Source of the DNA: Limnomonas spitsbergensis | Lineage: Eukaryota; Chlorophyta; Chlorophyceae; Chlamydomonadales | NCBI GenBank assembly: GCA_037349105.1 | Contig: JAYJMM010000119.1 | Span: 1,995,001-2,059,000, forward strand | Length of the DNA stretch: 64,000 nucleotides | Direction: 5' to 3' | In this document: positions 1 to 64,000 of the stretch, piece by piece | Layout of the letters: each line of letters begins with the position of its first letter | Numbering within the stretch: position 1 is the stretch's first letter | The notes under the pieces: generated by a model | What the model was told of the DNA's origin: nothing | The model's input: only the letters and a program-made list of their open reading frames with translations | Databases searched by the model: none | Made by a program: the position numbers and the translations under genes

Positions 1-39
1 TCACCAGTGCTCATTATACTGCATACCAGGACCTTTGGA

Positions 40-185
40 AGGCCGCCGGGCAGCCATTACTGAGCCGATCGGGACCTAACCTTGACCGGCCTATGGCCGG
101 TGGCCCGAGCAGTAGAGCTTGCTGCACCAGGCCTCCACGGCCAAAGGCCATGGGGTAGCTGAATTGTAGCTGAAGCGTGCGGAAA
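40..185 (+). repeat. Dispersed ~150-bp repeat, copy 1
   Basis: The copy contains the family core ACCGGCCTATGGCCGGTGG followed by CCGAGCAGTAG and ends in GTAGCTGAATTGTAGCTGAAG. Related copies lie near 3470 and 7700 (inverted) and near 5800, 8525, 9045, 11345, 12350 and 14665 (direct). No terminal inverted repeats were identified; it could be a SINE- or MITE-like element. Confidence 0.6.
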
Positions 186-202
186 TAATCACTGGGCCGC
201 AC

Positions 203-3200
203 CTGATCAGAACACTGCAACAGGTACTGGCTGGCAATCAGCTGTATGGAGACGATCTTCATGAATTCATTGACGAACTTTGCCTGGTTGGCATAGTCAG
301 CCACAGTGGCAAAAAGCAGCAGCGAGGATGTGGAGCTCGTGCCCGACGGTGTGGTGGGGTAGTACATGAACAGGCCGTACTGGTTGGGGTAAGCTGAAGT
401 GATGCCGATGCCATACAGCTGTTGCAGGAGGGAGGAGGGAAACGTTTGGGCAGGGTTAGGGCTTAGGGCCTCAGAGAGGTACCGGTAGTAGGAGGGAAAA
501 GGATGGGGTTAAGGGTTCAGGGTGGAGGGTGTAGGGGGGAAGGAGGGGGGGGGAAAAGGGCAGGGAATGAAGGGGCTGTTTGAAGGTCTGGATAGCATCA
601 TGTGGTGAGGAGAGCTATGGCAGGAGGGCAGCGGGACAGCGATGGGGGGGAGGAGAGCTTAAGCAAGGGAAGGGAGACGTGACAATGATTGGGGAGGGGA
701 GGTAAAAGGCATGGTTGAAGGTCTGGACGTTGTGATGTTTTCAACCATTTACCGGTACTGTATATGTACTTTGCCTCCCCTCATGAGTCATGACTAAACT
801 GTTTAGGGTGATGTGTTTGGGTTTAGGTTACTAATGATCGATTGCCAACTCCACTTTTCAGTCAAGAGCTTTTCGTCCATTTCGTATTCTGAGGGTAGCA
901 TTGAAAGGAATCGTTTTTATACCGGAGGGAAGGCAATTCAAATCCACTGGTACCTGTTATGGTGATACTAAGGTTTGCATCCTTGCCACCAATCTATTAC
1001 AGCACAGGGGTGATGCATCATGTCCAGTATGAAGGACCCTGTAGGCTCAAAGGCTCCAATTTCTCCGGTATTGCCTGCTCCTTGACCCTTATTCCCAACC
1101 GCTTTACCCTGAACTTAAAAGATCCTTTAACCTAGACACTTAAGTCTATACCCTAAACTAGTGCTCACCAAGTTGAACAGGCTGTTGAACTTGGTGGCGT
1201 CATTGGTTGCCGGGTAGGCGAAGCCCGTGTCCGTTATGTTGAACGGGGACGAGGCGGCTGAGGAGTACTTGAGGACCGAGATAGCGACAGCGCAGGTGGG
1301 TGGGGGAGGGGGAGGGGGACTGGGTGGGAGGGGCGGGGACGGCGCGGCAGGCGGGGGTTTGGGCGGGCTGGGCGGGCTGGGCGGGCTGGGGGGCCGGGGA
1401 GCGGGGGGCGGCGTGGGGGGTGTGGGCGGTGGAAATGGCGACGGGGGTGGCGGAGGAGGAGGCGAGCAGTTAGAGGAGCTGGGGATCATGTAGGAGCAGG
1501 TGACGTTCGGGAAGGGACCGTTGGGCGGCACACCGCTGGAGGGCACGCCGCTGGGGTGGTAGAGGTTGATGCCGTTACTCATGCCGTACAGCGGGCTGGA
1601 GATGCCTGCGACAGTAAATCGTAAATCGTAATGAAATTACAGTCTGAATCACTGTAATTACACTGGGGATCGGGGGCTAGGATGCTGCCTCTACCCCTTT
1701 TCAACTACGCCGGCCTTAAGAGAGTCTGAACGGCAGAATCGTCCAATTTGTCTGATTTGTCATTTGTCGTATTTGTCAGCACGTACCAGCGCTTAGTCTC
1801 TGCATACCGGTGTAGGAGCTCACCTTGGGTTGGCACCAGGTTGCTTGCCATGGTGTTGGTGCACGCGTAGTAGGGCGTCGATGCACCGCACGAGCTGGCA
1901 TAGGGGAATGGGGCACTCTGATTGTAGGGCCGCGCGGGGTTGCACCTGCGGCATGTGGATCCTTGTGGGCTCAGTGGTAATACACTGATTGGCAGTCCAT
2001 CCTGAGGTGTGCAGTTTGAAATTCGCCAAGGTTCATTTCATACCGTGTTCCAGGTGTAAGCGGGGAAACGTCTGGCGCCTTGTTGAAAGTGCCCCGCAGA
2101 GTGTCGTGAGCGGGCTATCCTAATAAGGATAGACCTACTGTGGGTCGAGCGGTACCTAAAAACGCCGCCTGCTTCGGCAGAGGAGGAGTCTTTCTTTCTA
2201 TCTGTTGACCAGGCATGCCAGCCTGGTTTTGACCAACACAATTTGCAACCCACCAGCTTGAAACAAGTCCCCCCCCTCCTGTCAGATAGTAGATGTGGGG
2301 TTATTGCATGATGCAGGCCTCACCCTGAGCCTCCGGAGTCAGTCGCGTAAAAGGATCCGAAGAACCCGCAGGATGACGTCGACCCAGGCGGGCCCCTGAG
2401 ACCGCTGGGGTACGGCTGGTTTGCGATCTTATCCCACAGGCTGTTTGAGTTGATCGACACGCTGATGGACAACAGGCTGTTGGCCATGGTACTCAGGAAG
2501 TTAACCCTGTTGGGAGATGAAACGCATATTCAAATTCAATTTAATTCAATTTCCAAATTGAGAGGCAGGGTTAAAGCTCCAGGTGACTTCCCACAACGTG
2601 CGTCAGAGTCCTCCTCCTCTGGGTTCAAGATGTGGATAAATTCTTCTTATTGTGGGCAACCCTAATTTTGAAAAAGAAGAGAGCGTTCGAAGTCAGGCCA
2701 AACCTGTAGCGAGCAAAGTCTCCAAGGTTATGAGGGCTTGGCCGTCCATGGCGGCTTCACCCCAAACCTTGGGCATGAAAATGCATCACTCCAGGCAGCC
2801 TTACCTGAGTTACAGCACGCTCTAGTTTAGGGTTCAGGGTTTAGGGTTTAGGGTTCAGGGTTTACCTGAGTTACAGCACGCTCTAGTTTAGGGTTCAGGG
2901 TTTAGGGTTAAGGGTTCAGGGTTTACCTGAGGTACAGCACGCTCCACAGCACCAACGACCCCGTCGTGGACGTGACGACATCGCACTGGATGCTAGAGGG
3001 GTTGTACAGGTACGGACCGAGCAGGCCGTTCGTGGCCTCCCCAGTCACAGGATCGACGCCAACCAGGTAAGCACAGTCTGACAACCGGTCATACGCGCGC
3101 CCGGAGTTGTTGAGGATCATGACGGAGGATACCATGCTGGTCGGCGGGGCGGGGGGGGGGCTCGGGCTGGGCGGCGGCAGCGGCGATGGCGGGTAAGGCG

Positions 3201-6200
3201 GGGCTGTCGGGGGTGCGGGGGGTGGTCTCGGCGGGACTGCTGGGGCCGGAGGCAAGGGCGGGGTTGGCGGAGCTGGCGGTGACGGCGGCGACGGGGGACG
3301 GTTCAATGAGCCACAGCCCCGCATGAGGGGGGTCTGCCCTGCTCCAACGGAGGTGTACAAGTCGACGATGGGACTCGCCATGACGGCAACAACCTGTGGG
3401 TGACAGCGCATCAGGCAGGGTCCAGGGTTTGAGTCCAAGGCGGCTTTGGCTGTCAGGGCCGTCAGCCCGTTTTATGTTCAGTGCAATTTAGCTACGTTTC
3501 AGCTACATCACGGCCTATGGCTGAGCCATCCTGGTGCTGCGTGCACTGTTGCTAGGCCGCTGGTCCCGGCTGGTCATCCATGGTTCCTGATAGGCACTGT
3601 GTTGCCTGCCTGGCAGCCCCCCCAAAGGTGATCTGGTGTGCACTAAACGGACCACTGCTCAGGTGCGCACCTGGTCGTTCATGTTGGTGTTGGTTTTGCC
3701 GCAGTTACCATTGCCAGAGGGGCCATCTAGCAAGAAGCGTGTCAGGTTGAACTGCCGGGAAGAAACAGCAAGCAGATGTTCAGGGCAACATACACGATTG
3801 TAGGCTTAGGTTGATAGATAAGCGTGGAGGTTTATGGCTTTAGGGTGAAGGGTTAAGTTCTTAGGGATTAGGGTTCAGCGTCCAGGGTTAAGGGTAAAGA
3901 GGGTCAGGGGTTAAGGGTTCACTGCATCCTTAACCCTAAACCTAAACCTGCAGCATGTCGGCACGCCACCCCAGGCCAAAGCACCAACCCATAGCATCCT
4001 CCTCCCAGCACACACACACAGCAGCAGCCCCGGACGCTCTCACCCTTGCATACATGAACAAGCTGTCGGTTTGTGACAGGTCCGCGACTTCCGAGGTGTC
4101 CAGGCCTCCGCTCTTGGACACGCAGCTGCCCTGCAGTGAAGCAATGTGCGACCAGTGCTTATCTTTTGTGTGGCTATAAGTTCAGCTACATTTCAGTTAG
4201 CTTCTGGGTAGTTAGTGGCTACAGTTCAGCTATGTATCAGCTACCTCCCAGATTCTGGGTGAAGGCCCCCTGCGTGACCAGCCATGTCGCTTGGGTCTGT
4301 GTCTAAAGGATGGTCAAGGCCTCCTAAAGGGCCTTAGGCAGCCGCAAGTGGAAATATAGCCGGGAGGGGAAACACAGTGTGGCAAAGTGTGGATTGGTGA
4401 AGTGTCTAATTTGGGGAGGAGTATGGGGTGAGGTCTTTAATTTAGTCATGACGTTGCTGATTGACTATTGAAACAGGTCCCTTGGGTCCATTTGCGCCCA
4501 AGAACTGCAAATCTGCAGAACTGAATTCTGGCGAATCGAATCTGATCAAATCGAATCGAGACTAATCAAGTCAAAATAAACTGGAGTGGAAATCAAACAG
4601 GTCAGAAGAAAGCATATCAGATCGAGACAAATCGAATAAAATTTGAATCAAATTGAGACAGAGCAATCTGAATCGAGACAAAGTCACGCAAGGCAATTTC
4701 GTGAAATTTAAATTAAAATCGAGGCAATTCAAACCAAAGTAAAAACAAATCGAGACAAGTAATATTAAAAATAAATAAATCCGAAACAATCCAAGTCAGG
4801 GTATATACCGGCCCTCAGAGATGTAGGTGGCGTTAGTCCACAGTCCCCACCGGCTGTCCTGGCATCACGCTGCGCCGATATCTGCTGGTCGAAGGATTGC
4901 ACACAGTGTGCAGGTCGATGGCATAGGTGAAGCACGACCACTGGCCGAAGACGGAGGATATCATGTCACCGCTGCAGGTCCAACGGGACAGGCAATGGGG
5001 AGGAAGGGTTCAGGGACTTGCAATGGGGAGGAAGGGTTCAGGGACAGGCAATGGGGAGGAAGGGTTCAGGGACATGCAATGGGGAGGAAGGGTTCAGGGA
5101 CATGCAATGGGGAGGAAGGGTGCAGGGACATGCAATGGGGAGGAAGGGTTCAGGGACAGGCAATGGGGAGGAAGGGTTCAGGGACAGGCAATGGAGAGGA
5201 AGGGTTCAGGGACAGGCAATGGGGAGGAAGGGTTCAGGGACAGGCAATGGGGAGGAAGGGTTCAGGGACAGGCAATGGGGAGGAAGGGTTCAGGGACAGG
5301 CAATGGGGAGGAAGGGTTCAGGGACAGGCAATGGGGAGGAAGGGTTCAGGGACAGGCAAGCACACAGAGTAATCTGCGAAAATCCCTGTGCATCGTCAAT
5401 TCGTCATAGACATAAAGGGCTATTGGCAAGGATGAGGAGAATTTCGGTATCAGGCAGGAGCAGACTAAAACCTGAACCCTTAACCCTAAACCTTTATCCC
5501 TTCGCCTTAAACTTACATGAGGATCTACAAGGGTTTCTGCAGCAGGCAGGTGCAGAGGAAACCTAAAACCTGAACCCTCATGCTGCCTAAATGATCTTCA
5601 AGGATTCAGCATTAGGCAGGGGTAGAAGAAACGCAAGTGGGCGCAATAAAGTGGCTGCATGTGTGTCTCTGGATAGCGAGCAGGACGGCTTCAAGGGTAC
5701 CGTACAATTTTTCTTAGAGTTCAAGAATTGAAACTTGTGTTAGCTGTTAAGGTGGGGCGGCCATTGAGTTGATGCCTTTTTCCTGTCCACCAGATCATCT
5801 TTGGTACGCCACTGGGCGGCCACCGCTGGGCCGATGGGAACCAAACCCTGCCCCGCCTACGGCCAGTCCATGCCCGGGTAGCAGGGCTTATCAGACCTGT
5901 CCCCCTTCGGCCACACGCCATCTAGCTGGCCATGTAGCTGAATTGTAGCTGAAGCGCATAAAAATATACAGTGCAGTGGATTTTCAAGCGGTGATATTTC
6001 TCATGCCCTTCGATCAGCGATGCTTTCATCAGCAACTTCATACGCCTATTTTGTGTATATCGTTGTTTGGATGTTTGGTGCTTGAGCTAATGTTTACTCC
6101 ACTGAAGGTGCCGAAGGTGCAAGATTTCAGTGGCTGCTTAAATTATTATTTTCACACCGGTGCCTGACTATAATCTTGGATTGCTGATTAAATCCAAGTC

Positions 6201-8953
6201 GTGAATTATTTAACCCAAATCCCCAATCTTGAATCATCCTTCAACCAGCCAGCGCAACAGCTCCCCCACAAATTCAAATGGAACTAGCATTTCAAATAGC
6301 AATCATCCTGCCTGCCCCGCCCAGCAACCCTGCACCCTCTCAACTCTGTACCCCCGAGGACCGGGCGCAAACGAAAGTCACCTGAAGTAGTTGCCTGGGT
6401 AGCCTGACACGAAGGAGCTCCACACTGAGATGTACCCGCTCGGCTCGCTTGGGTTGAACAGGGAGGGGCTGGCGTGCAGGTACTGCCCAAAGCTTGAGGT
6501 CACTGGGTCTGCGGGCCGGCGGACGGCTCCGTAACCAGTCGCGTTGAGCGACACTGTCACGTACAAGATGTCGTTGTAGTTCTTCCATGCGTACATCTGC
6601 GGGCAGCCAGGGACGAAGCAGGGGGGGCGCGGGGGGGCGCTTTCTGCAGGTGCTGAGCGCTGTGCGGTACCGCTGGGATTAATCTTGCGTGGCAGGGCTG
6701 ACTGTGTTTGGGGTCATGCTTTCAGACATACAGGCCTAAAACCTGAACCCTAAACCCTAAAGCATAAGCCTAAACCCATACTCGTAACCTTACAAGCCGG
6801 CACCCTGCAGCAAGGGGCAGCCAGCAACTGGAGCTTTATGGTTCCTTTTTATAACAGTTACCCAGAACCTCATGCTGATGGCTCAATCAATTCAGTAGCT
6901 TCTGCAGCCTTTTTCGAATTGTCTAAAGAGAGAGAACAGGGGGGAAACCAGAGACATGAACTAAAACAAAGCCTAACACCCGCAACAAGGAAACACGCGG
7001 CAAATCAAAGGAGCGCCTAAACATAGAAAGACGGGAGAAAACACGGTGCGCATCTCCCTCGGAAGAGCATGCAGCCGCAGCCATAGCTGTGACATGCAGC
7101 CAACACATCCAAACGTTTCAAACCGTTTTGAACCGTTTTATGCTTTCCTTCGTACAGGTATAAATTTCCTTTTCTTTACGCACTCTGCGACCTGCAATCA
7201 CGTTTCCCCTCATGTACCCTTCGTTCTTGCTTTATATTTGCATTGCCGTTATGTGTGCCACCCACAGAGGCACCATTGCGCACCTGTCCGTAAGTGATAG
7301 CGCTGTCGGTCACGTCCACTAAGGCCGACTTGTAGACAATGTTCATGCAGGCCTGCTTCTGGTCGTACGTGATCGGATAACTGGTCGGAGCCAGGATGCC
7401 GCCCCGGTATATGAACAGGCTGGGCGCTCCGTAACCAGGAAGCAAGCACTGGGATGGATCCACGCCCCAGTTGTCAGCAACCTGTGCAATGTTGGTGCTG
7501 TTACTAGCAGAGGCCCGCAGTGGATCACACCTCATACCTGTACAGTCCAATTGAGAAAACACTCAGCTACATCCCAGTATGTGGTTGAAGACTTGAAGAT
7601 ACAATTCGGCTGCGATTCAGCTCCCTCCTAGAGCCTGTGGGATTGTATTGCACGTCAGCTACACCCCAAACTGCAGCCTCCTAGAGTCTGCGGGATTGTA
7701 TCGCCCTTCAGCTACAGTTCAGCCACACCCCGAACTGCAGCTGAGGGGTCCTAGTGCAGCATGCCCTGTTGCTTAGGCGGTTGGCCGTAGGCCGATCAGG
7801 GTAAAGTAAATGAATCCCCAGTGGGGGCTGCCCGGCATGTCCCTCAAAGATTAGTACTGTGCAGATTACGGTCCTTACGGTGGCTGAATTGCGTAGCTGA
7901 GTTCCAGTCACCGTAATTTCAAGGCAAATTCAGCTATTTTACCCGCTAGGGACCGCAATTACTTGCACGATATCTGAATTACAGCGCTGGGACAGCCCTG
8001 TCAAAGATGCTCTGGTGCGGTGAAATAACTTTTGCGGGGCCTTGCGCTTACCTGGCATGGACTTGGTGCAATGGAGAACAGAGACCCGGCGTTGTTGGCC
8101 GGGTACGAGGAACCGTTTGAAAATATGTAGGCCACATTGTTGGTTTGCTGGTTCAGGTAGTGGCAGTTGATGGTGAACTGCGGAGGGGCGTGTGGGGAGA
8201 GGAAGAGGGAGAAAGGTGATGGTCAGAGTGATCTTCTCACCAAAAGCTTTGAACACCGGTACTTTCGTCCATGGAAACATGGTTGAAAAGGAAGGGTCGA
8301 GAATTCCCACTCCCTGGGAGTAAAACGGGGCCATGCCCTGCATAAAGAGTTGGGTGTGGCCAGGGCACAGGTGAGATTTCTGAGCACAAGCTCCACGTGC
8401 TTTCTAGCGATCCACGTCAGAACCATGCTAGGTTTTCAGCAGGAACCATGAGTACTGCCTTGTATTTCAGTCGAGCGCTGAATACATTTTTCACACAAGT
8501 GTTTATTTTATTGCGCACCAGACCGCCGTTGGGGGACAACACCGGGCGGCCTCTACTGGGCCAATGAGGACCAAACCTTGACCGGCCTACCGCCGGTGAA
8601 CCCAGCAACAAGGCCCTCTCCAAGAGGCCCCTGCGGCTTTTGGCTGTAATGGAGCTGAACTGTCCTTGAGGCACTCTTTTTTCTTTGTTTCCGAAAACAG
8701 TAGGGAAACAATGTTGTCGCAGTGAGTAGGTGCACCGTAAGGAATGGGTGAACCACGCAAAACTGAACGTCGTGACAATTTAGCACACCTGCTGTGAGGA
8801 GAAGCCCAGCCAACTTGTTCGTGGCTGGTTTGGTACGGACACGTCCATGTTGGTACCGCCCTCTTTATGGGAGCACCAGTAGAAAATGCCGCTTTGCTGG
8901 CCTGAGGCGGCAGCAAAGGCCGCAATAAGGACTAGGCACGTGAGGCTCCTCAT
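203..8953 (-). CDS. Secreted Pro-rich modular glycoprotein, 12 exons, 3' end outside window
   Basis: Manual splice model, exons in order: 8789-8953, 8052-8177, 7284-7481, 6382-6596, 4851-4971, 4044-4130, 3671-3751, 2927-3393, 2324-2506, 1824-1945, 1169-1605, 203-418. All junctions are GT/AG, codon phase stays consistent, and the total is 2418 nt (806 codons) without a stop. The start ATG at 8953 opens a signal peptide (MRSLTCLVLIAAFAAASG); an in-frame ATG at 8974 is an alternative. The fourth-from-end and second-to-last exons contain long (P)nS linkers, flanked by Cys- and N-glycosylation-rich modules. This is the layout of hydroxyproline-rich wall or matrix glycoproteins of volvocalean algae, so an extracellular role is inferred. 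I do not recognise a pherophorin or enzymatic domain in the globular parts. Introns carry minisatellites and TTTAGGG-like tracts. The exon at 4851-4971 has the least certain 3' border. Exons may be missing, and the C-terminus lies beyond position 1. Confidence 0.65.
1215..1480 (-). other. Proline-rich linker-coding segment in exon 1169-1605
   Basis: On the minus strand this stretch encodes an almost pure run of Pro with Ser, Ala, Lys and Thr. It separates a Cys-containing module ending in NCS from one starting TCAVAISVLKYSS. On the plus strand the same DNA is G-rich and gives a spurious Gly-rich reading frame. Such (S)Pn runs are typical of hydroxylated, glycosylated rod segments in algal wall proteins. 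Confidence 0.7.
2800..2935 (+). repeat. Triplicated exon-end/splice-donor unit (61 bp)
   Basis: The sequence ACCTGAGTTACAGCACGCTC occurs at about 2803 and 2864 and, as ACCTGAGGTACAGCACGCTC, at the true end of exon 2927-3393. Spacing is 61 bp, filled with TTTAGGG-like DNA. On the minus strand each copy carries the last codons of the exon plus the GTAA donor region. Confidence 0.7.
3145..3305 (-). other. Proline-rich linker-coding segment in exon 2927-3393
   Basis: This is the second PPSPP/PPAPP linker of the secreted protein. It sits between a module ending LMRGCGSLN and one starting TSMVSSVMILNNSGR. Its composition matches the first linker, so two linker-plus-domain units are present in the gene. 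Confidence 0.65.
3470..3605 (-). repeat. Dispersed ~150-bp repeat, inverted copy
   Basis: Reverse-complement copy of the family seen at 40-185. The GCTACATTTCAGCTAC-like end comes first, followed by a degraded GGCC-rich core. It lies in an intron of the secreted-protein gene. Confidence 0.4.
3830..3955. repeat. Interstitial telomere-like tract
   Basis: Runs of degenerate AGGGTTA/TTTAGGG words followed by CCCTAAACC words. The same words recur near 480, 2820, 5480, 6740, 32730, 34130 and 36240, always inside introns or intergenic DNA. This is not a chromosome end. Confidence 0.5.
4990..5358 (+). repeat. 28-bp minisatellite, about 13 copies
   Basis: The unit begins CAATGGGGAGGAAGGGTTCA and ends GGGACAGG. 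Because 28 is not a multiple of 3, every plus-strand frame is open across the array and gives a periodic MGRKGSGTGNGEEG-type peptide. It is intronic in the secreted-protein gene, directly upstream of exon 4851-4971, and is not regarded as coding. Confidence 0.9.
5800..5965 (+). repeat. Dispersed ~150-bp repeat
   Basis: Copy with the CCAAACCCTGCCCCGCCTACGG core and the GTAGCTGAATTGTAGCTGAAGCG end. It is intronic in the secreted-protein gene. Confidence 0.55.
7690..7840 (-). repeat. Dispersed ~150-bp repeat, inverted copy
   Basis: Reverse-complement copy containing CAGCTACAGTTCAGC and GGCGGTTGGCCGTAGGCCGA. It is intronic and diverged. Confidence 0.4.
8525..8665 (+). repeat. Dispersed ~150-bp repeat
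   Basis: Copy with CCAAACCTTGACCGGCCTAC and a GAGCTGAACTG end. It is located in the first intron of the secreted-protein gene. Confidence 0.55.
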
Positions 8954-9044
8954 GGTTTTGCAGCCACCTGACATTTTAAAAGGAAGGGGGAGGAGATCAG
9001 TCAGGGCCTCAGGGGGCAGTGAAGTGTTTGTTTCTGTGTGCATT

Positions 9045-9200
9045 AGACCACCATTGGCAGGCCACTGGGCAGCCACCAGTGAGCCAATGGGAGCTGCACC
9101 TTGGCCCACTTACGGCTGGTGGCCCGAGCAGTAGGGCTTGCCGGGCCAGGCTTTCTCAGATGTAGACGGCAATGTAGCTAAACTGTAGCTGCGGCACACT
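9045..9200 (+). repeat. Dispersed ~150-bp repeat
   Basis: Well-preserved copy just upstream of the secreted-protein start. It reads GGCAGCCACCAGTGAGCCAA, then GGTGGCCCGAGCAGTAGGGC, then a GTAGCTAAACTGTAGCTG end. Confidence 0.6.
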
Positions 9201-9339
9201 AAATGAACAGTGGAATGGTGACAGATTTGATAGCCTGTGAGAAACATGCTACATGCATGACCGAGATCTTTTCTTCCTTGAACTGGTAAGAATTATAAAC
9301 AGGAATGGCCATGGTCTGAATTGTTTAGGTGCCTCAAAA

Positions 9340-9545
9340 TACTGGGGTGTGGGGTGTTGGGGTGTGGGGTGAGGGGTGAGGGGTGAGTAATGAGGGGTGT
9401 GGGGTGTGGACTGTGGGCTGAGGGCTGTGGGCTGTACTTTGCTGGGCTGTGGGCTACGAGCTGTGCGCAGTGGGCTGGGATGGGGACTGTTGTGGGCTGT
9501 GTATGTTGGGCTATGGGCTGGGTAATGGGCTGTAGAAGCATACCA
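9340..9545. repeat. GGGGTGT / GGGCTGT microsatellite
   Basis: Imperfect short repeats of GGGGTGTGGGGTG passing into GTGGGCTGTGGGCTG. No coding signal is visible. Confidence 0.7.
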
Positions 9546-9559
9546 GACAACCAAGCATC

Positions 9560-11340
9560 TAGGAAATCTGAATTTTAAGCCACCTTCAGGGCTTCAAGGG
9601 AAGAATACCCCCCACTGTTTCAGCCAGGTCTTTTCTGAGCAGTGATAGCTTAGCAAAGGTCTGCATGCGCATGGATTTGCAAGAGGCTAGCTGCACGTAC
9701 AGCGCAAGACAACAAGATTACGCTATCAAGCTTACGCTCAAACAGCCCTCATGGTTTTTGAGTCTAGGTGCATGGCTCAAAGCCGCATGCCCCCTCCCCG
9801 CTCCTCTTACCTGGGAATGGTCAATTGCGGTAGCACTCGTGTGTGTCCAGTCGATCGGCCGTTGGCTGATATTCAATGAGCGCAGGCGTTTGGAGCTGTC
9901 GATGAAAGCGTGGACGATGCTTTCTACCGGTAGCCCCACCCCAGCTGGAAAGGGTCCTTGCCACAGGGATCGCTGTGCTACTTAGCTTGGTTCCAGTTGC
10001 AGATTAGATGTCGAGCCACGCGGGCGGGGTGTTTAGACAGGAGAGGACAAATGAATCCCGTAAGCGGAATGTGGCGTCGAAATTTGGAAGGGTTCGATGT
10101 AGGATGCACGGTGCTGTCTCGAAGGCACCGCGGATGCTGGATGCTGTGGTGCTTTGGTGGGGCTGCCAGAACCGTCTCCTGGTGGAGAAATTGTGATTGA
10201 GGCAAACACTCTGGGACGGAGGCGATTGCAAATGTAGAAGAGCAACGTTTGAAACACGCTTGATGATGTGCGAGGACGGATAAAAATGAACAGGCTGCGA
10301 CGCGGCAGCTGGTGGCATTGGGTGGTGGGCGCCTAAGCCATCGGGGCTCGTGTTGCGGGGTGTGGCGGGCGCTCCATCGTCATGTGTGTCCGCACCTTCG
10401 ACATGCACCAATGCACGATAGCAGAACATAACGTGTATTCACCTCAACGTGTATGCAAAGTGGGAGTCGATTGATCCAAAACCATTATTGACCTACCGTA
10501 TGTAGAAATAAAGCGGAAATAAAGAGCTACATGGATCTATTACATGCCAAACTTTCCCGTCTCGTGCGCTGGATTTCACGGAGCATTCCTTACAGCGGTA
10601 TACTAGGTATGTTTATGTGGACACGAGAGGATGGGCCCTTTGAGTGATGTCGAATCATAAGTCATTCAGCTGCTGTGGTGTCCAGGGGTGGTGGCATTTA
10701 GGTGGCCAGGACGCCCAGGAGACTTCATCCATGCCCCCGAAGCATGCGTCTGAATCGATTCTCTGTGAGGCCTGCAACGGTGCTTGCCACTCGAGAATCG
10801 CCGAACGTACAGCGATTGACCAAATCTCGCAGTAATCACATCATGGGACTCCCATGCATCGTCAACCAGGGGACAACCATGCATTTCCGATTTTCGAGTG
10901 CGACGATTTATTTATGTAAGCTCTTTGATTCTTGGCAGCAACACCTGTCTAGGATCAAAGATCATGGAATCACAGGGAACTTTACCAGGGCTGCACACCT
11001 GCGCTCCGAACTTCCATGCCACTCATGGGTTTCCCAGGGCCAAGCCGGCGGCAGCGCCACCACTCCCACACGCCCCTGGAGTTGCATGCACCAGGGCATA
11101 CAACGAGATGAAACAACCGAGGGGTGTCGTGCGCCTGCGGGAATGCTCTGCTACTTACACCAGGCTGCAAAGGGAAGGGATTAATTGACGGGTGCCGAGC
11201 TGATGTGTCAGGCGTCCTATGCCGCTCCCACTCATTGTAACATTGGACAGGCTCCATTCGAGGCAGATGCTATCATACAAGAGGATAGAGAAAGCTACAG
11301 CCCCCTTCCTAGGTCCAGCATTTATTTCCTCAGCAACAAG
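9560..11340. other. Intergenic DNA, no gene recognised
   Basis: Several short overlapping frames are open on both strands (for example 10004-10429 minus), but none shows a recognisable motif, signal peptide or clean exon structure. The stretch lies between the start of the secreted-protein gene and the CTG-repeat region. Confidence 0.4.
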
Positions 11341-11344
11341 CACT

Positions 11345-11480
11345 CCTTCAACAGGCCGCCACGCGGCGGCAAATGTCCGATTGGGGCCGAACCTTGACCA
11401 GCCTACGGCCGGTGGTCCAAGCAGCATAGCCGGCCTTCCATACAGCAGCCTCCAGCCAAATGCCAGGAGGTGAAATGTAG
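11345..11480 (+). repeat. Dispersed ~150-bp repeat
   Basis: Copy with CCGAACCTTGACCAGCCTAC and GGCCGGTGGTCCAAGCAG. Its 3' end is truncated. Confidence 0.55.
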
Positions 11481-11629
11481 TAGGTTCATGGCCTGTACTG
11501 GCCTGGACTGCTCAGTTCTCTGACCCCCTGCATGAGGCGCACCCCTAACCTCTTTCGCTATTGCACTGTAAGAACGCACCCTTGCAATGTTGGAGAAGAG
11601 GAGGGAGGAGGGACTGAAGGAGGGAGCGC

Positions 11630-12260
11630 CAGCGGCCTGCTGCTGCCGCATGACCTGCTGGTGCTGCATGGCCTGCTGCTGCTGCTGCTGCTGCTGCTGC
11701 ATGACCTGCTGGTGCTGCATGCCTGCATGGCCTGCTGCTGCTGCTGCTGCATGGCCTGCTGCTGTTGTCCCTGTGGTTGTTGTTGTTGTTGCAGCTGCTG
11801 TTTGATGCTGTTGCATGGCCTGCTGCTGCTGTACAACCGGCAGCTTACGATGTTTTTGCTGCACAGCCTGCTACCGACTGTTGCTCCCTAAATCCTGCTG
11901 CTCCAAGAACTGTGGCCAAGCTTGTGGCATAGCCTGCCACAGGTCCCGCTGCTGTTGCTGCTGCAGCATGGTCCACGGATACCTTTACGGCGGAATCTGC
12001 TGTAGCTGCTGCATTTGTGTCTTAGCCTACTGCATGGCCTTTTGATGCTGCATCTGTGGACAAGCCTGTTGCTGCTACTGGGCCTGATACTGCTGCTGGG
12101 CCTGCAGCCGTTGCATGGCACGCTGCTGAAGCTCATGCTACAGATGCTGTTGCATGGCAGGCTGCTGATACAGCTGCACCTCGAAAGCCTTCAGCATGGC
12201 CCGATGCTCTTGTTTCTGCTATTGCTGCAGTTCCGGCTACTCCCATTGCTAATGCTCATT
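11630..12260. repeat. CTG/CAG-rich microsatellite region
   Basis: Imperfect CTG repeats. On the minus strand the core (11640-11830) reads as a Gln/Ala/Thr/Met-rich peptide; on the plus strand it reads as Cys- or Leu-rich peptides. The repeat decays towards 12260. A polyQ protein is conceivable on the minus strand, but no flanking domain or splice site supports it. Confidence 0.6.
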
Positions 12261-12349
12261 GTGTGGAGAACCTGCTCATGGATCCTGTGGGGTACCCCTC
12301 GTGGATACTGTTTGGAACCTCTCGTGGATCTTGTGGGGACCTCTTGGGG

Positions 12350-12475
12350 AGGCAGTCGAACCACTGCTCGAACGCTGGGGACCAACTGACGAACGGTCGA
12401 TAGTCGGAGGCTTGAGCAGTAGGACTGGCTGCACCATGCCCACAAGCCGAAGACTGTGTAGCTAAAACACGCTGA
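12350..12475 (+). repeat. Dispersed ~150-bp repeat, diverged
   Basis: Diverged copy recognised from CTTGAGCAGTAGGACTGGCT and a TGTAGCTAAAACACGCTGAA end. Confidence 0.35.
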
Positions 12476-12479
12476 AATT

Positions 12480-13285
12480 AACCCTGGTTGTCATCACCTG
12501 GGCATTTTAGATCTCACTGAGAGTCTCATCTGCTTTTGCTGCCCTAGTGGTTGAGGGCTATCGACAAGAGATATTTAAGTATTCTCTCTCCGGCCTTTTT
12601 TGAGTCCCTCTTTTCCTGTCGTCCCTTTATTCCAACCACAAGTTTGGACGCCCACGTGGCCGAGCCTTTTAGGCAGGGCCCTCAGGTGTAACGCAATTGT
12701 CATGTTTTCTCGTGGGGCGGTGCTGTGAACTTTGGAGCCAAGGGAGGCAGGATAAGCCGTTCACCCTGGGAAATATGCATGCAAACTGCTGCCCATCACA
12801 TCACAGCTTGTTTTCTAGCAATGGGCTCTCTTTCCTTCAGTTCCTTTCTACTGTATCCCTAAACAAACTGACAGATCGGCACCCACAAGGCCGAGCCTTT
12901 TCAGAGGGGCCCAGAGGTGTTACGTCATACATGGTGCCCGGCTGTCATTCCATGTTAATGACGTTACACCTCTGGGCCATACTGAAAAGGAGCTCGGTCA
13001 CGTCGGCAAACAAAAAGTCAGCTAAGAAAGTCATGGGAGAAGGCACAAGAGGAAGGAAAGGATATCAAGTTGACCCACCAAACAACAAGAACAAGGACAC
13101 GAAGGTCATTCCATGTACATGATGCTGCTGACGGATGCGCCATGCAGACCTGCCACCTAGAGCCGGACCGCCTAATCAAGTTTACATGTCATGTTGCTGA
13201 CAATGGCATCCTGCTGGTCTGCTACCAGTTGCCGGTTCGCCACATCGTTTCATGGTGTTCACAATTGATGTCATCATGGTCAACC
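12480..13285. other. Intergenic DNA with an imperfect inverted repeat
   Basis: No convincing gene is seen. The segments CAGATCGGCACCCACAAGGC and GGCCCAGAGGTGTTACGTCA (12870-12925) are matched in reverse by GACGTTACACCTCTGGGCCA and AAAAGGAGCTCGGTCACGTC (12960-13005), giving a foldback element. A related CACGTGGCCGAGCCTTTTAG sequence lies at 12654. Confidence 0.4.
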
Positions 13286-13287
13286 TT

Positions 13288-16200
13288 CTAGGTCACGATG
13301 TTGACGACGGCGCCGTTTCTCGCCAAGTGTGCGGCAACCACCCTCTCCGTGGTGTCGACGATCGCCTGCGTCTGCGTCTCAATCTCGACGTTGACCTGGT
13401 CTTGCACCTTGATGTCTCCAAACACCGTCACCCGCAGAGTTTCGGGGATCAGGTACACTGATGATGGGAGGATGGGTTGTTTTGTCAAGTGCCTACTTTT
13501 CTCTGTTTTTCTATATTCTATTTGGAACGTGGAAAGGGGGAGGGCAGCAAACATGCGGATCAGGTACAACGATCAAGATGATGATGATGATGACGACGAT
13601 CGTGAGAGGGATGGGGGGAGGGAGCGATAAAAATCATTCATGATTTGGTCCGGCTATCGGTCCAGTGGTATCCGCTAGCGTCTTCTCAAAAATGGTTTGG
13701 TCCACACCGAGCTGAACCAAAGCCTTTGGTCATAAAACAGGTTGGGAGCTAGGGACTTGCACTCACACAAGCAACTTCATCATTGCAATTACAACTGAAG
13801 GAATGTCTGCACCAGAGGCAGCATAGCCTCAATTCACCACCCTAAGCCCGCCAAGCCCAGCCTTGTCAGATCAAAGCGCATGCCAGAACCTGAGCCCCTG
13901 GCCAGCTTTGAATGATGACAAATTGATGAATATGCCGATACTTTCGCCCCATTTTCGACTGCAAGGATACGAGCTCAGACCAGCGCAAATATGCATTATT
14001 TATAACAGTTAAGCCATTGGAAGTATCACAGGGACATCACAGCGACTAAACGGAAGTGCACCCCCCTTGTGAATATGCCAATGAATAAAGCCCGCCGACC
14101 TGGCGGTCCCCTCTCCTGGGGTTCTCAAACACATGACACACCCGCTTCTTCAAACAAGTCATCCTCGCTTCCCCAGGATGATCAGGCTCGCTTTCAAATC
14201 CAATCAGCACCCAGTGTCTGCTATGCCCAACCAACACCCGTGCTCCTGACCAGAAGCGAAGTCAGCACACATGCGTGGGCCAGATAGCTAAGCAAAGTTC
14301 CCCAGCATGGCAAAAATCCATCTTGAGATTTGTTGCCCACCCAATTAAGCCTGATGCCCACCCCATCAAAGCGCAAAGCATAACCCGAAACCCTAGATAC
14401 AGTCCTTAACCCTGAGCAGACTATCCCGCATCCGGGGAGCAGCATGGTTATCCTGTGCTCTAAATACAATAAATACAATCCTCTCCTTCCTGAACCGAAG
14501 CGAAGCAGCGCCTGCAGATGAGAAGGCGAGAAGCATTCCCCTCACAGTCCGGCCTTGTTTTCAATATTTGTTTGCTGGCGGGATCCCAAGCCTCCTAGAG
14601 GTCTGTCCCGCTCACTTGCACCGATGGCCAGGCGCAGTGTTTCTTTTTTTGGCTACAAGTCCAAGTTTAACAGGCAGCCCAGCGGCCGCCAAAGGCCCAA
14701 TTGAGACTAAATCTGGACCGGCTTATAATTGGTGGCCAAAGCAGAGCAAGGCTGGCCACAAATGGTGCCTCCGGCCAGGGGCCGGAGTGTAGCTGACATG
14801 TAGCTGAGTCACGAAAAAAGATACACTGGCCAGGCGTTACATAGCTCTACGCAATGCTGCACTGCTTCCTTAACCCTCACGCCCTTGGCAGGCGTAGTCC
14901 TCGTTCAATGCTCCCCCTCAATGTTCCCCGCGCACCCATTCCAGACCCCAGGGCCAAGCAGACCGTCCCGCACCTGATGCTGTCGTCCCGCTCATCATTT
15001 CCATTATGACAAGGCTTTGCTTTCCAATGCGATCCGTATCACCCTCACTGCAGTGCCTGCACCTGAGAAGGCCGTCCCGCTCACATCCCCTCTGGTGAGG
15101 CTTTGTTTCCAAATCTGTTTCACAAGCAAGATCCAAATCCCCTCCGGGCACCCGAGGCATGCCTCAGGTGCCCTCTGGGCACCTAAGCCACCCCGATGAT
15201 TCTCAAAAGCTTGTTGCGGCAAAAAGCGCCTGTACCTTCTCTTTAGACTCTCCCACACCTGAGAAGCACGCACTGCTCACTCCTCTGATGGTCCTGCTTT
15301 TCAAGTCCCATCACTACCTAGAACGCACCAAGTCCTCTCCTCTCCGCATCCAAAGCGCAGGCGCGTCCGCACCCAAGGCAGGTCCGTCTAACCTCCCCGG
15401 GACAATCACGCCTTGTTCTCAAACTCTCACCTGAGAAGGTCGTCCCGCTCACTTCACCGATCGTGAGGCTGCATCCGTTGACTGCAATGTACCCCTTCGA
15501 CATGATGTACTTCATCCATCTCTCATCCGGGAGCTGAAAAGTGATCTTGCGGTTGTTCTCAGAGTCCAGGACCTCGGACACGAGGCCTGCAGGTGATTCA
15601 AGAAAAAAGTTAAGCCCCCATCTCCCCCAACATAGTTTAGGGTCAAGACTATGCATACGGTAAGGGTTAAGGGTTACAGACCTTCAGTTGGGCAGGAGGC
15701 AAGGTCAGGAACCGGAAGGTCTGCGGCACCATTCAGTACTTGACGAAACCTGTTTGAAAAAACGAGTACCAGTCTTACCTGAACTAGTTCAGATTCATTC
15801 AGTGTACAGGGGACATGTGGCGCGTGGGATCTGCACATAAACTGCGTTCACCACACCAGAAAGGATCTCCCAACAACATGCAACATAGGACCCTGAGCCC
15901 GGGACCCCCCTGTGGACCTGCATCAGGCGCCCTGCTGTCCACGGCAAGGATTGGGATCCCCCCCTCCTCGTTGCCCAAGGCTGTAAACCTTAACTCTAAG
16001 CCACCCTTAACCTGTGAGTCAGAATACAGTACATGCTGCACAGGCCTTTCATGCTGTACATCCCCATGCACCCGAGCAACCCATCCATGACATGAACGTG
16101 CCCCAGCAACTTGTACTTCCCCAATCTCATCCTCATCCTGTGCGGACCGTTTATAGTTAATGGGGCTCAAGGACACGCATGCATCATCCCCGTCCTCGCA

Positions 16201-17897
16201 TCTTCGGACCCACCTCTGACGTAGATGCGTCCTTATCAGTGCTGTGCCGATTACGGTCCTTACGGTGGCTGAATCACGAAGCTGAGTTTCAGTCAATATA
16301 ATTTCAAGGCAAACTCAGCTACTTTTACCTGGAAGGGACCGTAATTACCAGACGTAATAACCGTAATTACCCCTGGGAATTTCCAACTTGATTTCTGAAT
16401 TACGGCGTAATTGCACAGCACTGGTCCTAATATGCCGTGTCCCCTGAGCTTGTCACAGCTCATGTTGAACATCCTGCACATGTTGCACATCCCCTCCCTC
16501 CCGTGCGACCCGCCTGTGATGTGGTTATGTCCCAACTCGTAGTGACCCCAAATCTCAACCCCAACCCGTGTAACCGCCCTTACTTAACGGGTCACCCCGA
16601 GTTACATGTACCACCTGTTCACGCCAGCTCACTGCAACCCACCCGTGACGTGGATATGTCCCGACACGTTGTGACCCCCAATCTCGTCCCCGACACGCGC
16701 GGACCGCTCGTAGTTCACAATGGCTCCGGGCTGGAGGACGCCCAAGTTGGTCGTCCTCAATGTCTCCACCTGGAGGGGTTGATGCGGAGGATCAGGTGCA
16801 TGGGATTGCTAGTAATTGCATCTGCAGTGGAAATGGGTACGACGCGTCCGGGTCGGAGGATGCCCAAGTTGGTGCCTTGGTTGCCCTCCATGTCTCCACC
16901 TTGAGAGGTATGTGGGAGAACGGGGAATCGCTTCAGCGCAGGCATGGGGCACGAAGGCTCAAGGCTTGATTATGATCAGGTTGGGGGTACTCAGGGTCTC
17001 CAGCTGGGGGGGAAGCGGGTGCGCGAAAATGGGGGGCAGGGGAGAGGGGAGTTGATGCGGAGATGTGTACATGGCTACAATGGTGGCCCCATGTCCCCAT
17101 GCTCATGGCTACTACTATGATGCCCTTTCTCCTAACTAAGCTGAAGGACATATGCGAGCGGATGCGGCTCCTGCTGCAGAGCCATGCACGCCATGTGCGT
17201 GGCCGCGAGCGTGCTACTTCGATGCCATGCTCCCATCTGCATGGCAACTGCCTGACTGAAATTCCTCTGGGTGTATTGTATTCGTTGCCTCTGCTGCTGC
17301 ATAGCTATGCCCCAATAGCATGGCCGTGATGATGCTATATCCCCATGTCCTCTATCTGGTTGTGTCAATTTGAGCTGCTGCTGCTGCTGCTGTTGCAGCA
17401 CCATGCGCACCATGATGTGGAAATGAGGACGGACTCGTCGTTCTCTGTCTCTGTGTTGTTTAAGCATATGCTGTTCATGGTGGCACTATGCCCATGCCTG
17501 CTATTGCTGCTTTAATGCCAGACCCCATGCATGCGCATGGCTGCAACAATCAAGCCAGTAGCCATGTCCCCATGCACACCATTATGTCGAAGTTGAGGGC
17601 GTCACCGTTGATCTCCGTGACGGTGAGGCAGGTGCCGTTGATAGCGACGCTGGCACCTATCTGTATGCCCTGCATCCGGCCGGGCGGGAACTGGATGCCG
17701 AGCTGCGAGAAGTCCGACTGTCGGTTGACCTGCTGCACCGTCGCCGTGCCCTGCACGATACCTGTAAACATGCTGGATACACGCAGTCGCGCTGTACGAT
17801 GAGTCCGCGCGCTTCTGCCTGGCGCTGCTACTTGTGGTCCGCGATTGGGGCAGCAGCTGGACCGAGTGGTTGGGCGGGGTCCGCAATTCATGCGCAT
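13288..17897 (-). CDS. Riboflavin synthase (alpha chain), plastid-type, 4 exons
   Basis: Exons are 17580-17897, 16643-16769, 15431-15586 and 13288-13457. All junctions are GT/AG with consistent phase (0, 1, 1), giving a 256-residue protein ending in TAG. Residues 1-42 are basic and Ser/Arg-rich, a plausible chloroplast transit peptide. The mature part starts [12 protein letters not shown] and has the family's two homologous barrels. Visible motifs are [60 protein letters not shown] and [14 protein letters not shown]. The Cys, His and Ser positions used by the family in catalysis are kept. The enzyme dismutates two 6,7-dimethyl-8-ribityllumazine molecules to riboflavin, a plastid step in plants and algae. 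Introns are 810, 1056 and 1973 bp and contain degenerate copies of exons 2 and 3. The mature length of about 214 residues fits the family. Confidence 0.93.
14665..14815 (+). repeat. Dispersed ~150-bp repeat in riboflavin synthase intron 3
   Basis: Copy reading GGCAGCCCAGCGGCCGCC, then a diverged GGTGGCCAAAGCAGAGC, ending GTAGCTGACATGTAGCTGAG. It lies inside the last intron of the riboflavin synthase gene. Confidence 0.5.
14965..15440 (-). repeat. Degenerate tandem copies of riboflavin synthase exon 3 3' end
   Basis: The plus-strand word CACCTGAGAAG(G) followed by CGTCCCGCTCAC marks the real exon 3 donor near 15428. It recurs at about 15256, 15060 and, as CACCTGATGCTGTCGTCCCG, at about 14971. 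Read on the minus strand, the copy at 15060 still resembles [13 protein letters not shown] as [13 protein letters not shown]. Confidence 0.7.
16025..17055 (-). repeat. Degenerate copies of riboflavin synthase exon 2 on both sides of the exon
   Basis: The exon 2 segment GGACGCCCAAGTTGGT is echoed by GGATGCCCAAGTTGGT near 16858, followed by CATGTCTCCACC. Its 3' half (GTGACCCCCAATCTCGTCCC) is echoed near 16540 and again near 16110-16160. A third 5' copy appears around 16975-17050. These are fossil exon fragments, not usable exons, because phase and splice sites are lost. Confidence 0.6.
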
Positions 17898-17899
17898 AT

Positions 17900-18700
17900 C
17901 GGTAGCAATTTATCTGTTATTTTTGCCTAGTTGTAAGGTATTTGCGTAGAGATGGTACGGGTGGCTACTGGCGCCGGGCGTGGCTGATATAGGGTTCGCA
18001 TGGGGCACGCCGTGCGTTCGGTTGGGAGTTATTACTGAACCCTGATCGTGTGGTGTGCGTGGGGCCGATGAAGGCAATTTTCGAGAGGTGATTTCTTGAA
18101 GTTGAAGAAACAACAAAATATTATTATGGCACCAGGCAAGGAGGTGGGAGGGAAGTGGGGCAAGACTGCGAACGTTCTTGTGGTGTGGATTTGGATCGTG
18201 AAGTACAGGTTCAGTAGAGGTACTGGATGCAACATGGGCGTCTCGCCAGCCTGGGCTTCACTACTTCTTCAGTCGGTAGCATGAGGCCGCCTGAAACATG
18301 CTCGAATGAACGAAATTATTTCTCGAAACGGGCACTTGAATCATTCCGGAGACCAGGCGGACTGACGTCTAATTCAAGCTACCGAAACTAGCGCCTGAGG
18401 CCGAAATCAAGCCATCAAGGGGTGTTCAAGCACCAGGAACACAGGATAAATACGGACCATTTTGGCATACGATCCCGTACCATGGAACCGGTTTCACTTA
18501 GCGAGTAATTAATTATTTGGGGGGGGTGTGCGTACAGCATGCGCGGTAAAAACAATAAAAAAAATCCCGTTGCGCGAACTTGGTGGTCAAAGCGAGGGGG
18601 GACAAAAATAGCTAGGGACCCCATCCCCCCAAAATAATGGAGCAGCCAAGCCACCCACCCACCCACCCATTGGCTCCGAAACCCATTGAAATTCAAAAAT
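17900..18700. other. Riboflavin synthase upstream region
   Basis: No gene is recognised. The segment between 17,900 and 18,120 is the presumptive promoter and 5' UTR of the minus-strand riboflavin synthase gene, but I see no clear TATA box. The part at 18500-18700 contains poly-G, poly-A and poly-C runs related to the dispersed repeats at 19.4, 25.3 and 26.4 kb. Confidence 0.3.
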
Positions 18701-18745
18701 CTCATTAAAAATCAAAATTACAAAATTGTACAGAAGGTTGGCGCA

Positions 18746-19261
18746 CTAGCTGCGTGAGCTGCACGAGCTGTTACCAGCAGCAACGACACCACTGCAGTCC
18801 AGGGCCCTGATGAGGCCCCTCTCCTCGAGCGTGAAAGGCAGCGGTGCGCGCGCACTGTGTGCAGCTCTCTGGTGTGCAGCAAATGCCCAATCCGCTGTTA
18901 AAGGCTGGCCGACGGGAGGTGAACAGCCCTGGCACTTCGAGACCTCTCGCAATGGCGCAACATCTGACGAGGGAGGCGACGCCGTTGCAGCCTCATTCTC
19001 AGCCGGAGATGGAGAAGGAGAGGCTGGCGGGCTCGCGGTTGTTGGCTCAGCTGGGGTTGCAGCAGGGGTAGCTAGGGGTGGAACGGGAGCAAACCCGAGC
19101 GTTCTCTGCTGCTTCGAATCGCGTGGTATCGCGGAAGCTACCATGCACTCCCTCCCATTTTGGTGGCTTCTGACGTCTGCAGGGTCAGCGGATTTGAGGA
19201 CCTTGCTACAACGACCACAAGTGATCGGTTCATTCATGATCCACCAGACCAACACTATCAT
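18746..19261 (-). CDS. Hypothetical ORF with Cys/His cluster
   Basis: Open frame of 171 codons. Near its start is CGRCSKVLKSADPADVRSHQ followed by NGREC, a possible C-x2-C...H...C zinc site. A Ser/Pro/Ala/Glu-rich low-complexity middle follows, then a second cluster with CQGC and AHQRAAH. It could be a zinc-binding domain of a transposon-derived or regulatory protein. No homologue is recognised, and neither the true start nor splicing is established. Confidence 0.3.
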   Translation of the reverse strand: MIVLVWWIMNEPITCGRCSKVLKSADPADVRSHQNGRECMVASAIPRDSKQQRTLGFAPVPPLATPAATPAEPTTASPPASPSPSPAENEAATASPPSSDVAPLREVSKCQGCSPPVGQPLTADWAFAAHQRAAHSARAPLPFTLEERGLIRALDCSGVVAAGNSSCSSRS

Positions 19262-19374
19262 GTGCTGCGTATTATACAGCTCTTTCTAAGGCTGACTCAG
19301 CTGGTTTCGGGGTCTGTCCAATGGGGCCAAACCCTCAGAGTGGGGGGGCAGGGGGTCATGTGGTAATTCAAGCA

Positions 19375-19710
19375 ACATTTTAGTTAGTAAATGAACTCAT
19401 GTTGGCAAGAAGAACACAGAGGTGATGCTGCCAGCCTCAACAAACCTCCAGAAAAAAGATACGAAGTTTGAAGGGGAAAAAAATCTTTGATAATTTGGGA
19501 GACCACTCCCCCCCCCCCCCCCAACTTTGCTCCCCCATATTTCCCACCCCCCTGGGCCAAAACATATTTTTAAAACAGCTATGGAACCCTCTCGTTATGC
19601 TCTACAAAAAAGGGGGATGGGGTCATTTTTTTACCCCCCCCTTGGATCAAAGGCCAAACATACTATGTATTTGGGGGGGGGAGTGGATTAATAACAGTAT
19701 CGGTAACAAA
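19375..19710 (+). repeat. Dispersed poly-C/G-rich repeat, copy A
   Basis: Contains a C16 run and CCCTGGGCCAAAACATATTT, then TATGGAACCCTCTCGT and GCTCTACAA. It matches 26420-26650, which has CCCTGGGCCAAAAACAATTT, TATGGAGAGCTCTCGT and GCTCTACAA, in the same orientation. Confidence 0.55.
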
Positions 19711-20624
19711 TATCGAAATCCTATTTAATAGTCGGCATAACGGTACTGTCGACTATCTAGCAGCACTTTCTAGGAGAGCTGTTCAGATCAGGGCAATCGG
19801 CCTCCTCCTCTTCCGACTATTTGCCTTGCGCGAAGTTGTTCTTTTGGTAGCTGCACGGACCTGTATTGAAAATATCGTATTGGCTGCGCGCACAGGAAAT
19901 AAAATCATTTGCTCAAAATGGCTGTTGCGCGGTGCTGTCCGCGGTGAGTGCGCAGCACGGACACATGGCTTATTTGCCTCCGCGGACGATTTGCTAATAT
20001 GTCCAAATCTGGGGTGCGAGAACCCTATTCGGTTTTACGTTTTTTACTTCTTTTAAAAACCAGTACAATTTACCGAGCAATTTACCTCGCAATTTACTAC
20101 CGTTCTATTTGTATTGGTATGTATCAATACGGTCCACTACGGTGCACCAACTGGAAATCCACACTTTCCAGTTTTGTCCCAAGAGTTACCTTGAGGTTCC
20201 GTAGGTAATGGGTGAATCCCGATCACCCCCTTTATACCTACTGAAGTACCACGCACATGCCCATATTTCCGGATATGGGCTAGGTTCTATCACATTTTTA
20301 TGTTCATCTCATCACGGAATGTCGTATATCATAGAGCAAACGAATCATTTATATGTTTACGCTGTGCATTCTGCCTCAAAGGGTGTTCATCGGGATTTGA
20401 ATATCGCGGGTTCGTATCTGCCAGGGACCGTCGCCATCAGATTCACTTAATTGCCACTGTCTTTCGGCAGATGCATTGCAAATCAAAGCAAGGTTGCGAC
20501 CAGAGCTCTCAATTCTCTAGGAAACGATGTGGTGCACATGGTTCGGGCAAACAAAAAGTGGGGATCTTTGCCACCTTCCCCGGGTTTCTTTTGGTGTCTT
20601 TACTTTTCTTGAACCTTTCGCTCT

Positions 20625-20800
20625 TTTTCAGAGTTGTTTTCTTTCGATTGCGAACAACCTTCGGCATGTCAGTGCGATAACGCACGGTATGCAACAATTT
20701 TCTCTGCCTCCGGCAGGTATCGAACTCGCGACCTCCGCTTGATCAGTATTGTTGGTGCTAGGCAGTAAGCGACTGACACCAGTACGGACGATTACGATGG
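20625..20800 (-). repeat. Possible tRNA-related SINE-like sequence
   Basis: The minus strand contains GAGGTCGCGAGTTCGATACC, a good match to a pol III B box (GTTCGA core), preceded by GTCGCTTACTGCCTAGCACC. No complete tRNA cloverleaf can be folded. A related GCGGGTTCGTATCTGCC lies at about 20408 on the plus strand. This is a motif observation only. Confidence 0.25.
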
Positions 20801-21074
20801 GTGGGTGGCGGGCGAGAGGTGTCATCGCCGCGCGGCCAAAAAGCTTTTCGAATACATATCGCCTACACCCGACGCTGGGTACAATCGAATCGTATTGCTA
20901 ATGCGCTGCTCTTGATCGAGGCCGCGCTTGCGGTAGAACACTTCGTGGCAACCCACCCCTGGCCTGTGCCTGCGGAGCGTCGTCAGCCGTCGTGACGGCA
21001 TAGTAGGTTTGGTGACCGTTTTTTTAGTCACTTTTTTCTATTTCTAGGCACACTGTTTTTACAGTCTCCCATAA

Positions 21075-21720
21075 AGGGCCCAATTCCACTTGGGCGCTCA
21101 CCGGAACGCGTTCCGGTGGCGATTTATCTGGTTGGGCGAGGCTTCTGCCACGCTGGATGAAAATACTTGAAACGCAATTCCACTTGTATCCGGAACGTGT
21201 TCGGGTACGGCTGAGACCGACTCTCTCTAGTGAACAGCCTGTCAGGCATTTACCTTATCGCTTCGTGTATCTAGAGTGTTCTGTCTGCTTGTCTCGCTTC
21301 GCATGACAGTCATGCTTGACAAAATGTCGAGTTGCAAGGCACGTGCAGCAAGGGATGCCCTGGCACTGTCGAAGTTGGGTGTATCAAATGGCAGGCCGCT
21401 GCTAAACGATAGGGACTGCTAGGGGGCACGCGTCGAAATTCGCCATTGGGTTGGCCAGATCGGTGCCAACTTCTACGCGGGAAAGATTCAAATGATGCTC
21501 CTGTTAAGGATATGCGTCGGCCATGGCAGCAGGAACGGGCGAAAAGGAGTATTCGGAACGAACGAAAGATGACGGCAATGAAAATTTGAAGATGAGGACG
21601 AAGTTATCCACGCTGTCGGAGCGTTGATGCGAAGTATTTTTGCATCGCTCAAAATAGGAGCGATGCAAATGGGCCCAATTCCACTTGTCACCGGAACGCG
21701 AAAATGGCATGCCAGCTCAC
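21075..21720 (+). repeat. Pair of direct repeats around a ~590-bp segment
   Basis: The sequence GGGCCCAATTCCACTTG followed by CACCGGAACGCG occurs at about 21078 and 21671. A diverged third copy is near 21175 (GCAATTCCACTTGTATCCGG). The segment between contains a short frame starting MSSCKARAARDALALSKLG (21325). This may be a small element with terminal direct repeats. Confidence 0.35.
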
Positions 21721-22937
21721 CCTTCCCAAAGGAGATCCCTAAAAATGTGGCAAGCTCACGATGCGCCAGCAGCTTTATTTGTTCGTAGGGTGGTTTGTCA
21801 GTTGGTGTTATGTCAGTTTGTCGGTTGCAACCACCGACCAACCGAAGGCGATCGGGATGTGACCAGCAGACGACGGCCTCAAATTTGCCACAGCACTTCA
21901 AGATATTGCGAAGATCGATATAGTAGGACATATCAGCACCAGCGCGTGTCGTGCCACATATTGCCCTCACCCCAGCATCACTTTCCAGAAAAAGACAAGT
22001 TCCACCATGTCTGCCATGCTGGCTTGCTTCGGACGGCACTCGAGAGTCATGGCCGAGGTCGGCGTCGTGGTGACAAGCCCTTCTTCAAGCGTCCATCACG
22101 TGACGCAGGAGCTTGTCAAACAGAAAACAGGCACAGACCATGCGACTGCCCTTCCTTCGCACGAGGTTCGTCCATTTATTAGTCGATGGCGAGCGCTGAG
22201 CTTACATCCCAGCAGTAAATTTAGGGGGTTCAATACCGTCCAGTCGCCTGTCGGTTCGCAACGTTTCCTTAGTTCCGATGAACGCTAGTAGACATGCAGG
22301 ATCAAACATGCAACATGTAGTAAGAATGAGTGCATAGAAGATGGCTACATTTTGGCTGGAAGGTCTGTGCCCGGGGTAAATCGTTTCGGAAGTCTAGCCT
22401 ATCCTCACTGGGCACATACCCGATTCTCATCCTACTATGCATCCAGATCCCCTCTTAGTCAACGCATGGAGAAGATATCTGTAGGCCGCAGCCACCCTGG
22501 AGAGGCAGATCACTGAAAGGGTTTGTTGGCGGTACAAATCATGCATCCTGACTAAAATTATAGATAGTGTGGGAATGCCTTAAAGCAACGTGAGCGTGGT
22601 GCTGAATTTGTGCCTGAATTGCTAATGCTTCTGATGCGCATGCACGTCCATTCCTTCATGGCTGACCCCACCCCAACTGCCGCAATTGCCTGAACAGGGA
22701 ACATTTTCTCCACCAGCAGCTGCTGCGATCGCCGGCAGCAGCAAGCCACCTATCCGGGCTGTACATACTAATCAGATGACAGCAGTGCTCACTTCCTTAG
22801 ATGACGAAGCAGGTTACGACGACTCAGACGAGAAAATGATTGTGCTCCTACCCAACGACTTTTCCTGGAGCTGCCCTAAACGAGGCCCATCATCGATGCA
22901 GCATAGGGGCATGGCCCTTCGTTTCGATGCTCCACCC

Positions 22938-23552
22938 TCACCCATGCAGTCCAAGGCAGAAGACGCCAATGGCAGACACGCCCGCGGACTCGTCAAACGC
23001 CCGCTCTCGCGCCTGTGTCTCATGCACAACATGCCCCCTGTGCTTCGGCGCCCGGCTAGCAGTGCCAGGCTGCACACCTGTTATAGGAAAGCTAGGAGTG
23101 CTTATCTCGACCAGTAGATCGTCGCATTTCTGAAGTTTTGGACCCTCCTGTGACTCAATCATATCCGTAGCAGCGCTGGACGACCACCACCCCAGCTGCG
23201 CCACAAGCAGGATGTCAGAGGAGGCAGTGGACTGGTCAGGTGGGCTAGCTTGCCCCAAAGCCTCCCGCTCTTCCCTGCAACCACAGGAGAAACTGTCGAG
23301 CCTGGCTATGCTTCTGATGTAAAAATCGATTGGCACCATCCCATAGGGCGGCATCAGGGCAGGCAGCACATGGGAATGCCCTCCACTAGTAGGCGATTTT
23401 GTGGCTAGCTCACGAGCATGAACCATGTGGCCGCCATTGGCTTGCATAGTTGCATCTGAAATCGTGTATGCTTCCGGCACTTTGACAAGGATGCAGTGGC
23501 TAGCTTGTCCCCTGTTTTGCCTGGAGTGGTGCGTATGTGCTGCAAAATCCAT
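22938..23552 (-). CDS. Hypothetical ORF, weak support
   Basis: Open frame of 204 codons. The central part (LQKCDDLLVEISTPSFP and HVVHETQARERAFDESA) has a composition that looks coding, and a possible intron acceptor (GTGGTTGCAG) lies inside it. No domain is recognised and no transcription evidence is visible. Confidence 0.22.
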   Translation of the reverse strand: MDFAAHTHHSRQNRGQASHCILVKVPEAYTISDATMQANGGHMVHARELATKSPTSGGHSHVLPALMPPYGMVPIDFYIRSIARLDSFSCGCREEREALGQASPPDQSTASSDILLVAQLGWWSSSAATDMIESQEGPKLQKCDDLLVEISTPSFPITGVQPGTASRAPKHRGHVVHETQARERAFDESAGVSAIGVFCLGLHG

Positions 23553-23599
23553 GATGATGGGTGAAGAGTCGGCAGTCGGTACAGTTGGCTTATCACCAT

Positions 23600-24520
23600 T
23601 TTCATGCCCGTCACCATGCTGCGCCCCGTATTTATATCTCTTGGATGTCTGGGCATTTTGATGGATTTGTTCAACACTTCGAAATGAATGTAGTCGAAGA
23701 AACAGAGTTTTCGCATAATTAAATAAAAGTTTCTGTATGTGTGAGACTGGAAAATTACCCTAAATACTGATGCTTTGCCTCAAGTTGGCTTATTCTGCTG
23801 TTTCATAGTTGTTCTAAGATATGCGTTATACTCCTGTTTCAAGTAAAAGGTCTCAAGATTGTACAAATGAGTCAATGGAAACTTAACATGAGGTCAGGCA
23901 ATTGGGTATTATTTAGAAGTAGTGGCACTGCTGCTCATTTAGCCTAGGTTGAGGATATTTTTTCAGTTTGAAGATGTACTGTTTGGTTGAATATCAAACA
24001 TGATGCGATATTTTGTTCATACCAGGTGGCCGTATGATCGCAGAATTTACACTGCGCACGCTTAGTTTAGAATTGTGTTCCGTTTTTTTTCATTCGGTCA
24101 GCGGGTCAGAACACTGAACGACTCCACAGAGTAAGACATAGGTCAGGAAGGGATGCATCTCCTTTGTCCATAGGTTTGGCCATGTGCCGGTGATGGGAAG
24201 GCATGTTATTTCCTTTTAATAGGTCTCTTAGCTTCATGTAAGTGCTAGTAGTTGTCCTTTTTGCACACAATTCATGTCATCTTGACAGCCTGGTCTGATA
24301 TCCTATTTTCCGCCTTTGTGGCATTGTGTCCATCTTATCTCAAATTCAAATTCATGCCACATTTGACATCCGTATGCCCTATCTCAGCCTAGGTGGCGGC
24401 ATTGCTCTTGTGTATGTTGTGGTTCGCAATGATTTAGCAAGGTTAGACAGTCCGGTCAAACCTGTGTCGTTTCGAGCTACCTTTTGGGCTAATTACATGC
24501 TCTAACCCACGTGGCCAGGT
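23600..24520. other. AT-richer intergenic DNA, nothing recognised
   Basis: No open frame of note, repeat array or RNA gene is seen. Base composition is clearly more AT-rich than the 40-56 kb element. Confidence 0.4.
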
Positions 24521-24524
24521 AATT

Positions 24525-24716
24525 TTATTTCTTAAACTCAACGAATGTGACACGATATCTCGGTGACCGTGCATTCTCTGTAGAAGAGCTGTCCGCTGCT
24601 GAAACCTTTCGCATATTCCCATCTTGAAGTATTGAAGGGCCTGCCTTTATTACTTTATAGCAGTGCCCTCTCAACTTTTTCCGCATGAAGTAGGCCTTAC
24701 CTGCTCCTGCAACCAT
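24525..24716 (-). CDS. Possible terminal exon, unknown protein
   Basis: Short frame ending RYRVTFVEFKK-stop, with a possible acceptor (GGTTGCAG) at its 5' side. Basic and serine-rich. No partner exon was found, so this is tentative. Confidence 0.2.
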   Translation of the reverse strand: MVAGAGKAYFMRKKLRGHCYKVIKAGPSILQDGNMRKVSAADSSSTENARSPRYRVTFVEFKK

Positions 24717-25314
24717 GTAAGACTATTGTAACAAGGACCATTACCTTTCCCAAGTGCGCTTCACTTACGTCACTGCAACATGAAGAATAAGACCGACGTG
24801 GCGAGCCCAAGAGCCGACCTCCGCTGCAGGGTAGCACCATCTTCAAGAGACAAGAGTAGAGGACTATAAGGACAAATGCTCAGCTACTGTTGTCATGAGC
24901 GCCGTGCCTGCCTGGCGCTTCGCCTGAGTGACCAATGGAGGTGGGAAGTTGCCAAACTTGAAGCATGCATGTGGCATGCATGCGCCACATCTGCTGGGGC
25001 TGTTGCTGAGATGTATTATGCTGTACACTCTTAGCAGCGCTTACTCAGCCAGCTTTAAGCAGTCGTAGCGGTTCCTTACCGATCTCTTTCTACAGATCTG
25101 CCCTCTTACGCAGTCCTCACTAAACGATCCATTTCATAGACCTTCAATATCGGCAGTACCATTTTACCGTACATTGGCATAGACTTCGCTAAGAATTAAT
25201 TAACGACGATTGGCCTGCGCGGACAAAGCTGCTTGCTAATAATACTTCAAAATGGGCATGCGCGGAGTGTCAGTCAGGTCTCCCAAGCCCCAAACAACTA
25301 TTTTGTGGGTATGC

Positions 25315-25420
25315 GCCAAGGGGGGGGGCAAAAAAAAAGTCAAACACCCCATCATAAAAAAAATGTGAAACGACTTCTGGCTATCCCCCCCCCCGCCTCC
25401 GGAACCTAGTAAAACCTTGA
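25315..25420 (+). repeat. Poly-G/poly-C dispersed repeat fragment
   Basis: A G9 run, an A8-9 run, CACCCCATCATAAAAAAAA and a C10 run occur in the same order as in the 18.6 and 19.4 kb elements. Confidence 0.35.
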
Positions 25421-25562
25421 TTTCTCAGTCAAAAATCAGAATTGAAGGAAGGGAGCGGGGTCAATTTCAATCAGCTCATCAGTGCGCTTCTAATGGTGTC
25501 GATAAATGTAGCAACTTCACAAATGTTAAGCGGTGCAACAAAAGAATATACCATTGCTCTTG

Positions 25563-26308
25563 CTACCATCTGCCAGCTAGCCACCAATCCTTGCTAGAGA
25601 CCTTGGGGCTCCAGAAACGTGAGGACTCACGCATGAGTGGCATTAAACCAGCATCTAACTTAAGCGTGCTGATGTGCTGCTTCAGAAGCTTGGTCTTCTG
25701 CTTCTTGGGGAGCTCCTTGCCCACCACCCCCTTCAACTCCTCAGCACTGATGGCATATCTCGTCACATCTGCCTCCGTCAGCTCCTGACCAGGGTGGGCT
25801 GACTCCATGTGATCTAGGAAGTGATAACTCCACACATAAGGGTGGATGGTATCCGCGATGCTCCTGCAGATGGTGCAAGCCACTAGTCTGCTGGTGCAAG
25901 GATTGGTGGCAGAACCCCGCTGGCGCCAAGCTAAAGGCTGCCCCACATTGGTGCAGCAATGTAGCTGATAGCTTGGTTATCGTCCCACAACCATGCATCT
26001 TGTACACCGTCGGCGCATCCCCAACTACTGATGGTCCATATTCTTGTTGAACATCCTCCGACTCTCGGAGGGTTGTCATCGCAAAGTGGCCAGGGCTTGG
26101 CATCATCGCCTCTGTACGGGAACTCAGCCGACATGCTCAAGCTGTGGCTAGAAGCTGGTGGAAGCTGACCAGGAACCCCCACCAGCTGGGCTAGAAGCAT
26201 CGGCAGGTCGTCATTACTTAATTCATAGCAACTACCAATGCAGCTACACCGTGTGAGTCCATAACGAGTGTACGCACAACGGTGCATGTGGTTCCAGAGC
26301 CATGACAC
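25563..26308 (-). pseudogene. Fragmented ORF with zinc-finger-like motif
   Basis: Three overlapping minus-strand frames each carry a coding-looking piece: LSNDDLPMLLAQLVGVPGQL (5'), LRESEDVQQEYGPSVVGDAP (middle) and VACTICRSIADTIHPYVW followed by SYHFLDHMESAHP (3'). The last has a C-x2-C...H-x3-H-x4-H pattern. The frame changes fit either small introns or decay. The parent family is not recognised; a transposon origin is possible but unproven. Confidence 0.3.
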
Positions 26309-26419
26309 CCCCCATGCCCAAATTGCATGCCAAGAGGGGTTTGGTATTCTTTGTGGAATTTTTTATGATGCATATCTGTAGCAAATGGCAGTAGGAATGC
26401 AACGGTGTAGCTATCGTCT

Positions 26420-26660
26420 CAATCTGATGTTTAAAAAAAATCCTAATATTTCCAAAAATGCCCTTTTTCCTTTACCCCCCTCCCTCCCCCCCCACTTTGA
26501 CCCTCCAAATATCCCAGCCCCCTGGGCCAAAAACAATTTTAAGACCAGATATGGAGAGCTCTCGTCAAGCTCTACAACTTTCGATGATGGGGTGTATTCA
26601 GTCATATTTTGCCCCCCCCTCGGTGTGCGCTATGAATTAAAACAGCAAATATCAAAAAGT
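26420..26660 (+). repeat. Dispersed poly-C/G-rich repeat, copy B
   Basis: Partner of the 19375-19710 copy. A poly-C run is followed by the CCCTGGGCCAAAA core and a shared GCTCTACAA block, then a further C run. A more diverged relative lies at 25315-25420. Confidence 0.55.
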
Positions 26661-26899
26661 TTGGGAGGACTAAAAGACTATATACTAAAAGACTAAATAC
26701 AACTTGAACATGTGCAGTTCGTACTATTATATTTGCACCATCCAGCGGGGCATCAAATTCATGCATGGGACAGGTGCCCCAATAAGAATCGACGAGCAAC
26801 GGCCTGCCGGGGGTGGGCGTGGTCGGAGGGGGGGGCGAATTTCGACACGGGCGGCGAAAAGGAGAGTGAAAAGGATAAAGTTACCTTCAAACTAAGGTT

Positions 26900-27430
26900 G
26901 ACCTGTCTTTTAAGATAGTTATTTCGGGCGGATTGTGCACAAAATAAAAGTACTGGTATAAAACTCTGATAAAACACTAATACCGGTAAACTTGGCTATG
27001 AAGGCGCGCTAAAAACAATTATCCCCTCGGACAAGCAACCAACAGACAACAACATGCACAATTGTGTCCGAACTGCGCCTGCTAATACCTTTATGCCCTC
27101 CATTCACGACCATTGGCTGGTAAGGGCATAAGGCTTCAACAGACGTTGTAACCAGCCAGCCAACCAACTAGCCAAGAATGTTCCAGAAACTGACTGGAGA
27201 AATGGCTAGATGGTTAGTCGGTTGATATCTAGCCCTGTTCTGGGTACGACGAAGTACTGTGCAGCTGGTGGTCGTGGTTGGTGGTGGCCGGTCCATAATC
27301 GCAAAATTGGCTATACAGTCAGAGGAGATCTCAGACAAGCAATTTCTTCATGTCAACCGTTTTAGTTTATGATGCTGACGCTGTTACCAATTACCATGAG
27401 CACTGCTATGTGCTGTCAGCACCAGAGACA
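26900..27430. other. Upstream region of plus-strand gene, nothing specific seen
   Basis: Contains a foldback-like ACCAGCCAGCCAACCAACTA / TGGCTAGATGGTTAGTCGGT pair at about 27150-27230. No open frame or TATA box could be assigned with confidence to the gene starting at 27436. Confidence 0.3.
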
Positions 27431-27435
27431 GCACC

Positions 27436-30400
27436 ATGGTATCTGTCCAGTACAAGCGAAAAAAGCCGAAACGAAAAGCACCCGAGGAGCATCCCTGGAA
27501 CCGCCGCGCCATCATCATGGCTCGCAACCAAGGTCGTCTGCAGGGAACCACCAAGACGGACATTTACGCCGAGGAGGAGAACGACCGGAAGGCGCGACAT
27601 GGGGTGCGAGTCAGGCGTATGTGTTGCTGAATGCTGATGTATGACAGCGTCTCCGCATCATCCACCCTACATAATTTGCGTAAGGGAGTGCGAACGCGAA
27701 GACCAGGACCAGCTTAAGTTGTGCGTGTGTTTGGTTTGTAACTGTGTTTGTTCAGGGAGCAGGGACTGTGAGTGGAAGACAGAGCGGGTCAGGCTCTATT
27801 TTCGCCCGACGATGGGCACGTATGAAAACAAAAGAAGCTCGCCCACCGACATGTTCAGCAGTTGATGTCTAAATGCGACCACGAGGGAGAGTCCCCCCCC
27901 ACACACACGTTATCCTGGAACGCAGTGACTGCCCCTCGCTCCCCCACGTCGACTGCTCGTTGCCCCCATGCGTTAATTGACATCAAGAAATAACTAAATT
28001 GACGTACATACTGTTCTGTCCTGCCTTATGTCACATCTAGTGCTCGATGTCACAAGTGGAAGCACTGCAAATGCCGGTATCTGGCCATGCTCCTAGAAAG
28101 CTCGTTATGTCGGTACTACAGGCTATATCATACTTAGGTTGCTGTTACATAGTACATCGTTTTTAGCCATCCCAACAGTGGGGTGCATGACCACATGGCA
28201 TACCTCATGGGCCGCTGTCCCCATGCACGCCACATGGATTTCAAGCTTCCTTGCCCCCATGCACGCCACATGGATTTCAAGCTTCTTTGCCCCCATGCAC
28301 GCCACATGGATTTCAAGCTTCCTTGCCCCCATGCACACGATGTGCATTAACTGCATCCGTGATCCCATGCACCGCATATGGATTTGAAATGTGACTCAGC
28401 CAGCAACCCAAGCGGACGTTTAGCTTCTGTGCCCACATGCACCAAGGGGTGTCCAACCAACCTCAAGGGGTGCATCCCCCAAAGCCCTGTTTTCTCGGGG
28501 GCGCGAAAGCCTCCACCATGGCGGGCATTTCAAGGCCATCTAAGCCGACAAGTTTCGGGGGATGCACCCCGTGGGGGGGGGTGGAGACCTCTTCATGCAC
28601 CCCACGTGTATTTAAAGACTCCACCATTGAAATTAAAGACTCCACCATTTGAATTAAAGACTTCACTGTTTGAATTAAAAAGTTATGTACCCCCTATGCA
28701 ACTTATACACGTCTGCTTAGCCGGCTGCCCTCTGCCATCTAGGTCAGAGGCAAGCCTACCCTTTGATGCCAAGCTTTTCCTGGGACCCATGTTTAACTTT
28801 CAGGGTCAAGAGACAGAGACCCTTATTCTGTAGTGACCCTATTTAGGGGCCTAGAAACAGCTACTGCTATGTCAACCCTATTTAGGGGCCTAGAAACAGC
28901 CACTGCTATGTCAACCCTATTTAGGGGCCTAGAAACAGCCACTGCTATGTCAACCCTATTTGGGGGCCTAGAAACAGCCACAGCTATGTCAACCCTATTT
29001 AGGGGCCTAGAAACAGCCACTGCTATGTCAACCCTATTTAGGGGCCTAGAAACAGCCATTGCTATGTCAACCCTATTTGGGGGCCTAGAAACAGCCACTG
29101 CTATGTCAACCCTATTTAGGGGCCTAGAAACAGCCACTGCTATGTCAACCCTATTTGGGGGCCTAGAAACAACCACTGCTATGTCAACCCTATTTAGGGG
29201 CCTAGAAACAGCCACTGCTATGTCAACCCTATTTGGGGGCCTAGAAACAGCCACTGCTATGTCAACCCTATTTGGGGGCCTAGAAACAGCCACTGCTATG
29301 TCAACCCTATTTGGGGGCCTAGAAACAGCCACTGCTATGTCAACCCTATTTGGGGGCCTAGAAACAGCCACTGCTATGTCAACCCTATTTGGGGGCCTAG
29401 AAACAGCCACTGCTATGTCAACCCTATCTATTTGGGGGCCTAGAAACAGCCACTGCTATGTCAACCCTATTTAGGTGCCTAGAAACAGCCACTGCTATGT
29501 CAACCCTATTTGGGGGCCTAGAAACAGCCACTGCTATGTCAACCCTATTTGGGGGCCTAGAAACAGCCACTGCTATGTCAACCCTATTTGGGGGCCTAGA
29601 AACAGCCACTGCTATGTCAACCCTATTTGGGGGCCTAGAAACAGCCACTGCTATGTCAACCCTATCTATTTGGGGGCCTAGAAACAGCCACTGCTATGTC
29701 AACCCTATTTGGGGGCCTAGAAACAGCCACTGCTATGTCAACCCTATTTGGGGGCCTAGAAACAGCCACTGCTTTGTCAACCCTATTTGGGGGCCTAGAA
29801 ACAGCCACTGCTATGTCAACCCTATTTGGGGGCCTAGAAACAGCCACTGCTATGTCAACCCTATTTGGGGGCCTAGAAACAGCCACTGCTATGTCAACCC
29901 TATTTGGGGGCCTAGAAACAGCCACTGCTATGTCAACCCTATTTGGGGGCCTAGAAACAGCCACTGCTATGTCAACCCTATTTGGGGGCCTAGAAACAGC
30001 CACCGCTATGTCAACCCTATTTGGGGGCCTAGAAACAGCCACTGCTATGTCAACCCTATTTGGGGGCCTAGAAACAGCCACTGCTATGTCAACCCTATTT
30101 GGGGGCCTAGAAACAGCCACTGCTATGTCAACCCTATTTGGGGGCCTAGAAACAGCCACTGCTATGTCAACCCTATTTGGGGGCCTAGAAACAGCCACTG
30201 CTATGTCAACCCTATTTGGGGGCCTAGAAACAGCCACTGCTATGTCAACCCTAAGGCAGCTGCTGTGATGCACTGCCCTCACGTCTGCTCAGCCAGCCAC
30301 CCTCTTCCATGAAGGCCAGAGGGAAGCCCCCCCTTGACGTAGCTTAGCGTATTTTCTAACTCCTGGGCCCTCACCCGACCTTTCACCGCCCTTGGCATGC

Positions 30401-33400
30401 AGTCAGGAGGGGAGGTGTGGCGTGGTCATGGGACCTTCTCATCCGATGCGGAGGTTTCCTGTGGAACAATATTAATTTCAAGGTTTAGCCGTACCCTGCC
30501 TCAACCCCACATGTTACACCACATTGCATGCCAACATCGTTTCCCCCCACGTAGGCCCCCATCCTGCCCTGCTTCAACCCCTCATGTCTTACCCTCCCCT
30601 CTTTTCCTTAGGCCCCCATCCTGCCCTGCTTGCATCCCTCATGTCTTACGCCCCCCCCTCCCCCTCCTCTCCTTAGGCCCCCTGTCTGCCCTGCTTTAAA
30701 CCCAGCTACAGCTGGAAGCAGCGCTTCAAACTCATCAGGATGACGCACCGCAAGAAGTGGCAGGGCATGGCCAGGTCGGAGTTTGGCATAGAACCGACAA
30801 CTGGGGTCGAGACAGAGGTCATCGTACAGAAGACGTCCTTCTTGTTCAAGGAGCAGGTAGTAGTACAGGCGCCTGGTATGGGAGGCAGAGGGGGTGCATG
30901 GCAAGGGAGGCTGTGTGAATGCACGGCAAGAGAGGCAGTGCGGGTGCATGGCATGGGCGGCAGAGCGGGTGCATGGCTTGGAAGGCAGAGGGGGTGCATG
31001 GCATGGGAGGCAGAGCGGGTGCATGGCTTGGGAGGAAGAGCAGGTGCATGGCATGGGAGGCAGAGGGGGTGCATGGCATGGGAGGCAGAGGGGGTGCATG
31101 GCTTGGGAGGCAGAGGGGGTGCATGGCATGGGAGGTAGAGGGGGTGCATGGCATGGGAGGCAGAGCGGGTGCATGGCTTGGGAGGAAGAGCAGGTGCATG
31201 GCATGGGAGGTAGAGGGGGTGCATGGCATGGGAGGCAGAGGGGGTGCATGGCTTGGGAGGCAGAGGGGGTGCATGGCATGGGAGGTAGAGGGGGTGCACG
31301 GCATGGGAGGCAGAGCGGGTGCATGGCAAGGGGGGCAGAGGGGGTGCATGGCATAGGAGGCAGAGGGGGTGCATGGCTTGGGAGGCAGAGGGGGTGCATG
31401 GCATGGGAGGCAGAGGGGGTTCATAGCATGGGAGGCAGAGCGTGTGCATGGCATGGGAGGCAGAGCGTGTGCATGGCATGGGAGGCAGAGCGGTTGCATG
31501 GCAAGGGAGGCAGAGTGATTTCATGGTAAGGGGAGCAGAGCAGGTGCATGGCAAGGGAGGCAGACTGGCAGAGTGGGTGCATGCGTGGTGTTCCCGTTAC
31601 TGCGCGATATCAAAAGCTATGCATTATTAATTGATGTGCAGATGTATTGAGATACAATTGAGGTATACCAGGGCTCGGTTAGACTATAGCATGAATGTAT
31701 TGTGCTGCCCTGATGCTGCGGCTACTGCAATTGCATGGCGCTGCATGGCAGCGCTCTGCAGTGCATGACAGTACATGACATGCCACCATGCTGGCTGTCT
31801 TGGTGCATTGCTTGCCCTCAGCATGAGGTTCGATATCGAGATGGAGATGACTGGGAGGGCCTGTCACTGGGTTTGACCTTAACCCTACACCCTCAACGTG
31901 TCCCGCAGCTCTGATGTGTGTGTGTGTGTGTGTGTATGGCCAGGTCGTACTGAATCCCACTTTGCCGGTTGCCGCTGTGGTGAAGGCACCACCAGCACCT
32001 GCTGCAGCCGCTGCCTCGACAGCAGCAGGAGCAGCAGACGCTGCCCTGCTGTCAGACACCGCTGCAATCGAACCCAGTCAGCTGGATCGCGCACCGAGCG
32101 TGCCCGTCCCGCAGTCAGCCCTATCTGCGCCTGTCCGCTGGCTAGACCCGTCCCCGATAGCTGCACCTGTAAAGCTGGTTGTGGCGGACAAGCTTCACGG
32201 ACACCAGCTGCATGTGCAGGTGGGGTGTATGGTTTAGGGTTCAGGGTTTTCTGTGAAGCGTTACAGGACCTGCCTTATGATTACAGACTCAGCCTTACAA
32301 ATTAAGGGCTATAGGGTTTAGCTCGCTGACATATAAGTGGGCTGGTGATAGGGAGCGGGGCTGGGACAGGCTGCGTGATATGAAGGGGGGATTGTGTGAT
32401 GAGCTTGAGTGTTGATCTGGAGTGTTGAGCTTAGTGTATACGTGTTCGCTCGTCTAGGTAGGTCAGCAACGATGAGTGCCCGAAATGCTGACAAGGGGGG
32501 CCTGATGCCCGCGAGCGCCGAGGAGGGAGGTGGACGAGGTGCTTGCGAGAAAAGCGGGGTAGCCAGTAGGCAAGGTGTCGAGCAGATGGGGTCGAATGGG
32601 CAGGCAAGGTTGGCCGTTGGAAGCGGTGCTTTGTCCACATACCCTGCCCTCCGCCATACAATTCCTGCCCTTCTGTCCACTTTATCCTGATGCAGCTGTC
32701 AAGCCTGGCCGGCCCAACTGAGCCTTTAACCCTTAACCCTGCCACATTGACCCTGAACCCTGAACCTAGCCACCCAGGCGGTGCGCGCTGCCCTCCGTAT
32801 CCGACGCCTCTGCCGGGCCTGGCTGAACCAGCTTTACCCTCAACCCTCAAGTCTGAAACATCGTTCCTGATTAACATTCCTGATGCCTCGTGTTCAGCAC
32901 ACCGTTTCAGCTCAGCGTTTCGGTTTCTCGGTTTCTCCGCTGCTCGGTTTCATAGTTTTACGATTGTTGGGTATTTATGATGCCTGATGTATTTTCGTAT
33001 GTTTGTGCTGCTTCGTATGTGTGCTGTTCGGTATCGCTGCTGCTCGGTATTGCTACCGCCCGTCTTTTGAGACCTTTGTTGCAATCGGACTCTGGGGCGC
33101 ACTATCCCTCCCCTGTGCCTGGTGTGGGTGTGGGGGGTACATGTGTTTGTGTAGTACAACTGGCCGCCATTGCGAGTTGTACTACACAAACTGGCAATGG
33201 AGGCCAGTTTGTGTAGTACAAACTGGCCTCCATAGTACAAACTGGCCTCCATTGCCAGTTGTACTACACAATCTGGCAATGGAGGCCAGTTTGTGTAGTA
33301 CAAACTGGCCTCCATAGTACAAACTGGCCTCCATTGCCAGTTGTACTACACAATCTGGCAATGGAGGCCAGTTTGTGTAGTACAAACTGGCCTGCATAGT

Positions 33401-36400
33401 ACAAACTGGCCTCCATTGCCAGTTTGTACTACACAAACTGGCCTCCATGATGTGTATTTGATGTTGCTTGTTTGCAAACCAATTGATTCCCCCACTATGC
33501 ACCATGTGTGTGTTGGGTACACATGTGTGTGTTTTGCAGACCAGCTGTTCCCACCATCGCCTGTTGAATGTCAGTACGGTATAGGGAATAAATGTTTTGT
33601 TGCTGACCACTTGATTCCCCCAATGTATCATATGTGTATGTGTGGCGTGTGTGTGCTTGCAGACCAAGGCCAACATCAAGCGGATCATGGAGTTTGCATC
33701 GGTGCTCAAGGATCTAGTGGAGCTCATAGACAGGACAAGAGAGAAAGAGAGACAATGCAAGGAGAACTTGTTTTCTTTCAGAAACGAAGATTGAGTATGT
33801 AGATATCACGCAGGTTGAACCTGGTGGTTTAGGGTAAAGGTGTGCCTAAAGCCTGAAGCTAAGTATATATGATATATTATGCAGCTGAACCTGGCGGTTT
33901 AGGGTTGAGATCTACCTAACCCCTCAAGGCATGTAGCTATTATGCAGCCTGCCATGTATCTCATAAGCTATCAGGCTGAACTTCAAAATTCTTCCTACTT
34001 AGCCCTTCTTTAAGGGCGCTTGGACAGGCTTCAGGGTTTGGAATAAGATGCGGTAGAGGAGGATCTCTGCAAGGCCGATACCTTGTCCGGCTTTAGACTG
34101 AAGGGGAATCGTTAACCCTACACCCTAGAGTCTTGCTCCTAGACCCTACTCCTAAACCCTTAACCTTACTCCTAAACCCTCAACCCTACTCATTAAACCT
34201 CAACCCTACTCCTAAACCCTCAACCCTCCTTCTAAACCCTACTCCCCTCCCCTAGGCTGATGGCCTATCCAGCATACAAGCATGGGGCAATCCACGCAAC
34301 AACCTGCCGATGCTGGTCTGGCTCGTCGGTGCTCACAACGATCGCTGCTGGTATTGCTCGTCGAGCTCACGATCGCTTGTCAATACGCAATATGTATCGC
34401 TCGAATGGAACGCCGATGGAAAAGCAAGTGAGCAACGATGACAGCTGTAATTCAAAATGTCCACACTCGTCTCTGACAGTCGCTGCAGCAAGACACCATT
34501 ATCCCGCCGTAGTGCATGTGGTGCATGATGGTGTCCGATGATGAGACAAGTCTGAATGAAGCCAGCTAAATGAAGACACGTCAAAAATACTCGGTTCATA
34601 CCTGGTCGGAACCACCAATACAAAGTGTCCCCCCCCCCATAGCCGTAAATAGAACCGGGGCCTATAGCCACCATTACACGTGGTGATGTCTAATCCTGTA
34701 TTTCATGTGATGAAGTTGATGGTCTGCTGTGACACATGATGTGCGGCAAAGATAGGTAGGATGGATGGTTGCTGTACACGCTGTCAGATCTGGATCCCTT
34801 ACTTTATGTGATAAAGCTATCAGCCTGCTGTACTGCATGATAGGATACGGCATCCTCTTGAATAGAGGATCCGTTGCTGCTTGTGATGTAGGGAGCAGCC
34901 CTGCACTGACGTAGGTATCGCTGCTGTATTGAAAATAGCCCTGGGTGCCTAAAATGTGGTACCTGTCGTAACACCGTTCCCGCTGTTCTGTCAGATCTAA
35001 GATCTCTCAGATATCATGATCTGGGTGTCTGGGATGAAGTGCATGTCGGAACACCTTTCCTGTGTTACGGTCAGACATACGATCCTGTCTGAGGTTACTC
35101 CTCTCAGTTGAGGTTGCTCCTCTCAGTTGATGTTACTCCTCTCAGTTGAGTTAACTCCTCTCAGTTGAGTTCACTCCTCTCAGCTGAGTTTACTCCTCTC
35201 AGCTGAGGTTACTCCTCTCAGTTGAGTTAACTCCTCTCAGTTGAGTTTATTCCTCTCCGTTGAGTTTACTCCTCTCAGTTGAGGTTACTCCTCTCAGCTG
35301 AGACTACTCCTCTCAGCTGAGACTACTCCTCTCAGCTGAGTTTATTCCTCTCAGCTGAGGTTACTCCTCTCAGCTGAGGTTACTCCTCTCAGTTGAGTTT
35401 ACTCCTCTCAGTTGAGGTTACTCCACTCAGTTGAGCTTACTCCTCTCAGCTGAGGTTACTCCTCTCAGTTGAGGTTACTCCTCTCAGCTGAGGTTACTCC
35501 TCTCAGCTGAGTTTACTCCTCTCAGCTGAGGTTACTCCTCTCAGCTGAGGTTACTCCTCTCAGCTGAGGTTACTCCTCTCAGTTGAGGTTACTCCACTCA
35601 GCGGAGGTTATTCCTCGCAGCTGAGGTTACTCCTCTCAGTTGAGTTTACTCCTATCAGCTGAGTTTACTCCTCTCAGCTGAGTTAACTCCTCTCAGCTGA
35701 GGTTACTTCTCTCAGCTGAGGTTACTCCTCCCAGTTGAGGTTACTCCACTCAGTTGAGTTTACTCCTCTCAGCTGAGGTTACTCCTCGCAGTTGAGGTTA
35801 CTCCTCTCAGCTGAGTTTACTCCTCTCAGCTGAGGTTACTCCTCTCAGCTGAGGTTACTCCTCTCAGCTGAGTTTACTCCTCTCAGCTGAGGTTACTCCT
35901 CTCAGTTGAGTTTACTCCTCTCAGCGGAGGTTATTCCTCGCAGCTGAGGTTACTCCTCTCAGTTGAGTTTACTCCTATCAGCTGAGTTTACTCCACTCAG
36001 CTGAGTTTACTCCTCTCAGCTGAGGTTACTTCTCTCAGCTGAGGTTACTCCTCTCAGCTGAGGTTACTCCTCTCAGTTTAGGTTACTCCTCTCAGCTCAG
36101 CCCTGCCCTCATGCCTGTACTGCAACATCCCTAAATTATGAGCCGCAAATCCCTGATTTTTTACCTTTGCCCTATTACATGGACCATGAACCTCAACCCC
36201 TGAATCATGAACTGTATTCCCTCATGGAACCATTAGCCGTCATTCAAGAACCGTAAACCCATAACCCTACATCATGAAACCTCAACCTTAAATCATGAAC
36301 GGTCAGCCCTACATCATAAACCTGAACCCTGCACCCTATGTCATGGTTCCTGCCTCGTACCCGCTTCCCATTAGGCATGCACGGTTGGTTCATTCAGAAG

Positions 36401-37965
36401 AATGAGATCGTGGCACGACTGTGGGCAGCGGGGGACGTCAACGGCCCTTCCTCTTCTTCCTCCTTGCTCAACGCGGCACGCCCGTCAGAGCAGCAGGCCG
36501 CTCTGAATACAGGGGTCGGAGTTACTGAGACGGACCTGGGGGAGTCAGATACGGACTCCGATGCCCCGGACGCCTCCAAGAACCCGCTGGGGTGGCTGCG
36601 CTTGTGTGACACTGTACGTTTTAGTGGACCTCAGCCGTACTTTAGCTGGTCTTGTTGCGCTGCGATCCGTTTTCCAAGAAAAGCTGCATGCACATTGAGC
36701 TTGTATGTGAGCTCCTGAGTGTGATCCTAAGTGTGATCCTATTAAATGCAGGCGTAGATCCGGATGAGGTCCATAATTTGTTTTTGTTTCTGTGCTGATA
36801 TTTGTATGCATGCTATCCCACCCCGAAATTCTGTACACAATTCATATGCAGGCTCGATTTCAAAATTCAAAATCCTTTCCTTTTCAAACAATTAATGCCG
36901 CCAGCACGCAGGTGACGCGGATCGTGCTGTACTTTTTGTTTGCTTTCCACGTCACGATTTGGAATCAGAAAAGCCTGATTTGTTTTCAACATTCTACCCG
37001 GCCTGCCACGCGCATGCTATCTGGATTGGGATGTGACGTTCCCCCGCCCTCCAGACCTCCATGCCATGTCATGTCATGCCATGTCATGTCATGCCATGTC
37101 ATGTCATGCCATGTCATGCCATGCCATGTCCTGCAGTGAGCTCAAATCTTCAATCCAACATCCAAAGGATTCCCCTGTAATTTAGGGTTCAGGTTTTAGT
37201 TTGAAAATACTACATCCTTGTACCGTTACTTGTACCGCCTAAGGCCGCCAAAGTACCGCGACCCTCTGCCGACGCCGCCCGAGGCATTCTTCGGGCGCCT
37301 GCCGCACACCAGGGTGTGTCTGTAGGTCTTGGGTCGGTGGGTCTGTGGGTCTTGGGTCTGTGGGTCTGGGTCTGTGGGTCTGTGGGATCCTTTTTTTATT
37401 ACCGGATTTATGTCATGGGCTGCTGTCCTCCACAATCCTTGTCCTTGGTGAGTGTGCTTGCATGATATTCGTGGACACGAGCAGGCCTTTTTCAGGGTTT
37501 GGGGTTCAGGCTTCACACTTTGGGGTCAGGCATGCGGATTTGGGTCAAGGCATTGGGGTTTAGGGGTCAGGGTTTATATGGATATAGGTCCCAAGGGCCG
37601 TCTGGCGCCCCCATGGATTGTAAAAAAAATGAAATTGTGAATTCTGAAGTCTGGAACTTGATGACCTGTAGATGTTCATTTACGTTGTTTAGGGGTGACG
37701 GGCACATTCAAACTAGCAATGCCAATTTTCAGTCGGAAACCATTTTTTATTATTTTTTGTACGTTGGGAATCAGCTTCAAATAAAATGACATATATCCAA
37801 GGGACGGCAATTCAAACGTTAAGTACCACGTCTCAGAAATCAGATATCAAATTAATTTCTGGCATTTTAAACCTGCAAGTGGTCAAGAAGCATGCCGTGA
37901 TGGACGGCCGCATCAAGATGGTCGGTGGGAAGGAGGTGGTGGTGCTCAGCAACAAGATCGGATGA
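27436..37965 (+). CDS. Unidentified multi-exon gene split by satellites
   Basis: Candidate exons: 27436-27603 (ATG in CACCATGG context, basic KRKKPKRK stretch), 30706-30856 (WKQRFKLIRMTHRKKWQGMA), 31944-32219 (Ala/Pro-rich linker then VVADKLHGHQLHVQ), 33663-about 33716 or longer (TKANIKRIMEFASVLKDLVE, helical), 34256-34427, 36375-36613 (MHGWFIQKNEIVARLW then an acidic tail) and 37880-37965 (DGRIKMVGGKEVVVLSNKIG, stop TGA). Junctions are GT/AG, and phases agree between 30706 and 36613. Exon 1 to 30706 does not match in phase, so an exon is missing. Introns hold arrays of 39, 24, 82 and 19 bp units. The basic N-terminus suggests nuclear localisation, but no domain is recognised. Whether all exons belong to one gene is an inference. 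Confidence 0.4.
28210..28340 (+). repeat. 36-bp minisatellite, ~3.5 copies
   Basis: The unit CCCCATGCACGCCACATGGA plus TTTCAAGCTTCCTTGC is repeated in tandem. It is intronic. Confidence 0.8.
28605..28685 (+). repeat. ~22-bp repeat, four imperfect copies
   Basis: Imperfect copies of GACTCCACCATTTGAATTAA. It is intronic. Confidence 0.6.
28833..30255 (+). repeat. 39-bp minisatellite, ~36 copies
   Basis: The unit starts CTATGTCAACCCTATTTGGG and ends GGCCTAGAAACAGCCACTG. The early copies carry TTTAGGGG and the later ones TTTGGGGG variants. Two units have a 4-bp CTAT insertion (near 29428 and 29670) that shifts frame. Since 39 is 13 codons, long frames without stops exist on both strands (MSTLFGGLETATA and VAVSRPPNRVDIA repeats). 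They are not considered genes. Confidence 0.95.
30545..30705 (+). repeat. Duplicated intron-3'-end unit before exon 30706
   Basis: The string TTAGGCCCCC(AT)CCTGCCCTGCTT occurs near 30555, 30609 and 30674. Only the last leads into the CCCAG acceptor at 30705. This is a small tandem duplication of acceptor-flanking sequence. Confidence 0.55.
30875..31568 (+). repeat. 24-bp minisatellite, ~28 copies
   Basis: The unit is GGTGCATGGCATGGGAGGCAGAGG with C/T and A/T variants. Because 24 is divisible by 3, frames are open on both strands (minus: LPCHAPPLPPMP; plus: GMGGRGGAWHG). It begins 18 bp after the donor of exon 30706-30856. Confidence 0.95.
31916..31938 (+). repeat. TG dinucleotide run
   Basis: (TG)n directly before the acceptor of exon 31944-32219, forming an unusual purine-pyrimidine alternating tract in place of a pyrimidine tract. 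Confidence 0.7.
33150..33450 (+). repeat. Hairpin-forming satellite, ~82-bp units
   Basis: Each unit contains ATGGAGGCCAGTTTGT and, after a 5-base loop, its exact reverse complement ACAAACTGGCCTCCAT. A second partial inverted copy with ATCTGGCAATGGAGGCC also occurs. Three units can be counted. It is intronic, before exon 33663. Confidence 0.85.
33450..33662 (+). repeat. Triplicated acceptor-flanking unit
   Basis: The words TGTGTGTNTTGCAGACCA, followed by (A/T)TTGATTCCCCCA or CTGTTCCCACCA, occur as TGCTTGTTTGCAAACCA (~33460), GTGTGTTTTGCAGACCA (~33527) and GTGTGTGCTTGCAGACCA (~33647). Only the last leads into an exon with a long coding-like frame. Confidence 0.6.
34430..35085. other. Intron or intergenic DNA, no coding signal
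   Basis: Two related segments, TGATAGGATACGGCATCCTC and AAGTGCATGTCGGAACACCTTTCC-like with GTGGTACCTGTCGTAACACC (34965, 35040), suggest short degenerate repeats. Nothing else is recognised. Confidence 0.3.
35088..36098. repeat. 19-bp satellite with palindromic CTCAGCTGAG core, ~53 copies
   Basis: The unit is GTTACTCCTCTCAGCTGAG, with variants CTCAGTTGAG and AGTTTACT. The CTCAGCTGAG core is a perfect 10-bp palindrome, so the array offers about 50 regularly spaced dyads. It is intronic between exons 34256-34427 and 36375-36613. Confidence 0.95.
36100..36345 (+). repeat. Degenerate CATGAACC(T)/TAAACCC repeat
   Basis: Loose tandem words such as ATCATGAACCTCAACCC occur every 20-25 bp up to the acceptor of exon 36375. 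Confidence 0.45.
37065..37135 (+). repeat. CATGT/CATGC pentanucleotide repeat
   Basis: (CATGTCATGC)n microsatellite. Confidence 0.85.
37315..37390 (+). repeat. GGGTCTGTGGGTCTT repeat
   Basis: Imperfect 8-15 bp repeats of GGGTCTGT/GGGTCTTG. Confidence 0.7.
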
Positions 37966-38314
37966 TACCCCTCGGGCTGTATTTCTGAATTGCTGTCATT
38001 TCAGCAGCAGCAGTGCGTGATGCCACTGAGCCTTGCATGTGGTTCATGCTCAGAAAGGGTAGGTGCTGCTGCTGCGCTGCCATGCTGGTGGAGCTGAGTG
38101 ATCATTCTGGGAGAGCTGAGCAAAAGCGTTGGGTGCTTCTGCTGAAGCAATGCTAGAGGTTCATGCTCCGCAACAGCGGCAAAAGCCGCTGAGCCGGTCA
38201 CACCCTTTTTATCGTGGATCAGCTGCCAAGGCGGAGGCAGTGGCTGTTGCCACATAAATTGCTGAATGCCAGAATCGATACTCAACTAATATGAGCCATA
38301 TAAATTTTGGCGGA

Positions 38315-38582
38315 CAAGAGGTGGCGCATGACGTGGCAGGCAAGAGGTGGCGCATGACGTGGCAGGCAAGAGGTGGCGCATGACGTGGCAGGCAAGAGGT
38401 GGCGCATGACGTGGCAGGCAAGAGGTGGCGCATGACGTGGCAGGCAAGAGGTGACGCATGACGTGGCAGGCAAGAGGTGGCGCATGACGTGGCAGGCAAG
38501 AGGTGGCGCATGACGTGGCAGGCAAGAGGTGGCGCATGACGTGGCAGGCAAGAGGTGGCGCATGACGTGGCAGGCAAGAGAT
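38315..38582 (+). repeat. 26-bp minisatellite, ~10 copies
   Basis: The unit is GGCGCATGACGTGGCAGGCA plus AGAGGT. Because 26 is not a multiple of 3, all three minus-strand frames share the same periodic MRHLLPATSCATSC peptide. No gene is called. Confidence 0.95.
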
Positions 38583-38814
38583 GGCGGCTGTTGTGGCGGC
38601 TATGGCAGCCGTGGTGGCAGTAGCGTGGCTAATGTGGCGGACAAGTGGTGGCGTTGCCTAGGTGCAAGTCACCGACTTCAGATGGCAATAAACAAAATAG
38701 TGGCATAGAATGCTGATGTAGGGGAGTAGTGTTTCGGGGCGTGTGCGACGTTGTGCCTGTAATCATCGAATGGATTGAAATACATATATAAGTATTATGT
38801 TTGAAGGACGGCTC

Positions 38815-38945
38815 ATTGCGTCGAGTATTCGCGTCCGAATTGCGGGATTACTCTTTTTTCCTCGCATGTAGGGTCCGAACAGGGGACCTATGTAGGGGCT
38901 CGATCGAATGACTGCCAAAACACCGCTCGCGACGAGTTAGGGGAT
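38815..38945 (-). repeat. Possible tRNA-derived SINE-like sequence
   Basis: The minus strand contains GTCGCGAGCGGTGTTTTGGC and, about 45 nt downstream, GGTCCCCTGTTCGGACCC. The latter resembles a pol III B box and can form a 5-bp stem with a 7-nt loop. No full cloverleaf is present. Confidence 0.3.
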
Positions 38946-39039
38946 CGTTGCGTCATCCCCAGTCATTCTAATACAATCATGCATACCGTGCATGCGATGT
39001 GAGGCGAAGAGAATGACGGAAACATGGGACATGCAATTT

Positions 39040-39418
39040 GCTGGCAATGGCCATGGACAGGGGGCGCCAGGCTTGCGCGGAGCGCACGCCAGGGATGCTG
39101 GCAATGGCCATGGACAGGGGGGCGCCAGGCTTGCGCGGAGCGCACGCCAGGGATGATGCTGGGAATGGCCATGGACAGGGGGGCGCCAGGCTTGCGCGGA
39201 GCGCACGCCAGGGATGACGCTGGCAATGGCCATGGACAGGGGGGCGCCAGGCTTGCGCGGAGCGCACGCCAGGGATGATGCTGGCAATGGCCATGGACAG
39301 GGGGGCGCCAGGCTTGCGCGGAGCGCACGCCAGGGATGCTGGCAATGGCCATGGACAGGGGGGCGCCAGGCTTGCGCGGAGCGCACACCAGGGATGATGC
39401 TGGCAATGGCCATGGGGC
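39040..39418 (+). repeat. ~61-bp minisatellite, 6-7 copies
   Basis: The unit contains GGCAATGGCCATGGACAGGG, GGGCGCCAGGCTTGCGCGGA and GCGCACGCCAGGGATGATGC; some units lack a GATGCT step. Frames open on either strand are by-products. Confidence 0.92.
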
Positions 39419-39424
39419 CAATGC

Positions 39425-39690
39425 CCTACGAAGCACACTCTGAAGGCCACTGAAGGCACACTGAGGCCCTCCAAATACCCACTGAGGACCCACTAAGTAT
39501 CCACTGAAAACACACACTGAGGCCCTCCAAGTACCCACTGGGTACCCACTAAGTATCCACTGAAGGCACACTGAGGCCCACTGAAAACACACTGAAAGCC
39601 CACCGAGGCCCACCAAGTGCACACTGAAAACACACTGAGGCCCTCCAAGTACCCACTGGGTACCCACTAAGTATCCACTGACATACAAGC
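39425..39690 (+). repeat. CACTGAGGCCC / CCACTAAGTATCC short repeats
   Basis: Interleaved copies of ACTGAGGCCCTCCAAGTACC and CACTGGGTACCCACTAAGTATCC. Confidence 0.75.
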
Positions 39691-39747
39691 GCAACGAGGA
39701 AATCTGTTTAATTCAAACAGTTCAAGGGGTGGCACTGGCTAATGCCA

Positions 39748-39980
39748 AGAACGACATCCTCCACTACATAGGGGCGACATCCTCCACTACATAGGGGCCA
39801 CATCCTCCACTACATAGGGGCCACATCCTCCACTACATAGGGGCCACATCCTCCACTACATAGGGGCGACATCCTCCACTACATAGGGGCCACATCCTCC
39901 ACTACATAGGGGCCACATCCTCCACTACATAGGGGCCACATCCTCCACTACATAGGGGCCACATCCTCCACTACATAGGG
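39748..39980 (+). repeat. 23-bp minisatellite abutting the recombinase gene
   Basis: The unit CACATCCTCCACTACATAGG plus GGC is repeated about 10 times. The array ends within a few bases of the recombinase stop codon (39982-39984) and may lie at or near one end of the mobile element. Confidence 0.92.
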
Positions 39981-39981
39981 C

Positions 39982-41202
39982 TCAACACTCCACGGTCATC
40001 TGGCACTTTCGACCACCCTCAAAGTTCAACCTGTAACGGCTCATCATCCCAACAGAGTGCCTCATGTCTCGCGCCATCGCCTCCATCTCCCTCGGCGTCA
40101 ACTCGAACAGACGAGCGCCATTCACGAACGAGTGCCGAAGAGTGTCCAGAGTCGCAGGGCGGCCGAACAGACGACCTAGCACGTACGCAACGTGCGCGGC
40201 AAAACTGCGGTTCGTGTAGGGATCACCCATGCGTGTCTGAAGAAGCCAAAGCCTAGGGCGCACAGACAAGCTAGCACGCACTATCTCCTCAAGCTCCGAT
40301 GGCAACTCACGCTCAACACGCCCGTACTTCTTCCAGGTCTTATAACGGTTCCACACCATCATCATCCCCGAGCCAGGAGGGCGGACAACCAAGTAATTCA
40401 GAAGAGACTCGTCCTGACTGCCAACGGGGGGCGCAGAATCGACTGGAAAAAGAACAGAAGAAACAGAAGATGCATACACGCGCACTGAACCCCAGTCGGC
40501 GCGGCTGGGAGGCACGTAAGTCAGGAGGCTCAAGAGCAGGTAAGCGTCCTCAGGGACTGTCTTCGGATGATTTGACGTAGAGGCAGTAGCAGAGGGCATG
40601 AGAGAGTCACGCTTCGCCAACACCTCGCTCCACTCGACGTGAGCTTCACGCTGACGATCAGATGGCTCAATGTCCTCGTACTTGGCAGCAGCCAAATCAG
40701 TAGCTGACTTAGACAGAAGCTGCCAATCGGCGCAAGCGGCAGGGTAACGAACCTGCAAAAACGGAAGACGCCGGTACAAACCAACTACTGTGGTCGCGTC
40801 CGAACGAAGAGTCTCGGCGCTCAGCGGGGACGTACCGCCACCCTTGCGAACAACACGCACAAGACGCAACGCAGACCATGTCTCAGAAGGATGAGACACA
40901 CACCACTCCACGTCACGCCCAGTAGCAACAGGCAGAGAACGGATGCGCTCACGGTACAGGCGCTTGCTCGCAACCGCAAGAGACGCGTCGCCGTCGATCA
41001 CAGCCTCGTACTCTGCATTCGTCATAGGAAAGCTACCCATAGGAGCAACTGCAGAAACAGGCGGCTTGGACATCTTCTTGACAAACACATTACGAGATGA
41101 CAAAACAGGAGGCGTCACGGTCTTAGGAGACAACTTCGGTACTGATGTTGCGGCAGGCTTGCCACCCTTGGCCAAACTAACCAACAATGAGGGCCGCGAC
41201 AT
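39982..41202 (-). CDS. Tyrosine recombinase (site-specific integrase), 406 aa
   Basis: Intact frame from an ATG at 41202 to a TGA. The C-terminal half shows the tyrosine-recombinase fold signature. The first Arg is in LLTYVPPSRADW (R234). The beta-strand Lys region is WNRYKTWKKYG (about 285-294). The second Arg is in TLDTLRHSFVNGA (R356), and the last active-site motif is MRHSVGMMSRYRLNF (H382, nucleophile Y390). The His that usually starts H-x-x-R is an Asp here (D353). The PPxR and MxHS...Y spacing resembles recombinases of Polinton-like viruses, virophage-like elements and Cryptons rather than bacterial XerC/D. The N-terminal 200 residues are basic and probably bind DNA. The enzyme would integrate and excise the element by strand exchange through a 3'-phosphotyrosine. 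It is the last gene of the minus-strand series, 223 bp downstream of the nuclease stop. Confidence 0.8.
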   Translation of the reverse strand: MSRPSLLVSLAKGGKPAATSVPKLSPKTVTPPVLSSRNVFVKKMSKPPVSAVAPMGSFPMTNAEYEAVIDGDASLAVASKRLYRERIRSLPVATGRDVEWCVSHPSETWSALRLVRVVRKGGGTSPLSAETLRSDATTVVGLYRRLPFLQVRYPAACADWQLLSKSATDLAAAKYEDIEPSDRQREAHVEWSEVLAKRDSLMPSATASTSNHPKTVPEDAYLLLSLLTYVPPSRADWGSVRVYASSVSSVLFPVDSAPPVGSQDESLLNYLVVRPPGSGMMMVWNRYKTWKKYGRVERELPSELEEIVRASLSVRPRLWLLQTRMGDPYTNRSFAAHVAYVLGRLFGRPATLDTLRHSFVNGARLFELTPREMEAMARDMRHSVGMMSRYRLNFEGGRKCQMTVEC

Positions 41203-41424
41203 CTTCTACGTGTCCACTACAAGGCTTGCATAATATGTGACATCGGACGTTTACACCCCCTTCAGCGCCTAAAAACTCCGGCCCACCAAGCACCTGCGAC
41301 GACGCACGCAGAGAACAAAAATACACCGGTTGCGGGCGGGAGTCGCTGATGCCGGAGACGGAAAATACGGAAGGGAATAACTCAGAACGGGGGGGAACAA
41401 CCATCTCGTGTACGGGGGGGATCA

Positions 41425-43094
41425 TCACTCAGTGGAGTGGCCGTCATCGGCATCATCCTCACCATCGTCGGGCTGAGCATATCGGCCAGCAAGAGGAAGG
41501 TGGAGCTTTGCCAAGTCGCTACCCTTGTACATCAGGTACGGGTCGATGCTGCAAGACCAGTCAGCGAGGTTGGCTGGGGCACGGGTAGGCAAGGCAGGAG
41601 GGGTGTAAGCAACAACAGTCGTGAACGAGTCGGCAGGACGAACATCGATACGGGGGTTGTTGGAGTCATAGAACAGGTACAGAAGCGTCTTCTCTCCGAA
41701 ACCCCAAGCACCTTCAGGGTAACGAAGGAAGCATGCGATCCACTCACGGGCGATCAACCAGCGAGCCTTCTTGTCAAGGTCAGAGGTCTCGCCGTCGCTC
41801 GATGTGTACTTACCGCTGGGAAGGATGCGGATCAGAAGCATACGTTCGAACTGGGAGCCACCGATCGCAAAGTGACCCGTGTTCTTAGCAGCCTCAAGCT
41901 CAGGGGTGTAATCGGCGCCTGTGTGGTTCAGGTCGATCTCGAGGATCACAAGAGCCTTGCGACCGCCCAACGAGGCTACCAACACGGTGTCTGCGTTGTT
42001 GTAAGAAGCTGACAAGTCAGAAGGCGTAGTGATAACGGCGATGCTACTGAACGAGGTCAGGTGGCGCAGAAACCCGAAACCGTTCGTCAAGAAAGAACCG
42101 TTGGAGGTCGAGTCAGTTTCGTTAGAAATCACATGTCTACGGCAGTCACGCTGCTTAGAGCCGCATCACATCGAACGCCACTCGGCGGTCTTTTGAGTGA
42201 ACTTCGTTCGACACCAGTCGCAAGATACGTTGTTACGAGACCAGTCCAGAAGGAACGGGGTGGCACCCGCAAGGCACGTGTTGCACTGAAGCAAGGACTT
42301 CAAGGGCGAATCGGACTTCATCACACCTTGAGGATGGGTGAAGATAGAACGAAGGTGGACACGGGTCTCGCCGTGCATGCAATCATGCAAATCGGCCATG
42401 CTTATGAACTCCATATTAGGTTTCACCTCACGGCACACGCCGTGGCAACGGGGGCCAGAAGCACCGTCGCCATCATCGCCATCATCGCCATCATCGAACG
42501 GGAGGGAAGCAGCAGCGGAGGCACCACGGGAGGCGCGGTCAAGGGAGGCGACCTTCTTAACAATCAACTCCAAAGTCGCGTGGTCGTCGCGGGACTGCTC
42601 AACAACGCTCTCATGCTCATTCATTCGAGCCTTCAAGGCGTGAACCTCGCGACGTAAGGTACGAAACGAGTCCTCAATGTCACAAGGAAGGAGGAAGGCA
42701 CGAGATGGCCCTGGGAGGTTCACGTTCAGGGGGACAGAAGACAGAGAACGATGCAGATCAGAATTCACGCGGGCGGGATCAAGAGATCGCTTCTTACTCG
42801 GGGGGGCGCACGATCGGGGGCGGACAAACGGAAGGAAATCTCACCGTCCTCAGGTTCGCTGCGGTATGACCAGCAACAAGTCTCGTCAGTCAACATGATC
42901 GCAGTCTCGGACAGATAAGTACGCAACTCATGGTCGCTATCAGGGTAGGCGCAGCCAGAACCGAACCACTTCAGACAACACACACAACCAGACTTCTTGG
43001 ACAGAACGCGAACGGGCCAACAAGCGAGTCGGCCGGCGTCGTCGCACCAGGTCACCCAAAGACAGTCACCCACGGAAACGATCGGGCGGGACAT
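41425..43094 (-). CDS. PWWP-like / coiled-coil / zinc / PD-(D/E)XK-like nuclease, split gene
   Basis: Three pieces appear to be one gene. Piece 1 (43094-42765) starts with ATG and has an SH3-like PWWP/chromo-barrel pattern: DCLWVTW, CWPVRVLSKKSG, LKWFGSG. Piece 2 (to 42166) has a coiled coil around FRTLRREVHALKARM and a zinc cluster (CNTC, SCDWC); it has no ATG of its own and joins piece 1 at a C7 run (G7 at 42806-42812 on the plus strand). Piece 3 (42132-41425) is in the same frame as piece 2 behind one TGA (42166-42168). It has a nuclease-like core: D in NNADTVLV, then ALVILEIDLNH and Y....E, close to the viral ExD-x-x-H...Y...E nuclease pattern. The role is probably DNA cleavage or end processing for the element, with the PWWP-like part perhaps binding chromatin. 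Frameshift and stop could be decay, sequencing error, splicing or readthrough. Confidence 0.5.
42166..42168 (-). other. In-frame TGA inside the nuclease gene
   Basis: The codon separates ...KTAEWRSM from CGSKQRDCRHVISNET, and both flanks look coding in the same frame. Possible readings are a nonsense mutation, stop readthrough or a missed intron. Selenocysteine is conceivable because it sits next to Cys in a Cys-rich region, but no SECIS element was looked for successfully. Confidence 0.5.
42806..42812 (-). other. C7 homopolymer at a frame change
   Basis: The PWWP-like frame runs DRAPPRVRSDLLIPPA-stop. Shifting at the C7 run instead gives APPSKKRSLDPARVNSDLHR, which continues without a stop into the coiled-coil frame. 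A one-base indel, real or technical, is the simplest explanation. Confidence 0.5.
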
Positions 43095-43239
43095 TCGGGG
43101 GACGTGTGCACGTAGATACGGGCTTCACAGGGGAGGGAAATGATCCAAATAGGTACTTGAATCCACAACGCATCAGGTTTCCCTAAAATTCCCACACAAA
43201 ACACGGCAACCATGTCAGGGATCCTACCAATCCTACCAC

Positions 43240-43735
43240 TCATACTCCGTTTTCAAAGATAGGATATCAGATAGGGGAACCTCCCTATGGGGGAGACTCT
43301 GAAAAACGCCGTAGGAACGGTAGGAACGGTAGGAACGGCACCGGGATCCTACCACTCCTCAGGGGGCGAGGGAGGCGAGGGAGACGAGGGCGTTGCCAAA
43401 AATTGGGAATCCGGGTTGGGAAGAAGGCCGCAGGACCCGTCAATCATTCATTTGGTCACAAATTCATGATCGGTCTACAGATTAGCAGCCTCTCAGGTCA
43501 CTAGTTGTCAATCGAACACCACCTTTCCACCTCAGGTCGGTCCAAGATGTTGCTGGGCGACCACCACAAGTTCGACTCGATACGCTCAGGGATGCTGGCA
43601 ATGAGTATCCACCGAGGCCCTCTGAAAAACCACGGAGTACCGACAATGCATCGATGCCTCACCTTCCCCCCCCCTACACCCCCTACCTCAAATTAGACGG
43701 TTACCTTCGTCGTCGCGCCCCACCTCGCCACAACA
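43240..43735. other. Spacer with GGTAGGAAC repeats
   Basis: Between the nuclease gene and the 403-bp array. It contains (GGTAGGAAC)3 near 43310, GAGGGAGGCGAGGGAGACGAG near 43368 and a C8 run. There is no coding signal. It is the probable promoter region of the minus-strand nuclease gene, but no clear TATA box is seen. Confidence 0.35.
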
Positions 43736-45361
43736 CAGTCGCTATTCGCGTCAAACACCTCGTGCTCGATCTAGGACAAGAAACACCCCTCTGGGCAGGC
43801 CAAGGCACACTGGGGATTTAGGAAACGGCCGCCTTTTTCGGCGGGACACTGACAACCACGGTGCAAGCGCCCGCCCGCTGAAAACGACGCGTGGCTAGTA
43901 GTGATGAACTTATTATATAGGGATAAGAAACACATAGATGGCACGAGACTGGGGCCGAGGGTGCGAGCGGGCGGGCGCGCCTCCAAGACCACGAACCAGT
44001 GGTTCGACGGCCCTCCCGAAAAAGCCGAAAACGACGGGTGTTGTAAAAGTGCCACGAAACCCCTCAAAAACGGCCACCAGGTGCCCCCCTCGGATTCGAG
44101 CACCAAAACAGACGCGACACTGGGAGACCCGGGACTGGCAGTCGCTATTCGCGTCAAACACCTCGTGCTCGATCTAGGGCAAGAAACACCCCTCTGGGCA
44201 GGCCAAGGCACACTGGGGATTTAGGAAACGGCCGCCTTTTTCGGCGGGACACTGACAACCACGGTGCAAGCGCCCGCCCGCTGAAAACGACGCGTGGCTA
44301 GTAGTGATGAACTTATTATATAGGGATAAGAAACACATAGATGGCACGAGACTGGGGCCGAGGGTGCGAGCGGGCGGGCGCGCCTCCAAGACCACGAACC
44401 AGTGGTTCGACGGCCCTCCCGAAAAAGCCGAAAACGACGGGTGTTGCAAAAGTGCCACGAAACCCCTCAAAAACGGCCACCAGGTGCCCCCCTCGGATTC
44501 GAGCACCAAAACAGATGCGACACTGGGAGACCCGGGACTGGCAGTCGCTATTCGCGTCAAACACCTCGTGCTCGATCTAGGGCAAGAAACACCCCTCTGG
44601 GCAGGCCAAGGCACACTGGGGATTTAGGAAACGGCCGCCTTTTTCGGCGGGACACTGACAACCACGGTGCAAGCGCCCGCCCGCTGAAAACGACGCGTGG
44701 CTAGTAGTGATGAACTTATTATATAGGGATAAGAAACACATAGATGGCACGAGACTGGGGCCGAGGGTGCGAGCGGGCGGGCGCGCGTCCAAGACCACGA
44801 ACCAGTGGTTCGACGGCCCTCCCGAAAAAGCCGAAAACGACGGGTGTTGCAAAAGTGCCACGAAACCCCTCCAAAACGGCCACCAGGTGCCCCCCTCGGA
44901 TTCGAGCACCAAAACAGACGCGACACTGGGAGACCCGGGACTGGCAGTCGCGATTCGCGTCAAACACCTCGTGCTCGATCTAGGGCAAGAAACACCCCTC
45001 TGGGCAGGCCAAGGCACACTGGGGATTCAGGAAACGGCCGCCTTTTTCGGCGGGACACTGAGAACCACGGTGCAAGCGCCCGCCCGCTGAAAACGACGCG
45101 TGGCTAGTAGTGATGAACTTATTATATAGGGATAAGAAACACATAGATGGCACGAGACTGGGGCCGAGGGTGCGAGCGGGCGGGCGCGCCTCCAAGACCA
45201 CGAACCAGTGGTTCGACGGCCCTCCCGAAAAAGCCGAAAACGACGGGTGTTGCAAAAGTGCCACGAAACCCCTCAAAAACGGCCACCAGGTGCCCCCCTC
45301 GGATTCGAGCACCAAAACAGACGCGACACTGGGAGACCCGGGACTGGCAGTCGCGATTCGC
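43736..45361 (+). repeat. 403-bp tandem repeat, four units
   Basis: Units start at 43736, 44139, 44542 and 44945 (the last slightly truncated), with only a handful of substitutions between them. Each carries a TATTATATAGGG TATA-like box, a GCCGCCTTTTTCGGCGGG foldback and the perfect dyad CGAACCAGTGGTTCG (at 43992, 44395, 44798 and 45201). Frames of about 107-146 codons are open on both strands but are conserved only because the DNA is. An inverted copy lies at 49104-49436, so the primase-helicase gene is enclosed by inverted repeats. Its role could be a promoter, replication origin or recombination site. Confidence 0.92.
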
Positions 45362-45477
45362 ATCGCATGGGTATTCATAAAATCGCCGCTTTTTACACTG
45401 CGAACCACGGTGCAAGCGCCCGCCCCCCGAGCATCAAGAACCTTCTATCGGATTCGTGTCAGGCCCAGGCTACCGCT

Positions 45478-48400
45478 TCAATCCTCCATCATGTCACGCA
45501 ACGCGTACTGGGAAAGCACCGCGCTCTCTCCGTTGCCGTCGGCTGCAGTCGAGGCAGTCGAGGCAGTCGAGACAGTCGAGACAGTCGGGACAGTCGAGGC
45601 AGTCGAGGCAGTCGAGGCAGTCGAGGCAGTCACCAGGTGCCCCCACAGGGGCAGAGTGCACGCCTCTAGGCGGGCAGAGGCGTGTTCCCCGGGCGGTATG
45701 CGCCCGGTGCGCCGCAGACGCAGCTTCACCAGCTCAAGCATGAGGGACACACCGTCGCCGTCCAAGCGGTACCCACCCGTCTTGAGACCGCGGACCCCCT
45801 GCACCTGCCTGCGCTCCTTCACGCCCTTGAGAGACAGACCCACCGCGCCGAGCACCATGTTGAGCGCCTTGACGATACTGCGCAAGTCCCACCCCTTGTC
45901 CTTAGCGCCCGCCTTGACCTGCCGGAACACCTGGACCGTCTTGGCGTAGTCCTGGAACATCGGCAGAGGAAGCAGCTTCTCATGGAAGAGGCATGTCAGG
46001 TCGTCGATCGCCGTGTCCGTGTCGAAGGGAGAGAGGAGGCCGAGACCAAACAACACATCCTCCACCAGAGGGATCTTGAACACGTCGCTCCGCTCCGACA
46101 TGCTCACGTCCGTCTGCGTCGGACGCAAAGCGGGACACAACACGCGGGCCAACAGCTTAGCCTTGGGCGAGCCGGTCTGAGTGCCGTTCGCCGCGAGGAA
46201 CGCCGCGTCGATGAGGTCCACGCCCCACGCAGCCTTGAACGACACCACGAACAGGCGCCACTTGTCCTCCTCGGTCGCGACGTTGCCGTGCACGCGCATG
46301 CGGAGATCCTCCAGCTCCGCCTCGCTCGACACAGGCTCAGAGGACAGCATGCGCGCGGCGGTCTCGAGGGGCGTCGACGCTTCGACGCCGGGACGCACGA
46401 CGCGCTCGAGAGACACCGAGTGGCCGGCGGCCTCGGCCATCACCGTGAACTCGCGCAGGTAGTCGATCTGCGCGTTGTACCGCTCCGCCTCGACGTAGGT
46501 CATGACTGTGAAGAAGTAGTCGTAGAGCGGCACGACGGCACAGGCGGGCCCGACAGACTTGGGGATGGCTGCGGCCCACAGGTCGTCCAGCGTGCCGCGC
46601 TCCACCTCAAGCACCCGACAATCAGACAGAACCCGGTCGGAGTGTCGCTCGGAAATCCTGAAGGTCATCCAGCGGATCCACTGCGCCATCTCGCTGCTGG
46701 TCATGGGCACGCGAGATGCGACCGTCGACATCCGCATGTTGGGAGATGACAGGCAGCGGATCCGAGGGTCATGCAGCTTGCGCACGCGGAAGGCCATCTG
46801 GAGCAGCGTCGCCGGGAGAGCCGACATCGGGCATGCGTAGGCGTACATGCGGTCAAAGTGCTCGCTGCTGAAGTCCACGCCCGCGGCGATCGTGGGGCTG
46901 TACACCACCAACTGGAAGCGCCGCCACAGGGCGTCCACGTCCGCCAGCTCGGCCTTCAGCGCGTCCGAAGTCTTCGACGTGTGCAGCACGCACCGATCGG
47001 GGCCGACCGCCTCGACGCCGGACGCATACACCACCATGGCCTTCTCGGAGGACAGGGACACCACCACCACGTTGAGGCCAGCCGACAGGTCGGCGACGAT
47101 CTCCTCGTGCCACGTCTTTGCGTCGTTGCTGAAGGCGAACGTGCGCGGCGCAGACGGACGGCGCTCGTTCACCACCAGGATGTTCGCATGGCGGAGGAAT
47201 GCATCCGTGACAGCGCCCCACGTGGCGTCAAGGGTCACCACGCCGCGCACAGCGAAGCGAAGCGTCGTGGCGAACTCGTGGATGGAACGACGAGGCTCCC
47301 TCACGGTGGGAGAGGAAAAGTGCCGCAAGAGGCTCTCAACTTCGTCAAGGACCACCACGTCGTAGCGGGGAAGCTTCAGGTCGTATCCAAGACGCCACAT
47401 CGACTCAACCTGAAGAGGACAGAATAGAGAATAAGCATCAGAGAATACCACGCGCACAACAGCCAGCACATCCAGGACACATCCAGGAGAAAGGGTACCT
47501 GGCTGATCACGCGAGGATACATCTTGTGGTCCGACAGGTCCTCCGTCTTGGGCACGTCGAGGTAGTTCACGAAGCCGTGGGCCTTCAGCTTGCGCAGCTG
47601 CTCCAACGCCAGGCTCTGGCGGTACGTGATCACAAGCACGGTGCAGTCAGGGCCCAGGTCTCGCAAAAGGGCGTCCAGGAACACGCACTTGCCGCTGCCC
47701 ATGGGGCTGCGGATGGACAGGGTGGATGCAGCGCCAGAGTCAGCGCCGGCGTGGAGCCAGCGCTCGACGGCGGCGTTGAAGGCTTCACAGTGGCTCGGAG
47801 GCGGAGCGTCGCACGCCATGAGCGCCGCTAACTCGGAGGCGGAGAGGGGGCGTCGCTCCATGTACTCGAGGTCCACGCGGACGGCGTTGGACATGTAAGC
47901 GTCCGAATCCGCTCGCAGCCGCCCGAGACGACGGGGCGGGTGGGCCGCGCAGTGAGCAGAGAAGCACTTGGCGTGAATGTCGCCGACCTCATCGACCCAG
48001 CAGCGCAGGTTCTGTTCACCCGGGTGCACGTGGCCCGTGTAGCAGGCCTCGGAGCGGTCGAAGTAGGAGAACTTGACGCCGCAGATGTCATGGATGTCAT
48101 GGGTGTCATGGGATGCATACGCGGTCGGGTGAAAGCTGTCGCGAAGGAGGTCCTGCATCCGAGTCATGACCTGCGCCTCCTCGCGATGGGGATCTTGCAA
48201 CGCCGTGTCCTCGGGCACACGCAGACGCCGACGGTGGTCACGCACGGCGCGGGGTATGTGCGCGGGGACGCGGAGGGTCGATCTCTGACCAAGAGGGTCC
48301 AGGCACGTGATCAGCGTCTCGCGCGGAGAGACGGACGACGTGTCGCCTCGGAACAGTGTCAGCACGGAGTCCGGGCGCCCGAACTTGGTAGCGCCGGCGG

Positions 48401-49013
48401 CGCGCATCTCGCGGTCCTTGGTGTACACCGAGAGGTCGACGAGCGACCCGACGCCGTCCGGGTCGAGCTCACGCAGGCGCAGCGCAAGGTGAGCGGCGCC
48501 GGTGGCGTCAGACACGTGATTGCTGGTGTACACGTGCTGCGGCGAATGCGTGCTCACGATCAGGTGGAGGCTCAGCTTCGAAGGGTTCGGGCTCACGAGC
48601 CAGATCAGGTCAGTGACGGGGTCGAGATGAACGCCGTAGTCGCCGAGGAAGATCGCGCAGATCATGCGGTCGGCGTGCGTCACGAGGGCTTCGACGCTTT
48701 CGAAATGCGGAGGGAGGGACGGGCCGTCGAGGTCGAGGTAAGGCTTGCACGGGCGACCGTGGGGGATAAGCTCGAAAATATGACGGCGAGAGCTGCGCAT
48801 CCGGCGAAGGTGGAGCGGGGCCGCGTCCCAGTCCGCGTAGCACGCAAAGTGGCGGTAACCGCTGTCGGGATCTTGCAGCTGGACCATCGCAGAGGCGCCG
48901 CGGAGAGAGGCGTCGCTCTTCATGCGGTCTTTGGAGCCAGAGCCGATGTGCCACGTCGCGCCGTACATGTCAACAGGCGCCATGGGCGCGGGAGGACGAC
49001 GACGGGAAGACAT
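45478..49013 (-). CDS. PrimPol-type primase fused to herpes OBP-like SF2 helicase, 1148 aa
   Basis: Two exons, 47499-49013 and 45478-47409, with an 89-bp GT/AG intron. The ATG at 49013 is the first Met with good continuity. The N-terminal archaeo-eukaryotic primase domain has HIFELIPHGRPCKPYLDLD (catalytic D94 and D96), KLSLHLIV (S148, H150) and LVDLSVYTKDREMR (D193, R204), as in PrimPol and UL52-like primases. A zinc motif follows (C324, H328, C338, C350, C355). The helicase has SPMGSGKC (K442), VLVITYRQSL, YDVVVLDEVESLL (D527, E528), GVVTLDA, YSPTIAAGVDF and QMAFRVRKL, the signature order of herpesvirus origin-binding-protein helicases. The position after the Walker Lys is Cys, not Ser/Thr. 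The C-terminus ends in TAS/TVS repeats coded by a 9-bp microsatellite. It could prime and unwind the element's DNA. The frame is uninterrupted over 3.4 kb, so it is probably under selection or recently inserted. Confidence 0.8.
45541..45632 (-). repeat. 9-bp microsatellite coding for TAS/TVS repeats
   Basis: The plus-strand unit GGCAGTCGA is repeated about 10 times with A/G variants. On the minus strand it is in frame with the primase-helicase and gives a Thr-Ala-Ser tail. Confidence 0.85.
47410..47498 (-). other. 89-bp spliceosomal intron in the primase-helicase gene
   Basis: Donor CAG|GTACCC and acceptor CTCTTCAG|GTTGAG, with a pyrimidine-rich 3' end. Splicing joins RVISQ to VESMWRLGYD in phase 0, and the family pattern continues across the junction. 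The intron separates helicase motif Ia from motif II. Confidence 0.8.
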
Positions 49014-49103
49014 GATGTGGGCACAACACACCCGCACACCGGGTAGAAGCATTTAAGCTGTGACGCCGCATCTCTCCGATGCATCGCGCTACTCAGAGGT
49101 GTG

Positions 49104-49436
49104 GTCGACCTGGTGGCCGTTTTTGGGGTGTTTCGTGGCACTTTTACGACACACGTCGTTTTCGGCTGTTTCGGGAGGGCCGTCGATACACTGGTTCGTG
49201 GTCTTGGAGGCGCGCCCGCCCGCTCGCACCCTCGGCCCCAGTCTCGTGCCATCTATGTGTTTCTTATCCCTATATAATAAGTTCATCACTACTAGCCACG
49301 CGTCGTTTTCAGCGGGCGGGCGCTTACACCGTGGTTCTCAGTGTCCCGCCGAAAAAGGCGGCCGTTTCCTGAATCCCCGGTGTGCCTTGGCCTTCCCAGA
49401 GGGGTGTTTCGTGCCATAGATCGAGCACGAGGTGCG
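49104..49436 (-). repeat. Inverted copy of the 403-bp unit
   Basis: Reverse complement of most of the unit at 43736-45361, with roughly 5-8% differences by eye. The CGAACCAGTGGTTCG dyad is broken here (CGAACCAGTGTATCG). It lies immediately upstream of the primase-helicase gene and probably contains its promoter. Confidence 0.9.
49262..49285 (-). promoter_or_regulatory. TATA-like box upstream of primase-helicase
   Basis: The minus strand reads CTTATTATATAGGGATAAG, about 255 bp before the ATG at 49013, inside the inverted repeat copy. The same box occurs in each 403-bp unit. No transcript data are available. Confidence 0.3.
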
Positions 49437-49599
49437 TCAGGGAGGCGCGTCATCATCCGCCTTGCGCGTGGAAGCTACCCGGAAGCTGCGTGGGCGTGAG
49501 CAAGAGACAAGGGGGAGTCAGACTCGGGCATATCCGCGGCATTGCGATGGACGGACACATCCAGGGCGCATGGGCGCATGGGTTGTCTTGCTTGATGTG

Positions 49600-49808
49600 C
49601 GATGGTCCAGAGATGCGTACATGACAATCAAGAAGCGGTCCAGAGATGCGTACATGACAATCAAGAAGCGGTCCAGAGATGCGTACATGACAATCAAGAA
49701 GCGGTCCAGAGATGCGTACATGACAATCAAGAAGCGGTCCAGAGATGCGTACATGACAATCAAGAAGCGGTCCAGAGATGCGTACATGACAATCAAGAAG
49801 CGGTCGAG
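49600..49808 (+). repeat. 33-bp minisatellite, 6 copies
   Basis: The unit is GGTCCAGAGATGCGTACATG plus ACAATCAAGAAGC. It encodes an 11-residue periodic peptide on either strand; no gene is called. Confidence 0.92.
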
Positions 49809-49809
49809 C

Positions 49810-49985
49810 AGGTGCGATGCATCGCATCTTCTTTGTCGCCCGCCGCAGGCGTGTTGGCGTCGCCAACGGGAAACGGGGTGCGATGCATCGGCACGCACCC
49901 GGTTTATGGCTGTGCCCGAGGGGTGAGGGCGAGGCACGAGCCCGAGTCCCCGAGGAGCCAGCCAAGGACGGGCGTAGCCCGGGCG
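49810..49985 (-). repeat. GATGCATC-rich block, inverted copy
   Basis: Reverse-complement version of the block at 50330-50530 and 54585-54745. It shares CGCCCGCCGCAGGCGTGTTG, GCGTCGCCAACGGG and CCCGAGTCCCCGAGGAGCCA, and carries GCGATGCATCGC palindromes. Confidence 0.75.
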
Positions 49986-49989
49986 CCAT

Positions 49990-50150
49990 GTCCCAGCGAT
50001 TCACGGACATCCCAGGACATCCACCGACATCCCCAGCGATTCACGGACATCCCAGGACATCCACCGACATCCCCAGCGATTCACGGACATCCCCAGCGAT
50101 TCACGGACATCCCAGGACATCCACCGACATCCCCAGCGATTCACGCAGGA
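49990..50150 (+). repeat. CAGCGATTCACGGACATCCC short repeats
   Basis: Alternating CCCAGCGATTCACGGACATC and CCAGGACATCCACCGACATC words, about 4-5 times. Confidence 0.85.
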
Positions 50151-50324
50151 CTTGTCATCTCGCTAAACTCGCGCAAAAGTCTGCGGCGGCATGCATCCGC
50201 CTTAGGTCAGGGGATACATGGATGCATGGATGCATGGATGCATGCGATGGTTCAGGCCTCCAAGAGAATGCGCAGCCGCATACATTATACATATTCGCCG
50301 TCGACTAATGCGTGAGTGGGACCT

Positions 50325-50705
50325 CGGGGCATGGCGCCCGGGGCCTATGGCCCACGTCCCTGGCTGGCTCCTCGGGGACTCGGGCTCGTCCCTCACCCTC
50401 GCCCCTCGGGCACAGCATAAAACCGGTCGCGTTCCGCACCCGTTTTTCCGTTGGCGACGCCAACACGCCTGCGATGCATCGGCGGCGACAAAGAAATTGC
50501 GATGCATCGCGCTTGCTCTGTCGGACACCAACTATCTGCTCCTTCACCGTCATCCAAGCGACGAAACGGACTTGCCATCATCCTTGTCTTGGTCGATGCG
50601 GTGTGGGTTGTCCGGAGAAGCGTATGAAGTGCTGGTAGTAGATCCGTCAAAAAGCGACAGAGCAAGTGCGATGCATCGCATCTTCTATTGTCGCCCGCCG
50701 ATGCA
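50325..50705 (+). repeat. ~370-bp direct repeat, left copy
   Basis: Shares a long alignable stretch with 54580-54905 in the same orientation. Common words are TCCCTGGCTGGCTCCTCGGG, GTTGGCGACGCCAACACGCC, CTTGTCTTGGTCGATGCGG, TCCGGAGAAGCGTA and GCGATGCA(T/G)CGCATCTTCT. The two copies bracket the polymerase-helicase ORFs. Confidence 0.75.
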
Positions 50706-50761
50706 TCGCAGGCGTGATGGCACACACAAACACACACAAACACACACACGACGCACCACGG

Positions 50762-51175
50762 CATCCCAGCGCACCTCGGCCGTTCCAGCTGTTCCAGCAG
50801 AAAAGCAACTTTCTGGTGCCAGGGGGGGGGGTCCTCCTTTTCAAAATAAGTTTGTTTTCATCTGGAACATCTGGAACAGAGCCCCCTTCGGGGGGGGGTG
50901 GGGGTAGGGAGGGTGTGGGGGTGGTCTGTTTGCCAGGTTGGGTGAAGGACTGCAGCGCACCTCGGCCGTTCCAGCTGTTCCAGCAGAAAATTTCATCTGG
51001 AACATCTGGAACATCTGGAACAGAGATCCTTCGGGGGGGGCTGGGGTAGGGAGGGTGTGAAGATCGTCTTTTTGCCAGGATGGGTGGAGGACTGCAGCGC
51101 ACCTCGGCCGTTCCAGCTGTTCCAGCAGAAAAACAACTGGTTCCCAGTCTGCCCCCAAGTTGTGGCGTTGTCGTG
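50762..51175 (+). repeat. GTTCCAG hairpin repeat, three units (fourth at 55170)
   Basis: Each unit has GCGCACCTCGGCCGTTCCAG then CTGTTCCAGCAGAAAA. The first two are followed by CATCTGGAACATCTGGAACA, so GTTCCAGCTGTTCCAG can pair with CTGGAACATCTGGAAC (15 of 16). A fourth, lone copy is at 55170-55200 beside the second SF3 helicase. Confidence 0.75.
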
Positions 51176-51450
51176 AACACGCCCACGTCGGTAAAGCCTC
51201 TCCGCCACATGTTGTGCGTTGGGGGAGGTGGGCTACACACTTTACACAAAATACACCGTCGGGTTGAACCCCCCTTCAGAAGACATGGTCGGTCCTAGCC
51301 CCCCCCCCTTCTATATATCCTACAAGAAACAAGTGTGTATTTTGTGTAAAGTGTGTAGATTAAATATAGGGAAGCCGGCGCTGTGGCATGCCATGTTTTT
51401 CACACTGGTTCCCAGTCTGCCCCCAAGTTGTGGCGTTGTCGTGAACATGC
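51140..51450 (+). repeat. Direct repeat pair with GTGTATTTTGTGTA motifs
   Basis: The sequence GGTTCCCAGTCTGCCCCCAA plus GTTGTGGCGTTGTCGTGAAC occurs at about 51142 and 51403. Between them, GTGTATTTTGTGTAAAGTGTGT occurs in inverted orientation (51236-51262 and 51331-51356). A third copy, GTGTATTTTGTGTAGGGTGTGT, is at 54997-55019. The motif sits just past the 3' ends of both helicase ORFs, so it may be a terminator, promoter or element-end signal. Confidence 0.6.
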
Positions 51451-51462
51451 CCTGGTTTCGTT

Positions 51463-53952
51463 TTAGCTCCTAGGGCTCGGCTTGTCGTCGTCGTCGCCGT
51501 CGACTGCCATAGCTTCCTCCAACAAGCGCACACGTGTGAACCCCCTTTCGTTCCGGAAACCTCGGACGCAGCAGTTGTTGTCTCGCACGGCCCCCATCTT
51601 GCCCAACCGGTCCTTGAGCACCGTGATGGACATCCCGTTCGCTCGGGCGACGTTGTCCACCTGTTTCGTCAGTACAAAGTCCTCGCGGTTGCCGGTGACC
51701 TTGAAGCATCTAGCCATCACCGCGACGTCATCCCCAATGTCCTCGCGGTACTCCATCGTGTCGTCCCGGATGCTGTCGCAAGGCACCACAGGACCGGGCC
51801 GGTACGCGTCGATGACCATCCAAGTGAAGGCGGCGATGACGTCGGTACGCCTGATAAAGTCGTTCTTCAACGCATCGTCACGCGGCCGGTAGTAGGACAG
51901 AGCGTTCGGGCTCGAGAGCTCCTCGGCGGACACGAACTTGAATGGAAACTTGATGAGCACCATGGTGGACATGGCGTCACGGGGTGTCACCGTCGGGATG
52001 TCGTTGAGGTTCATGAACAACTTGGTCGCCACGCGGAAGGTGCATTCGTCCTTGAAGTTCTTGCGCGCGCTCATGGTGTCTCCGCCGGATTGGAAGCTCT
52101 TGAGTAAGTTCCCATCGAGCTTGATGGACTTGCTGGACGAATCGCACTTGACCTCGTTCGTGTACGTCTGGCGCGCGTACTCGCAGTCGAGCGCCCACGA
52201 CAGGGACTTTGCCGCGTCCGACGTCGCGTTCTGTTGGAGGAGGAATGCGTTTGCGTTCACCGTGTTCACATAACATTGCCAAGTCAGCTGGTTCAACTCC
52301 TGGACCAGGCCCTTGCCGCTGTTCCTCTCTCCCAACGCCATCGCAAACTGCTTGTCCCCGTACTCGCCCGCCATCGCACGAGCTATGAGCGCCAAGTACG
52401 TCTCGATCTTGTCCGCGTCGCCGAGCGTGGACATGAACACACGCTCCCTCAACTCGTCGAACACCGTGCACGGCGGATGCTCCGCCGGGAAATTGCGCTT
52501 GATGCACTGGCGGGGCAAAACGTCCGGCCGTTCCTCGTAGGTGAAGAAGCGACCTTGCCGGAAGTCGTAGAGACCATCTAGATAGCACACGCACCCAATG
52601 TTGGACTCCTTCATCCTCAGGCGGAAGTCAGGGTCCTCGGGTATTAGGTTGGCCGCGGCCTCGACGATGCGCCGCACGGTGGGCATGTTGCCGCTCATTG
52701 TCGACTCATCGCCACCCTCCGTGATGCGTCGGATGTTGTTGCCCATGCATCGTGACATCATCAGCTTGCGCACCATCGCTTCGGCTCGTCATCTGTCCAT
52801 AGCTGACCATCACGCACCCACACACGCGCCCCACAACTCGTAACCGACGCCCCGAGGTCCTCCAAGAAGATCCGGCCCGCTCCCACGTCGTCCTCGGCAT
52901 AGCGCGGCGCCCGAGGCACTCCAACGCCGCTGTATACCGTTAGAGGGACGTCTAGCTTGTCCAAGGTCATGTCCTTTACCTTGATTTTCAAGCGGTGACC
53001 GGTTCGCTCGAAGACAAAGTTGCTTGCGCACTCGAGCATCCCTGCATCGTCCTCTTCCTCGCCGGGCAGACGTTTCTCCACCATGCAACCGTCGAAGACG
53101 AGCACTCCGACCCGTCTGTGCGTGGCCGTGCCTGATTCCACGAACTCCCGGAGGGCCATCAAAGCGTCGTTCTCCATGTCGTATAGGAGGAGGTTCACGG
53201 CCGACCCCAGAACGTTGCCCGTTATCTTCTTCTTCCTCGCCATCTTCAGGTAAACAGAGTCACCGTGACCGACGAGGACCTCGCGCACCTCGCGCATCTC
53301 GGCCGTGCGTGAACGACGTCAACCACTCCTCGCCACCTGGTTGGATGGATGCGAGGTCGCGGCGTGAAGGGTCTCCGCTCCCCCCGTTGATCACTGCCAG
53401 CACGGCCGCCTTGGCCGCAGGGTGTCCTTCCACCGGGTCTAGGTCGGCCATGATGCCGTCACGGCGACGGCAATAGTCTTCAAGGCGTGGGCACGTCACG
53501 CTCATACGCTTGCAGTGTTGCAACAGCATGGTTGGGTGGCAGTTGTGGAAGTCGAGGTCGTCGTAAAAGGGGTGCGCGATGGCGTTCCTTATCTCCCGGG
53601 CCATCGACTGCAGCGAGAGCCCGCGTTCTGCAAAGTAGCGGCCGTGTCCGGGAACAGCGCGTCGGTATGTCACCCGGTGCGTGCCGTCGGGGTTGGACGA
53701 CGCCTTGTAGCGCCGGATCGAGGAGAGCGCCTCCTTCGCATCCGTTTCAGGGCGGAAGTTGAAGCTGCTGAAATTGTTTATGATGAATGTCAATGCACCG
53801 TAGTCGAAGCGTTCCATCAGAGTCAACTTGCCGCTGTCGTTCGATCGCAGTTGGACGTCAAGTTTCTCGCGAGACAGCAGCCGAGGCATGTGGATTGTCG
53901 GGGGGGGCTTCATTTCTAGGGGGAACGCTTGAAGCTGATGGACCACACCCAT
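51463..53952 (-). CDS. Polinton-like-virus-type polymerase + SF3 helicase, in three overlapping frames
   Basis: ORF a (53952-53260) has a polymerase motif A-like FYDDLDFHNCHPTMLLQ (D132, D134) and a motif B-like KAAVLAVINGG (K181). ORF b (53297-52761) has GNVLGSAVNLLLYDMEND and a motif C-like VGVLVFDGCMVEK (D69). ORF c (52776-51463) is an SF3 helicase with Walker A LGERNSGKG (K155), a WALDCEYARQTYTNEV region and a motif C-like FMNLNDIPTVTPRDAMS. Domain order matches the family-A-related polymerase-SF3 helicase fusions of Polinton-like viruses. Each ORF starts with ATG and overlaps the previous one by 38 and 16 nt. ORFs a and c are in the same frame and b is shifted, so the pair of shifts cancels. 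The assignment to the polymerase family is by motif only. Confidence 0.6.
52758..52780 (-). other. Frame change b to c (-1) in the polymerase-helicase
   Basis: ORF b ends EPKRWCAS-stop and ORF c begins MVRKLMMSRC within the same 16 bases (GCGATGGTGCGCAAGC). A -1 shift restores the frame of ORF a. Confidence 0.5.
53257..53300 (-). other. Frame change a to b (+1) in the polymerase
   Basis: ORF a continues as FTHGRDARGARG-stop, while ORF b opens with MREVREVLVGHGDSV. Joining requires skipping one base near ACGCACGGCCGAGATG. No classical slippery heptamer or intron borders are visible. Confidence 0.5.
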
Positions 53953-54109
53953 TTAAGCTAGAGCAAGGCGCGTCCTCCAATCCTCGCTAGGCAAGTCGGA
54001 CAATGGGTGAGGTCAATCGGCCCGGAGTACACCATGAATGCGCAATATTACGCTTCGAACTGCAGACCTCAAGAAGCTGTGATCCTCTGTTCCATCATTC
54101 CACCTCGAC

Positions 54110-54570
54110 GGCACGAGGATGGCCGAGGATGCATGAGGATGCAAGAGGATGCAGTAGGATGGCCGAGGATGCAAGAGGATGCAAGAGGATGCAAGAGGAT
54201 GGCAGAGGATGCGCGAGGATGGCCGAGGATGCAAGAGGATGGCCGAGGATGCAATAGGATGCATGGCCTAGGATGCAAGAGGATGGCCGAGGATGCAATA
54301 GGATGGCCGAGGATGCAATAGGATGCCCGAGGATGCAAGAGGATGGCCGAGGATGCAATAGGATGGCCGAGGATGCAAGAGGATGGCCGAGGATGCAATA
54401 GGATGCCCGAGGATGCGCGAGGATGGCCGAGGATGCAAGCGGATGCCCGAGGATGTCATAGAAAGCCCGATGATGCAAGAGGATGCCCGAGGATGTCATA
54501 GAAAGCCAGATGATGCAAGAGGATGCCCGATGATGCAAGAGGATGCCCGATGATGCGCGAGGATGTGTCC
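54110..54570 (+). repeat. GAGGATGGCC/GAGGATGCAA minisatellite (~10-20 bp)
   Basis: About 45 decamer-like words GAGGATGNNN in higher-order pairs. The minus strand gives periodic HPRPSSCILGHP peptides in all frames. It lies between the polymerase and the direct repeat. Confidence 0.92.
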
Positions 54571-54579
54571 GGAAATGGC

Positions 54580-54905
54580 GCCCAGGCTTCGCCCGTCCCT
54601 GGCTGGCTCCTCGGGGACTCGGGCTCGTGCCTCGCCCTCACCCCTCGGGCACAGCCATAAACCGGGTGCGTGCTGCACCCAGTTTCCCGTTGGCGACGCC
54701 AACACGCCTGCGGCGGGCGAAAAAGAAGATACCGTCACCCACGCGACGCCACGGATATGCCTTCGTCTTGTCCATGTCTTGGTCGATGCGGCGTGGGTTG
54801 TTGTCCGGAGAAGCGTAGAAAGGGGCGGTAGCAGATTCTTCCAAGAAGCGGTCCAACAGGTGCGATGCAGCGCATCTTCTTTGTCGTTTATAAACAACAC
54901 AAAAT
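54580..54905 (+). repeat. ~370-bp direct repeat, right copy
   Basis: Right-hand partner of 50325-50705. The copies are diverged (several indels, and GATGCATC palindromes partly lost), so this is not a recent duplication. Confidence 0.75.
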
Positions 54906-55302
54906 ACACAAAATACACATTGTTGTTTCTAGGGTATATGAAGAGGATGGTAGTAGGATACAGATTTCCCCTAAGAGAGAGAGAGGCTCAAACCGAGGGT
55001 GTATTTTGTGTAGGGTGTGTACCTTGCCATCACTCTGAAAACGTCGAAGATGCGAGACGGATGCACAGGGATGTCCATGAAAAGGGGGAACACCACAAGC
55101 TTGTGGCCGGGGGGGTCTGGGGTAGGGAGGGTGTGGGGATCGTCTTTTTGCCAGGATGGGTGGAGGACTGCAGCGCACCTCGGCCGTTCCAGCCTCTCGA
55201 TACCCCCTTCGAGACCCCTCCACGACCCCCAAAACCCCCATGGAAAAGAAAGCGGACCACCACCACCACACCCTTTTCTTCACTGTCTCGAACTGGGCCC
55301 TC

Positions 55303-56211
55303 CTATGCGGTGCGTGCCTCATGTACCAACTCCATGTTGCGCACACGCCATCGCTTGCTCCGGTTCGCCTTGGAGTAGTTTGGGCAGCAACCAACCAGTG
55401 CTCGTTCGCCACACGCACAACACATGTGGTCTTGAACTACCTCGTAGCCCAACTTCAGGAACGGTCCGACCTCCTTGGTGCTCAGCTTCCATGCCACCCC
55501 GGGATGCTTGTACCGCACGTAAGCATCAAACGCGCTCTCGAGTGCGGGCCATTCTGTCATTGTGCCAGGGATCTGTCGCACATAGTGTTTGGTATTGAGG
55601 CTGTTGCTGTCGTCCGGGCCAGCAACGAGGAACTGATAAACTAGGTTCCCCTCGGCCATCGCGTCCTCTTGTGCATCCCTGAGGACTGCCGGGCACGCCG
55701 ACCAAAACGATCCGTTGCCGACGGCGGCGATCATGCGCTCATACGCGCCAGGCAGCGTGCGACCACGTTGGGCAGCTCCACCTTGCGTATGCAGTCTTCC
55801 AATACTTCCAAGCTCGCGTCCGCGGTCGCTGCATCAATGGGTCGGCCCGGCATTGTCCGAGTAATCAAACATCTTGTTTGACGCCGCGATGAGGGGCGCC
55901 CGCCACACCTCTGTGAATGCCATTCCATGCTTGACCGAGATCTGTACCCGTTCACCACTGACCATCTTCTGGAACATCTCTTGTGGAAGGATGCGGCTGA
56001 TGCGGTCGGGTGCATCAGTGATGAACACCGCTTCTTTTCCAATCTTGTCTTGAAAACTGAACGTGCTCTCGTTGCTGCCATCCACCTCGGCGATCTCGTC
56101 CTCTGAGAACATGGCCCCCGCCACTTTCAACACGGTAGACTTCCCGGTGCCACCCTCGCCCAAGAGCAACGGCATGACTTGCCAGTTGTCTCTCTCACGG
56201 ACGCGGTACAA
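55303..56211 (-). pseudogene. Second SF3 (D5-like) helicase, frame-broken, N-terminus missing
   Basis: 56211-55834 encodes the helicase core: Walker A GEGGTGKST (K24 of this frame), SFQDKIGKEAVFITDAPDR and motif C-like APLIAASNKMFDYSDNAG. The frame then stops. A shifted frame carries ADASLEVLEDCIRKVELPN, and at 55734 the original frame resumes with MIAAVGNGSFW and a C-terminal zinc-like segment (CCACGERALVGCCPNY) typical of the viral helicase C-domain. The loop after DNAG, where family members usually have an Arg finger (S-R-R), seems to be missing. There is no ATG at the 5' end (first usable codon TTG at 56211) and no primase domain upstream. It is probably an inactive remnant of a virus-like replication helicase, different from the one at 51463-52776. 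Confidence 0.6.
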
Positions 56212-56249
56212 CGGGGATGTGGTGGCGTGCTTCTCCGCCTCAGCCTCTC

Positions 56250-56350
56250 CGTGCTTTCCGCTGCCCGTCGGGCTTTGCCACGCATCCTCTCGGGCGTCGG
56301 GCTTTTTCCACGCATCCTCTCGGGCGTCGGGCTTTCCACGGCTCCTAGGA
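56250..56350 (-). repeat. ~29-bp repeat, three copies, at the right side of the element
   Basis: CGTCGGGCTTT(N)CCACGCATCCTCTCGGG occurs three times just upstream of the SF3 remnant. Past this point composition drops to AT-richer DNA, so it may mark the element's right edge. Confidence 0.7.
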
Positions 56351-56699
56351 GGCGTCCAATGCGTCCACGGCGTTTACCACTTTTTCTGCACCAATGCATC
56401 GATCGCGGCCCCACCTTGTTGCTCGTGAGCGTCGCTATACTCTTCTGTGTGAGGATGCATGTGCCCGCCATCCATGACACATGCACGACGGAGATAGCAA
56501 TTGGGGAGGTCAGGGGGGAGTCCAGAGAGATGGGTTCTCTCGATGCAACGTCGGATGTTTGCATTTCATCACGCACGCATACTGCAAAACAGTCATGCGG
56601 CATCTCATCAACGCCTGGGGAGTTTCGCAGTCGTGGGGAGTGGTTGGAGGAGGTCGGCAACATCTTGCATGCAAGACTCGGGGGGCACCTCCGTCGGTA

Positions 56700-57190
56700 A
56701 CTTTCGTCCGTTTGAAAGTCGCTTGAATAAAAAACGACCGCGTTTGAACGGGCCGCTTGATTCAAACTCAAGCATAATCGGAGATCGTCCATATTCAAGC
56801 ATGTTTGAGCACCACTTGAATCAACCGTCGATCAATCATTACATCTGCAATTCAAGCATGCTTGAATCAAACTGAGTCTAAAGCGGCCACTTGCTTGAAT
56901 CGAGTGGGGTTGAAAAGGGTCTGAATCAAGTACTAATCAAACAGTAAAAAAATAATCAATCGTGTTTGAATCAAACTCAGTCTCAAGCGGACCTTTATCT
57001 GAATCATGTGTTGTTTATAACATTCTGAATCAAGTATACTGGTCAAACAGAAAACCATATTTCAAGCATGTCTGAATCAAACCCAGTCTCAATCGCTACA
57101 TGTCTGAATTAAAGGGGGCCAATTGTCGCATGAATCAACTACTTGACCTCTGTTGGTGAAACAGTAATAACATGTTTCAAACACTATATG
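56700..57190. repeat. AT-rich degenerate repeat (CTTGAATCAAAC words)
   Basis: Repeated TTGAATCAAACTCAGTCTCA and TCTGAATCAAGTA words every 60-80 bp. Nothing coding. Confidence 0.6.
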
Positions 57191-57223
57191 AAACGTTCCC
57201 TTGTTGCCTGCATTTCAAGGTTG

Positions 57224-59275
57224 CTACTTCGACTTGCAAGTAATGCGGAGGCCCGCGATCTTGTCCCATCCGTGAGCGAAGCCAAGCCTCTCTACCTCTA
57301 CCGCCTCTGCTAGGATGAGCGCGAGGTGCCCATCTCCCTTTGCAGTCGCCGACACTCCAGCCAACTCCCTCAGCCGGTTCTTAATCTATAGCACATGAAT
57401 GCGAAATCATATTATCAGAGAGGTGAATGAGTCATGCACTATTGAAAGTAGTATACTCTGGGTATCTTTAAGATGAGTGGAAGTAAGGACAGTCATGTGT
57501 CCCTCTAGTAAATGTTATGATGCAAAAATAGCAGCATTTGTAGTCAATGAACCTTGAATCTAGAGGACATGCCAAGATCTGAAATTGAAATTACCTTGAA
57601 ACTGAAGAAAGCGAGCCATTGGATGGTCACTGCGGGAGTATTAACCGGTGTGCGCGCGCACGTGAGCACGGCCCTCTTATCCATGCCGATGGCAATGGCT
57701 GACACGAATGCGCGGGCGTCAAAAGGCTGAGAGTTGCTGCGGTATACCATGTTGCAAGCCAGAAATTAATCAGCAATTAATGATACATTGATAACAAAAA
57801 TTAGTAAACCATCTACTTCAAAGAGAGTTACTCTGGTGGCTCTAAGTCTGACATGCACATAGTCTACAAGCACGTCTGAAATGCATATCTATCACTCACC
57901 GCGCGCGTAGAGATCTGCCCAACTTGATTGGAAAACTTGTTCTGCCAGACCGCTCTCCCACCCTGACAGCCAGGAAATAGGCCACCGTTGTTGACCACCT
58001 TGTAGAAACAGAACTAGTTCCAGTGGGCACGGTTGGTGGCAAACCCAGGGTCGAACTGCTGCTGGAACTCCTGGATGGGTTCGTAGCTGAGAAGGTATGT
58101 CTCAGCCTCATTCCCTGTCAGCAAGAACTTGGAGTCTTTTTTTGTCCGGGACAATAGACAGCTCACTGCCTTCCCAATAAGGTCCTGCATGATGTAAATA
58201 CAAGTACAGAATTAGGTGGCCATCGCTTATTCATTTATGTGCCGCGAACTGTAGGACAAAAAGCCAAGTTACATCTCCCGGCCGGCCCTACTAGGTAGTA
58301 CTACCCACCCTGGCCAATCTTACGCGCTCATCTTATTCAACTAGTACCACTGATGCATTATAAGCCTCAAACCTGGGAGGCGACAATATAACATGGTAAC
58401 CTCACCAACAGCATCTTGTTGGCGCGCATGCATGCGTTGGCATGGCCACCACTGCGAAGTCATGCTCCACTTTCTGTCAGGTCCACATGGCTGATGTCCG
58501 CCTGTCTTCCGGGCTGAATCAACTTCTCCGGCTGCGAGGAGGAAATTTTCTCATTCAGGGCGGTTGACAATCAGGTAGTGGCAGATGTGATTCCTTACCT
58601 CGACCCGGAGCATGCCCAGCTTGACCTCTTCCGCTTTCGCGAGGAGGGCTAAGTAACTCGTTGCCACTAGCGGGTCGAGACCCGCGATGACGGCCATGAA
58701 ATCGGGTGTCATAAATGTCTCAAGCCCCTGTCCCGCGGACGAAACGCGGGAGTTTCGCGTTGTTTCATGTGACGAACCCTTGCCAATACTGGGCGGATCG
58801 GGGAGATCATCAGTCGCAGTGCCTTCTTCCTCCACCCAGCCGTCGTACCGAGGGGAATGATCCAGGAGATCGGTGTCCGAAGGCTCATTGCCTGGATGCA
58901 AAAAAAACAGAACAATGAGGACATGCAACGATTTCGCAGATTATGCAAGGGCCGTTGCGTCCTGTGTCCTATACGATGAAGATCTTACCGCTCTGAACAG
59001 AATGCCCTCCAGGTTTGCGCGCGATAGGCTGAGGGGTGTATGTCGTCTGACAGAGGAGCCGTGGAGGGGGCCGCGCCGTTGTCTGCACGGAACACACTAC
59101 TTTAGGTATCTTCATTTCGGTAAATTAAAATGCAGCAAGCTCGTTCACCATTGACTGCCTCTCCCTCTGTATCGACCGCGATAATTGCCCTCTTTTTGCC
59201 TATGCAAGTTGTTTTAGCAACTCTATAGAGAGACTTTCCAGCAACAACTCTAACACTAGATGGACGACCAGACAT
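57224..59275 (-). pseudogene. Spliced host-like gene with two in-frame stops
   Basis: Exons with good GT/AG borders: 58599-58891 (LDHSPRYDGWVEEEGTATDD ... AKAEEVKLGMLRVE), 58406-58531, 57900-58184 (DLIGKAVSCLLSRTKKDSKF ... KFSNQVGQISTRA), 57595-57736 (FDARAFVSAIAIGMDKRAVL) and 57224-57385 (HLALILAEAVEVERLGFAHG ... CKSK, stop TAG). A possible first exon starts at the ATG at 59275 (MSGRPSSVRVVAGKSLYRVA), with another near 58988-59090. Exon 58406-58531 has TGA at 58460-58462 and exon 57900-58184 has TAG at 58014-58016, while phases across these exons remain consistent. The function is unknown; no domain is recognised. Confidence 0.45.
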
Positions 59276-59299
59276 GGTAAACAAAGGCTGATATTGTCG

Positions 59300-60280
59300 G
59301 CGGATGCGCAAGTGTCACCTTTCAATTTGAAACAACGAACTTGGAGAGTTTTGAGGGTTTGGGGTGTTCACGGAGGGCCCCTGCCGCAACACATCTGCCA
59401 CACAAGTCACACATCTCGCAACGGGACATTGTCCACTCACGAGATGTATGAAGCAAGTGTGGCAGAACAAGGCAGTTGACGCTAACGGGTCCGCTTGCGC
59501 TCGTCAACGCCCCCCCTTATAACACACTCAAGCGTTTGTTCTATTTCAGTACGGTCACTCTGATGACAAGTCAGGACATTGCCTCTTCCTCAGAACATGA
59601 CTCTCCAAGCCTTCTAAGCAGCAGCAAGGTCACTAAGCTGCAGCGACGGAAGCCTACTAGCATGTGTATAGGAGCGAGAGTTATCCGGCAGCTCGGAATT
59701 TGGCCGCCCTAAGCAAACGGGCAGCAGCTGCGACAAGAGTAGAGGAGGCAGCACCAGAAATAGGCAGTAGTACACCCCTCAGTGTGGGGTCAGCGCTCTG
59801 GGACTCGCATTTCAGCAAGCATGTCTTGCATGGGCATCGCCTGACCCATATACCGTATACACTGATACGCACAAGGCCCAAGCGCAACGTCCCGCCGGCA
59901 TGCACAACGCCCTTCTTGCATGAGCATATCCCTCGAGTATGAACAGTGCCCCACACATATAATAGCATTTCCTGGTATGCCTATTGCCGGCCTGTTTGCA
60001 ATGCCCTACTTGAATCCTTAGCACCCCATAACCTCGTGTGCATGCACAGCGCTTGCCCGATGGGCAGTGCCACCCATATGCACAACAACACTCGCATTTA
60101 TATGTCTTGCGGATTGGTTCAGTTCCCCACCCACAGGCATAGCGCCCACCCACATCATTTATTGTGCACAGCACCCGCCCGTATTACCATGGTATAGTGC
60201 CCACCCGCATGCACGGCACCTACCTCTATGGAATATGCCCTGCCAGTGGGTGCAGCGCTTCACCAGCATACCGCCCGTAT
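59300..60280. other. Intergenic DNA, no confident gene
   Basis: A short plus-strand frame (59476-59712) with a Ser-rich stretch is the only open segment of note. The right part (59830-60280) already contains loose GCATGCACA/GTGCCCACCC words leading into the next satellite. Confidence 0.3.
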
Positions 60281-60284
60281 GACA

Positions 60285-61325
60285 TGTACCCTACCAGTGG
60301 GTGCAGCGCAACTGCCTGGATTTCCTGGCCCTACCAGTGCGTGAAGCGCAACTGCCTGCATGTCCTGTGCCCTACCAGTGGGTGCAGCGCAACTGCCTGC
60401 ATTTCCTGTGCCCTACCGGTGGGTGCAGCGCAACCGCCTGCATTTCCTGTGCCCTTCGGGGGGTGTAGCGCAACCGCCTGCATTTCCTGTACCATACCAC
60501 TGGGTGCAGCGCAACTGCCTGCATTTCCTGTGCCCTACCGGTGGGTGCAGCGCAACCGCCTGCATTTCCTGTGCCCCACTGGTGGGTGCAGCGCCACCGC
60601 CTGCATTTCCTGTGCCCCACCGGTGGGTGATGCGCAACCGCCTGCATTTCCTGTGCCCCACCGGTGGGTGCAGCGCAACCGTCTGCATTTACTATTCGCT
60701 ACCGGTGGGTGCTGCGCAACCGCCTGCATTTCCTGTGCCCTACAAGTGTGTGCAGCGCAACTGCCTGCATTTCTGTGCCCTACTGGTGGTGCAGCGCCGC
60801 AACCGCCTGCATTTCCAGTGCCCCAATGGTGGGTGCAGCGCAACCGCCTGCACTTCCTGTGCCCTACCAGTGGGTGCAGCGCAACCGCCTGCATTTGCTG
60901 TGCCCTACCGGTGGGTGTAGCGCAACTGCCTGCATTTCCTGTGCCCTGCCGGTGGGTGCAGCGCAACCGTCTGCATTTCCTATTTGCTACCGGTGGGTGT
61001 AGCGCAACCGCCTGCATTTCCTGTGCCCTACCAGTGGGTGCAGCGCAACCGCCCGTATGGATTGTGTCCTACCGGTGGGTGCAGCGCAACCGTCTGTATG
61101 GACCGTCACTGGTGGGTGCAGTGCAACCGCCTGTATCGACCCTGCCCTACCGCCGGGTGCAGCGCAACCACCTGTATCGACTGTGCCCTACTGGTTTGGT
61201 GCAGCGTTACTATCCATATGGACTGTGCCCTACCGGTGGGTGCAGTGCTACCGTCCGTATGGACTGTACCTAACTGAAGGTTATAGCGCTCCAATCATAT
61301 CAACTGCACCCTACCGGTGGGTTAT
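60285..61325 (+). repeat. 41-bp satellite, ~25 copies
   Basis: The unit is CCCTACCGGTGGGTGCAGCG plus CAACCGCCTGCATTTCCTGTG. Copies to the right become GTATGGACTGT variants. Because 41 mod 3 is 2, one 369-codon plus-strand frame stays open through the array; it is not a gene. Confidence 0.95.
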
Positions 61326-61329
61326 CAAT

Positions 61330-62340
61330 TTACTCAAGAGATGTTTGGGTTGAACAGCCAAGAACTCAGCGGCATGGTGCACACTAGCTAGGTCTACTGG
61401 GTAGCAAGCCTACTGCGGGCACATGAAGTGAAGGAATAGAGAGGGAGCACTGCCCGTAGTACGTTGCGGTGAAGCGGTCTGCCTATGTGTTCGTAATTTG
61501 CTCAGGTTCATGGGGCTGAAAAGCCAAGGACACTGCAGCATGGTGCCCACTAGCTAGGGCCAGTGGGCAGAAGGTCTAGACAGTTGTGAAAGGATAGAAA
61601 GGGAGCGCTGACAACGCTCACCTTTCCTAAAGCAATCTTAAATGTCATGCGGATGAGCTTCACATGATTTACTTCCCGCTCTACACAGACCTTCGATTTC
61701 AATTTAACCTTACTTTCCATAATGACCTAGAGGATGAGGATGAGGCCATGAAACGGTACGCAAATGGAAGATGGGGCAAACTAAATGCAGAGGTTTTTGC
61801 ATCTATGTTATGGAAGAAATTTGGTTCTCTTTCAGTGGATGAAAAGAGAGAATCATCTCAAAACTTTGCCAAATCCCCCTTCTCCCCCCTAATTCTCTAG
61901 GTGGTTATCAACCGAACTCTATTGCACCCACGTCAAGTTTTATGACTGGGGCTTATCTTCTGCACTATGGGGTTCATTCCCACGCCACTGTCGTGGTTGT
62001 GTGCTAGTTGCTTGCCCAAGCGGGTCACTGGTTTTCGCTTTATGTCCTAGTGTATCAAGTGCATGTACCGGTTTTCGGGCACATGTCCCATGCATCAAAT
62101 GTGATGCTCTGATGGATTGTACTAATTGTACAACTTCACAAAAAACTTCACAGACCGGTCAGATGCAAGAACGGTGCTTAAATATACTAGTTTAACATAA
62201 ATAGAGCAGTCAGGCGCCAGTGCGGTACTGCGGTGATTAAAAAAACTAGCACTGGTACGTAAGCTAGAAAGCGGGCAGGCCAAAGAGCAGTGCTCAGAAA
62301 ACACACCAGTCCAGAGCAACGGAGAATTTAGGTGCAACGT
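61330..62340. other. Intergenic DNA, short direct repeats
   Basis: Two related segments (AACAGCCAAGAACTCAGCGG ... GGTGCACACTAGCTAGG at 61352 and AAAAGCCAAGGACACTGCAG ... GGTGCCCACTAGCTAGG at 61516) form a direct repeat of about 160 bp. A plus-strand frame at 61664-61900 (DEDEAMKRYANGRWGKLNAE) is a possible exon without further support. Confidence 0.3.
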
Positions 62341-62479
62341 AGCGGTCAGGGGCAAGAGTGGAAGCGCCCGAGAGCAGCGCACGAGTCAGTAGATACAAAA
62401 GATTGTATCATTGTACAATTAATCCTGGTATGATTAAAAATCAGTGAAGGGGCACTGCTGTCAATCAGAGACTCACTCA

Positions 62480-62760
62480 AACACAAGGTCATTGACAGTA
62501 CCAACCTCGATTTCCAGCCCCTCTCGCAAGGCTCTAGCATGGCCCATACCGGTATCCATGGGTTGATCAGGAACCTGGAGGCCTCTTCCTTAAAAAAGTC
62601 GGGCACCGCGTAGAGCATGCGGTGGATAGGCTTTTGGAAGTCAATGATATCGTACCAAGCCGCTCCAGTCGGCCGCCCCTTTGCCCATTCAAAGCTGATG
62701 CATCCCTTGCTCTCCAGAAAGCTCATGCCAGCCTTGAGTTGCGTCAGTGTACCACCGGAT
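62480..62760 (-). CDS. Possible exon, unknown protein
   Basis: The minus-strand frame includes LTQLKAGMSFLESKGCISFE and AAWYDIIDFQKPIHRMLYAV, with good amino-acid composition. It ends near GTACCAACC or runs on to a stop at 62346. An in-frame donor could be CCG|GTATGG near 62550. The family is not recognised, and no partner exon was found inside the window. Confidence 0.3.
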
Positions 62761-62819
62761 GAAAACTAGATGTTCACTTCAAGCTCGGGGAACCGAGTTA
62801 CTCCCTGCCCAGATTATGG

Positions 62820-63560
62820 GTCGAAAGCACGGGCAGGGGACAGGAAGAGGGACAGGGGACAGGTGCATGACAGATTGACAGGGGACAGGGACATGGACAG
62901 GGGACATGAGCAGGGACAGAGGGCATGGGCAGGGATAGGGGACATGAGCAGGGACAGGGGCATGGACAAGAGCAGGGGACAGGGGACAGGAGCAGGGGAC
63001 AGAAGCAAGGGACAGAAGCAGAGGACAGAAGCAGGGGCAGGGAACAGGAGCAGGGGACAGGAGCAGGGGACAGGAGCAGGGATAGGAGCAGGGATAGGAG
63101 CAGGGACAGGGGACAGAAGCTGGGACAGGGGACAGGAGCAGAGACAGGGGGCAGGAGCAGGGGCATGCTACAGGAGCAGAGACAGGGGGCAGGAGCTGGG
63201 ACAGGGGGCAGGAGCAGGGACAGGGGGCAGGAGCATGGAAAGGGGGCAGGAGCAGGGACATGGGACAGGAGCAGAGACAGGGGGCAGGAGCATGGGCAGG
63301 GACATGAGCAGGGACAGGGGGCATGAGCAGGGACATGGGGCATGAGCAGGGACATGGGGCATGAGCAGGGACAGGGGGCAGGAGCAGGGACAAGGGAAAT
63401 GAGCAGGGACAGGGGACAGGAGCAGGGACAGGGGGCAGGAGCAAGGACAGGGGACAGGAGCAGGGACAGAGGACAGGAGCAGGGACAGGGGGGAGGAGCT
63501 GGGACTGAAGGCAGGAGCTGGGACAGGGGGCAGGAGCTGGGACAGGGGGAAGGAGCTACG
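62820..63560 (+). repeat. GGGACAGG(A)GCA minisatellite (~12-18 bp)
   Basis: Imperfect repeats of GGGACAGGAGCAGGGACAGG over 740 bp. The minus strand gives Pro-Cys-Ser-rich periodic peptides in all frames. No gene is called. Confidence 0.93.
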
Positions 63561-63569
63561 ACCGGTATC

Positions 63570-64000
63570 ATGCAACCAGGATAATGCACGTTCATGGTTG
63601 CGCATGCGGCCAGTAGCTGTACTGCAGTACTGGTACTGCGCCCCCATGATGGGGAGCATAAACGAGACCGGCCCATACTGCTAGTTGGTCGCCTTAGTAG
63701 CACGCACCTAAGCGCGGACCAGTGTAGCAGCGGCCGCTCACTGCTACCTGTTTCATGCAGCCAATATAATGCACGCTCATGGATGCGCATGTGGCCAACA
63801 CTTGAACCGTCGCGGCATTTTTTTGACAGAGAGCAGGACAAGACTGGCCAAAGGACGGTCGCCTAAGCAACACACACCTAAGCGCGGACCCGGATGGCAG
63901 GGGCCGCTCACTGCTACCAGTTACATGCAGCCTGTTTATTGCATGTTTATGGTTGCGCACGTGGACAACAGCTGGACCGGTCATGCACCTTCCTTTTAGG
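63570..64000 (+). repeat. ~165-bp repeat, three units, runs to the window end
   Basis: Each unit has CATGCAGCC(A)ATATAATGCA, CGTTCATGGNTGCGCATGTGG and CCTAAGCGCGGACC. Units begin near 63570, 63745 and 63915. The array probably continues beyond the window. Confidence 0.75.

Follow-up and report, generated by a model that had tools for sequence, protein, structure and literature searches.

Described systems with comparable replicases

Transpovirons are small, capsid-less linear episomes bounded by terminal inverted repeats (TIRs), which are replicated and carried by giant viruses. In being small, TIR-bounded and capsid-less they are like the two elements, A and B, described below; their gene sets differ from those of A and B, and no giant-virus carrier was seen here.

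Polinton-like viruses (PLVs) with TVpol-S3H and YREC, together with Prim-S2H of cryptophyte PLVs, provide the same kinds of protein as this locus, that is, a TVpol-SF3 helicase fusion, a primase-SF2 helicase fusion and a tyrosine recombinase, and also have TIRs and integrate into algal genomes, as far as the excerpts of PMC12220804, PMC4642659 and PMC10675990 go. PLVs are described there as 14–40 kb long and equipped with capsid genes, whereas each replicase here lies within about 4.5–5 kb between its own TIRs. Prim-S2H is likened to the gene of A as a primase plus SF2 helicase. A fusion of an archaeo-eukaryotic primase (AEP) and a UL9-like SF2 helicase is known from mriyaviruses, mimivirus R8, ASFV F1055L and Ostreid herpesvirus (PMC11253617, excerpt); by domain description, the protein of A agrees with these in having the primase ahead of the UL9-related helicase. 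In those viruses the fusion is a single gene within a larger genome (35–45 kb in mriyaviruses), whereas in A it is the sole gene of a TIR element and has an intron-like insertion in one copy. Cryptons, eukaryotic elements that lack a capsid and centre on a tyrosine recombinase, may be similar to module T of this locus. They have no TIRs and integrate at short direct repeats via a circle; A and B differ from them in having long TIRs and no recombinase. The chloroplast island of Nephroselmis, with TV-Pol and a D5 helicase, is likewise a mobile element of a green alga with TVpol and a helicase, but is described as two linked chloroplast genes (PMC2579912, excerpt), whereas here a fused gene is found in a 260-Mb assembly together with a TIR (TIR-B) and a subterminal array.

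Polinton-like, mriya- and giant viruses already provide the protein types; new is a capsid-less, one-gene, TIR-bounded primase-UL9 helicase element. A descent of PLVs and virophages from capsid-less replicons has been proposed (for TV-Pol, PMC2579912). In a nuclear genome, element A and the TVpol elements resemble replicons of this kind; the gene of A is open and was once under selection, and the ends of its C13 copy are nearly identical. With them, it can be tested whether a replicase that has nothing but terminal repeats moves alone, and which recombinase serves it.

Four adjacent modules

The window (the whole 64,000-nt stretch analysed) contains four adjacent modules: T (39982–43124), A (44965–49434), B (49826–54730) and D (55306–56373). 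Copies were compared within the one 260-Mb assembly, the contigs of which are abbreviated C13, C14, C30, C80, C81, C111 and C119. The features are:

39982–41202, minus strand: tyrosine recombinase, open frame of 406 aa (homologs, YR fold at low TM-score, conserved residues)
41428–43124, minus strand: PWWP-like/zinc/nuclease-like gene in three open pieces (42768–43124, 42169–42840, 41428–42165)
43756–45291, plus strand: left TIR of A, a 403-bp unit present four times in tandem (327-bp arms at 43756, 44159, 44562 and 44965)
45478–49052, minus strand: only gene of A, archaeo-eukaryotic primase plus UL9/Herpes_ori_bp SF2 helicase (pieces 47376–49052 and 45478–47469)
47413–47496, minus strand: 84-nt GT..AG insertion in this gene, probable intron, separating two frames
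49108–49434, minus strand: right TIR of A, with the 36-nt core common to the A and B ends at 49401–49436
49826–49993, plus strand: left TIR of B (TIR-B; inverted-repeat comparison, genome matches)
50326–50518, minus strand: extra inverted TIR-B copy inside B (inverted-repeat comparison)
51463–53952, minus strand: TVpol plus SF3 helicase gene of B, frameshifts near 53290 and 52783
54114–54565, no strand assigned: subterminal 10/20-bp tandem array of B (GAGGATGC-like)
54571–54730, minus strand: right TIR of B (TIR-B; inverted-repeat comparison, genome matches)
55306–56373, minus strand: module D, decayed fragment of a second, D5-like SF3 helicase (DUF5906, 1.7e-10; stops and frame changes)

The interval is read as separate selfish elements that form a nest in the nuclear genome of an alga, and not as one composite replicon, with a probability of roughly 0.6; several parasites side by side are more likely than one composite virus, and A and B look like separate replicons which gather at the same places. 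The preliminary description had named the genes and protein types correctly, all on the minus strand where they are found, and its alternative guess of neighbouring elements was right; the element ends it proposed are replaced by the four modules, and it had passed over the inverted-repeat sequence at 49.8–50.7 and 54.6–54.9 kb.

Ten further ORFs of the window, examined for host genes, had no significant Pfam match, and an Rfam search of the window gave no match. That the host is a green alga is suggested by a relative in Tetrabaena socialis and by TTTAGGG-type repeats. Neither a retroviral-type integrase nor a protein-primed polymerase B, the marks of Polintons/Mavericks, is present in A or among the 20 window ORFs scanned. 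A replicase of PLV type, whether TVpol-SF3 or another, is present, the TVpol call resting on motifs and on PMC2579912 (excerpt).

Element A

Element A is a 4.47-kb unit with one gene between 327-bp TIRs, with extra terminal copies from 43756 onward. Its left arms are 95–96% complementary to 49108–49434 and the tandem units 98–99% identical; the gene occupies 3575 of the 3816 nt between the arms. The earlier claim that capsid genes are absent holds for A, since the replicase gene fills the element: there is no double-jelly-roll major capsid, minor capsid or packaging ATPase gene in it.

The primase-helicase has 34 homologs among 7996 scored candidates, with a relative in Tetrabaena socialis. 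Herpes_ori_bp matches the two gene pieces at 2e-17 and 6e-5. Searched against the PDB, a profile of eight relatives hits human PrimPol at 2.5e-9 and, at about 1e-25, origin-binding proteins of the UL9 type. The Walker A motif of the window protein departs from that of its relatives. As the sole query against the genome-contig collection, the primase-helicase gave no confirmed relative there.

A second copy, on C13, has 90–93% DNA identity, lacks the intron and has no recombinase next to it; it confirms the ends of A. A is known from these two full copies, so that matching TIRs with the same internal gene, as in a TIR DNA transposon, are found at two independent sites. Arm identity within an element is 98.2% on C13 and 94.8–96.0% in the window, and lower across loci (90.7–94.2%), a pattern that would fit the renewal of both ends with every transposition. 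Between the window and C13, dN/dS of the gene is 0.29 and 0.24 over 508 and 636 codons. The frameshifted TVpol is equally low, so these values indicate past purifying selection and not a working window copy. No transposase or integrase is encoded in A, and no consistent target-site duplication was found at the two copies. The 84-nt insertion has a single match in the genome, and its membership in an introner family was unsupported.

Element B and module D

Element B consists of TVpol-SF3, with two frameshifts, between 160-bp TIRs. The gene is spread over three frames in the window and relatives read through with two shifts; the copy on C13 (90% DNA identity) is a single open frame of 807 aa, and in it TVpol-SF3 has the opposite orientation relative to A. 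The TVpol piece is presumably a family-A-like polymerase, judged from motifs. For the helicase piece, 29 homologs were found among 4269 candidates (best 82%); a PDB profile search with the SF3 family gave nothing useful. TVpol dN/dS is 0.22, 0.12 and 0.23 over 428, 171 and 200 codons. As part of the nest reading, the window copy of B is probably dead. No capsid gene was recognised in B, where the scan covered the TVpol-SF3 pieces, with libraries that cover PLV capsids poorly; the remaining ORFs of B are up to 229 aa long.

TIR-B flanks a TVpol or a TVpol relic on both sides in the window and on C14, and lies upstream of TVpol on C13. C14:5157–10655 is also bounded by TIR-B, with no TVpol match in the part examined (10001–10400 being outside the data); given this stretch and the extra copy inside B, TIR-B may not be exclusive to TVpol. 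On C13, an array like the subterminal one of B lies upstream of TVpol; on C14, one lies within a TIR-B arm. The 14 kb examined on C81 contain a distant TVpol by itself; a palindrome on that contig has a possible 4-bp target-site duplication, GGTG.

Module T

The recombinase has 14 homologs among 7997 scored candidates (best 69% identity). Its structure model matches XerA/Cre with E about 1e-4, at low TM-scores (0.31–0.34 by query length). R234, K288, R356, H382 and Y390 are conserved, which we take to be the catalytic residues. A PDB profile search with the family gave nothing useful.

The adjacent PWWP-like/zinc/nuclease gene of the preliminary description belongs to a real family, its zinc and nuclease-like pieces matching a single 587-aa frame on C80 as well as a stop-containing copy at C119:64.0–65.7 kb; in the window it is broken by one stop and one frame change, and the PWWP piece alone, without significant match, is assigned by position and look only. 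Recombinase and PWWP/zinc gene are paired at two of six places, the second being C119:58.8–65.7 kb, where a distant, stop-containing recombinase lies 4–5 kb away. No inverted repeats of at least 35 nt bounding 39982–43124 were found. Within the nest reading, T is probably a recombinase element in its own right.

One replicon or several

The preliminary description took the interval for a single replicon with three replication modules. A related scenario, one composite Polinton-like element with recombinase, primase-OBP and TVpol-SF3 that lost its capsid genes and was rearranged by later insertions and tandem growth, would account for the genes lying all on one strand, for the co-occurrence of A and B ends and for protein types that, themselves or as close kin, occur in PLVs. 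It is unlikely: A is bounded by a matching TIR pair of its own and is found again on C13 without T beside it, B has its own TIRs and is reversed relative to A there, the distant TVpol on C81 stands alone in the 14 kb examined, and the PWWP/zinc gene, the partner of T, recurs on contigs without A or B. A composite of 39.98–56.3 kb was therefore rejected as the main reading after the copies on C13, C81 and C119:58–66 kb. The ORFs are thus largely found apart, with no common boundaries or order, which the preliminary description had named as evidence against its replicon; yet the terminal sequences of A and B do co-occur on the contigs found.

A hint in favour of the composite comes from metagenomes. 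Recombinase P0042 and primase-OBP protein P0012 both list 13247 as the length in bp of their longest contig; no other pair among the 266 (14 x 19 rows listing a contig) agrees exactly. As the lengths come within 15 of each other in two more of the 1091 pairs compared, chance may explain the match; taken at face value it hints that T and A share a contig in a relative, which counts against separate elements.

Somewhat less probable than the composite is an origin of A and B as satellites, by internal deletion from larger Polinton-like or giant viruses, with only ends and replicase kept and copying and insertion left to a helper virus, as is the case for transpovirons. Such an origin would suit the lack of an integrase in A, and of any recognised one in B, and virus-like insertions do exist in the genome (on C30, a recombinase relative, a DUF5767 gene, a fibre-like ORF and an SF3 match). 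But IMG/VR yielded no confirmed relative of the recombinase, SF3 or OBP pieces (OBP queried as a single protein), no TIR-A or TIR-B was seen in any virus, and neither repeat matched C30.

Common ends of A and B

TIR-A occurs on three contigs and TIR-B on the same three plus C111. TIR-B has at least 29 genome matches, on these four contigs, some around TVpol relics; as a result, the idea of a genome-wide MITE was dropped. All four carry the 36-nt core, shaped like a recombinase site (TCGTGC-10 nt-GCACGA), and the core and the right half of the spacer extend across the end of A. A as a simple recombinase integrant was not adopted, the cores being inverted rather than direct. The co-occurrence of A and B is not expected from separate random insertions and counts against the nest reading.

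Functionally unrelated relics, kept side by side because recombination is low or because repeat-rich DNA was duplicated as a segment, are the least probable explanation and a very doubtful one. Tandem arrays fill the window, TVpol, the PWWP/zinc gene and the second SF3 are all broken, and C13 and C14 appear, by matching positions, to share a duplicated stretch; against this, the window and C13:1–60000 have elements and repeats in common but not flanks (those of C111 being outside this comparison), the core continues across the end of A, and dN/dS of its gene is low.

In the nest reading, A would be a mobile, capsid-less, one-gene replicon, the primase-UL9 helicase of which most likely binds an origin within the 327-bp terminal repeats, opens it and primes synthesis. 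The copy would be completed by a polymerase of the host or of a helper virus, and an enzyme acting in trans would insert it elsewhere. For B, the same scheme is proposed with TVpol, as primer and polymerase, plus the SF3 helicase. Both may pile up at the same loci through the common core, if it is usable by a tyrosine recombinase or by homologous recombination. That two unrelated capsid-less one-gene replicons use one tyrosine recombinase in trans via this core, and so stack at the same sites, is a tentative idea, with the odds clearly against it; if true, stacking replicons would parallel, in a eukaryote, the tandem accretion of integrative plasmids at a single att site.

Further observations

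On C30, the distant recombinase relative adjoins the DUF5767 gene and the fibre-like ORF, with the distant SF3 match on the same contig; the fibre-like assignment is a tentative one, judged from a motif. Tandem arrays are abundant across the window, TTTAGGG-type repeats among them.

Probably separate elements in place of one replicon

The genes of the region, all on the minus strand, are confirmed by profile, homolog and model matches. Their union into one composite virus-like replicon, as proposed in the preliminary description, is not supported: element A recurs on contig C13 of the same assembly, where the sole recombinase match (about a third identical) lies 33 kb from the copy, and a distant TVpol is found on C81. 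At a probability of roughly 60%, we read the region as a nest of separate selfish elements in which A and B are separate replicons; that the terminal inverted repeat of element B (TIR-B) occurs without TVpol too makes this slightly less certain. The proposed element boundaries had to be revised, the ends being defined by TIR-A and TIR-B. The suggestion of a capsid-less replicon is supported for element A and is likely to hold for element B. The features are as follows.

39982-41202, minus: tyrosine recombinase (module T)
41428-43124, minus: disrupted PWWP-like/zinc/nuclease-like gene (module T)
44965-49434: element A, bounded by TIR-A
45478-49052, minus: primase-UL9 helicase gene of element A
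49826-49993 and 54571-54730: TIR-B arms of element B
51463-53952, minus: TVpol-SF3 gene of element B

The window corresponds to C119:1995001-2059000; the assembly comprises 260.2 Mb in 124 contigs, and the host is inferred to be a green alga; another green alga, Tetrabaena socialis, has one annotated relative of the primase-helicase. Tandem arrays are abundant in the window, in which no tRNA genes were found and an Rfam search gave no match at gathering score.

Element A

TIR-A is 327 bp long at 49108-49434, and four inverted counterparts of it lie within a tandem array of 403-bp units at 43756-45291. Genome-wide, at least 18 TIR-A matches were obtained, namely five in the window, four long ones elsewhere (three on C13, one on C14) and nine short pieces. 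On C13 (45833-50332) two arms surround a single open frame (45588-49787, counted between stops), and this copy is collinear with window 44965-49436 at 90-93% DNA identity. The arms agree to 98.2% within C13 and to 94.8-96.0% within the window, as against 90.7-94.2% between the loci.

A profile of eight primase-helicase relatives matched UL9-type origin-binding proteins in the PDB at about 1e-25 and human PrimPol at 2.5e-9. Primase-UL9-like fusions are named for mriyaviruses, mimivirus, ASFV and Ostreid herpesvirus (PMC11253617), and a phage helicase group has been linked to UL9 (PMC5862659); among the titles and abstract openings listed, mostly open-access, none describes a TIR element whose only gene is a primase-UL9 helicase. 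The Walker A motif of the window copy deviates from the relatives at one position, and the copy may therefore be impaired despite its open frame. Between window and C13, synonymous divergence is 0.085 and 0.105 for two pieces of the gene, with dN/dS of 0.29 and 0.24; since the ratios are just as low (0.12-0.23) for the TVpol pieces, which are frameshifted, such values show selection in the past and not at present.

An 84-nt GT..AG insertion (47413-47496) splits a CAG|GT site of the window gene and has CAGGT on either side; on C13, in a copy 92% identical, the site is uninterrupted. The inserted sequence has one match genome-wide. Its presence in one copy only of a mobile gene points to recent gain or loss of an intron, and gain is favoured because eight relatives in the alignment (mostly direct metagenome predictions, the Tetrabaena one possibly a spliced model) read through this place.

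Element B

TVpol-SF3 (29 relatives) matches primase/helicase families of PHROGs. TVpol-S3H and Prim-S2H replicases are reported from cryptophyte PLVs (PMC12220804), PLVs with TVpol and Yrec from a green alga (PMC10675990), and TV-Pol elements have been proposed to be replicative transposons (PMC2579912).

The window gene carries two frame shifts, and C13 36054-38474 is a single 807-aa open frame. The SF3 piece gave 14 matches in the genome: those in the window and on C13 are close, those on C30 and C93 distant, those near the C14 end broken or truncated where the contig stops, and the C81 copies 49% identical. Some SF3/TVpol relatives, P0058 and P0066, carry an extra stretch that looks restriction-endonuclease-like.

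For TIR-B at least 29 matches were found (C119, 3; C111, 6; C13, 7; C14, 13). Arms at 10916 and 16125 on C14 flank a relic of TVpol together with a subterminal tandem array, and on C13 TIR-B and a similar array lie upstream of TVpol in the same layout as in the window. A one-to-one link of TIR-B and TVpol is nevertheless disfavoured by C14:5157-10655, between TIR-B arms, where the portion fetched gave no TVpol match, and by an additional TIR-B copy inside element B (50326-50518).

At C81:880840-889755 the TVpol-SF3 gene lies in an inverted repeat of 3564 bp whose arms are 99.7% identical and enclose 1.8 kb; this is a recent inverted dimer of the kind expected from fold-back replication. In the 14 kb fetched, neither TIR-A nor TIR-B had a match better than E 0.07, and recombinase and primase-helicase had none.

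Near the window TVpol lies a MITE-like region (51136-51452 and 54891-55021), in which 51234-51362 matches 54891-55021 inverted at 72% and a 49-bp direct repeat stands at 51136 and 51404.

Module T

The 406-aa recombinase (14 relatives, from 7997 candidates scored) had no match in a Pfam scan; two of the 15 family members weakly matched Phage_integrase (best E 0.005), and a PDB profile search with the family gave no useful match. Its structure model (pLDDT 76.7, pTM 0.61) matches XerA and Cre at E of about 1e-4 with low TM-scores (0.31-0.34); the top viral models are proteins of Aureococcus anophagefferens virus and Tetraselmis virus 1 (1.2e-11, TM 0.41-0.42). As an OLV11-like recombinase is named in the former virus (PMC4642659), a link of this recombinase to the OLV11-like group is plausible.

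Relatives of the nuclease-like ORF occur at five places beyond the window. On C80 it forms the end of one 587-aa frame in which zinc-binding cysteines precede it, so the window zinc and nuclease-like pieces are parts of a single disrupted gene. Recombinase and nuclease-like gene are paired at two of the six places. The second is C119:58.8-65.7 kb, where one strand carries the zinc/nuclease-like gene (with a stop), an ORF presumed from its motifs to be C5-methyltransferase-like, and a distant recombinase (~25% identity, internal stops); the contigs with the remaining copies (C80, C37, C99, C116) gave no recombinase match.

At C13:11949-17696 a recombinase is followed by a same-strand ORF with, by eye, an SH3/PWWP-like start and by an ORF of 716 aa; neither of the two ORFs has a Pfam match. 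At C30:380455-387498, probably a larger virus-like insertion, a distant recombinase has two neighbours, a gene matching DUF5767 (6e-38) and a long ORF whose end is presumably fibre-like.

Association of the ends of A and B

On C14 and C111, the spacer between back-to-back TIR-B arms contains the last 36 nt of TIR-A; further such arms (C14:4986-5156 and three on C13) have other spacers without this core. Searched against the genome, the spacer that bears the core matched 20 times, on C14, C111, C13 and C119. Sequence resembling the C14 spacer extends, in the window, past the end of element A into flanking DNA (positions 41-139 of 188), so the adjoining site is a spacer of this kind; no comparable continuation was seen on the left of the element A copies. 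With its imperfect palindrome, TCGTGC-10 nt-GCACGA, the core has the form of a tyrosine-recombinase site, but as a candidate site it is suggestive only, since the two cores of element A are inverted relative to each other.

The C13 start and C14 end appear, from matching match positions, to be near duplicates, so that the co-occurrence of A and B amounts to about three independent loci (C119, C13/C14 and C111, the last also with an OBP relic). TIR-B matches at C14:4.8-16.5 kb and 839.6-851.3 kb are mirror images near both contig ends; together with the C13/C14 repetition, this seems a subtelomere-like or an assembly effect.

At window 49800-50700 and at loci on C13, C14 and C111, short palindromes GCGATGCATCGC are seen by eye in some repeat copies only, as if they inserted repeatedly.
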